From Pseudomonadota bacterium (GTDB lineage: Bacteria; Desulfobacterota; Desulfobulbia; Desulfobulbales; JAGXFP01): a stretch of DNA of 36,490 nucleotides. Shown here one piece after another: positions 1-36,490 of the stretch. The notes beneath the pieces are model-generated. The model did no database searches and had not been told where the DNA came from. It saw only the letters and a program-made list of their open reading frames with translations. Made by a program: the position numbers and the translations under genes. Position 1 is the stretch's first letter. Each line of letters begins with the position of its first letter. Where the stretch lies: contig JAHJAA010000079.1 of assembly GCA_018814305.1 (NCBI GenBank), forward strand, positions 74,130 through 110,619. Reading direction: 5' to 3'.

Positions 1-578
1 TAGGATCCGGGGTCAAGGTTGAATCGGAAGTGTCCCTTTTCATCCAGGGTATTGGTGAGTAATCCCATTCCCCGGAAGAGCCCGTCGTGCTCGGGATAAA
101 CGGAGACGACCCCGCCACTTAAGGGGGTTGCTTTGTATGAGATTGTACCACTGATTCCCTGGCCGTCAGGGCTGCAGATTGCGGGTGATTCAGGGATCAT
201 AAAGAAGGGCAGCCAGCGGAAGGTGTCCAGAACGGTAATCGGATTGACCCCATGATAGGAAAAGAATTTTACCCCATCGGCCTCACCCCTGGCCAGAAGA
301 TAGTAACGGCCGGGGGGCAGGTCGATTCTAAATTGACCAGTCTTGTCACCGAGCCCCGATTGAATAGGGTTGGTGTCGGTAATCAGTGACTGGTAGTCAG
401 AATATGCGGAAATAGTGCTGCCGGGGAGAGGGCCCGCTGGAGAGAATATAACCCCTTCGATTATTGTTGCCCCCACCGGAGTGCTTGCCAGAAAAAAAGA
501 GAGGATGGTGCCAACCATGGAAATCAGGCATTTTACACGTAAAGATTGAAAAGATTTCTCGGGGATGTGATGCGTCAT
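1..578 (-). CDS. Secreted protein with carboxypeptidase-regulatory-like domains (C-terminus outside window)
   Basis: I translated this frame by hand from the minus strand: it stays open from an ATG at 578 to the window edge, about 192 codons, so the protein is truncated by the window and not by mutation. Residues 15-37 form a basic-then-hydrophobic signal peptide with a plausible cleavage site after VGA near residue 37. The mature part starts with a small beta-rich unit (TIIEGVIFSP, then GQFRIDLPPGRYYLLARGE) typical of CarboxypepD_reg/CNA-B-like folds, and a second similar unit begins near residue 145 (GQGISGTISY). Such domains are found in exported or outer-surface proteins of deltaproteobacteria. 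It lies downstream of the JAMM-type gene on the same strand. No strong ribosome binding site is seen before 578, so a start at Met21 is possible. Substrate and function are unknown. Confidence 0.7.
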   Translation of the reverse strand, partial: MTHHIPEKSFQSLRVKCLISMVGTILSFFLASTPVGATIIEGVIFSPAGPLPGSTISAYSDYQSLITDTNPIQSGLGDKTGQFRIDLPPGRYYLLARGEADGVKFFSYHGVNPITVLDTFRWLPFFMIPESPAICSPDGQGISGTISYKATPLSGGVVSVYPEHDGLFRGMGLLTNTLDEKGHFRFNLDPGS

Positions 579-792
579 CACGGGATAGTTTCCGAATGGG
601 TATTTTTGCTTTGGGGAGAGGGGCTTGTGGGTCTTGCCAGTATCTGACAGGACGATGGTGAATGTGACGAAAGGTGTTTGGCGTAAGGAGATGCGTTCAA
701 CCCATCAAAGTGTCCTGAAGTTGTCAGATTTGAGGGGAGTATGGTAGAGAAGGTTACCGGGTACCTATGCCAAAGATGGGAAACGGGATAAA

Positions 793-1356
793 TCATGAAT
801 CCTCAAAGAAAATTGGGATTTCCCGGTCCGGTCGTCCTTCGGAAAAGGCCCTGATGATAGGTAGTTTCGGAGATACCATGGAAACGATAAACATTATGAG
901 TCGACTTTCTTGTCCCAATATCATATCGAGAGTGGTCGGGGTGTCACGGGTTGCATCATCGGGCCAGGCCACCCGGTGCATATGGTACGTGCCCACCAGG
1001 GTGAAGTGATTTTGATGGCAATCTCGTACTTTTTCCATCAGTTCTGCTGGGTCGGCCACCCAACCACGTCGATCAAGAGGGGTGATGGAGGGGATGGCAT
1101 GGGCGGTCATGATCTCATCCATGAATTGCCGGTGGGGAAGCTGGGACCTGACGTTGCGAAGCAGAGGGAGGCATCGACCGACCTGGATTCTGTCCCCTTC
1201 CCGATTGCCGGCCAAAAGGCCGAAGGCCTTGAGTTCTTGGGCCTCTCCTTCAATAAACTCACGGGCCAGCTTGCGGCGGCAATGGTTGATCATTTCCTGG
1301 CGGCAACTGTCCGGAAAGATGATCTGGCTGGGTGAGGTGAGGTGGTCGGTAGGCAT
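793..1356 (-). CDS. JAMM/MPN (Mov34) metalloprotease-like protein
   Basis: The 187-residue product resembles prokaryotic JAB/MPN domain proteins. The N-terminal helix (PDSCRQEMINHCRRKL) is followed by the strand AFGLLAG near residues 44-50, where the family has GLLxG. A metal-binding HMH lies at 125-127, and PTTLD at 140-144 matches the family PSxxD, giving Asp144 as the likely third ligand. Spacing from HMH to this Asp is longer than the classic HxHx10D, although Asp138 would fit that spacing exactly. The usual catalytic Glu two residues before the GLL strand is not clearly in place; Glu41 is slightly too far upstream. JAMM enzymes cut isopeptide or peptide bonds or process sulfur-carrier proteins, but no ThiS/MoaD-like partner is visible here. 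Activity is uncertain. Confidence 0.6.
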   Translation of the reverse strand: MPTDHLTSPSQIIFPDSCRQEMINHCRRKLAREFIEGEAQELKAFGLLAGNREGDRIQVGRCLPLLRNVRSQLPHRQFMDEIMTAHAIPSITPLDRRGWVADPAELMEKVRDCHQNHFTLVGTYHMHRVAWPDDATRDTPTTLDMILGQESRLIMFIVSMVSPKLPIIRAFSEGRPDREIPIFFEDS

Positions 1357-1479
1357 TCACGTATCGGGGGGGTGATAGTTGATCTGTAAACGAACAAAAT
1401 GGCCGTTTATTCTCCGAATATAAACAAGATATTTTACAATATTCTTCATTTGATTACCACCAAACAATTTATTTTTTAC

Positions 1480-1631
1480 GTAACTATCCAGCAGCACCAC
1501 ATCTTGTGGCGATCGGCCGGCTCACGGAGGCGGGCTACGCATCGCCCGCCCGCTTACCGCAATCTGCGGCGCTGCTGAACAGTTGCAGTTTCGGATAATT
1601 GTTCCTTTTTGGGCAGGAACTGGATAGTTAC
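1480..1631. repeat. MITE/REP-like element with 12-bp terminal inverted repeats
   Basis: GTAACTATCCAG at 1480-1491 and CTGGATAGTTAC at 1620-1631 are perfect 12-bp inverted repeats bounding 152 bp. Inside lies a strong hairpin (GGCGGGC 1529-1535, GCCCGCC 1544-1550). No convincing ORF is contained. T-rich tracts flank both ends but no clean target duplication is visible. The structure suggests a small non-autonomous mobile or interspersed element inserted between the JAMM gene and dapL, which occupies most of this 412-bp gene-free stretch. Copy number elsewhere in the genome cannot be judged from one window. Confidence 0.65.
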
Positions 1632-1694
1632 TTTTTTCCTTGCTTCCTGGGTATGCCAGTTTTGAAGGGGGAATGAGTATTTTGTTTGATTCCA

Positions 1695-1733
1695 GACCGG
1701 ACCCTTGACTGGTTCCGGTCACCCTGGTAATAA
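1695..1733 (+). promoter_or_regulatory. Possible dapL promoter inside a hairpin/operator-like inverted repeat
   Basis: TTGACT (1705-1710) and TAATAA (1728-1733) are separated by 17 bp, giving a plausible -35 and a weak -10 about 40 bp before the dapL start. The TTGACT is the loop of an inverted repeat, GACCGGACCC (1695-1704) against GGTTCCGGTC (1711-1720), with 9 of 10 positions pairing. This could be an operator over the -35 region, or a hairpin ending upstream transcription. The -10 is poor, so confidence is low. Confidence 0.3.
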
Positions 1734-1768
1734 ATGCCACTTAATTATGATTCATACAGGAGAAGAAC

Positions 1769-3004
1769 ATGGTCAAGGTGAATGAACATTATTTGAAACT
1801 TAAGGCAGGGTATCTCTTCCCTGAGATCGGTCGGCGGGTTAAGGCGTACAGTGAGAGCCATCCTGATATCAAGGTTATCCGTCTGGGAATTGGTGATGTG
1901 ACCCGCCCATTGGTGCCGGCGGTAATTGAGGCATTTCATCAGGGCGTTGATGATATGGCAAACGGTGAAACATTTCATGGATATGGGCCGGAGCAGGGGT
2001 ATGAATGGTTGGCAAAGGTTGTTATTGATAAGGCCTATAAACCTTTAGGTGTTGAGTTGAAAGCCAGCGAGGTTTTTATCTCCGATGGATCCAAATGTGA
2101 TACTTCCAATATTCTGGATATATTCGGTTTGGATAACAGGGTGGCGATCTGTGATCCGGTCTATCCGGTATATAACGATACCAATGTAATGTTGGGGCGG
2201 ACCGGTGAGGTTGATGCCCGCGGGTATTATAGCGGCCTGGTCTATTTGCCTTGCGTGGCGGAAAATAATTTCACCCCGGCCTTTCCGGAAGAGCCCGTCG
2301 ACTTGATTTATCTCTGTTATCCCAATAACCCGACGGGAACTGTAGCGAGTCGGGAACAGCTCCAGGGATGGGTCGATTATGCCTTGGCCAATGACGCTGT
2401 GATCTTGTTTGATGCTGCGTATGAGGCCTTTATCACCGAGCCGGATATTCCCCATTCGATTTATGAGATTCCTGGCGCCCGGAAATGTGCCATAGAATTT
2501 CGCTCGTTTTCGAAAACGGCCGGATTTACCGGGGTTAGGTGTGGTTTGACGGTGATTCCTGAAGAGTTGACTGCTAAGACGGCATCCGGAGAACGGATTA
2601 AGCTGAATGCTCTTTGGAACAGGAGGCAAACCACTAAGTTCAATGGGGTTTCGTTCCCGGTTCAGAAGGCTGCTGCGGCGGTTTATAGCGATGAGGGGTG
2701 GGCACAAGTTCAAGGGGTGATTGATTATTATATGGAAAATGCCCGAATCATCAGAGAGGGTTTGGGGCAGGCGGGGATTACCTGTTTTGGCGGAGTAAGT
2801 GCCCCCTATATCTGGTTGAAAACCCCCCAAGGTATGGCAAGTTGGGATTTTTTTGATAAACTGTTAAACGAGTGTCATGTGGTTGGTACCCCGGGAAGCG
2901 GTTTTGGTCCCAGTGGGGAAGGCTATTTCAGATTGTCTGCCTTTGGGGGACGTGAAAATGTTCAAGAGGCGGTAAAACGTATCTGTGGTAAATGGGGAAA
3001 ATGA
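1769..3004 (+). CDS. dapL: LL-diaminopimelate aminotransferase
   Basis: The 411-residue protein has the full length and signature sequence of Dap[15 protein letters not shown] near the N-terminus, GIGDVTRPL at about 40-48, YPNNPTGT near 184-191, and the PLP-binding lysine at Lys249 in [10 protein letters not shown]. DapL is a class I/II PLP aminotransferase that converts tetrahydrodipicolinate directly to LL-diaminopimelate with glutamate as donor, bypassing DapC/D/E in lysine and peptidoglycan synthesis. A good ribosome binding site (aggagaag) precedes the ATG. The pathway variant occurs in chlamydiae, cyanobacteria, plants and many deltaproteobacteria, which helps place the organism. It is followed by a GT4 gene without other dap genes nearby, so it looks like a stand-alone housekeeping gene at the edge of the glycan locus. 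Confidence 0.95.
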
Positions 3005-3119
3005 GCTGGTGTTTTTTTAGAGCCATGACCTTCTGTGTGAATGGTTTTATTTTCGAGGTCTGAGGAATCGCACCTCTTTTTTGGGAACGGTTGTGATCAA
3101 CAGGTCAGTACCGCGTGAA

Positions 3120-4325
3120 ATGAAAAAAAAGAAAATTCTTGTCCTGACCTCTACCTTTCCTCGTTGGGCGAATGACACGACTCCCCCATTTGTTGATGAA
3201 CTCTCAAAACGGTTAACTGATCGTTTTGAGGTTACAGTCCTTGCGCCACATTATCCAGGGGCCTTGCCCCATGAAGTTCGTGATGACCTGACCATATATC
3301 GGTTTCGGTATTGCTGGTCACGTTTTGAAGTTCTTGCCGGTGAAAAGGCCATCCTGCCGGCCCTCCGGGCGAATCATCTCAATTATCTCCTGCTTCCTCT
3401 GTTTCTATTGGCGGGACTCTTTTCCGCCTTCCGTCTTGTCCGCAAACTCAGAATCGATTGTATTCATGCCCATTGGCTCCTGCCCCAAGGGCTGATTGCC
3501 GCTATAATTAATGTCATTTCCAGTACCCCTTTCCTGGTCACGGCTCATGGTGGAGATGTCTATGGTCTCCAGGGATGGTTACCAACATTATTGAAACAGT
3601 TCACTCTGAGGCGGGCAACCCGGGTGACTGCAGTGAGTGGGGATCTGGCCGCCCGGATACATGAGCTGGTTCCCGGTTTGGATGTTTCAGTGATTCCCAT
3701 GGGAGTTGACGCAACTGCTTTTCACCCAGATCTTTTTGCTCAGGACCTCCGTAATCGTTATAAAATTAATGGAGGTTTTTTGCTTTTCGTCGGCAGGTTG
3801 TCTGAGAAAAAGGGGGTTCGGTATCTGCTTGAGGCCATGCCGATGGTCGTAGCACAATTTCCCGAGGTTAGCTTGGTCATCATTGGTAAGGGAGAGTTGG
3901 ATGAAGAGCTTCATGGACTCACTCGTCAATTATCCTTAGCCGAGCATGTGACTTTTACTGGAGCCATCCCAAACCATGAACTCCCCGCGTATTATGCCAC
4001 GGCGGATTTGTTTATCGGACCATCAATTACAAGCATAGGAGGGGACGCCGAAGGTTTTGGGTTGACCTTTGTCGAGGCTGGGTTATCTGGTTGTCTGGTG
4101 ATCGGTACCAGGACCGGCGGGATTGGAGATATAATCGAAGATGGGAGTACTGGGTTTTTAGTAGAACAAAAAAGTTCAGAGGCAATATCTCAAGCGATTA
4201 TCAAAGGCTTGAACAAAGTGGATCAGCGAAAAGATTTGGCCCGTCGGGCAAGGAAGGTTTTGAAAAAGAGATTTGACTGGCAGGTGATCGCGAATAAATA
4301 TGCAACCCTTCTTGATCGGGTCTAA
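3120..4325 (+). CDS. Glycosyltransferase family 4 protein
   Basis: This 401-residue GT-B enzyme has the N-terminal acceptor domain (ILVLTSTFPRW, then PFVDELSKRL) and the GT4 donor domain (VGRLSEKKGVRYLLEA, then EGFGLTFVEAGLSG with the EX7E-type motif, then GGIGDIIEDGSTGFLV). HAHWLLPQG and THGGDVYGL in the middle are typical of capsule or exopolysaccharide GT4 enzymes. It should act at the cytoplasmic membrane on a lipid-linked acceptor; sugar and acceptor are unknown. The frame is open from a TTG at 3081, but Met14 at 3120 begins the normal MKKKKILVLT beta-strand, so I use 3120. It precedes the palindromic element and the regulator, so it may be transcribed separately from the main locus. Confidence 0.85.
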   Translation: MKKKKILVLTSTFPRWANDTTPPFVDELSKRLTDRFEVTVLAPHYPGALPHEVRDDLTIYRFRYCWSRFEVLAGEKAILPALRANHLNYLLLPLFLLAGLFSAFRLVRKLRIDCIHAHWLLPQGLIAAIINVISSTPFLVTAHGGDVYGLQGWLPTLLKQFTLRRATRVTAVSGDLAARIHELVPGLDVSVIPMGVDATAFHPDLFAQDLRNRYKINGGFLLFVGRLSEKKGVRYLLEAMPMVVAQFPEVSLVIIGKGELDEELHGLTRQLSLAEHVTFTGAIPNHELPAYYATADLFIGPSITSIGGDAEGFGLTFVEAGLSGCLVIGTRTGGIGDIIEDGSTGFLVEQKSSEAISQAIIKGLNKVDQRKDLARRARKVLKKRFDWQVIANKYATLLDRV

Positions 4326-4506
4326 GGGGCACGGAAAATGCTGATATACCATAACGCATCCCGCCTTCGGGTCATCTTGGGTCGCGTCTCAATCGCAAAA
4401 TCCTCGCCGTAGCGATGCTACGCCTGTGGTTTTACTCAATCGGCGCAATCCAACCTGTCCCAAATTCGGGCGCGATCCAGGTACATCAGTATTTTCGAGC
4501 CCCTAA
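4324..4506. repeat. Long imperfect palindromic interspersed element
   Basis: The two halves of this stretch are near-complementary. AAAATGCTGATATACC (4335-4350) matches the reverse complement of GGTACATCAGTATTTT (4480-4495) at 14 of 16 positions, and outer AGGGGC/GCCCCT blocks extend the arms to 4325 and 4504. The centre closes on a small perfect hairpin (GTAGC-GAT-GCTAC). The left end abuts the stop codon of the GT4 gene. There is no coding potential. It could form a large cruciform or RNA hairpin and act as a terminator for the upstream gene. The form fits a non-autonomous repeat family. Confidence 0.6.
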
Positions 4507-4545
4507 ATTGTGTTTTTTGCTGAAGATGTGATACGATTTTTCTTG

Positions 4546-4574
4546 TTGACCTGTCATGTCTTGGTGTCTATAAT
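4546..4574 (+). promoter_or_regulatory. Sigma-70-type promoter of the glycan locus
   Basis: TTGACC (4546-4551), exactly 17 bp, then a perfect TATAAT (4569-4574). This is the best promoter in the window. It sits 69 bp before the regulator start and immediately precedes a palindrome that would cover the transcription start. With few gaps downstream, it may drive much of the locus. Confidence 0.8.
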
Positions 4575-4591
4575 GTTCTTAAAATAAGAAC
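4575..4591. promoter_or_regulatory. Operator-like palindrome overlapping transcription start
   Basis: GTTCTTA-AAA-TAAGAAC is a perfect 7-3-7 inverted repeat beginning at the base after the -10 hexamer. A dimeric winged-helix protein bound here would cover the start site and block initiation. The gene immediately downstream encodes such a protein, so autoregulation is the simplest reading. I saw no second perfect copy in the window. Confidence 0.7.
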
Positions 4592-4642
4592 GTAAAGGCC
4601 TTCGGCCATACTCCGTTAAAATCTATATCAGAAGAAGTTAAG

Positions 4643-5194
4643 ATGGTTTCTCTCTTGAATAGCCTTATCACCTCTAAAACCAGGGTCAGTATCCTGATGA
4701 GGCTTTTTTTGAATCCTGCCCGCAAGGCCTATCTGCGTGAACTTGCTGATGAATTCAATATTTCAACGGGTCTCGTTAGTACCGAATTACGCCAACTTAA
4801 AGACGCCGGTTTTATAGCCAGCGAAAAGAATGGCCGACAAATCCTCTATCATGCTAACCAGCAGCATCCGCTTTTCTTTGAGCTCAACTCCATGGTCAAG
4901 AAGGCCATGGGCATGGACAGGATTTTAGACTCAATAGTAGAACGTCTCGGGGACCTTGATGCTGCATACCTGATCGATGACTATGCCGAGGGTAAGGATT
5001 CCGGTCTGATCGATCTCGTGCTGGTTGGGAATATTGATCAGACTAATCTCGCCGATCTTGTTAGCAAGACGGAGAAGTATATCGTTCGAAAAATACGGAC
5101 AATCTGTTTAACCTCTGGAGAATTTGAATCGATGTCTGGAATATTGGAGAAACGTCCCAAATTATTGATCTGGAAAAATAAGGATAATTGTTGA
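4643..5194 (+). CDS. Winged-helix regulator with degenerate nucleotidyltransferase domain
   Basis: The 183-residue protein has an ArsR/MarR-like winged helix at about residues 8-70 (SKTRVSILMRLFLNP, then LRELADEFNISTGLVSTELRQLKDAGFI, then a wing with GRQILYHAN). It is followed at about 95-175 by a fold resembling MNT-type nucleotidyltransferases. In that second domain the catalytic signature has decayed: the position of GSYARG reads DDYAEG and the DxD reads LID, so catalysis is unlikely and a ligand-sensing or dimerising role is more plausible. A purine-rich site (agaagaag) precedes the ATG. Its place between the promoter/operator and the sugar-nucleotide genes makes it the likely local regulator of the locus. 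The effector is unknown. Confidence 0.75.
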   Translation: MVSLLNSLITSKTRVSILMRLFLNPARKAYLRELADEFNISTGLVSTELRQLKDAGFIASEKNGRQILYHANQQHPLFFELNSMVKKAMGMDRILDSIVERLGDLDAAYLIDDYAEGKDSGLIDLVLVGNIDQTNLADLVSKTEKYIVRKIRTICLTSGEFESMSGILEKRPKLLIWKNKDNC

Positions 5195-5229
5195 TTAAGC
5201 TCTAATTATCCCAACTGGCTGGCAAACCA

Positions 5230-6237
5230 ATGAAAAATACCAAAAAAATTCTTGTGACAGGTGCAGACGGGTTTATTGGGTCGCATTTGACTGAGTATCT
5301 GGTTCGACAGGGGTATCAGGTTAAGGCGTTTGTACTCTATAATTCTTTTAATTCGTGGGGGTGGCTTGATCAGTCTCCAGCTGAGATTAGAGAAAATATT
5401 GAGGTTTTTGCCGGTGATATTCGCGATCCCCATGGCGTGAAAGAGGCCATGCGAGGTTGTGATATTGTCCTTCATCTGGCGGCTCTCATCGCCATTCCTT
5501 ACTCCTATCATTCTCCTGCAACCTATGTCGACACCAATATCAAGGGGACTCTGAATGTGGTTCAGGCAGCTCGGGAACTTGAGGTCGAAAAGGTGGTTCA
5601 TACCTCCACCAGTGAAGTCTATGGAACCGCCAAATTTGTGCCGATTACAGAGGATCATCCCTTGCAGGGACAGTCTCCCTATTCCGCAAGTAAGATCGGG
5701 GCTGATCAAATTGCCATGTCGTATTACAATTCCTTTGGAACTCCTGTAGCCATAATACGCCCCTTTAATACTTATGGTCCACGTCAGTCAGCCCGGGCGG
5801 TGATCCCGACTGTTATTACTCAGATAGCTAATGGGAAAAGGGTTTTGAAATTGGGCTCAATGCATCCCACCAGGGATTTTAACTACGTTCTTGACACCGT
5901 AAAAGGATTTGAAGCCGTTGCCTTTTCCGATAAATCCGTCGGGGAGGTTATTAATATCGGGAGCAATTTTGAAGTTTCCATCGGTGAGACGGTTAACTTG
6001 ATTGCTGAAGTCATGGGAGTTGAGGTTGAAATTCGGACCGATGATCAGCGTCTTCGTCCGGAAAAAAGTGAAGTTGAACGATTATGGGCTGATAACTCAA
6101 AGGCTCGCCAACTTCTTGGATGGGAGCCTCGTTATGCCGGGATGGATGGTTTTAAACGTGGTTTGACCGAAACGGTCTCTTGGTTTGTTGATTCGAAGAA
6201 TCTAACTGCCTATAAAGCACATCTTTACAATATTTGA
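5230..6237 (+). CDS. legB: NAD-dependent 4,6-dehydratase of the legionaminic acid pathway
   Basis: The 335-residue extended SDR has the Rossmann motif GADGFIGSHL (11-20), TSTSEVYG (125-132) and the catalytic Tyr151-SAS-Lys155, with IRPFNTYGPRQ downstream, as in GDP/UDP-sugar 4,6-dehydratases. The length and the N-terminal NSFNSWGWLD segment match LegB, which makes the 4-keto-6-deoxy-GlcNAc nucleotide at the first committed step to legionaminate. It is directly followed, one base after the stop, by the aminotransferase that would use its product. The PtmE-type guanylyltransferase downstream suggests the substrate is GDP-GlcNAc rather than UDP-GlcNAc; that is inference from Campylobacter. Confidence 0.88.
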   Translation: MKNTKKILVTGADGFIGSHLTEYLVRQGYQVKAFVLYNSFNSWGWLDQSPAEIRENIEVFAGDIRDPHGVKEAMRGCDIVLHLAALIAIPYSYHSPATYVDTNIKGTLNVVQAARELEVEKVVHTSTSEVYGTAKFVPITEDHPLQGQSPYSASKIGADQIAMSYYNSFGTPVAIIRPFNTYGPRQSARAVIPTVITQIANGKRVLKLGSMHPTRDFNYVLDTVKGFEAVAFSDKSVGEVINIGSNFEVSIGETVNLIAEVMGVEVEIRTDDQRLRPEKSEVERLWADNSKARQLLGWEPRYAGMDGFKRGLTETVSWFVDSKNLTAYKAHLYNI

Positions 6238-6238
6238 A

Positions 6239-7426
6239 ATGACCAACCATTTTCCATACGAGGACATTGTTAAGGCGATCAAGAGTGTTCTCCCTGAGAA
6301 CCTGCCTGTAGTTCCCCTTCATGAACCGAATTTCAATGGGAATGAATGGGCTTATGTGAAAGAATGTCTTGATTCGGGTTGGGTCTCATCTGTCGGTGCG
6401 TATGTCGACCGGTTTGAGGATCTGCTGATCGAGTACACCGGCGTGAAACATGCCGTTGCTGTGGTGAATGGCACCGCCGCCCTGCATGTGTGTCTTCTGT
6501 TGGCAGGGGTGAAACCGGGAGACGAGGTTCTCGTGCCGACTCTCACCTTCGTTGCAACGGCTAATGCTGTGGTTTATTGTGGGGCTACTCCCCACTTTGT
6601 GGACAGTGCTATAAGTACTTTGGGTGTGGATCCAACAAAGCTTGATGAATATCTTCAAGAGACTGTGACGGTCAATCACGACGGATGTTATAATAAAGTA
6701 ACCGGTAGGCCGATCCGGGCTTTGGTTCCAATGCACACTTTTGGACACCCTGTTGATCTCGATGGTATCGTGGAGGTATGCAATAAGTATCGGCTCCTTT
6801 TGGTCGAAGATGCTGCCGAATCCCTCGGCTCTTTTTACAAAGAAAAACATACCGGTCATCACGGACTTTTGTCAGCGTTGAGCTTTAATGGAAACAAGGT
6901 GGTGACCTCAGGTGGTGGCGGTGCTATTCTGACCAATAATGAAGATCTTGGGCGGTTAGCAAAGCATTTAACCACCACGGCCCGGGTTGCTCATCCTTGG
7001 GAATTACGCCATGATCTCGTTGCCTATAATTATCGTATGCCAAATATCAATGCAGCCCTAGGGTGCGCCCAACTCGAACAACTTCCTTCCTTCATTACCC
7101 AAAAGCGTATTCTAGCAAAACGCTATCAAAAGGCCTTAGTATCGGTGAGTGGGGCCACCTTTTTTACGGAACCGAAATCGGCCAGGAGTAACTATTGGCT
7201 AAACACATTGTTGTTGGATCAAAACTTTGTCGGGCAAAGGGATAGCCTGCTCGAAATACTTGGATCGAATGGGGTCCAGGCCCGTCCGGCATGGACGCCC
7301 ATGCATCGTTTACCGATGTTCCAGGACTGCCCTCGGATGGATCTCTCTACCTCCGAGAATTTAGTGAGTCGTATTATCAATATCCCGAGTAGCGCTGTTT
7401 TGGGAGGGGATGTGCTCGATGCGTAA
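6239..7426 (+). CDS. legC: 4-keto-6-deoxy-GlcNAc nucleotide aminotransferase (DegT/DnrJ family)
   Basis: The 395-residue PLP enzyme has NGTAALHVCLLLAGV (78-91), VEDAAESLGS (189-198) and the Schiff-base Lys220 in FNGNKVVTSGGGG. These are characteristic of the LegC group within the DegT/DnrJ/EryC1 family. It transfers an amino group to C4 of the keto sugar produced by LegB, giving the 4-amino-4,6-dideoxy sugar that is then acetylated. The start lies one base after the legB stop, and the 3' end overlaps the next gene, so translation of the block is probably coupled. Confidence 0.88.
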   Translation: MTNHFPYEDIVKAIKSVLPENLPVVPLHEPNFNGNEWAYVKECLDSGWVSSVGAYVDRFEDLLIEYTGVKHAVAVVNGTAALHVCLLLAGVKPGDEVLVPTLTFVATANAVVYCGATPHFVDSAISTLGVDPTKLDEYLQETVTVNHDGCYNKVTGRPIRALVPMHTFGHPVDLDGIVEVCNKYRLLLVEDAAESLGSFYKEKHTGHHGLLSALSFNGNKVVTSGGGGAILTNNEDLGRLAKHLTTTARVAHPWELRHDLVAYNYRMPNINAALGCAQLEQLPSFITQKRILAKRYQKALVSVSGATFFTEPKSARSNYWLNTLLLDQNFVGQRDSLLEILGSNGVQARPAWTPMHRLPMFQDCPRMDLSTSENLVSRIINIPSSAVLGGDVLDA

Positions 7427-8570
7427 TATCTGCGTGGTAACGGGAAGCCGGGCTGAATATGGCCTGCTTGCTCCAGTGATGAGTGCCATCCGGGACGAGC
7501 CCCTTTTCCGTCTGCAGGTGATTGTCACGGGCATGCATCTTGCCCCTCAGTTTGGTTCAACCTGGCTCGAGATAGAGAAAGATGGATATTCTATTGATGC
7601 GAAGATCGACCTTGAATTGATCGAAGATACAGTATTGTCCGTAACCCGTTCTCTCGGGAGGGGAGTTATGGGATTTGCCGATGTGCTGGAAAGGCTCAGG
7701 CCTGATCTGGTTGTCATCCTGGGTGATCGCTATGAGATTCTTGCCGCTGCCCAGGCGGCCCTTATTGCGCGGATTCCTGTAGCACATATTGCTGGAGGTG
7801 ATACGACTGAGGGCGCCTTTGATGAGGCTATTCGACACAGTATCACCAAGATGGCACATCTCCATTTTGTAACCAATAAAGATGCAGCCCGCAGGGTTAG
7901 ACAATTGGGCGAAGATCCAGAGCATATTTATACTGTCGGAAGTCCTGGAATCGACGTGATCAGGAGGATCAAGCTCCTTCCCCGGGCAACTCTCGAACAG
8001 GAATTGGGCTTTGTTTTTCGGAAACGTAATGTCCTCGTGACCTTTCATCCTGCGACTCTGGACGAGCAATCGGCCGGAACACAGTTTCGGGAGCTTCTCA
8101 TGGCGCTCGACCGTTTGGGGGAGGGGGTTGGGGTTATCTTCACCCACCCCAATGCCGATCCTGATTCCCACACTATTATTGACCTAATCGGTGACTACAC
8201 CGCCTCGCATCCGCAGGCAAAAGATTTTACTTCGTTAGGGCAGGTTCGCTATTTGAGCATGATCGGCCAAATGGACGCAGTTGTAGGGAATTCTTCAAGT
8301 GGTCTCTATGAAGTCCCATCATTTCGAAAGCCGACAGTCAATATCGGAGATCGCCAAAAGGGTCGAAGTCAAGCTTCGTCGGTGATTAATTGCCGACCGG
8401 TGGCAAATGAGATCGTGGAGGCAGTGTTGACAGCCTTTGATATGGATTGTTCGGATGCGGTGAATCCTTTTGGGGAGGGGGGGAGCGCGCAGCGTATCGT
8501 TGCTGTCCTGAAAGGGATACCCGATTACAGGCAGCTTTTAAGAAAAAGATTTTTTGATTTGGTCCAATGA
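7419..8570 (+). CDS. legG: Hydrolysing nucleotide-sugar 2-epimerase (NeuC/LegG family)
   Basis: The 383-residue GT-B-fold enzyme starts RNICVVTGSRAEYGLL and carries LGDRYEILAA, HIAGGDTTEGAFDEAIRH, FTHPNADPDS and GNSSSGLYEVP, all hallmarks of NeuC/LegG. It removes the nucleotide and inverts C2 to yield 2,4-diacetamido-2,4,6-trideoxymannose. An in-frame ATG exists at 7410, but a strong GGGAGGGG site (7402-7409) is correctly spaced for the ATG at 7419, which overlaps the legC stop by 8 bases. The legB/legC neighbours argue for a legionaminate rather than sialate role. Confidence 0.88.
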   Translation: MRNICVVTGSRAEYGLLAPVMSAIRDEPLFRLQVIVTGMHLAPQFGSTWLEIEKDGYSIDAKIDLELIEDTVLSVTRSLGRGVMGFADVLERLRPDLVVILGDRYEILAAAQAALIARIPVAHIAGGDTTEGAFDEAIRHSITKMAHLHFVTNKDAARRVRQLGEDPEHIYTVGSPGIDVIRRIKLLPRATLEQELGFVFRKRNVLVTFHPATLDEQSAGTQFRELLMALDRLGEGVGVIFTHPNADPDSHTIIDLIGDYTASHPQAKDFTSLGQVRYLSMIGQMDAVVGNSSSGLYEVPSFRKPTVNIGDRQKGRSQASSVINCRPVANEIVEAVLTAFDMDCSDAVNPFGEGGSAQRIVAVLKGIPDYRQLLRKRFFDLVQ

Positions 8571-9649
8571 AAACGGAACGCACTTATATTATTGCCGAAG
8601 CTGGGGTCAATCATAACGGGTCGCTGGATATGGCCCTCCGTCTTATCGACGTTGCGGTGGAGGCCGGCGCGGATGCGGTTAAATTTCAGACCTTTCGGGC
8701 TGAATCGTTGGTGAACAGATCGGCCTCCAAGGCGGAATATCAGATAAAAGCCACTGGATCAACTGAATCACAGTATCAGATGCTTAAAAATCTTGAGTTG
8801 GACGATTCTTTGCATTTGGCCCTTGATGCCCATTGTCGTGTCCAGGGCATCCAATTCCTTTCAACACCTTTCGACGAGGAAAGTCTCTTTTTTCTGGTCC
8901 AACAGATTGGTGTACCTCTAATCAAAGTGTCTTCAGGTGAAATAACCAATGGCCCGCTACTCCTTGCAGCAGCCGGCACGGGAAGGCCAATAATCCTCTC
9001 GACCGGGATGAGTACCTTGCAGGAAGTCAATGAGGCTCTTGAGGTGATGGCCTTTGGCTATTTGGAAAAAGATCATAAGCCCTCACAGAGTGCCTTCCGG
9101 TTGGCATTTAAATCTGAATCAGGTCAGCAGGTACTTAAAGAAAAGGTAACGCTTCTCCACTGCACTACCGAGTACCCTGCCCCGATCACGGCAGTGAATC
9201 TCAGGGCCATGGATAGCATGCGTGAGGCGTTTGGACTGGCAGTTGGATTTTCTGATCATACGTCGGGAATGTCTGTCGCCATTGCTGCTGTGGCGCGAGG
9301 CGCCTCAATTATCGAAAAACACTTTACTTTGGACCGTGAGCTTCCCGGACCTGACCACCGGGCATCTCTCGAGCCTCATGAATTACGCGCCATGGTGGGT
9401 GCCATTCGCGAGGTGGAACTGGCTCTTGGTTCAGGGGTTAAGGAGCCTTCGGTCTGCGAAATGAGCAATCTTGTTGTCGCTCGGCGGAGTCTTGTGGCGA
9501 GTTGTGATATCGAAAGAGATGAAATATTTACCCGGAATAATGTTACGAGTAAACGACCTGGGATCGGTATATCTCCAATGCTCTATTGGGATGTGTTGGG
9601 ACGGAAGGCTCCCCATAATTTTAGTCAAGATGAGGCCATTGAGACATGA
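8567..9649 (+). CDS. legI: N,N'-diacetyllegionaminic acid synthase (NeuB family)
   Basis: The 360-residue protein opens with YIIAEAGVNHNGSLDMAL, then AGADAVKFQTF, KVSSGEITNGPLLLAAAGTG, LSTGMST and GFSDHTSG, the order seen in NeuB-type TIM-barrel synthases. A C-terminal antifreeze-like SAF domain spans about 300-355 (ARRSLVASCDIERDEIF, then KRPGIGISP). It condenses phosphoenolpyruvate with the trideoxy-mannose product of LegG to form legionaminic acid. The ATG overlaps the legG stop (ATGA). NeuB-family members acting on Neu5Ac, Pse or Leg look alike; the choice of Leg rests on the surrounding genes. Confidence 0.9.
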   Translation: MKTERTYIIAEAGVNHNGSLDMALRLIDVAVEAGADAVKFQTFRAESLVNRSASKAEYQIKATGSTESQYQMLKNLELDDSLHLALDAHCRVQGIQFLSTPFDEESLFFLVQQIGVPLIKVSSGEITNGPLLLAAAGTGRPIILSTGMSTLQEVNEALEVMAFGYLEKDHKPSQSAFRLAFKSESGQQVLKEKVTLLHCTTEYPAPITAVNLRAMDSMREAFGLAVGFSDHTSGMSVAIAAVARGASIIEKHFTLDRELPGPDHRASLEPHELRAMVGAIREVELALGSGVKEPSVCEMSNLVVARRSLVASCDIERDEIFTRNNVTSKRPGIGISPMLYWDVLGRKAPHNFSQDEAIET

Positions 9650-10284
9650 GCCAGTCTGTGATCATTATCGGGGGAGGTGGGCATGCCAAGGTGCTAATCG
9701 ATGCCTTACGACTTTCCGGAGTAGATATCCTTGGAATCACGGATGCCGATTCGACGAAGCATGCTCACCGGATCGGCGGAGTTCGTGTTCTTGGTGACGA
9801 TTCGATCATTTCTCAATATGGCTCCTCGGAAGTCCTTCTCGTCAATGGAATTGGATCAATAAACCTCCCGTTGAGGCGTGCGGACCTCTTTGAGAGATAT
9901 AAAGCTTTGGGATATTGTTTTACATCCGTCATTCATCCCTCTGCTATCATCGCCACAGATGTTTCGTTGGGCGAAGGGGTTCAGGTTATGGCCGGGGCAG
10001 TCATTCAGCCAGGTTGTTCAATCGGTGGTAATTGTCTCATCAATACCGGCACAACGATAGACCACGACTGCTGGATCGGTGATCATACCCATCTTTCACC
10101 CGGTGTTACCCTTTGCGGGAATGTCACGATGAAAGGAAGGTCGTTTGTCGGCGCCGGAGCTATTGTAATCCAGGGGAAAAACATTGGCAGTGCTGGACTT
10201 GTTGCCGCTGGAGCTTTGGTCTTAGAAGATGTTTTAGATGGGGCGGTTGTTATGGGAGTCCCGGCGAATGAGGTGGAAAAATGA
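9646..10284 (+). CDS. legH: NeuD/PglD-type sugar acetyltransferase, likely LegH
   Basis: The 212-residue protein has an N-terminal Rossmann-like nucleotide-sugar-binding domain (IIIGGGGHAKVLIDAL, residues 5-20) and a left-handed beta-helix of hexapeptide repeats from about residue 95. That helix includes IDHDCWIGDHTHLSPG with the family's catalytic histidine region. This architecture is that of PglD/NeuD/LegH enzymes, which acetylate the C4 amino group of the 4-amino-4,6-dideoxy nucleotide sugar with acetyl-CoA. Position inside the leg block, with ATGA overlaps at both ends, favours LegH; NeuD-like O-acetylation is the alternative. Confidence 0.78.
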   Translation: MSQSVIIIGGGGHAKVLIDALRLSGVDILGITDADSTKHAHRIGGVRVLGDDSIISQYGSSEVLLVNGIGSINLPLRRADLFERYKALGYCFTSVIHPSAIIATDVSLGEGVQVMAGAVIQPGCSIGGNCLINTGTTIDHDCWIGDHTHLSPGVTLCGNVTMKGRSFVGAGAIVIQGKNIGSAGLVAAGALVLEDVLDGAVVMGVPANEVEK

Positions 10285-11327
10285 AAGACTGGAAACGGAC
10301 ATTGGTCTCTCCAAAGACGTCCATCAGAGACACTATTCGACAGATCACTGAAAGTGCTCTCCAGATAGCCTTGGTTACCAATGCTGAAAATAATTTGCTG
10401 GGCACTGTGACCGATGGGGATATTCGCATGGGGATATTGAAAGGTTTAGACCTCAGTGAGCCGGTGGAAAAGATCATGCAAAGATGTCCGTATGTTTGCA
10501 GAAAGGGGGAGGGGCGTGAGGCAATTCTTGCCACTATGAAACTTAAGCGTCTGCATCATATGCCCATCGTGGATGACAATGAAATTATTGTTGGCCTTGA
10601 ACTGATTGATGATCTTGTGGGAGCCCCTCCCCGAGATAATATTGCGATTTTGATGGCAGGAGGACTTGGCAGCCGTCTTCATCCCTTGACTGAAACTTGC
10701 CCGAAGCCTTTGCTTCAGGTAGGGGACCGCCCGATTCTTGAAACAATCCTGCTGAATCTCATCGACAATGGAATTAGACGGTTTTATATCTCGGTTAATT
10801 ACATGGCTCAGATGGTTATGGAGCATTTTGGTGATGGAAGTAACTGGGGGGTTGAGATTCGGTATCTTCAGGAGAAACAGAAGTTGGGAACTGCAGGGGC
10901 TCTCAGTCTCTTAACCGAGCGGCCGGAATCACCAATTCTCGTTATGAATGCGGACCTTCTTACCAAGGTGAATTTCGGTGATCTCCTCGATTTCCACACC
11001 ATGCACCATTCTAAAGCAACAATGTGTGTCCGGGAATATAACCATCAGATTCCATACGGGGTAGTCAAGATTGACCAGCATCATTTTCTTGGGATTAAAG
11101 AAAAGCCGGTAAAACGTTATTTTGTTAACGCCGGGATCTATGTCCTTGAATCTGAGGTGATCGATAATATTCCCCCAGATACATATTTCGACATGCCCCA
11201 ATTGTTTGAGTCTCTCCAGCAGCAGAGTCCGGAAATTGCAGTATTCCCAATTCGGGAATACTGGATCGACATTGGTCAGATGAATGATCTGATCCGTGCA
11301 ACTAACGATTTTAGAAGTGAATTTTAA
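10281..11327 (+). CDS. ptmE: CBS-domain sugar-1-phosphate nucleotidyltransferase, PtmE-like (probable GlcN-1-P guanylyltransferase)
   Basis: The 348-residue protein has two parts: a CBS-domain pair at about residues 5-115 (GTVTDGDIRMGIL, then HHMPIVDDNEIIVGL), and a nucleotidyltransferase domain from 120 with the signature LMAGGLGSRLHPLT (124-137), CPKPLLQVGDRP and VMNADLLT. The CBS plus NTP-transferase fusion is that of Campylobacter PtmE, which makes GDP-glucosamine at the head of the GDP-linked legionaminate route. Its presence here implies this organism uses GDP-linked precursors as well. ATGA overlap with the acetyltransferase gene upstream. Nucleotide preference cannot be read from the sequence alone. 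Confidence 0.78.
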   Translation: MKDWKRTLVSPKTSIRDTIRQITESALQIALVTNAENNLLGTVTDGDIRMGILKGLDLSEPVEKIMQRCPYVCRKGEGREAILATMKLKRLHHMPIVDDNEIIVGLELIDDLVGAPPRDNIAILMAGGLGSRLHPLTETCPKPLLQVGDRPILETILLNLIDNGIRRFYISVNYMAQMVMEHFGDGSNWGVEIRYLQEKQKLGTAGALSLLTERPESPILVMNADLLTKVNFGDLLDFHTMHHSKATMCVREYNHQIPYGVVKIDQHHFLGIKEKPVKRYFVNAGIYVLESEVIDNIPPDTYFDMPQLFESLQQQSPEIAVFPIREYWIDIGQMNDLIRATNDFRSEF

Positions 11328-11330
11328 CCC

Positions 11331-12047
11331 ATGTACAAAGATAAAACATTTTTGGTGATTATTCCTGCTCGGGGAGGCAGTAAAGGGCTTCCAGGGAAGA
11401 ATATTCGACCTCTATGTGGGAATCCGCTGATTGCCTGGAGCATTGAGTCTGGACGGCATTCAATGCATGTCGATGAAGTAATGGTCTCAACCGACAGTGA
11501 GGAGATAGCTGAAATTGCTCGACGTTTCGGGGCATCAGTTCCGTTTCTTAGGCCGATTGAACTGGCCCAGGATAAGACTCCGACATTTGATGCGGTTTTG
11601 CATACCATTAATTACTATCGAGAAATTGAAAAAAGAGGGTTTGATTATATCGTACTTCTGGAGCCGACTTCACCCTTACGTGAAAGTGATGACATCGATT
11701 CGATGATAGAGGCTGTTGTTGACCAGGCAGAACGTTATGACGCGATTACCAGTATTGGTGAAGTACACGAGCATCCATCAATTATGAAACGCATTGTCGA
11801 TCATTCTCTTGAACCGTTTTGTAAAGAGCTCAGCCAGGAAACCCGCCGACAGGATAATTCTCCGGCTTATTTTCCCTATGGTGTTGCTTATATTGTAAAA
11901 ACTGAGATCCTCCTGAAGGAAAAAACTTTTTATCCCGAGCGGAGCACCTACTATTTGATTCAGCGATATCAAGCCTATGAAATTGATGATCTTTATGATT
12001 TTTTGTGTGTTGAGGTGATTATGCAACATCGAAAGGAAAAAATATGA
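11331..12047 (+). CDS. legF: CMP-legionaminic acid synthetase (acylneuraminate cytidylyltransferase family)
   Basis: The 238-residue protein has the CMP-sialate synthetase P-loop-like motif IPARGGSKGLPGKNIRPL (residues 10-27), VSTDSEEIAEIA and LLEPTSPLR, and a normal length for the family. It activates the nonulosonic acid with CTP to CMP-legionaminate, the donor for glycosyltransferases. It starts three bases after the ptmE-like gene and ends overlapping the next one, closing a complete Leg set (LegB, C, H, G, I, F plus PtmE). A sialic acid or pseudaminate substrate is possible by sequence alone, but not by context. Confidence 0.87.
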   Translation: MYKDKTFLVIIPARGGSKGLPGKNIRPLCGNPLIAWSIESGRHSMHVDEVMVSTDSEEIAEIARRFGASVPFLRPIELAQDKTPTFDAVLHTINYYREIEKRGFDYIVLLEPTSPLRESDDIDSMIEAVVDQAERYDAITSIGEVHEHPSIMKRIVDHSLEPFCKELSQETRRQDNSPAYFPYGVAYIVKTEILLKEKTFYPERSTYYLIQRYQAYEIDDLYDFLCVEVIMQHRKEKI

Positions 12048-13039
12048 AATTTCTTGTTATTGGTCTTGGCTCAATGGGAAAGCGACGGATTCGGTGTCTT
12101 AAATCTTTGGGGTATGACGATATAACAGGGTATGATCCTCGCGAAGACCGTCGTTTGGAGACTCAAAAACTCTATCAGGTCAAGACCCTTGATAAACTTC
12201 ATAATTCGGTATGTTCAAGGTTTGATGTTCATATTATTTCGGTTCCTCCGGACTGTCATCTTGAGTATATGAAAACGGCTGTTGATTTGGGTATACCGGC
12301 TTTTGTTGAGGCGAGTGTTCTCCTTGACGGACTTGAAGAGCTTGACTCTATGGCCAAATCCAGAAAAGTGCTGATTGCACCATCCTGTACCCTGCGTTTC
12401 CATCCGGCTGTGAAAATAATCAAAAAACTTATAAAGAGTGAGCAATACGGGAAATTCACCAATTTTTCGTATCATTCAGGTCAGTATCTTCCTGACTGGC
12501 ACCCCTGGGAAAAGGTAACTGAGTATTATGTTTCTAATCCTTCAACGGGTGGGGCCCGTGAGATCGTACCTTTTGAACTGACATGGATTGTGGATTTGAT
12601 CGGATTCCCGGCGGAGGTGACCGGCCTTTTCGGTCGGACCATGGATGTTGGGGCCGAAATAACTGATACCTATGCAGTTGCACTGAAATTTTCCCAGGGC
12701 TTCGGAACTATGTTGGTTGATGTCGTGGCTCGACATGCAACGAGGAACCTCATTTTAAATATGGAGAAGGGACAAATTGCCTGGCGGTGGGATGACCCTC
12801 ATGTAAAGGTCTTTGATGCTGCATCAGGGGAATGGGTTTTATTTGCTTATCAAGTTTCTCCTGGTTATGACGGATATAATAAAAACATAATCGAAGAGAT
12901 GTATATTGAAGAGCTTGGTTCTTTTATAGGGGCGGTCAATGGGAGGGAGATCTATCCCAATACCCTGGCAGATGATATCGCGGTATTGAAACAACTCATC
13001 CAGGCCGAAACTTCAAATCCTCCCAGATTGGAGAAATGA
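12044..13039 (+). CDS. Gfo/Idh/MocA-fold protein with atypical active site (PtmF-like candidate)
   Basis: The 331-residue protein has an N-terminal Rossmann motif (VIGLGSMGKRRIR, 5-17) and a C-terminal alpha/beta domain of the Gfo/Idh/MocA type. The catalytic EKP tripeptide reads Glu89-Ala90-Ser91, and the later His region reads AREIVPFELTWIVD (171-184) with no histidine. It therefore lacks the two residues normally used for hydride-transfer acid/base chemistry. The second family member in this window (22997-24061) keeps both. ATGA overlap with legF ties it to the Leg block; Campylobacter Leg loci also carry accessory oxidoreductases. It may be a divergent dehydrogenase, a structural partner of the SDR or aminotransferase next to it, or an enzyme of new specificity. 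Confidence 0.7.
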   Translation: MKFLVIGLGSMGKRRIRCLKSLGYDDITGYDPREDRRLETQKLYQVKTLDKLHNSVCSRFDVHIISVPPDCHLEYMKTAVDLGIPAFVEASVLLDGLEELDSMAKSRKVLIAPSCTLRFHPAVKIIKKLIKSEQYGKFTNFSYHSGQYLPDWHPWEKVTEYYVSNPSTGGAREIVPFELTWIVDLIGFPAEVTGLFGRTMDVGAEITDTYAVALKFSQGFGTMLVDVVARHATRNLILNMEKGQIAWRWDDPHVKVFDAASGEWVLFAYQVSPGYDGYNKNIIEEMYIEELGSFIGAVNGREIYPNTLADDIAVLKQLIQAETSNPPRLEK

Positions 13040-14355
13040 TTCATATGGGGAAATCGCAGGAACTTTATCAAAAAGCAAAAAAACTCATCCCGGGAGGAAC
13101 CCAGCTGCTCTCAAAGCGACCTGAAATGTTTCTCCCTGATCTTTGGCCGGCCTATTATAGTAAGGCAAAGGGTTGTGAAATTTGGGATCTTGATGATATC
13201 AAGTATTTCGACATGGTTACCATGGGGATTGGTGCATGTATACTCGGCTACGCTGATGATGATGTGAATTTTGCGGTGAAGAAAGCGGTAGATAATGGGA
13301 ATATGTGCTTACTTAATGCCCCGGAAGAAGTCGAATTGGCAGAAGTGCTTTGCAATCTTCATCCTTGGGCCTCGATGGTCAGGTACACCCGAAGCGGTGG
13401 GGAAGCAATGGCAGTCGCAGTGCGTATTGCCAGGGCTTTTACACAGAAGGATATTGTTCTTTTCTGTGGTTATCACGGGTGGCATGACTGGTATCTCGCT
13501 GCAAATTTAGGCAAAGAAACTGCCCTTGATGGCCATCTCCTCCCTGGGCTTGAACCTCGAGGGGTCCCTCGTGCACTCACTGGGACTGCGTACCCTTTTA
13601 TTTATAATGATATTGAAGGATTTCTTCGCCTCATTAAGCAACACGCAGGACGTGTGGGGGTTGTTGTCCTTGAAACCATCCGTAATCAACCACCCACCCC
13701 TGAATTTCTGGCTACACTCAGGGCTGTAACCCAGAAGAACGGCATTGTTTTTGTCGTCGATGAAATTACTGCGGGATGGAGGATGAACTTGGGCGGATCG
13801 CATCTTCTCTATGATGTGAAACCTGATATTGCTGTTTTTGGAAAAGCAATGGGTAATGGTTATCCAATGGGGGCCATTATTGGTACATCTGAAGTCATGT
13901 CGGCCGCCCAGGAGAGTTTTATAAGTAGTACCTATTGGACAGAAAGAATAGGTCCTGTCGCAGCCCTTGCCACAATTAAAAAATTGCAGAATCGATCAGT
14001 GCCCGCTCACTTATGTGACATTGGGAAAAGGATTCAAGAGGGGTGGCGACAAATTTCAAAAGGACATCAACTGGGCATTAACATTTCAGGAATTCTTCCC
14101 CTTGGGCATTTTAGTTTTGACCATGCACAACCACTGGTGCTTAAGACCCTTTTTACTCAAGAAATGCTGACCAGAGGATTTTTGGCGAGTACCGTATTTT
14201 ATGCATCGTTGGCCCACTCCTATGAGGTAGTCGACCAATACCTCAATACTGCTGACGAGGTATTTGGATTCATCGCCAAAGCCGTTGCTACAGGTCAACC
14301 GGAAAAGCACCTCAAGAGTTCTGTCTGTCATGCCGGGTTTCGGCGACTTGCCTGA
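13036..14355 (+). CDS. Class III aminotransferase (glutamate-1-semialdehyde aminomutase-like)
   Basis: The 439-residue fold-type I PLP enzyme has LIPGGTQLLSKRP near 17-29, RYTRSGGEAMAVAVRIAR (116-133), YHGWHDW (146-152), the cofactor-binding Asp242 in VDEITAGWR and the Schiff-base Lys270 in FGKAMGNGYP. It is closest in pattern to HemL, but no haem genes are near and it is embedded in sugar-nucleotide genes, so a role in transaminating a keto-sugar or a small activated acid is more likely. The frame opens at 13036 (ATGA overlap with the previous gene). The ATG at 13045 is better spaced from ttggag and may be the true start. Confidence 0.75.
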   Translation: MIHMGKSQELYQKAKKLIPGGTQLLSKRPEMFLPDLWPAYYSKAKGCEIWDLDDIKYFDMVTMGIGACILGYADDDVNFAVKKAVDNGNMCLLNAPEEVELAEVLCNLHPWASMVRYTRSGGEAMAVAVRIARAFTQKDIVLFCGYHGWHDWYLAANLGKETALDGHLLPGLEPRGVPRALTGTAYPFIYNDIEGFLRLIKQHAGRVGVVVLETIRNQPPTPEFLATLRAVTQKNGIVFVVDEITAGWRMNLGGSHLLYDVKPDIAVFGKAMGNGYPMGAIIGTSEVMSAAQESFISSTYWTERIGPVAALATIKKLQNRSVPAHLCDIGKRIQEGWRQISKGHQLGINISGILPLGHFSFDHAQPLVLKTLFTQEMLTRGFLASTVFYASLAHSYEVVDQYLNTADEVFGFIAKAVATGQPEKHLKSSVCHAGFRRLA

Positions 14356-14376
14356 AAAAATGGGGACAATCAAGGT

Positions 14377-15147
14377 ATGTTGAAAGATAAAGTTGTCATC
14401 GTTACAGGAGGGGCTGGATTACTTGGGAAGGCCTTTTTGAAAGGGATCGCCAGGCAAAGAGGGGTCGGTATTATTGCCGACATCAATAGTGACCTCGGTC
14501 ATGAAGCAATTTTATTGATCCAACAGGAAGTCCCCCATGCCCGAGTTGATTTAATTACCGTTGATATTACGTCAAAAGAATCAGTAAGAGAAATGATCAA
14601 GGAAGTCAGGGGAAAACATGGCAAAATTGATGCTCTTGTTAATAATGCCTATCCCCGAAATCAGAATTTTGGCAGACGATTTGAGGATGTTGAATACGAA
14701 GATTTTTGTGATAATGTCTCTAGGCATCTTGGGGGGTATTTTCTCGTTGCCCAACAGATTGCCGAATATTTTAAAGACAACGGAGGAGGCTCAATCATAA
14801 ATCTTGCCTCAATCTATGGTGCCATGGCTCCACGCTTTAAAATTTATAGAGAGACCTCAATGACCATGCCGGTTGAATATGCGGCTATTAAATCGGCGAT
14901 TATTCAGCTCACAAGATATATCGCAAGATACTATCAAGGCTGCGGGATTCATGTGAACGCCATAAGCCCTGGTGGAATCTTAGACAACCAGCCTGATCGG
15001 TTTATAGAATCGTACAACAGTCATTGTCTTACCAAGGGCATGTTGGGAGAGAATGATATTGTCGGCACACTTCTGTTCCTTCTTTCCGATTCTTCCAGAT
15101 ATATTAATGGACAAAATATCATTGTTGATGATGGTTTCAGCCTGTAG
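14377..15147 (+). CDS. Short-chain dehydrogenase/reductase, PtmA-like
   Basis: The 256-residue classical SDR has TGGAGLLGKAF (10-20) for cofactor binding, LVNNAYPRNQNFG in the NNAG position, INLASIYG with the catalytic serine and YAAIK as the YxxxK catalytic pair. The NNAYPR and PVEYAAIKSAI features recall PtmA of Campylobacter flagellin glycosylation loci, where it acts early in legionaminate precursor supply or modification. Ribosome binding site aaggt. It lies 21 bp after the aminotransferase, in the same direction. Substrate is not determinable from sequence. Confidence 0.75.
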   Translation: MLKDKVVIVTGGAGLLGKAFLKGIARQRGVGIIADINSDLGHEAILLIQQEVPHARVDLITVDITSKESVREMIKEVRGKHGKIDALVNNAYPRNQNFGRRFEDVEYEDFCDNVSRHLGGYFLVAQQIAEYFKDNGGGSIINLASIYGAMAPRFKIYRETSMTMPVEYAAIKSAIIQLTRYIARYYQGCGIHVNAISPGGILDNQPDRFIESYNSHCLTKGMLGENDIVGTLLFLLSDSSRYINGQNIIVDDGFSL

Positions 15148-15183
15148 CCCTTTCCAACCCAGAATTATAAGATTGGAGTTTGT

Positions 15184-15960
15184 ATGAGCGACCACGAAAA
15201 AGAGTATTTCAACACCCCGGAATATATTGCTTATCTCAAGCGGAACTGTGAACTTATTGATCGTGACACCGGAAACCGCGATGAGACCTTCACCAGTCCC
15301 CATATGGATATTATCATTAAATATACTGACCAACTGGGAATCGAACCAGGACGACAAATGCTTGAGATAGGTTGTGGTTTGGGCCGTTTAGTCGATTATC
15401 TAGGAAAACATTACGGGATAGATATCAGTGGCATTGATGTCTCTGACGAGACCTGTAAATTGGCCATGGAGCGCCTTTCTCAATCTTCGGGGGAAATAAA
15501 AGTCGGTTCGGCAGAAAAAATACCTTTTCCCGATTCCTCGTTTGATTATGTCCTTTGCTGGGGAGTTTTTGACCTTACTGATCAAGGCTACGCCATCGCT
15601 GAAATGCTCAGAGTATTGAAGGTCGGCGGTAAATTACTTTTGACAGGAAAAAACAATGAGTTCATGCCCGATGACGAGGATGCCCAAATAGCCGAGATTA
15701 AGTCCAGGGAAAAAAACATTCCCAATCACTACACCGATTATAATGCCCTCAAACAATTGGTCGAGTCCAATGGCGCAAATCTGGCTCTTGAGCACTTTTT
15801 CCTCAGGAGAGGGGATTTCATGGCGGGCAGATATGTAATCAATCAACCGGCTCAATTTCAAGAATATTGCGTCATAGTCCAGAAAGAGTCGATTGAGCTT
15901 CCGGTAATCAATGAGATTTCGGACTCGTACTCAAAGACCTGGAGGCAGAAGCATGGCTAA
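15184..15960 (+). CDS. Class I SAM-dependent methyltransferase
   Basis: The 258-residue protein has Methyltransf_11-type motifs: motif I MLEIGCGLGRL (59-69), the acidic end of strand 2 at Asp85 (SGIDVSD), SAEKIPFPDSSFDYVLCWGV and MLRVLKVGGKLLLTG. It should transfer a methyl group from SAM to an O, N or C atom. Within this locus a sugar or sugar-nucleotide acceptor is likely. Campylobacter legionaminate loci also contain a methyltransferase (PtmH) that decorates the nonulosonate, but orthology is not claimed. The last codons overlap the start of the next gene by 8 bases. Confidence 0.8.
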   Translation: MSDHEKEYFNTPEYIAYLKRNCELIDRDTGNRDETFTSPHMDIIIKYTDQLGIEPGRQMLEIGCGLGRLVDYLGKHYGIDISGIDVSDETCKLAMERLSQSSGEIKVGSAEKIPFPDSSFDYVLCWGVFDLTDQGYAIAEMLRVLKVGGKLLLTGKNNEFMPDDEDAQIAEIKSREKNIPNHYTDYNALKQLVESNGANLALEHFFLRRGDFMAGRYVINQPAQFQEYCVIVQKESIELPVINEISDSYSKTWRQKHG

Positions 15961-17158
15961 AAGACTCTATGTCGTTCCAATATTGAACACAATGGGGCCG
16001 GTGACTGATGCTCGTCACACAGATCTCTTAAATACGTGGGAAGAAGTCGATCGTGCAACAGCATCCTATTTTACCGACCGTTTTCGTAATACGATAATTG
16101 ACCAGCAAGGCCGACCGGTATCTATCTCATGGTTCCCAGTAAGTTGGTCTGGATTTGAGACGAATCCCGTAGAACGGGATTTTGGCTGGTTCACCATCTA
16201 TGATCATATCAACCAACGCTGGAAGGCTGATATGGACCGGTTCGGCGACGGAATTTATTGGATGTATAATCATCCTGACAAATCGGGGGTTGGGAATGCC
16301 TGGGGACTTGATTGGCTGCATAACTGTCATTATTTGAAAATTCTTAACAGGATGGTTGTACAGCGTGGGTTTTTTCCTGGTGTTGTCGAAATACCCACAG
16401 CCAATAATCATTCCTCTCATTTTGTTGAACAGTATTTCCCTTTCGACATCAGTAACAGAAATTCGCCCTTTATCAACTGGGACAATATAGAGGCGGATGG
16501 TAGAAAAACCAGAGAAATCCTCCAGTGGGCTGATGCCCCGAATAATTGGATTCCTTATCATCCAAGTGAATCGAATCATCAATGTCCCGGGGAAATGAAG
16601 CATGCTATCTTTCGACTTTTAGATATCAAAACCAGAATTATGTATTTTCCCCAGGACGAGGTGATTAAGGCCTTTGACGATTGCCGAGCCGGGCATGACG
16701 TGGTCATCGCTGGATATGAGCATGATTTCCGTGATCGCTGCGATGCTGTAATCGACTTGTTTCTTGAGCCGATCAAAATTGTTGCTCGGGATTATCCTGA
16801 TGTAGAAGTTATCAATGCTAATCTGCAGACCGCTGCAATTGAATGCTTGCATTTAAATAACGCTAAATCCGCAGGGCCCAGATTTTCTGTTGAGCTGAAG
16901 AAAGATTATGTCTGCATTCAAAGTGATACTGATCTTTTTGGTCCTACTCCCTATGTTGCAATCGAAGATTTTTCTACCGGTGAGATTCTTTCCTGTAATC
17001 CTTTTGTGGCGGGATATAGGTCGTGGGGGATCCAACTGAATTTTATACCCGGGCAAGGAAAATTGGGAATTGCCGGTTTTTCGCGAGCCGGGATACAGAG
17101 AGTGAGTTGTTATTTAATTAATGATCTGTCTTTTCAACTGATTGATGAGGGTAATTAA
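15953..17158 (+). CDS. Unrecognised 401-residue protein of the glycan locus
   Basis: I do not recognise a family with confidence. The start at 15953 follows a good GGAGG site (15941-15945) and overlaps the methyltransferase stop; the frame is open further upstream but without a better site. There is no signal peptide and no membrane segment. The sequence is rich in Trp, Tyr, His and Asp: PILNTMGPVTDARHT near the N-terminus, then WFPVSWSGF, GDGIYWMYNHPDKSG, AWGLDWLHNCHY, EIPTANNHSSHF and PFDISNRNS. This loosely recalls barrel-fold polysaccharide deacetylases or hydrolases, but no NodB metal triad is evident. A beta-rich C-terminal part follows from about residue 300. Tight coupling to the methyltransferase and to a B12 radical SAM gene suggests a sugar-modifying role. 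Confidence 0.6.
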   Translation: MAKRLYVVPILNTMGPVTDARHTDLLNTWEEVDRATASYFTDRFRNTIIDQQGRPVSISWFPVSWSGFETNPVERDFGWFTIYDHINQRWKADMDRFGDGIYWMYNHPDKSGVGNAWGLDWLHNCHYLKILNRMVVQRGFFPGVVEIPTANNHSSHFVEQYFPFDISNRNSPFINWDNIEADGRKTREILQWADAPNNWIPYHPSESNHQCPGEMKHAIFRLLDIKTRIMYFPQDEVIKAFDDCRAGHDVVIAGYEHDFRDRCDAVIDLFLEPIKIVARDYPDVEVINANLQTAAIECLHLNNAKSAGPRFSVELKKDYVCIQSDTDLFGPTPYVAIEDFSTGEILSCNPFVAGYRSWGIQLNFIPGQGKLGIAGFSRAGIQRVSCYLINDLSFQLIDEGN

Positions 17159-18546
17159 TGAAGATTCTTCTAGTCGTATACGATAACGATTCCTATATTC
17201 ATTGGTTTCCTCAGGGGCTCGCTTATATTGCAGGAACCCTTGTTAAACATGGGTATGAAGTTGAGATTTACAATCAGGATGTTCATCATTATTCTAACGA
17301 TCATTTAACCCATTATCTTGATGAAAAGCATTTTGATGTTGTGGGAATTGGAATCATCGCAGGTTATTATCAATACCTTCAACTCTTAGGGATTTCAGAG
17401 GCGGTTAATCGTTCGAAGCATCGTCCTCTCTATATCCTCGGTGGTCATGGCCCTTCTCCGGAGCCTGAGTTTTTCCTTGGGAAGACTGAAGCTGACCTGG
17501 TGGTCCTTGGTGAGGGTGAGGAAACTATAATTGATCTTCTCGATGCTATCCAAAAGCATCGTCCGCTGTCTACTGTTCCTGGCATAGCTTATCGTTCTGA
17601 AGGACAAGTCATTATTAATGAACGGCGGCCACTCATTTCGGATATCAACACCATTCCATTGCCGGCCTACTCATTGTTCCCCATAGATTATTATAAACTT
17701 ATCCGTATGCCCCATAACGTGAACAGCGATTTTGTCATGCCGGTATTGTCGGGGAGAGGATGTACTTTTAATTGTGCCTTCTGCTACCGTATGGATGAAG
17801 GCTTCCGACCGCGAAGTAGTGAATCAATCATTGAAGAAATCCGTTTGTTGAAAGCTGATTACGGGATTACCCATGTTAGTTTTACCGATGAACTGTTGAT
17901 GTCTTCGGTGGAACGGACCGATCAACTCTGCCATGATTTTATGAATGCCGGTCTCAATGTGAAATGGGACTGTAACGGTAGACTTAATTATGCAAAACCG
18001 GATCTCCTTAAACTCATGAGAAAGGCAGGTTGTGTCTTTATCAATTATGGGATTGAGTCTCTGGATGATCTGGTTTTGAAGAAAATGAATAAGGCCCTTT
18101 CCACAAAACAGATTATTAAGGGGGTTGAGGCGACCATCGCTGTTGGAATAACTCCGGGATTGAATGTCCTGTTCGGGAATATTGGTGACACCACGGAGAC
18201 ATTGAGGAAGGGGGTAGAATTTACGATGAAATATGATGATGGGGCCTATATGCGGACAATCAGACCGGTGACTCCGTATCCCGGTTCCCCTCTTTACTAC
18301 CATGCTATCGAAAAGGGTCTTCTAAAAGACTGTGAGGATTTTTATACCAATAAACATCTCAATTCAGATCTGATTGCCGTCAACTTTACGGAATTGACTG
18401 ATGAGGAATTTTATCAGGCTCTTTATGAAGCCAATTCCACCCTGTTGACCAATTACTACCATAAAAAACTCGAATCCATGATTGAGCAAACCAGAAAGCT
18501 CTATTTCGAGCGTGATGCCTCATTCCGAGGATATCGACAGACGTAA
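17158..18546 (+). CDS. B12-binding-domain radical SAM protein
   Basis: The 462-residue protein has an N-terminal cobalamin-binding-like Rossmann domain (about 1-135; ILLVVYDNDSYIHWFPQGLA, YILGGHGPSPEP, VVLGEGEETI), though the canonical DxHxxG ligand motif is not obvious. A radical SAM barrel follows, with the cluster motif Cys202-x3-Cys206-x2-Cys209 in GRGCTFNCAFCYR. This is the class B radical SAM layout, whose members methylate unactivated carbons or rearrange rings. Its start overlaps the stop of the unknown gene (TAATG). In this setting C-methylation or another difficult modification of a sugar is plausible, but the substrate is unknown. Confidence 0.82.
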   Translation: MKILLVVYDNDSYIHWFPQGLAYIAGTLVKHGYEVEIYNQDVHHYSNDHLTHYLDEKHFDVVGIGIIAGYYQYLQLLGISEAVNRSKHRPLYILGGHGPSPEPEFFLGKTEADLVVLGEGEETIIDLLDAIQKHRPLSTVPGIAYRSEGQVIINERRPLISDINTIPLPAYSLFPIDYYKLIRMPHNVNSDFVMPVLSGRGCTFNCAFCYRMDEGFRPRSSESIIEEIRLLKADYGITHVSFTDELLMSSVERTDQLCHDFMNAGLNVKWDCNGRLNYAKPDLLKLMRKAGCVFINYGIESLDDLVLKKMNKALSTKQIIKGVEATIAVGITPGLNVLFGNIGDTTETLRKGVEFTMKYDDGAYMRTIRPVTPYPGSPLYYHAIEKGLLKDCEDFYTNKHLNSDLIAVNFTELTDEEFYQALYEANSTLLTNYYHKKLESMIEQTRKLYFERDASFRGYRQT

Positions 18547-18615
18547 TGTTTCATTGGTGATCTTTTAGATGAAGGAAGCTGGATATATTTAGTATAGAGA
18601 TGGGAATCGGTCATC

Positions 18616-20157
18616 ATGCAGGCATCAGCAATCATGGACGTGCTCAACGAGATCGAGGTTCGATTCCCGGTTGATAAATGGCTCGTTAACAGGATCCATA
18701 TCTGGCCGCTCCTTCGGGTGCATCTGGGGGTCATGCTCTTCCATGTAATGGCTCCACAGGCGGCTCAACGACGTTCTCGTCTAGCCTCCGGCCTTTCTCT
18801 TTGCGGCGGGTTTCTTAAACATGCATTTTCCTCCATCGCTGATTCAAGCCATAATGCGCACTGTGATCATAAAGCTGATGTAGTCATGTTGAGTGACGGC
18901 ATTTCATTTTCTTCTATCGATGGGCAATGGTATGAGAAATTTTGTGATCCGATCCGAGATGCCCTGTCTTTGTCTGACGTATCATCGTTTCTTATGACCC
19001 CCCAGAATCGTTACTATCAGCCGCGTCACTCTCCTTCAATGTTCATTCATCCGGCCTTGACGACCATTTTACTGAAGAACATGTTTCGTACATCCGATCG
19101 AGATATATATAAGGCACTACCAAATTATGAGGAATTCCTGGCCTTTCTTGGGGAGAAATTTCCTCAGATGCCACTCCTGGATTCCCTTTGGTTGTCGCGT
19201 CAGATCAGGAGTTTGGAAGATATCTCCAGATATTATACTAAGATACTCAAAAAGCTTAATCCTGCAGTTGCATTTATCGTCAGTTATTATTGGACTGAGG
19301 GGATGGCCTTTATTCATGCCTGCCGACAATACGGGATTCCGGTTATTGACATTCAGCATGGCGCCCAAGGCCCTTTGCATAAGGCGTACGGTAGGTGGAT
19401 AAAGATTCCTCAAGATGGATATGAACTATTGCCTTCGCATTTTTATTGCTGGAGTGAGTACGAGGCGGAAACTATTGGGGATTGGAATAGTCAATCTCCT
19501 GGAGCCCACATCCCGATGATTGTCGGGAATCGTTGGCTTTCTTTTTGGAAAGATTCGAATAACACCGCGATCAAACGATACGATTCGCAACTCAGTCAAT
19601 TGAAAGATTCAATCCCCTCGACGTATCATCTCCTTGTAACCTTGCAACCGGAATTTTCCGGGCCGAAATTTTTGGAACCACTCTTTAAAGCCATCTCTTT
19701 GATGGGTGACTCTTTCCATTGGTGGTTTCGCCTTCATCCCATGATGATGGATAAGCGGCATCTTATCAAGAAACTTCTCAGTCAACAAATTGCGGGGCGA
19801 TTTGACTTGGATTGGTCATCTGATATTCCCTTGCCGGCTTTATTGCGTCAGGTTGATGTGCATTTGACATTCTGTTCAACGGTAATAACTGAGGCCGTTT
19901 TTTTTGGTGTGCCGTCCGTTATCTTGGATCAATTCGGGGTGGAATTTTTTCCGAAAGAGATGGAATCAGGATGGGCTGTCGCAGCGTTCTCCACTGAGGA
20001 GATAACTGAGGCCATTAAACGACAAATATTGGTGAAGGTGGATCCCTTGGGCGATATGGAAATGAGCGGAGAGTCTTTTGTGGACCCTATTTCGGAAGTC
20101 GTTTCAATGATCAGGAATATTAGGGCACAAAAAGAACTTAATGCAATCGATCGATAA
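18616..20157 (+). CDS. GT-B-like glycosyltransferase, possible nonulosonate transferase
   Basis: The 513-residue soluble protein resembles capsule-type GT-B transferases and related CMP-sugar enzymes. IPVIDIQHGAQGPLHKAY (241-258) has the His-Gly seen at the inter-domain cleft, WWFRLHPMMM lies near 364-373, and STVITEAVFFGVPSVI near 421-436 is the donor-nucleotide-side motif with its conserved Ser-Thr and Glu. The family cannot be named surely, but CMP-Kdo/sialate transferases share this pattern, and a CMP-legionaminate donor is made upstream. A second ATG at 18634 is possible. No membrane segments. It ends block B and precedes the flippase. Confidence 0.6.
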   Translation: MQASAIMDVLNEIEVRFPVDKWLVNRIHIWPLLRVHLGVMLFHVMAPQAAQRRSRLASGLSLCGGFLKHAFSSIADSSHNAHCDHKADVVMLSDGISFSSIDGQWYEKFCDPIRDALSLSDVSSFLMTPQNRYYQPRHSPSMFIHPALTTILLKNMFRTSDRDIYKALPNYEEFLAFLGEKFPQMPLLDSLWLSRQIRSLEDISRYYTKILKKLNPAVAFIVSYYWTEGMAFIHACRQYGIPVIDIQHGAQGPLHKAYGRWIKIPQDGYELLPSHFYCWSEYEAETIGDWNSQSPGAHIPMIVGNRWLSFWKDSNNTAIKRYDSQLSQLKDSIPSTYHLLVTLQPEFSGPKFLEPLFKAISLMGDSFHWWFRLHPMMMDKRHLIKKLLSQQIAGRFDLDWSSDIPLPALLRQVDVHLTFCSTVITEAVFFGVPSVILDQFGVEFFPKEMESGWAVAAFSTEEITEAIKRQILVKVDPLGDMEMSGESFVDPISEVVSMIRNIRAQKELNAIDR

Positions 20158-20219
20158 GTCAGACTGTTATTTCTATATTTAATTTTAACGCAAAAGCATC
20201 AAGATAAGCGATAAGTCCA

Positions 20220-21509
20220 TTGAACGAAAAAACTTCTGATACTACGGGCATAGTTGGAATATCCCTCCTTCGCTCGTCGGTAATCTATACATTTTCTTCT
20301 GTCATAAATGCGGCAATCCCTTTTTTTATAATGCCTGTTTTGACCCGAGTTCTGACTCCGGAGGATTATGGTATCATCTCGATGCAGGCGGTTATTCTCG
20401 GTATTGTAAGTCCATTTATTGGGCTTAGCGTCCATGGATCTATCAGTGTTCGTTTTTACGATATGAAGAAAGAGGAACTTGCTAGATACATTGGCAATAG
20501 TTTTTTTATTCTATTTATGAGTACGGTAGTTGTTTCTTGTTTGCTTTTTATTGGTTCTAGATTTGTATCACATTGGACTTCTTTTCCCGCTCAGTGGTTA
20601 TTTTCAGTAGTAGTAATTGCTTTTGGGCAATTTATTATTTTGATTCGTATGATTCTCTGGCAATGCCAGGGACGACCCTTCCATTTTGCAACATTCCAGA
20701 TTCTCCAGATGGTTATTAATGTCGGCCTTTCAGTCTACTTAATTGTAGTAGAAAGAATGGATTGGAAGGGACGTATCATCGCATACATTGTAACAATCAC
20801 ACTTTTTTCGATATTTGGATTTATTTTGTTGATTCGGTCAGGTTGGATTAAATTTAATTTTGATCGTAAGGATATTCGTCGGGGACTTAAGTTTGGTTGT
20901 CCTTTGATTCCTCATGCTCTTGGTGGAATGTTAATCACTCAGACTGATCGCCTCTTCATTACCAACATGGTGGGAATTCATGATACTGGTATATATGCCG
21001 TAGGTTTCCAAATCGGAATGATCATTGAAATACTGGCCTCTTCGTTCAATCGAGCTTATGTTCCATGGCTTTTTGAAAGGTTAAAAAAGGAAGAACCAGC
21101 CATTAAACTTAAGATAGTTAAGTTAACGTATAAATACTTTTTGGTCATTTTTGGTTTGGCGATAGCCCTTGCCTTTCTCGCTCCAATATTTATCCCATTC
21201 TTTATTGGGAAAGCCTTTGGTGGCGCTGTAAAATATATTGTCTGGATAGCCATTGGAGGTTCTTTTAGTGGAATGTACTATATGGTCGCAAATTATATTT
21301 TTTATGCCGGGGCTACTCATCTTCTCGCTTTGGTCACATTTTTTACTGCGACAATAAATGTCATTCTGAATTATTGGTTTATTAAGCAAAATGGTGCAGT
21401 TGGAGCTGCCCAGGCTTCTACCGTGTCGTTTTTGATTAGTTTTCTACTTACATGGTATTTGAGCAGCCGTGTTTTTGATATGCCTTGGAATTTAAAAGTG
21501 AAAGATTGA
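20220..21509 (+). CDS. wzx: Wzx-type oligosaccharide flippase
   Basis: The 429-residue integral membrane protein has about twelve to fourteen hydrophobic segments along its length and an N-terminus (SSVIYTFSSVINAAIPFFIMPVL followed by TRVLTPEDYG) characteristic of the MOP/PST polysaccharide flippases. These move undecaprenyl-linked oligosaccharides across the inner membrane. Only a TTG codon at 20220 is available before the first membrane segment, because the frame is closed at 20205-20207 and no ATG or GTG lies before it, so TTG is the likely start. The gene is visibly AT-richer than the Leg block. It sits directly upstream of hisH/hisF paralogues, an order also found in the P. aeruginosa O5 locus. 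Confidence 0.88.
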   Translation: MNEKTSDTTGIVGISLLRSSVIYTFSSVINAAIPFFIMPVLTRVLTPEDYGIISMQAVILGIVSPFIGLSVHGSISVRFYDMKKEELARYIGNSFFILFMSTVVVSCLLFIGSRFVSHWTSFPAQWLFSVVVIAFGQFIILIRMILWQCQGRPFHFATFQILQMVINVGLSVYLIVVERMDWKGRIIAYIVTITLFSIFGFILLIRSGWIKFNFDRKDIRRGLKFGCPLIPHALGGMLITQTDRLFITNMVGIHDTGIYAVGFQIGMIIEILASSFNRAYVPWLFERLKKEEPAIKLKIVKLTYKYFLVIFGLAIALAFLAPIFIPFFIGKAFGGAVKYIVWIAIGGSFSGMYYMVANYIFYAGATHLLALVTFFTATINVILNYWFIKQNGAVGAAQASTVSFLISFLLTWYLSSRVFDMPWNLKVKD

Positions 21510-21538
21510 TTTAGCGCTTTAATTAAGTAGGAAGCACG

Positions 21539-22153
21539 ATGATAATAATTGTTAATTATAATATGGGGAATGTCGGGTCTATCCTGAATATGTTGAAAAA
21601 GGTTGGCGCAGAGGGGATCATTTCATCGGATCCGGAAGTGATCCTTCGAGCCGAGAAGCTGATCCTGCCCGGTGTTGGTGCTTTTGATCAGGGGGTGGCA
21701 AACCTGGAGAATTTGGGTTTGATTCCAATTTTGAATGAAAAGGTGCTGGTGCAAGCTACACCGATCATTGGTATTTGCCTGGGAATGCAACTCATGACCG
21801 AAAGCAGTGAGGAGGGGAAAAATTCCGGTCTTGGTTGGGTTAAAGGGCGAACGGTCCGTTTTGATCGCCAAAGGACTAAGCAGCTCAAGATTCCTCATAT
21901 GGGTTGGGATGTTATCATTCCACGGAAGGAAAGTGATTTAATGGATGGTCTGAGTCATGACGCACGGTTTTATTTTGTTCATTCATATCATGTTCTGTGC
22001 GAAAATACAGCCGATGTTCTGACCACTACCACCTATGGGTATGAATTTGCATCGTCCTTCCAGCATGGAAATATTTTCGGTGTTCAATTCCACCCCGAAA
22101 AAAGTCATAAATACGGCATGAAGTTACTCAAGAACTTTGTGGAGTATTTATGA
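21539..22153 (+). CDS. hisH: HisH-type glutamine amidotransferase of an amidino-sugar pathway
   Basis: The 204-residue class I glutamine amidotransferase has Cys80 in GICLGMQL and the His185-x-Glu187 pair in GVQFHPEKS, so the glutaminase triad is intact. It releases ammonia that its HisF-like partner channels. In this setting (next to HisF, with a WbpG/PseA-type amidotransferase downstream and no other his genes) it most likely feeds the acetamidino-forming enzyme rather than histidine synthesis. Ribosome binding site aggaagc; the stop overlaps the hisF start. Confidence 0.88.
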   Translation: MIIIVNYNMGNVGSILNMLKKVGAEGIISSDPEVILRAEKLILPGVGAFDQGVANLENLGLIPILNEKVLVQATPIIGICLGMQLMTESSEEGKNSGLGWVKGRTVRFDRQRTKQLKIPHMGWDVIIPRKESDLMDGLSHDARFYFVHSYHVLCENTADVLTTTTYGYEFASSFQHGNIFGVQFHPEKSHKYGMKLLKNFVEYL

Positions 22154-22911
22154 GGCCTCGTATTATTCCTGTTTTGCTCGTGCAGGATGGCGGTCTTTAT
22201 AAAACCGTTAACTTCCGAAATGGAAACTATTTAGGTGATCCGATTAATGCCATCCGGCTTTTTAACGAAATGGAAGTGGATGAAATCATTGTCCTTGATA
22301 TATCTGCGACCAGAGAAGGAAGAGGACCGGATCTTGGGTTCATTGAAGATATTGCCAGCGAGGCATTTATGCCGTTTTGTTATGGTGGTGGAATTAGCAA
22401 TATTAATCAGGTTCGGAGGATATTCCAGGTCGGTGTTGAGAAGGTCGCGATGAATAGGAGTCTGCTTGAGGGTAACAGGTTGATAGCAGAATGCGCTGAT
22501 GAGTTCGGTAGCCAGAGTATTGTAGGTGCGATTGATATCAAAACGACTCTATTGGGAAAAGAAAAGGTGTATGATTATATCAAAGGGAAAACAGTTCAAG
22601 TGACTATTGAAGACCATATTAATGGCCTGGAAAATGATGGGGCTGGAGAAATTTTTCTTAATTTTGTCGATAATGATGGGGGTATGAAAGGGTATAATCT
22701 GAAATTGATCGAGAGGATCAGTAAGATGATTTCTTTACCACTCATTGTCTGCGGCGGAGCCGGTAATTTGGTGCATATGCACGAAGCAATTCAAGCTGGA
22801 GCGGATGCCGCTGCCGCTGGAAGTCTTTTTGTTTATAAAGGGAAACAGAGAGGAGTTTTGATCAATTATCCTTCTCAATTGGAGCTTGAAGCAATCCTTG
22901 GGAGATGTTGA
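22150..22911 (+). CDS. hisF: HisF paralogue, probable ammonia channel for sugar amidination
   Basis: The 253-residue TIM barrel aligns well with HisF (PRIIPVLLVQDGG at the N-terminus, FCYGGGISN near 76-84, GAIDIK, VCGGAGN and DAAAAGSLF). The first catalytic aspartate of true HisF (CLDVKDG) is Leu10 here (VLLVQDG), while the second (AID) is kept. Loss of that residue should abolish imidazole-glycerol-phosphate cyclisation and leaves an ammonia-conducting barrel, as in WbpG-associated HisF2. Translation is coupled to hisH by an ATGA overlap. Confidence 0.88.
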   Translation: MRPRIIPVLLVQDGGLYKTVNFRNGNYLGDPINAIRLFNEMEVDEIIVLDISATREGRGPDLGFIEDIASEAFMPFCYGGGISNINQVRRIFQVGVEKVAMNRSLLEGNRLIAECADEFGSQSIVGAIDIKTTLLGKEKVYDYIKGKTVQVTIEDHINGLENDGAGEIFLNFVDNDGGMKGYNLKLIERISKMISLPLIVCGGAGNLVHMHEAIQAGADAAAAGSLFVYKGKQRGVLINYPSQLELEAILGRC

Positions 22912-22996
22912 CTTTCGCCCTTTGAAATTTAATATCATAAGTATCCGATTTGTCTAGATTATAGAAGATTATTGGGACTTATGGAAGGGAGGACTT

Positions 22997-24061
22997 ATGG
23001 TTCGTTTTGCCTTGGTTGGGTGCGGTAGAATTGCAAAGAAACACGCTGAAATTATCGGGGGTAAACAGATTCAAGGTGCGGAACTGGTAGCTGTCTGTGA
23101 CTTGATAGTGGATAGAGCTAAAACTTATGGAGAAAAATATAATATTCCCTGGTTTAGTGATCCCCATGAGATGATGGTTGCGATGGGGGATCGCATTGAT
23201 GTTCTGAATATTCTCACCGAGAGTGGCAACCATGCTGGAAATGTTCTTGCTTTGTCACGATACGGTAAACATTTTGTCGTTGAAAAACCCATGGCATTAA
23301 CCATCGATGATGCCGATTCCATGATCCGTGCCTGCGATGCCGCGGGGATAAAATTATTCGTGGTTAAACAAAACCGTTATAATCTGCCGGTGCAGAAACT
23401 TCGTTCTGCAATCGAGGAGGAGCGATTTGGAAAGATAGTCATGGGTACTGTACGGGTTCGCTGGTGTCGGACCCAAAAATATTATGATCAAGATGCCTGG
23501 CGCGGGACGTGGGCCATGGATGGTGGTGTTTTTACAAACCAGGCGAGTCATCACATCGATCTACTCGAATGGATGCTCGGGGAACCAGAATCGGTTTTTG
23601 CAAAGTCGACGACTTCCCTAGTCAATATCGAAGCGGAGGATACCGGGGTCGCGCTCATTAAATTTCGGAGTGGAGCGTTAGGCATTGTCGAAGCGACGAC
23701 AGCCACCAGGCCGAAGGATCTGGAAGGGTCTCTTTCCATTCTTGGCGAAAAAGGAACTGTCGAGATTGGAGGTTTCGCCGTTAATGAGATGAAGATCTGG
23801 AACTTCGCAGAGCAACGAGATGAGGATGCTTCAATCATTAATGATTATCGTCAAAATCCGCCAAATGTCTATGGATTTGGACATGTAGCGTATCTTGAGC
23901 ATGTTGTCAGTTCAATTGTTGATGGTAAAAAAGCCCTTGTTGATGGTCTTGAAGGGCGTAAATCCCTCGAGTTAATTATGGCAATTTATGAGTCAATTGA
24001 AACCAATCGGGAAGTGTCACTTCGTTTTATGCCGAAACAATGTCGCCTAGGAAAAATATGA
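22997..24061 (+). CDS. wbpB: UDP-N-acetylglucosaminuronate 3-dehydrogenase (WbpB/WlbA-like)
   Basis: The 354-residue Gfo/Idh/MocA oxidoreductase has the Rossmann motif ALVGCGRIAKKHA (5-17), an intact catalytic Glu96-Lys97-Pro98, and FTNQASHHIDLLEWMLG (179-195) with the conserved His and Asp. The stretch from HHIDLLEW to EATTATRPKDLEGS strongly recalls WbpB/WlbA, which oxidises C3 of UDP-GlcNAcA with NAD before transamination. Ribosome binding site gggagg is well spaced. It forms a set with the next two genes. Confidence 0.87.
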   Translation: MVRFALVGCGRIAKKHAEIIGGKQIQGAELVAVCDLIVDRAKTYGEKYNIPWFSDPHEMMVAMGDRIDVLNILTESGNHAGNVLALSRYGKHFVVEKPMALTIDDADSMIRACDAAGIKLFVVKQNRYNLPVQKLRSAIEEERFGKIVMGTVRVRWCRTQKYYDQDAWRGTWAMDGGVFTNQASHHIDLLEWMLGEPESVFAKSTTSLVNIEAEDTGVALIKFRSGALGIVEATTATRPKDLEGSLSILGEKGTVEIGGFAVNEMKIWNFAEQRDEDASIINDYRQNPPNVYGFGHVAYLEHVVSSIVDGKKALVDGLEGRKSLELIMAIYESIETNREVSLRFMPKQCRLGKI

Positions 24062-24657
24062 GCAAAATTGCACCAACTGCAGTTGTTTATCCGGGTGTTA
24101 GGCTTGGAGCAGATGTGATTGTTGAAGATTTCTGTGTGATTGGGGCGCCTTTCTCTGGGCAGACCGATGAAGAGACGGTAATTGGTGATCATGCCGTGAT
24201 CAGGAGTCATACTGTGATTTATGGCGGTTGTCATATTGGAAATTATTTTCAAACAGGGAATAAGGCAAATATAAGGGAACTTAACCTGATTGGGGATCAT
24301 GTCAGCATTGGTACAATGGCCGTGCTCGAACATCATATTGTCATCGAGGATGGGGTCCGGATTCATTCACAGGCGTTTATCCCGGAATTCTCTCGGCTCA
24401 ATAAAGGATGTTGGATTGGCCCTAACGTTGCTTTGACCAATGCCAGATATCCTTGCTCGCCTGATGTGAAAAAAAACTTAACCGGACCGGTAATTGAAGA
24501 GTCTGCAAAGATTGGGGCAAACGTCACGATTCTTCCGGGTGTTGTTGTCGGTAAAAATGCCTTGATTGGGGCTGGCAGTGTTGTGGTCAATGATGTTCCT
24601 TCTTTCCATGTCGTTGCGGGTAATCCGGCCCGATACCTTCGTAAAATACATTATTAA
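24058..24657 (+). CDS. wbpD: UDP-GlcNAc3NA N-acetyltransferase (WbpD-like, left-handed beta-helix)
   Basis: The protein of 199 residues is almost wholly hexapeptide repeats, starting at APTAVVYPGVRLGADVIVEDF and ending with AKIGANVTILPGVVVGKNALIGAGSVVVNDVP and VVAGNPARYLRK, typical of WbpD/WlbB acetyltransferases. It would acetylate the new C3 amino group made by WbpE. The frame opens at 24040, but the ATG at 24058 overlaps the wbpB stop (ATGA) and follows a tagga site, so it is the better start. Confidence 0.83.
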   Translation: MSKIAPTAVVYPGVRLGADVIVEDFCVIGAPFSGQTDEETVIGDHAVIRSHTVIYGGCHIGNYFQTGNKANIRELNLIGDHVSIGTMAVLEHHIVIEDGVRIHSQAFIPEFSRLNKGCWIGPNVALTNARYPCSPDVKKNLTGPVIEESAKIGANVTILPGVVVGKNALIGAGSVVVNDVPSFHVVAGNPARYLRKIHY

Positions 24658-24666
24658 GAAAATCAG

Positions 24667-25767
24667 ATGATTAAATTTCTAGACTTACAGAAGCAATACT
24701 TCACGATAAAAGACGAAATAGATGAAGCAATCCAGGCGGTTATTTCCCGGAGTTCTTTTGTCGGTGGCAAAGACGTTGCTCAATTTGAGGAACAATTTGC
24801 CAGGTATCAGCAAGCATCTTATTGTATTGGGGTCGGAAATGGCACAGATGCAATAGAAATAGCCTTAGAGGCTCTTTCGCTCCCGCCTGGAAGTGAAATT
24901 CTTGTCCCTGCTAATACCTTCATAGCCACCAGTGAGGCAGTAACCCGGACCGGGCATCGGGTTGTGTTTTGTGATTGTGATCCCCGTACCTATACAATTT
25001 CTCCAGAGGATGTAAAAAAACGTATAACCCCGCAAACAGCGGCAATAATAGCAGTTCATTTATACGGTCACCCTTGTGATATGGAAGCCCTGAATCAGCT
25101 CTCTCAAGAATATAATCTTCGGATCATTGAGGATTGTGCCCAGGCTCATGGCGCCGAGTATAAAGGGAGGCGGGTTGGAGCGATTGGAGATATTGGGACG
25201 TTCAGCTTTTATCCCGGGAAAAATCTTGGTGCTTTTGGTGATGGTGGAGCAATTGTTACAAACAACCTGGACCTGGCAAAACGATGCAGAATGATAGCCA
25301 ATCATGGAAGGGTTGAAAAATATCACCATGAATTTGAGGGTAGAAATTCAAGATTGGATGGGATCCAGGCGGCTATTCTTACTGTAAAACTTGGGCATCT
25401 CGATTCATGGTTGGAGCTCCGGGATTCCATTGCCCGGCAATACCTCGCAAAGTTAACTCATTTGCCCGATCTTATTTTGCCATACCAAGCCGATTGGGCA
25501 AAACATGTGTGGCATCTCTTTGTTGTAAGATGTGGCAGGCGGGATCAATTGCAGAATTTTTTGAAAGAAAATGGAATTCAAACCGGAATTCATTATCCTG
25601 TCGTACTTCCCAAACAGAAAGCTTACGATTATCTTACTCAGACAGGGGAGTGTGTGATTGCTGGTTCCTATGATACTCAAATTCTGAGTCTTCCGATTGG
25701 TGATCATCTTGAGGCGGTTGAGATTTCAAAGGTAATCTGTGAGGTATGTAATTTTTTCAAAAATTAA
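24667..25767 (+). CDS. wbpE: UDP-3-keto-GlcNAcA aminotransferase (WbpE-like, DegT/DnrJ family)
   Basis: The 366-residue PLP aminotransferase starts MIKFLDLQKQYFTIKDEI, as WbpE/WlbC do, with GVGNGTDAIEIAL (55-67), EDCAQAHGA (155-163) and the Schiff-base Lys185 in YPGKNLGAFGDGG. It transfers glutamate nitrogen to C3 of the keto-uronate, giving the 2-acetamido-3-amino sugar. It follows the acetyltransferase by nine bases. The three enzymes together define the 2,3-diamino-uronic acid route; dTDP-3-amino-sugar synthesis is the main alternative but fits the dehydrogenase less well. Confidence 0.86.
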   Translation: MIKFLDLQKQYFTIKDEIDEAIQAVISRSSFVGGKDVAQFEEQFARYQQASYCIGVGNGTDAIEIALEALSLPPGSEILVPANTFIATSEAVTRTGHRVVFCDCDPRTYTISPEDVKKRITPQTAAIIAVHLYGHPCDMEALNQLSQEYNLRIIEDCAQAHGAEYKGRRVGAIGDIGTFSFYPGKNLGAFGDGGAIVTNNLDLAKRCRMIANHGRVEKYHHEFEGRNSRLDGIQAAILTVKLGHLDSWLELRDSIARQYLAKLTHLPDLILPYQADWAKHVWHLFVVRCGRRDQLQNFLKENGIQTGIHYPVVLPKQKAYDYLTQTGECVIAGSYDTQILSLPIGDHLEAVEISKVICEVCNFFKN

Positions 25768-25830
25768 TTTTCCATCTTTTTTTCCTATCCAGAGATTAGT
25801 TCTGTTTAATCATGATCCTACGGTCGTAAG

Positions 25831-26964
25831 ATGTTATTGAACCCAAAGCCCAAGGCCCTGTTTATAACCCATGATGCTGGTAATTATGGGGCTTCTCGGA
25901 GCCTTCAACAATTATTAAAAAATTACCATGCGTATGATGTTGATCTGGTAATAAGAAAGAGAATTAATAAGAAAAGCTTAAGTGATAGCGAAATAAGGGC
26001 GAAATTTGGAGAGCATATTTGTAATATCCACTGGTTGTTTCTGCCATTTGATTACTGTTGTAAATACAGGACGGACTTTTCATTTCAATTTACCCTCGCT
26101 AGTTATGTCGTCTCCTTGCTTTGGCAGTCTGATCGAAAGCGCCTTATGGAAATCATCAGACAAGGGAATTATCAATATATCCATCTGAATTCGTTGGTGC
26201 TTCATCCAATTATCACTCAGGACTATCCATTTATCATACATATGCGGGATATTTTTGACGGTAGCAATCCCCGGGCGCTTGATAATATCAGCAAAGCTCG
26301 TGGAATTATTTTTATTGACGCTGCGACCAAAGAACCATTTGAGCAATCAATTCTCCCTTCCCATATCATTCTCAATAATCCGTTTGATATGACAGGAGTT
26401 AAGCATTACAAGGATATACAATCTCCTTTTCCAGATTTAAATCCTACCGAGCAGGTTATTTTTACTATGATCGGCGTTCTCAGCGCTACGAAAGGGACTG
26501 ATTTTGTAATCCGGTCTTTTAAAAGACTGAGAGAGGATAATGTTCGTCTGATTCTAGTCGGTGGTGGGGAAAAAAAATATCTTTCTTATTGTAAGAAACT
26601 TGCGGAGGATGATCCGCGGATTTTGTTTTGGGGAGAAGAAAAAGACATTCTCAAAATCTATGCAATAAGCGACTACATTTTGCGCGGTGAGGATTATCAA
26701 TGTATTGGGCGGACAATTTACGAGGGACTGTATGCAGGGTGTCAGGTTATTGTGCCTGGGGAAGAGAATAAAAAGAATCTGATGTTTCAATATGATATTT
26801 TTCGGGATGCTATTCATTTTTATCACCCCCGAGACGAGACTTCGTTGTTGCATCTCTTCTCCGGTCTTTCTGGTAAGAAGATTTTCGAGCGTATTTATCG
26901 GTCGAATGTTGGGGAATATATCGTACGATTTCAAGATTTTATTAAGTGCTGCCTTGGTAATTGA
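25831..26964 (+). CDS. Glycosyltransferase family 4 protein
   Basis: The 377-residue GT-B protein begins KALFITHDAGNYGASRSLQQLL, an N-terminal pattern (GASRSL) of GT4 enzymes. The donor domain has IGVLSATKGTDFVIRSF, LILVGGG and GRTIYEGLYAGCQVIVPG (near 288-305), where the Glu aligns with the second EX7E glutamate. EDYQCIG before it replaces the more usual ESFG-type sequence, suggesting a divergent donor pocket. It probably adds one sugar of the repeat at the cytoplasmic membrane. No clear ribosome binding site is seen before the ATG. Confidence 0.78.
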   Translation: MLLNPKPKALFITHDAGNYGASRSLQQLLKNYHAYDVDLVIRKRINKKSLSDSEIRAKFGEHICNIHWLFLPFDYCCKYRTDFSFQFTLASYVVSLLWQSDRKRLMEIIRQGNYQYIHLNSLVLHPIITQDYPFIIHMRDIFDGSNPRALDNISKARGIIFIDAATKEPFEQSILPSHIILNNPFDMTGVKHYKDIQSPFPDLNPTEQVIFTMIGVLSATKGTDFVIRSFKRLREDNVRLILVGGGEKKYLSYCKKLAEDDPRILFWGEEKDILKIYAISDYILRGEDYQCIGRTIYEGLYAGCQVIVPGEENKKNLMFQYDIFRDAIHFYHPRDETSLLHLFSGLSGKKIFERIYRSNVGEYIVRFQDFIKCCLGN

Positions 26965-27002
26965 TATAATCTGAACCTCGTTGGATTGAGAGAGGTGGCC
27001 CT

Positions 27003-27038
27003 GTGAAAAAGTGTCTTCGATGTGGTGGCACTCAATAA
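27003..27038 (+). other. 11-residue mini-ORF with a zinc-knuckle start
   Basis: A GTG preceded by gagaggtgg opens a frame reading MKKCLRCGGTQ and then a TAA. The CxxC start resembles the first residues of zinc-ribbon methyltransferases or related enzymes. It may be the remnant of a lost gene or a leader peptide in the 110-bp gap before the amidotransferase gene. It could equally be chance. Confidence 0.2.
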
Positions 27039-27074
27039 TTAGGGATTTGAGAAATAGTCAATGGTGAGTACAAA

Positions 27075-28214
27075 ATGGTTGTGGAACAAACATGCTCTCG
27101 TTGTGTGATGGATACATCGGACCGGGATATCGATTTTGACTCGAAGGGGGTATGCTCTTATTGTCGTGAAGCAACCCGCCTTCTGCCGAAATATCATTTT
27201 ACTAAGGATGAGGAGAAGGTAAATCTCGCGAAATTGGCCGATACTATTACAAAACGAAGGAAAGGGGAATATGATTCGATTATTGGCCTAAGTGGGGGCG
27301 TTGACAGTTCCTATGTGGCTTATCTAGCCTGGAAATTAGGGTTGAAACCGCTATGTGTCCATTTTGATAATGGTTGGAATTCGGAAATATCCGTCTCCAA
27401 TATAAATAAAATTATCGAAATTACTGGCTTTGATTTCACAACATATGTCATCGATTGGCCTGAATTTAGGGATCTTCAGCGTTCTTTTGTTAAGGCTGGA
27501 GTGATCGATATTGAAATGTTGACCGACCATGCCATTTGGGCTGCTATGTTTCGGATATGCCGAAAAAATAGAATAGCCTTCGTTTTGACCGGTACAAATT
27601 ATACATCTGAGCATGGGATGCCACGGAGTTGGCTTTGGCGAAAGCAGGATCTGAGAAATATTAAGGCAATTCATGGTCAATTCGGTGAAAGAAAGCTGAA
27701 ATCATTTCCGGTGATGGGGTCGTTACGTTTTGCTATCGCCGAATCTTTTGCAATTGGAGGGACTGGACTCCAACCACTTAATTTAATTAATTATCGAAAA
27801 ACTGAGGCCATGGAAGTTCTTAAAACTGTTTTTGGCTGGCGATATTATGGTGGAAAACATTACGAGTCAATTTTTACAAAGTTTTACCAAGCCTTTATTC
27901 TCCCAGAGAAATTCGGAGTTGATAAAAGGAGAGCGCATCTTTCTGCATTAATCCGCAATGATGAAATGACGAGAGACGAAGCTATTGCAGAGTTGGCAAA
28001 ACCTCTTTATGATCTTGGAGATTTGAAACAAGATAAGGAATATGTTTTAAAGAAATTGGGGTTCTCGGAACAGGAGTTTTCTTCTTTTATAAAAGCGCCC
28101 CCAGTTCCCCATGATTTTTATCCCTCTGATGCCGTCTGGATTCATCCATTAATGGCATTCAAAAAACGGCTTATTCGTTCCGGTTTTATCCGGGGCAATG
28201 ATTCCGAGCAGTAG
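27075..28214 (+). CDS. wbpG: N-acetyl sugar amidotransferase (WbpG/PseA/PtmG family)
   Basis: The 379-residue enzyme has an N-terminal zinc-binding pair (Cys7-x2-Cys10, Cys27-x2-Cys30) and the ATP-pyrophosphatase loop SGGVDSS (73-79), then TGTNYTSEHG and RKTEAMEVLK, as in the N-acetyl sugar amidotransferase family. With ammonia from HisH/HisF it converts an acetamido group into an acetamidino group. Family members act on 2,3-diacetamido-uronic acids (WbpG), pseudaminate (PseA) or legionaminate (PtmG). Here both a legionaminate and a diamino-uronate pathway are present. Position after WbpB/D/E-like genes favours the uronate, but legionaminate is a real alternative. Confidence 0.88.
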   Translation: MVVEQTCSRCVMDTSDRDIDFDSKGVCSYCREATRLLPKYHFTKDEEKVNLAKLADTITKRRKGEYDSIIGLSGGVDSSYVAYLAWKLGLKPLCVHFDNGWNSEISVSNINKIIEITGFDFTTYVIDWPEFRDLQRSFVKAGVIDIEMLTDHAIWAAMFRICRKNRIAFVLTGTNYTSEHGMPRSWLWRKQDLRNIKAIHGQFGERKLKSFPVMGSLRFAIAESFAIGGTGLQPLNLINYRKTEAMEVLKTVFGWRYYGGKHYESIFTKFYQAFILPEKFGVDKRRAHLSALIRNDEMTRDEAIAELAKPLYDLGDLKQDKEYVLKKLGFSEQEFSSFIKAPPVPHDFYPSDAVWIHPLMAFKKRLIRSGFIRGNDSEQ

Positions 28215-28222
28215 TTCACATC

Positions 28223-29308
28223 GTGAGAATCCTTTTCCTCTGCAAGCGCCGCCCCATGGGGCGTGATTTAATTTCCAATCCCTACGGGCGCTTTTACTAT
28301 TTACCCCAAGCTTTAGCCCGAAAAGGGCATGAAGTTCATATTGCACTCTGTAGTTATCACCGTGAAGCGGATATCCACGGAAGGATAGATATCGATGGGG
28401 TTACCTGGTCCTCGTTTAGTCTCATAAATGGCAATCCCTTGAAGTATTATTGGCAGACCAAAATGTTGGCAAGGAAATTCATGCCGGAGGTGATTGTAGG
28501 TTTTTCTGACACCTATTACGGTATCTTGGCGCATCATCTGGCCCGACGCTATAGTTCTAAATCACTCATTGACGCCTATGATAATTATGAGAGTTACTTG
28601 GCTTGGTGTAAACCCTTGCATTCTCTCTGGCGGCATGCTTTAGCTGTTGCTGATGTTATTACGGCTGCGGGACCACAGCTTATGGAGCTTATGAGCCAAG
28701 GTCGGGCTGAAGGGAAATTCTCAGAGATTATTCCAATGGCTGCTGACCCGAATGGTTTCAGGCCTCTGGATAAAATTGAATGTAGAAGGAGGTTGGGATT
28801 GCCGCTGGACAGGAAACTTGTCGGCTATTGCGGTTCCATCCATAAAACCAGGGGGATGGAGGTGTTGTTTGAGGCATATAAAGCGATTGTTGCTTCAGGG
28901 GAAGAAATTGAATTGATATTGACCGGTAGAAAGTTCCCCGACGTGATTTTACCCGCTGGAGCTCGATGGCTGGGATATCTTCCTGACGACCAAATGCCTT
29001 TTTTGCTCAACAGCATGGATGTTTTGGCTGTGATGAGTACCAATTCAGCTTTTGGGGCATTCAGTTACCCGGTCAAACTTTACGAAGCAATGTGCTGTCA
29101 GGTCCCCATCGTGGCCAGCCATACTCCTGCCATCGGTTGGATACTCCGTGATCATCCAGATCAACTCGTTTCTGTAGGGAATCATCTTGAGTTGAGTCGG
29201 AAACTTCTCCAGGGACTTACCTTGGGACCAATCGATTATGGGCAGAGGGAAGGGTGGAGTGATGTTGCTAATGAACTCGAAGAGTTGTTTGTTGCGTTAC
29301 TTTCTTGA
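28223..29308 (+). CDS. Glycosyltransferase family 4 protein
   Basis: The 361-residue GT-B protein starts with a GTG (RILFLCKRRPMGRDL) eight bases after the amidotransferase stop. N-terminal ALARKGHEVHIALCSY, central DAYDNYESYLAW and donor-domain VGYCGSIHKTRGMEVLFEAY, ELILTGRKF and SYPVKLYEAMCCQVPIVASHTPAIG are typical GT4 features, with the Glu of KLYEAM in the second EX7E position. It is the last gene of the plus-strand locus and converges with the GT2 gene 12 bp away. Donor sugar is unknown. Confidence 0.82.
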   Translation: MRILFLCKRRPMGRDLISNPYGRFYYLPQALARKGHEVHIALCSYHREADIHGRIDIDGVTWSSFSLINGNPLKYYWQTKMLARKFMPEVIVGFSDTYYGILAHHLARRYSSKSLIDAYDNYESYLAWCKPLHSLWRHALAVADVITAAGPQLMELMSQGRAEGKFSEIIPMAADPNGFRPLDKIECRRRLGLPLDRKLVGYCGSIHKTRGMEVLFEAYKAIVASGEEIELILTGRKFPDVILPAGARWLGYLPDDQMPFLLNSMDVLAVMSTNSAFGAFSYPVKLYEAMCCQVPIVASHTPAIGWILRDHPDQLVSVGNHLELSRKLLQGLTLGPIDYGQREGWSDVANELEELFVALLS

Positions 29309-29320
29309 AGGGGAGGAATT

Positions 29321-30199
29321 TTATTTGGTCCGATCATATCGCATTTGAGCAATCTGCTCCGATACAAGGCCCATCATAAAGATAATTACGGATGTCGAAA
29401 GAAGCAGGGCAGACATATTGGAAAATCTGTGGCTTGTTACAAACGTGTATAGGTAATAGTTTATCCCTACAAGAAAAAAGAAGCCGCTGACCGGTAAAAA
29501 AATTCGGAGAGGTGAAAAGAGAGTAGCAATCTTGGTGATGATCAGCAGAAATCGCACTCCATCCTGAAAAAGTCTTATTTTGCTTTTGCTGCCATGATGA
29601 CGTAATCGGGTATGGATGGGGATATATTTTACACTTCGTCCACTCCTTAAATAGGCCATTGTCAGGGTTGACGGGTAGGAGAAGGTGTTGGGGAGGAGGT
29701 AAATATATGAAGAAACGGTTTCTTTTTTTACCAATCTGAATCCACTGGTGAGATCTTCAACCTTAAATTTTGTCACATATGAGGCAAGCCAGTTGTATAT
29801 TCGATTGGCGATCCCTCGATGAAGTGAAGCCTGTCCGCTCATCGATCGGGCTCCAATGACCATATCGTAACGGTCTCTGTATTCAAGCAATCTGGCAATA
29901 TCGGCTGGATCATGTTGACCATCGGCATCCATCATAATAACCCAATCGCCGGCGGCATTGCGCAAGCCGGTTTTTACTGCGGCCCCATTTCCTATATTGT
30001 AGGGATGGGGCCAAACATTGGCTCCTGCCTCGACGGCTGATTGCATCGTCTGATCGGTAGAACCGTCATCAATTACCAGGATTTCGTAGTTTGGATAGAG
30101 TTCCTTAATTGATTGAATTGTAGAACCAATGGACTTTTCTTCGTTGCAGGCAGGAAGGATGATCGTCACTTCAGGATAATGATGAGTACTATTTGACAT
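29321..30199 (-). CDS. Glycosyltransferase family 2 with C-terminal membrane anchors (DPM1/GtrB-like)
   Basis: The 292-residue protein has a GT-A domain (VTIILPACNEEKSIGSTI, EILVIDDGSTDQT, MMDADGQHDP with the metal-binding DxD, then LTSGFRLVKK) and two C-terminal membrane helices after FSPLRIFLPVSG. This is the layout of polyprenyl-phosphate sugar synthases such as GtrB and ArnC relatives, which load a sugar onto undecaprenyl phosphate for periplasmic GT-C enzymes. The frame stays open to 30310, but those extra 37 codons lie inside an interspersed palindromic repeat, so I start at Met 30199. The gene order with the GT-C-like TPR protein upstream on the same strand suggests donor and user. Confidence 0.82.
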   Translation of the reverse strand: MSNSTHHYPEVTIILPACNEEKSIGSTIQSIKELYPNYEILVIDDGSTDQTMQSAVEAGANVWPHPYNIGNGAAVKTGLRNAAGDWVIMMDADGQHDPADIARLLEYRDRYDMVIGARSMSGQASLHRGIANRIYNWLASYVTKFKVEDLTSGFRLVKKETVSSYIYLLPNTFSYPSTLTMAYLRSGRSVKYIPIHTRLRHHGSKSKIRLFQDGVRFLLIITKIATLFSPLRIFLPVSGFFFLVGINYYLYTFVTSHRFSNMSALLLSTSVIIFMMGLVSEQIAQMRYDRTK

Positions 30200-30217
30200 T
30201 TGTCGATAACCCCAAGG

Positions 30218-30321
30218 TTGATGACGTCGCAAAAAGTCCGATCTACTGTGTCGTAGCGAATTTTGTTCGCTTGGCATACCACGTGTATGGTCTCGTTCAC
30301 AACTTTTCACGAGACCATCAA
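30218..30321. repeat. Interspersed palindromic element
   Basis: The outer arms TTGATGACGTCGCAAAAAGT (30218-30237) and the complement of 30302-30321 agree at about 15 of 20 positions. Nested inside is a perfect 10-bp pair, ACGAGACCAT (30309-30318) against ATGGTCTCGT (30287-30296), around an AT-rich loop. Elements with this gagaccatcaat / aaaaagt core are a type I associate with sulfate-reducing deltaproteobacteria. It creates a false N-terminal extension on the GT2 frame. Confidence 0.6.
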
Positions 30322-30386
30322 TGTTGGCAGAGAAAATAAATAAAAACTACTTTCTCTTATCATACTCGATAAGAAGAAGACAACCG

Positions 30387-32705
30387 TTAATCGTCTTTAG
30401 TTAAATACTTCCCATAAGTAGTTATAAATAAAGAAGTATTTTCCCAGCCCGGAGCATCGGGGTATATATCTAGAAGATGTGTCCCTATTTGATAGGCAAG
30501 GTCGTAATATTGACCGTTCAATAATTGAAAACCGATGAGCAGAAATGGGGTGAAGTCCGGATATGTAGGGATAAGTTTGTCAACAAGTAAAATTCTGGCC
30601 TCGTCCGGATCTTTTTTGATAAGAAGTTGAAGCTGCATCAGTTTTACATGGGGATTGGCTGGAGCCAGTTGCTCAGCTTGATTGAGAAGGATTGGCACGA
30701 GGGGACTCAATGGACGGTAGTACTTTTGAAAAAATTGAGCCAATTGCAAACGCCATCTCACCGGGAAATTGTTGTTGATTTCAGGAGCGTTGCCAAGTTG
30801 GGCGGCTTCAAATGATGATTGATTTTTTTCTTGGATTTCTCTCAATACAAGATCGTAATAGTTTGCTTTTTCAGGATTGGTCTCAGCCAGCTTTGCGTTG
30901 AGTTCCATTACCTTTGGGTAATCGTGGATCCCAATAAGGATGTCAATAGTTTTCAGAAGAACAGCCTCCTGACTGGTTTCTCCTTGCAAGGCTAACTTTG
31001 CCCTATAAATAGGGTCATTGTACGCACTCCCGATAATCTTCATGCAAAGAGCGACACTTAAACTGTTGCGATCATGGCTGAAGAGGCGCAATGCTTCCTT
31101 GATATTATCAAAGGCTTTGTCAAATTGATTTATTTGGAAGTATGAATATGCCAGATTGTGGGATAAACGATCCAAGTGACTTTTTCCGGCATAACGAGGT
31201 ACTTTTCCCATCAGTTCAGTGATTTCAAGGATGGCTTCTTCTGTTCCATCGTTCTGTTTATTGATGAGGAGAAGGTTGTTGATCGTGGCATAAAAGGCCT
31301 CATTGTGAAGCTGTCCAATTTCAAAGGACTTATTCAGGACTATACTGGCCTCTTCTAGCCGATTATCTTTTGCCAGCGCCATGCCATAATTGTTAAGGGT
31401 TCTTGGTTTGTTAGGTGATTTTCTGGCCATGTCAGCATAAATAGTTACTGAATCACGGTATGAATTATTACGCAGGGTGGTCAAGATCGAACATCCCGTT
31501 AAAAGAACAATAAGTGAAGCAGTCAGAATATTTTGTAATTCCGTAGTCTTTAAGTTGGGCAAAAAAAACAAACTAAGATCGGTAAGTGATAGAAGAGCAA
31601 GGATTAATCCGACTGAAGGAAGATAGAGTCTATGTTCGAACATAAGTTCAAGGGGGATGATCGATGATTCGATGACCATAGTAAGAAAAAAGAAGAGAAT
31701 TCCAAAACTCATTAATGGAAATTTATGGCGGATTCGGTAGGCAGACAAAAGCAGGGAACCAAGCAAGAGTATCGAGAATAAGGTTGTGATGGGAGAGAAA
31801 AGTGACTGGCTTATCAAGATGTCATGATCAAGATTCATCCGGGACGGGAGAGGGAGAAAGAGTAAGGATATATACCAAACAACAATCCTGCCTTCTGTTA
31901 AAAGCCTTTCCGTTAAGGAGAACTCTCTTGAGTTGTAACCACCCAGGATCCTATTCTCCCAAGGAAATTGAAAGAGGGGGAGAACTAAAATAAGGATGAT
32001 TGTGATGGGTAGCCAATGCCGTTTTATGGAACGTAACAAAAAATTATGAATACTTCCGGGACTAATGAAGATGTCTTCCAGAAGCAGAATTGCCAGCGGT
32101 AGGGTCGCACTGTTTTCCTTGGAGAGAAAGGCACAAATGGCCGCGAGAAGTGCACCAATGTAGCAGCTTACTGCTTTCATCGGAGATGCCTCCAGCCGTC
32201 CCTTAATATACAAGCCGAGACAGAGCAGATAGAATAAGGCGCAAATGGCGGCCATTCTCTGGACTATATAGGTAACCGCGTTGGTTTGAACCGGATTGAG
32301 GGCCCAGAGCCCTGCAACCGCGATGATCAGGAACGGTGGGGTGAGGCTTTTTAAAGATCCGGTCGCCAGGGGAATGCGGAGGAGTTGTTTGAGAAAGAAC
32401 AGCAGGGCGAAAAATGATAAAAGATGGATTGTAATATTTGTAATATGATAATCCATCGCCCGACCATGGGAGAAATAGTTATTCATGGCCAGGGAGATCA
32501 TGGGCAGGAGTCGGGTTATCCCAAAACGAGTTCCCTGGAGATTGCTTAATGACTGCAGGGAGAGATCCTTCAGTTGAACCATGCTGGAAAAAAGAAAGGA
32601 GTGCTGGTCGTCTAAGATGGCCGGGGAATTCAAGGTGTTAATGTATGATGCCACGATCAGGATAATGATGAGTGGGAGCAGGAGTCGGGTGGTCTTTGAG
32701 GTCAT
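30387..32705 (-). CDS. Multi-spanning GT-C-like membrane protein with C-terminal TPR repeats
   Basis: The 772-residue protein has about ten to twelve hydrophobic segments in residues 8-415 and then a long soluble region (about 420-770) of TPR-like helical repeats (SPNKPRTLNNYGMALAKDNRLEEA, HNLAYSYFQINQFDKAFDNI). The first loop carries Asp32-Asp33 (SPAILDDQHS), where GT-C enzymes of the PMT/TMTC type have acidic catalytic residues, and YHITNITIHLLSFFALLFFL matches the following helix of that group. Such enzymes use polyprenyl-phosphate sugars on the periplasmic side. It lies between pilA and a GtrB-like GT2 gene, all on the minus strand, which suggests pilin or surface-protein glycosylation. 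The function is inferred. Confidence 0.75.
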   Translation of the reverse strand: MTSKTTRLLLPLIIILIVASYINTLNSPAILDDQHSFLFSSMVQLKDLSLQSLSNLQGTRFGITRLLPMISLAMNNYFSHGRAMDYHITNITIHLLSFFALLFFLKQLLRIPLATGSLKSLTPPFLIIAVAGLWALNPVQTNAVTYIVQRMAAICALFYLLCLGLYIKGRLEASPMKAVSCYIGALLAAICAFLSKENSATLPLAILLLEDIFISPGSIHNFLLRSIKRHWLPITIILILVLPLFQFPWENRILGGYNSREFSLTERLLTEGRIVVWYISLLFLPLPSRMNLDHDILISQSLFSPITTLFSILLLGSLLLSAYRIRHKFPLMSFGILFFFLTMVIESSIIPLELMFEHRLYLPSVGLILALLSLTDLSLFFLPNLKTTELQNILTASLIVLLTGCSILTTLRNNSYRDSVTIYADMARKSPNKPRTLNNYGMALAKDNRLEEASIVLNKSFEIGQLHNEAFYATINNLLLINKQNDGTEEAILEITELMGKVPRYAGKSHLDRLSHNLAYSYFQINQFDKAFDNIKEALRLFSHDRNSLSVALCMKIIGSAYNDPIYRAKLALQGETSQEAVLLKTIDILIGIHDYPKVMELNAKLAETNPEKANYYDLVLREIQEKNQSSFEAAQLGNAPEINNNFPVRWRLQLAQFFQKYYRPLSPLVPILLNQAEQLAPANPHVKLMQLQLLIKKDPDEARILLVDKLIPTYPDFTPFLLIGFQLLNGQYYDLAYQIGTHLLDIYPDAPGWENTSLFITTYGKYLTKDD

Positions 32706-32758
32706 TGGGTTGGATAGGCAGGATTTTTATTTAAGTCATGATCAAATAAGAAAGGACA

Positions 32759-32802
32759 ATAAAAAAAACTGCACTACCTGTTCAGGTAGTGCAGTTTTTT
32801 TT
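32759..32802 (-). terminator. Intrinsic terminator of pilA
   Basis: ACTGCACTACCT (32768-32779) and AGGTAGTGCAGT (32784-32795) form a perfect 12-bp stem with a 4-base loop, followed on the minus strand by a run of eight T. It lies 19 bp beyond the pilA stop and before the TPR gene, so it should end most pilA transcripts. A matching A/T run makes it bidirectional. Confidence 0.92.
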
Positions 32803-32820
32803 AGATATGGGCTTTTTAGC

Positions 32821-33252
32821 TTACTTGAGACCAAGTTGCGTAGAAAGAGGTCCGGAAATATTCCAATTGGTAATCTTGCCAGCAACAGATGAGGGTGCAA
32901 ATGTAAGGGTCTTGCCAGCAAGCTTCGCCAGTTTGTTGTCAGTACCTGCCTTGATTGTAACCGTAATAGTACCGTTCGCAACAGTTACGGAGAAATGACT
33001 GGTATCGGCATCATCGGCCAAGCTGCCAAGGGCCAAAGGCATGGTTTGCTGGGTGGCATAGATCAGGCCGATGTTGGTCTCGATGGAGTGGATTCCCGGG
33101 AAGACCATGGAGGTCAGTCGAGATTTCTGGATGTAGGTCATGTAGGCAGGGATGGCAACCGCGGCCAGGATGCCGATAATGGCCACAACGATCATGAGCT
33201 CAATCAGGGTGAAGCCTTGTTCTTTATTCTTATTCCGTAACATTTTAAACAT
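32821..33252 (-). CDS. pilA: Type IVa pilin (prepilin)
   Basis: The 143-residue prepilin has a short leader ending in Gly13 and the mature start [24 protein letters not shown] with Phe1 and Glu5, the PilD recognition and assembly signature. The mature protein is about 130 residues. The C-terminal part is rich in Thr, Ser and Ala and has no cysteines, so the usual disulfide D-loop is absent. The frame opens at a TTG (33270), but those codons are the ribosome binding site itself (GGAGGAAGAG at 33256-33265), so the ATG at 33252 is the start; a start at 33243 is less well spaced. It ends in a strong terminator and is transcribed alone. Pili would serve motility, attachment or DNA uptake. Confidence 0.95.
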
Positions 33253-33391
33253 AATCTCTTCCTCCAGCAAAGTTATTGTTACCCTAATGTGTAAATCTCA
33301 GCCAGTCTGGGATTTACTAAAATTCTAAAAAAAAACTATCATAATTTAAAGAGCGTTGCAAAGAAACTTTTGGAATTTGATACTATTCTTT

Positions 33392-33407
33392 TGCATTTTC
33401 CATGCCT
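33392..33407 (-). promoter_or_regulatory. Possible sigma-54 promoter of pilA
   Basis: On the minus strand AGGCATGGAAAATGCA has the required GG-N10-GC spacing and matches much of TGGCAC-N5-TTGCA (GGCA and TGCA kept). It would start a transcript with a leader of about 130 nt before pilA. Pilin genes of this group are commonly driven by RpoN and PilR. The match is partial. Confidence 0.35.
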
Positions 33408-33527
33408 GGTTCTTTAATCTGGTGGAGGTTTTGTAAGATATCTTTTAGTGACTGTTGTTAGAAGGTTGGATTAAGGGGGGATCCATTTTTCCAGAACGTA
33501 TGTTATTAACCAATTCTATAGTATTTA

Positions 33528-33544
33528 GTGACAAATTTTGTCAC
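33528..33544. promoter_or_regulatory. Perfect 17-bp palindrome upstream of pilA
   Basis: GTGACAAA-T-TTTGTCAC is a perfect 8-1-8 inverted repeat about 275 bp before the pilA start, in the gene-free stretch 33253-33742. It looks like a dimeric regulator site, but the protein is unknown. The rest of that stretch shows only AT-rich sequence and the possible sigma-54 site. Confidence 0.4.
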
Positions 33545-33742
33545 ATCAGGGGTGGACGGTGTCGTTAAATGTCAGTGCCGGAGAAAATGGAGCTGGAGAA
33601 AAACTGATTTTTTAAATAACTTAGCCGGATCCACCAAAAAATCGGGGTGCAAACCGACCAATTCTCCTTCGTGGATGATGGCAGTAAACTTAAGATGAAA
33701 TTTTTCAGGAAGCGGCGATGAATAAAAATTATGAAAAAAAAG

Positions 33743-33816
33743 TGGCTGGGGGACAGGGATTCGAACCCCGACAGGCAGAGTCAGAGTCTGCAGTCCTACC
33801 GTTAGACGATCCCCCA
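33743..33816 (-). tRNA. glnX: tRNA-Gln (anticodon CUG)
   Basis: The minus strand folds as a 74-nt tRNA including an encoded CCA. The acceptor stem is TGGGGGA/TCCCCCA with the U1-A72 pair and G73 discriminator expected of tRNA-Gln. The D arm has TAACGGTAGG, the anticodon stem GCAGA/TCTGC holds the loop CTCTGAC with anticodon CTG, and the T arm holds GGTTCGAATCC. It reads CAG. No integrase or attachment duplication is seen beside it. Confidence 0.95.
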
Positions 33817-33890
33817 AGCCGGAAATGAATTTTGAAACCTTTTTAGATAAATAAGGCTTGTTTGTCAAGGGAAATCAGGGGGCTGGGTTT

Positions 33891-34700
33891 TTAAGAAATA
33901 ATCACTCCAGCATAACCGACAACCCTATTTAAGTCACCACTGGCTTCACCTGAGTCGGTATAACGAATCAGTTCGGTTGCCTTACCCCCAAGCGCCAAGG
34001 CGGCAGCTATAACTATTGTAGTGGGTATAACACCGCACATGGAAATCCTTTGGGAGCGTACGGTCTGAAATAGACCCTCGGGATCAAGTCGGAGTAGATG
34101 ATTGAGAGCCAAGGTATCTTTTTCTTGAGCAATCTCCCTTGATTCGTAATGGGTCATGTCACTGCTGGCGACCAGTAAGACCGGTTTGCCGAAAGCCTTT
34201 ATGGCCGTGGCGATGGATTTGCCACATGCTAGACACGTCTCAAGCGAGAGGTGTGAAACCACCAAAGGAACAATTGTTAACCTTTCCTGCTTTATTTGCA
34301 AAAATGGGATTTGCACCTCCAGGGAATGCTCGTAGCGATGGCTGAGGTGGTCATTTATCGCCCCTGGGGTTGTTTGGAGAATGCAATCGGCCAAATCCTG
34401 ATTAATATCAACCGCCCCCATGGGCATCTCCCATACACCCTCGGACATCAAGGCGATGGGTGCCCCCAATCCATGGTGGTTGGGGCCGATAAGGATAACA
34501 TTCTCGGGGACGATGACTTTGGCAAATGTTTCACCGGCAACACCTCCAGAGTATATATAACCGGCATGGGGTGAGACCACGGCAATGGCTTGATCTTGAA
34601 TGGGAGGGGAGTCTGCCTCCATTAATTCATGGAGCATTCGTTTCAGGTCTGTGGGAGAAGCCGGATAAAATTGACCGGCAACGGCCGGGTGACGGATCAT
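33891..34700 (-). CDS. amrB: AmmeMemoRadiSam system protein B (MEMO family)
   Basis: The 269-residue protein has the MEMO-family pattern: IRHPAVAGQFYPASP at the N-terminus, VSPHAGYIYSGGVAG (43-57), LIGPNHHGLGAP, HRYEHSLEVQIPFLQ and SSDMTHYE. The histidines of these motifs correspond to the metal site of extradiol-dioxygenase-like relatives. The biochemical role in bacteria is not established; it typically occurs with an AMMECR1 protein and a radical SAM protein, neither of which is in this window. Ribosome binding site gaggtga precedes the ATG. Confidence 0.9.
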   Translation of the reverse strand: MIRHPAVAGQFYPASPTDLKRMLHELMEADSPPIQDQAIAVVSPHAGYIYSGGVAGETFAKVIVPENVILIGPNHHGLGAPIALMSEGVWEMPMGAVDINQDLADCILQTTPGAINDHLSHRYEHSLEVQIPFLQIKQERLTIVPLVVSHLSLETCLACGKSIATAIKAFGKPVLLVASSDMTHYESREIAQEKDTLALNHLLRLDPEGLFQTVRSQRISMCGVIPTTIVIAAALALGGKATELIRYTDSGEASGDLNRVVGYAGVIIS

Positions 34701-34860
34701 GGCATCACCTCATTTTTTTTGGGGATTGGTGCCAACCTTGTTTGGGCATGAAGGGTTACGATAATCGTTTATTTTAATAATCTCGGAAAGCTATAATTTA
34801 TAGGCACTCCGATTAGCCTATAAAGAAAATGGGTCCTCTCCTCTGTTCTTGTTTTGAGGA

Positions 34861-36327
34861 TTAATCTTTTTTTATGTGCCAGCTCGTGCCTTCCGGGCCA
34901 TCTTTCAGTTCTATGGATCGTGCGAGGAGGAGGTCGCGAATTTCGTCAGCTTGGCCCCAATTCTTTTCTGAACGAGCGATTTTGCGATCTTCGATGAGTT
35001 GCTGGATCTCCTCCGGAGTAATCTCAAGATCCTCCAGCTTTTCAGCCTTTTGATCATGCAGATACGTTGTTGGATTCTCGTTCAATAAGCCCATTATCCC
35101 CGAGAGCCTGGTCAATGTTTGGCCGCATTCTTTTAGGATCGTTATATCAATATCTGAAGACTTTTCACCCAAGGTTTGTCGAATCCGATTCAGGTCCTTT
35201 ACCGTATCATAAATGAGCCCAAGTCCTTGGGCTGTATTAAGATCATTATCCATGGCTTCAAGGAAACGGTCTTCAAGAGAAAGCAGCCGGTCTTGGGTTG
35301 CTTGATCAATGAGTGATTCTGATATGTCGGTACCATTTGGAAGTTTAGAAAGACTGTCCATGCAATTGTATAAACGCTCAAGGCCTGTAACGGCATCTTT
35401 CATGGAAGCATCTGAATAATCGAGGGGATTTCGATAATGGGTAGAAAAGACCAGTAACCGGAGGGCTTCGGCGGGGTAAAGAGCGAGAACTTCACGGATG
35501 GTCAAAAAATTCCCCAGAGACTTTGACATCTTTTCATCCTTGATTGTCACAAAGCCGTGGTGAATCCAATGACGGGCAAAGCAACATCCGGTGGCCCCCT
35601 CGCTCTGGGCTATTTCATTCTCATGGTGGGGAAATATAAGGTCTTTGCCCCCACCATGGATATCGAAGGTGTCACCAAGATATCTACGACTCATGGCGGA
35701 ACATTCAATGTGCCAGCCTGGACGTCCAGGCCCCCAGGGGCTTTCCCAGGTTGGTTCTCCCGGCTTACTGCCCTTCCATAGGGCAAAGTCCATGGGGTTT
35801 TCCTTGGCTTCATTAATAGTGATTCTGGCGCCGGCTTGCATCTCATCAAGTTGCCGTCCGGAGAGTTTGCCGTATCCCTCAAAAAGATTAACCCGGTAAT
35901 AAACGTCGCTTCCCTCCTGGTAAGCCAGGCCTCTTTCGATCAAGAGTGAGATCATCCGGATAATTTCATCGACGTGTTCCGTCGCTTTGGGTTCGAGGTC
36001 GGGCTGAATGATATTTAATGCGGCCATATCTTCGTGGAATTTTCGGATGAAACGTTCGGAGAGCTCCGTACATGTCGTCTCCTGTTCGGCAGCTCGTTTG
36101 ATAATCTTGTCATCGATGTCAGTAAAATTTCGAACAAAGGTTACCTTTAGGCCCCGATAGCGCAGGTATCTGACCATCATGTCGAAGACTAGAGCCGATC
36201 GGGCATGGCCGATGTGGCAATAATCGTAGGCGGTAATGCCACAGACATAGAGTTTCACATGACCAGGTTCAATCGGGGTCAATGGCTCTTTCGTTCGGGT
36301 AATGGTGTTGTAGAGTGATATGGGCAT
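34861..36327 (-). CDS. cysS: Cysteinyl-tRNA synthetase
   Basis: The 488-residue class I aminoacyl-tRNA synthetase has YVCGITAYDYCHIGHARS with the zinc-ligand Cys and HIGH motif, FVRNFTDIDDKII, GWHIECSAMS, FPHHENEIAQSEG and the KMSKS loop in DEKMSKSLGNF. The C-terminal helical bundle ends with IEDRKIARSEKNWGQADEIRDLL, as expected for CysS. Full length for the family. It charges tRNA-Cys in the cytoplasm. The 160-bp gap to amrB holds no recognisable terminator. Upstream of the start, 36328-36490 shows no gene, only a GC-rich stretch near the window edge. Confidence 0.96.
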   Translation of the reverse strand: MPISLYNTITRTKEPLTPIEPGHVKLYVCGITAYDYCHIGHARSALVFDMMVRYLRYRGLKVTFVRNFTDIDDKIIKRAAEQETTCTELSERFIRKFHEDMAALNIIQPDLEPKATEHVDEIIRMISLLIERGLAYQEGSDVYYRVNLFEGYGKLSGRQLDEMQAGARITINEAKENPMDFALWKGSKPGEPTWESPWGPGRPGWHIECSAMSRRYLGDTFDIHGGGKDLIFPHHENEIAQSEGATGCCFARHWIHHGFVTIKDEKMSKSLGNFLTIREVLALYPAEALRLLVFSTHYRNPLDYSDASMKDAVTGLERLYNCMDSLSKLPNGTDISESLIDQATQDRLLSLEDRFLEAMDNDLNTAQGLGLIYDTVKDLNRIRQTLGEKSSDIDITILKECGQTLTRLSGIMGLLNENPTTYLHDQKAEKLEDLEITPEEIQQLIEDRKIARSEKNWGQADEIRDLLLARSIELKDGPEGTSWHIKKD

Positions 36328-36490
36328 GGGCGGCGATGGTTCTTATTAGCTTGTTTTGCTTCAGACGGAATCGGTAAATCCGAGGTCCATTGTTAGTTCA
36401 CAAAGCATTCATTCCATGAACAGCCTTGTTTGATGTTTAATAGCTCTTTAGCTTGAGCCCCGCCGGAGGCAAGGGGCGGTTGTAAGCCGC

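Follow-up and report, generated by a model that had tools for sequence, protein, structure and literature searches.

A palindrome abutting a near-consensus promoter and a winged-helix/pseudo-MNT regulator as a probable autoregulatory switch of glycan loci

The window analyzed in this study (the whole stretch of 36,490 nucleotides) contains a glycan locus headed by a regulator gene (4643–5194, forward strand), of which the 183-aa product was resolved by Pfam, profiles and a structural model into two domains, an ArsR-like winged helix and, C-terminal to it, a pseudo-MNT domain, and is a homologue of PDC-M05A. A promoter close to the consensus and a perfect palindrome stand together upstream of this gene (4546–4591). 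We consider it highly probable that the two constitute a dedicated autoregulatory switch, in which the protein would bind the palindrome and, most likely, repress both its own promoter and the glycan operon; this reading is drawn from sequence comparisons.

The −35 hexamer TTGACC (4546–4551) and the −10 hexamer TATAAT (4569–4574), both on the forward strand and separated by a 17-nt spacer, match the consensus at 11 of 12 bases. Seven promoter-like sites were found in 4 kb against 5.2 in shuffled sequences, and the site at 4546–4574 was the best of the seven. The palindrome GTTCTTA-AAA-TAAGAAC (4575–4591; 7-nt arms around 3 nt), the predicted operator, follows TATAAT with a gap of 0 nt, and the gapless arrangement described preliminarily was thus confirmed. 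Judging from the usual spacing between −10 and +1, transcription is predicted to start near 4581, within the palindrome. About two palindromes with 7-bp arms and a fixed 3-nt gap are expected by chance per 36 kb (an arithmetic estimate), so that the palindrome alone is not significant; a palindrome of such size is weak evidence by itself, and it is the conservation in the family that makes the evidence strong. Separately, the intergenic sequence at 4335–4505, which ends approximately 40 bp upstream of the promoter, is repeated 17 times, in full or in part, in the same genome.

The palindrome may alternatively work in RNA, as a hairpin for attenuation or processing, and by itself it has a folding energy of −3.9 kcal/mol (z −7.3). 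Nevertheless, a transcript should begin inside the palindrome and be missing its left arm, Rfam yielded no match, and the two classes of sites described below share the position of the dyad but not its sequence. The first two of these points led us to reject the reading as an RNA hairpin or terminator, and we regard it as scarcely credible.

To place the predicted operator in the context of its family, 80 orthologue loci (53–76% identity), mostly of Desulfobacterota with some of Gammaproteobacteria, were retrieved by scanning a genome collection, with the peptide DDYAEGKD as one of the search patterns. All of the 81 loci (80 relatives and the window) could be scanned over 70 nt or more. A generic scan for the best palindrome was too noisy, with 36 of the 81 loci exceeding the 95th percentile of shuffled sequences, and was replaced by fixed motifs derived from it. 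Scored with these motifs, about 76 of the 81 loci bore a dyad covering the position at which transcription is predicted to start. We distinguished class A (GTTCT-N7-AGAAC; 21 loci), which accommodates the palindrome in the window, from class B (TGAGTA-N7-TACTCA; 55 loci), leaving five loci with no clear site. The raw calls had been 22, 55 and four, respectively, before L065 was set aside, in which the class-A call carried two mismatches, lay at −78 and was treated as chance. At one mismatch or fewer, class A was reached by 0.5% of the shuffled upstream regions and class B by 0%. In class A, the −10 box and the site are directly adjacent, and in class B the box extends into the left arm of the site, so that both dyads are near the predicted start; a TTGAC-type hexamer was found approximately 24–29 nt 5′ of the operator in the upstream regions of most relatives. 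The preliminary description had proposed a search for the palindrome upstream of orthologous regulators, and this search recovered the same or a co-varying version at nearly all of them.

The winged helix of the regulator matched PF01022 (ArsR-type) with 29 bits, above the gathering cut-off of 22, while the model of the full-length protein reached a pTM of only 0.53. The DNA-recognition helix is predicted, from the secondary structure of the model and the comparison of classes, to comprise residues 42–54 (TGLVSTELRQLKD; 4766–4804, forward strand), and its residues 43, 44 and 50 differ between the operator classes. Residue 43 was N in all 55 class-B loci, whereas the 21 clear class-A loci had S or G at this position; L065, set aside above, was the one exception. 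The helix starts with SPS or STG in class A (once PVS and once STS) and with STN or SSN in class B. Since the operator class changed once on the tree and many other residues also separate clades A and B, the co-variation amounts to little more than one event, with the hybrids in addition. The latter are three loci in which the two halves of the dyad, as we registered them, belong to different classes: L037 and L050, both of Desulfoluna and at the base of clade B, possess an A left half and a B right half, and L108 possesses a B left half and an A right half. The hybrid loci strengthen the co-variation of the operator with the recognition helix.

As the motifs had been read off the same 81 loci, separately collected loci provide a fairer test. 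The latter were gathered by profile search and are not fully independent, three of them being duplicates of earlier loci and others close relatives. An S/G helix occurred with an A site in 15 of them and an N helix with a B site in 13, together with a single hybrid (L108) and seven unclear loci. The unclear loci were L104 and those of six N-helix proteins at the diverged end of the family (L143–L148), a set that mostly had no operator site. The family was present in 25 of the 395 genomes of the phylum at an E-value of 1e-40. Copies of the regulator that are interrupted or consist of the C-terminal part alone were observed as well (L109/L115 in G064 and L114 in G091).

The 4.15-Mb genome from which the window derives contains one perfect copy of the palindrome, namely that in the window, and no copy that differs at one position. 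Of the five class-B genomes searched, four had one site each, and the fifth (G197) had an additional single site with one mismatch; a regulon, sought as a second site with zero or one mismatch, was found neither in the own genome nor in these five, the extra site in G197 being a weak exception. The near-uniqueness of the site in all six genomes supports a regulator dedicated to its own gene. If the palindrome were instead bound by another regulator of the host, the neighboring gene would be incidental, but the single site in the own genome, and essentially one in each of the class-B genomes searched, as well as the tracking of the site class with the recognition helix encoded next to it, are at odds with this explanation, to which we assign a small probability.

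Under autorepression, the regulator would most likely bind the palindrome as a dimer and, by abutting the −10 box and covering the predicted start, turn its own strong promoter off. The glycan genes behind the promoter (5230–29308, forward strand) lie on the strand of the promoter, separated by short gaps, and probably form one operon, which would be shut off together with the regulator, and a signal to the C-terminal domain may bring about release. The protein might also bind the palindrome and activate, or switch between activation and repression. The position of the site alone is compatible with activation, and regulators of the MerR type activate from within the spacer. On the other hand, the site covers the edge of the −10 box and the predicted start, and the promoter is near the consensus, both of which are typical of repression, making activation improbable. 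The autorepressed switch for the glycan locus, as proposed in the preliminary description, stands as the best inference from the conserved operator overlapping the promoter, with repression itself being its presumptive element.

The pseudo-MNT domain covers residues 89–183 (4907–5191, forward strand). Its AlphaFold2 model, when the domain was modeled alone, had a mean pLDDT of 78 and a pTM of 0.66, and the nearest folds were MNT antitoxins and nucleotidyltransferases: ranks 1–15 of the Foldseek search were all MNT or nucleotidyltransferase structures, as were the folds in the best ten rows of VIA-align, although the best of these (Z 8.4 and rmsd 3.2 over 87 residues) is in the caution range. 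As modeled, the C-terminal domain is of the MNT fold, and the first gene downstream of the palindrome thus encodes a winged helix joined to an MNT domain, as described preliminarily. The MNT assignment came from structure prediction and intact cousins; Pfam yielded no nucleotidyltransferase match among the 25 families listed for the orthologues.

MntA requires GSX10DXD, with D39, D41 and D71 on Mg (PMC7641770). This catalytic motif was found in none of the 117 sequences examined. In its place, the alignment with intact cousins and residue counts revealed an altered motif, D112-D113-YAEGKDSGLI-D124 (4976–5014, forward strand), with DD for GS, a two-residue deletion and the first Asp replaced by a hydrophobic residue, D124 being kept; what is lost relative to MntA is the phosphate-contacting GS pair and one Mg-binding Asp. 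All members of the 81-locus set have DDYAEGKD, an invariance that is partly ascertainment because the peptide was a search pattern, and the loci found by profile vary mildly (for example, GDYAEGKD, DDYANGKD and DEYAEGKD). The domain looks catalytically dead, while the altered motif itself is strongly conserved. Thus, the nucleotidyltransferase domain called dead and degraded in the preliminary description has the MNT fold and no catalytic motif, but the word degraded misleads. Strong constraint on the domain may reflect a new role, for instance in binding a protein partner or some general ligand.

The first genes of the glycan locus encode LegB, LegC, NeuC-like, NeuB-like and NeuD-like proteins and a CMP-transferase, corresponding to a legionaminic-type acid pathway. 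Two large ORFs in the locus (15911–17158 and 18616–20157) had no Pfam match at 1e-5. Across the family, the gene that follows the regulator shares its strand at 70 of 73 loci, and the two genes nearest downstream have mainly glycan functions, of which the kinds differ between genomes. It had also been suggested that the C-terminal domain acts as a sensor of a nucleotide or nucleotide sugar, which would be a refinement of autorepression and not exclusive with it. The MNT fold and the residues D124, R149-K150 and R152, invariant in the 81-locus set, agree with this idea, but the loss of GS and the first Asp and the two-residue deletion weigh against it, and a locus-specific sugar is unlikely because the cargo genes vary while the regulator is conserved. 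The suggestion gained no positive support, and we consider such sensing doubtful.

PDC-M05 is a candidate phage-defense system consisting of the nucleotidyltransferase M05A and a HEPN protein, with its defense role unconfirmed (PMC12988326). The window protein matched the PDC-M05A profile at 4.8e-29, as did 40 of the 40 aligned members of the family. In a profile comparison, intact wHTH-MNT cousins were linked to the family across both domains with a probability of 99.7%. These cousins are candidate defense proteins (PDC-M05A), and three of them passed the cut-offs of PF01909 and PF18765. The gene downstream of the cousin L110 matched PDC-M05B at 1.8e-42 and, weakly and below the cut-off, HEPN; the sequence downstream of L112 was judged by eye to be similar. 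The matches to PDC-M05A may suggest a working PDC-M05 or MNT-HEPN protein for toxin-antitoxin or defense functions. However, the catalytic motif is absent in 117 of 117 sequences, the neighbors are glycan genes with LegB next to the regulator and no adjacent HEPN/PDC-M05B partner, and a search of the own genome, which was run with no positive control, found no relative of PDC-M05B. We regard a working defense protein as very unlikely.

Exaptation from a wHTH-MNT toxin-antitoxin or defense protein is a reasonable inference from these sequence relationships, on a tree that includes only five intact cousins with long branches and was rooted by choosing the cousins as the outgroup. Dyad-like sequences, different in sequence, were seen upstream of the intact cousins L111, L112 and L011, which suggests that autoregulation may be ancestral. 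We are evenly divided on the full scenario, in which a wHTH-MNT protein of toxin-antitoxin or phage-defense origin, having lost its catalytic activity and the HEPN partner, came to serve variable surface-glycan loci as their dedicated and conserved regulator, and in which the natural hybrid operators record the change in DNA specificity. Searches of the open-access literature found no paper on the regulator family. If the autoregulatory reading is true, the proteins would make up a family of regulators that serve O-antigen or exopolysaccharide loci in Desulfobacterota and in some Gammaproteobacteria and, with the hybrid sites included, a natural series for the co-evolution of repressor and operator. 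In that case, matches to PDC-M05A profiles can mark glycan regulators, not defense systems.

Among known systems, the N-terminal winged helix is common to the window regulator and the ArsR/SmtB metalloregulators, for which autorepression from a dyad overlapping the promoter is typical. Unlike the latter, the window regulator bears an extra C-terminal domain and scored 44.6 bits against NF033788 (ArsR/SmtB metalloregulator), below the curated cut-off of 55. The MarR-family EPS-associated regulator TIGR04176 is also of the winged-helix type and is named for EPS loci, but the window regulator scored 12.8 bits against it (cut-off 88). The MNT fold of the C-terminal domain is common to MntA of the MntA-HepT toxin-antitoxin system (PMC7641770), although MntA is an active adenylyltransferase with GSX10DXD, whereas the window protein lacks the motif and is fused to a winged helix. 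Finally, the wHTH-MNT architecture is shared with PDC-M05A (PMC12988326), from which the window protein differs in that no PDC-M05B was found, the catalytic motif is lost, and the gene heads glycan loci.

Follow-up and report, generated by a model that had tools for sequence, protein, structure and literature searches.

A predicted NodB-fold protein family of nonulosonic acid gene clusters, with a probably derived branch in which the active site is rewritten

NodB proteins carry their metal-binding and catalytic residues in five motifs, namely the Asp pair of MT1, the His pair of MT2, the Arg of MT3, the Asp of MT4 and the His of MT5 (PMC10967932). According to the same paper, CE4 NodB enzymes deacetylate polysaccharides, PuuE allantoinase has a NodB barrel which was reported to be non-metal-dependent and to keep MT4 and MT5, and EcCDA, a NodB protein with losses similar to those described below, was judged probably inactive (PMC10967932). 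In the atypical peptidoglycan deacetylase HP0310 (3qbu), which has no signal peptide (PMC3084791), the five active residues are intact and metal can be bound (PMC3084791, PMC10967932). In the titles and abstract openings of the literature searched, neither a nonulosonic acid (NulO) deacylase nor a NodB protein in NulO clusters was recognised.

The gene described here, named the NodB-fold NulO-cluster protein gene, is an open reading frame of 401 aa at 15953..17158 on the + strand of a 36,490-nucleotide stretch of DNA (contig JAHJAA010000079.1), which was analysed as a whole and is called the window. Based on NCBIfam and Pfam names, we read the island in the window as a legionaminic-acid-type (nonulosonate, NulO) cluster. 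Its pathway genes (5230..15147, + strand) are those of LegB, LegC, NeuC, NeuB, NeuD, a CBS-nucleotidyltransferase, a CMP-NulO-type cytidylyltransferase (nearest PseF), a Gfo/Idh protein, a class III aminotransferase and a PtmA-like SDR, and the distance from neuB to the 401-aa gene is 6.5 kb. The class III aminotransferase (13036-14355) resembles glutamate-1-semialdehyde aminomutase and adjoins the Gfo/Idh oxidoreductase. The island also contains a module for acetamidino modification, made up of HisH, AglZ/HisF2 and WbuX amidotransferase (21539-22911 and 27075-28214), and it contains glycosyltransferases as well. The two partner genes overlapping the 401-aa gene, which were named by Pfam/NCBIfam and are both below the NCBIfam cut-off, encode a class I SAM methyltransferase (15184..15960, + strand), homologues of which accompany both orthologues, and a B12-binding radical SAM protein (17158..18546, + strand). 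Since N-methylation of legionaminic acid has been reported in Legionella (PMC13306086), a methyltransferase in a NulO cluster is unremarkable in itself. A 513-aa ORF 3' of the radical SAM gene (18616-20157) had no Pfam/NCBIfam match at 1e-5, and a 29% match to it lies near the family gene in locus L071.

A first-pass annotation had proposed a 401-residue ORF at 15953-17158 which overlaps both neighbours, and these coordinates and overlaps were verified. The gene starts within the methyltransferase ORF (15184-15960), with an 8-base overlap from its ATG onwards, and the TAA (17156-17158) has one base in common with the radical-SAM ATG at 17158. Judged from these overlaps, co-translation of the methyltransferase, the 401-aa gene and the radical SAM gene is plausible. 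The longest possible ORF starts at 15911 and encodes 415 aa; the start at 15953 was preferred because both close homologues begin at a Met matching 15953. Purine-rich GGAGG and GAGGG stretches are found 5' of the starts of the 401-aa gene and the radical SAM gene, and the GGAGG at 15941..15945 (+ strand), which lies within the methyltransferase ORF, probably serves, judged by its sequence, as the ribosome-binding site of the start at 15953. Compared with two orthologues, pN/pS was 0.21/0.81 and 0.34/0.88, pN and pS being quoted alone because synonymous sites were saturated. The conserved start, the ribosome-binding-like stretches and the low pN/pS together support a functional gene, and the 401-aa ORF is thus a real gene under purifying selection. 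It is present as a single copy in its own genome. Its GC content (0.435) is ordinary compared with the window (0.452), so that composition is uninformative on recent transfer.

The annotation had also called the protein family-less, which holds: Pfam and NCBIfam gave zero matches, PHROG gave one match at E 0.3, and the best E against PDB sequences was 0.61. For 13 family members, nothing significant was found in Pfam or NCBIfam (best E 0.034 and 0.035), and PF01522 (Polysacc_deac_1) matched neither the 401-aa protein nor these 13 members. When family alignments were compared by hhalign with 27 Polysacc_deac_1 domains, the probability reached 0.6% with the alignment of all 27 family rows and 1.1% with a three-row alignment. 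The domains were collected from genomes of the window's class, where 30 loci gave 28 with an ORF and finally 27, L106 being dropped since it was without the motif. The wider family is thus undescribed in the libraries searched, and since a sequence-level link to NodB was not found, its kinship to NodB is drawn from the fold alone.

A pattern scan of genome contigs from 84,980 species gave two close relatives. One is from a Desulfobacteraceae MAG (L002, 70% identity, truncated by the contig end), where a homologous methyltransferase overlaps the family gene, and the other is from a Schekmanbacteria MAG (L003, 52% identity), where the methyltransferase homologue is upstream with one ORF between. 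In the Schekmanbacteria MAG (L076, 7962-9488), the methyltransferase and family genes are separated by a 509-aa ORF. In the phylum, a profile built from the three sequences detected the family in 2 of 395 genomes, one being the genome of the window and the other G523 (E 8.1e-38). In the class of G523, 10 of 297 genomes were matched, and the identical 10 were obtained from 348 with another profile; the class of G636 gave 4 of 291 (G636 among them), the family of G636 one of eight (G636 itself), the phylum of G637 one of eight (G637), and the window's own class one of 249, the window genome itself. Three weak matches at E 0.003-0.008 also appeared in the class search; two were inspected, both lay in methyltransferase-like ORFs and were rejected, and the third (L005) has stops in frame. 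Viral members were reached with three alignments on 13 distinct IMG/VR contigs (L033-L046, 37-236 kb), and a search of named phages and plasmids gave zero matches. The distant members have 21-29% identity to the 401-aa protein, and profile homology covers the greater part of its length. Such a sporadic distribution would fit horizontally moving surface-glycan genes.

The AlphaFold2 model calculated from 27 family sequences had a pLDDT of 91.8 and a pTM of 0.91, while a model from four sequences only was poor (pLDDT 52.6) and was not used. In this model, residues 1-303 (15953..16861, + strand) are confidently predicted to form a distorted seven-strand (beta/alpha) barrel of the NodB/polysaccharide-deacetylase type. 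Its strands lie near residues 4-13, 59-63, 98-104, 144-146, 164-168, 218-221 and 250-257, an order which was taken from DSSP, with strand 98-104 partly inferred. Residues 305-398 (16865..17146, + strand) are predicted by the model and Foldseek to be a C-terminal beta-sandwich, and we take the FN3/Ig-like Foldseek matches as matches of this part. The best VIA-align match was 3lm3 (Z 16.4, 244 aligned residues, 3.6 A), a putative glycoside hydrolase/deacetylase (BDI_3119) according to its title, which has 10% identity to the window protein. It was followed by HP0310 (15.2), 1z7a (14.7), 3s6o (14.5), 3rxz (14.3), PuuE (13.6), Agd3 (13.2) and chitin deacetylase (12.5), and unrelated barrels scored from about 8.6 (phosphotriesterase), compared with up to 16.4 for NodB proteins. 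Foldseek agreed weakly, with 3s6o of the polysaccharide deacetylase family as top row (E 8.3e-4, TM 0.39), and gave no convincing match in the viral library. Structure prediction had been suggested in the first-pass annotation as a check for a (beta/alpha) barrel, and a NodB-type barrel was obtained. Its idea of a sugar enzyme with a hydrolase/deacetylase-type barrel is likewise supported for the fold and for the legionaminic-acid-type context; the substrate and the reaction given below are what we infer.

To place the catalytic residues, motif positions on the model were assigned by strand order after the alignment had been inspected. On this assignment, the D-x-E on strand 1, the H-x-H on strand 3, the R on strand 4, the acid at 165 on strand 5 and H257 on strand 7 of the family would occupy the NodB places, and the NodB-like set D-x-E, H-x-H, R and H is kept in 24 of the 24 other aligned members. 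The branch formed by the window protein together with L002 and L003 (52-70% identity, under purifying selection) differs at nearly all of them. At the motif 1 place, N12-T13-M14 (15986..15994; this and the following coordinates are on the + strand), all three have N and M/L where the other 24 rows have D/E at 12/14. M104-Y105-N106 (16262..16270) stands at the motif 2 place, which is H-x-H in 24/24 other rows, and E146 (16388..16390) at the motif 3 place is E/E/Q in the branch and Arg in all others. D165 on strand 5 (16445..16447), the candidate motif 4 acid, is acidic in 18 of the 19 rows of a 19-row alignment. H217 (16601..16603) is His in 3/3 branch rows and Arg in 24/24 others, while H257-D258 at the end of strand 7 (16721..16726), which contains the motif 5 His, is invariant in 27/27 rows. 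Among the 23 positions that are invariant in the other 24 rows, six are changed in all three branch rows: D12N, E14M/L, H104M, H106N, R146E/Q and R217H. Five of the six assigned catalytic positions are among these changes (Fisher P 0.001, with positions assigned post hoc), and H257 is the only one that survives. Furthermore, H9, D64, E150 and D208 are nearly invariant elsewhere and altered in most or all of the three rows. The motifs YWMYNHPDKSG, HNCHY and NHSSHF, from which a metal active site had earlier been suggested, are all present in the protein, but this suggestion is not supported for the branch, because YWMYNHPDKSG is the site where H-x-H became M-x-N and the first-strand D-x-E reads N-x-M in the window protein.

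The three-member clade has a support of 100/100 and is led by a branch of 2.3 changes per site, and it stayed isolated in the same way when the long row L023 was left out of the tree. The tree is unrooted and without an outgroup; loss of the metal site on the three-member branch is the simpler polarity since the NodB-like residues of the remaining rows are also those of the superfamily, and this would be the direction of change. One explanation of the long branch and of the five replaced catalytic residues is that the branch lost catalysis and survives as a partner of the methyltransferase and the radical SAM protein that binds NulO, acts as a scaffold or has a regulatory role. A non-enzyme is possible because EcCDA, with comparable losses, was called probably inactive (PMC10967932). 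This explanation is nevertheless rather doubtful, since most of the replacements are identical in all three members, His257-Asp258 was kept, and new His/Cys positions were fixed. The latter (H107, H123, C125, H126, H209 and H217) are invariant in the branch and found in at most 3 of the 24 other rows. Their conservation in the alignment makes them candidate residues of a new site but does not demonstrate that such a site exists. A relocated active site, i.e. a new metal or Cys/His centre of these six residues in the same barrel with a non-hydrolytic reaction, would account for their invariance and rarity, but it is drawn from three sequences and appears quite improbable.

Among the described NodB proteins, the window protein resembles PuuE allantoinase (3cl6) and 1z7a/3s6o of the NodB1.2 subclass, with which it has the NodB barrel in common (Z 13.6-14.7). 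In these proteins, the MT1 acids and one MT2 His are also missing and the MT5 His is kept (PMC10967932). The identity is only about 11%, however, and the window protein has the extra C-terminal beta-sandwich, it has lost the second MT2 His and the MT3 Arg in addition, and its gene is located in a NulO cluster and not in a purine catabolism context as for PuuE. HP0310 has the same barrel fold and likewise no signal peptide (PMC3084791), but the full set of five active residues present in HP0310 is not retained in the window protein. The CE4 polysaccharide deacetylases (PF01522) have the barrel fold and the motif order along the strands in common with the window protein, and the MT5 His is present in it, whereas no profile match was found and the residues of motifs 1-3 are replaced. 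The motif spacing of the family (D-x-E, H-x-H) also differs from that of CE4.

The family gene is closely associated with NeuB. NeuB (PF03102) was found within 10 kb of the family gene in 15 of 16 genomes and at 26 kb in the sixteenth, compared with 0.27 expected under random placement (P ~8e-27), a lenient null since glycan genes cluster and the family gene lives in polysaccharide islands. Among 28 loci compared with the window genes, a NeuB match occurred in 25 (13 of 15 bacterial and 12 of 13 viral, several of the viral contigs being close copies). On the 13 IMG/VR contigs, NeuB (12/13) and cytidylyltransferase-like genes are located beside the family genes, suggesting phage-borne NulO synthesis. 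The trio of the window recurs in a different order in L046 (5096-7975), where a radical SAM-like ORF (assigned by eye from its Cys motif), the family gene and a methyltransferase homologue are consecutive. In L073 (7646-8959, - strand), a 25% homologue of the window B12 radical SAM protein, apparently split across two ORFs, comes directly after the family gene.

For 43 neighbouring genes from 22 loci, the commonest Pfam groups were methyltransferases (7) and cytidylyltransferases (6), and three were sulfotransferases. The sulfotransferases, together with the glycosyltransferases of the window island and the deacetylation of polysaccharides by CE4 NodB enzymes (PMC10967932), could mean that the substrate of the family is not NulO itself but the assembled glycan or a different sugar of the island. 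The cytidylyltransferases and the recurrence of NeuB in both bacteria and viral contigs make this unlikely, as does the lack of an export signal. In 27/27 rows, the 19-residue hydropathy maximum over the first 40 windows was at most 0.87, with start codons of several relatives placed manually near the first conserved strand and some rows thus a few residues shorter. Since a hydrophobic N-terminus is lacking in all rows, the protein would be cytoplasmic and a small-molecule substrate is suggested; the neighbour genes point to NulO or CMP-NulO.

Our preferred reading, to which we give a probability of about 0.5, is that the window protein is a cytoplasmic NulO-tailoring enzyme of NodB fold whose metal site was lost and whose function changed. 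The fold, family, cluster context, residue replacement and purifying selection behind it were computed, and metal binding in the wider family, metal loss in the window branch and the reaction of the window protein are what these suggest. In the wider family, a D-x-E/H-x-H metal site with the Arg and the last-strand His would probably serve the hydrolysis of an amide or ester bond, such as one that attaches an N- or O-acyl group to nonulosonic acids of the legionaminic-acid type or to their CMP-activated forms. In the window branch, the metal ligands, the presumed catalytic base and the Arg would all have been replaced while the barrel and the final His were kept. Most likely, the window protein would then act independently of this metal on a related NulO, which may be methylated, and its step would be linked in series to that of the co-translated methyltransferase and perhaps also to that of the B12 radical SAM enzyme. 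Work without a metal is proposed by analogy, because PuuE allantoinase is metal-free in the same superfamily. A changed function is favoured over decay since the replacements are conserved across two phyla. A more specific version can be offered only tentatively: the site of a metal-dependent deacylase was rebuilt for metal-free tailoring of an undescribed methylated NulO, coupled to the methyltransferase and the B12 radical SAM enzyme, and the relatives with a metal site are dedicated NulO deacylases that are also carried by phages.

Bacteria carry NulO sugars on their surfaces and flagella, and to our knowledge many of the enzymes that tailor them are unknown. A family which has no Pfam/NCBIfam model and whose genes accompany NeuB both in bacteria of two phyla and on viral contigs provides concrete targets. 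The window protein belongs to a derived branch of this new NodB-fold family with a rewritten active site, and its function would be the tailoring proposed above. The pair of branches, one with the presumed metal site kept and the other with it erased, is a compact natural experiment that may show in what way the chemistry of a metallo-deacylase fold changes.
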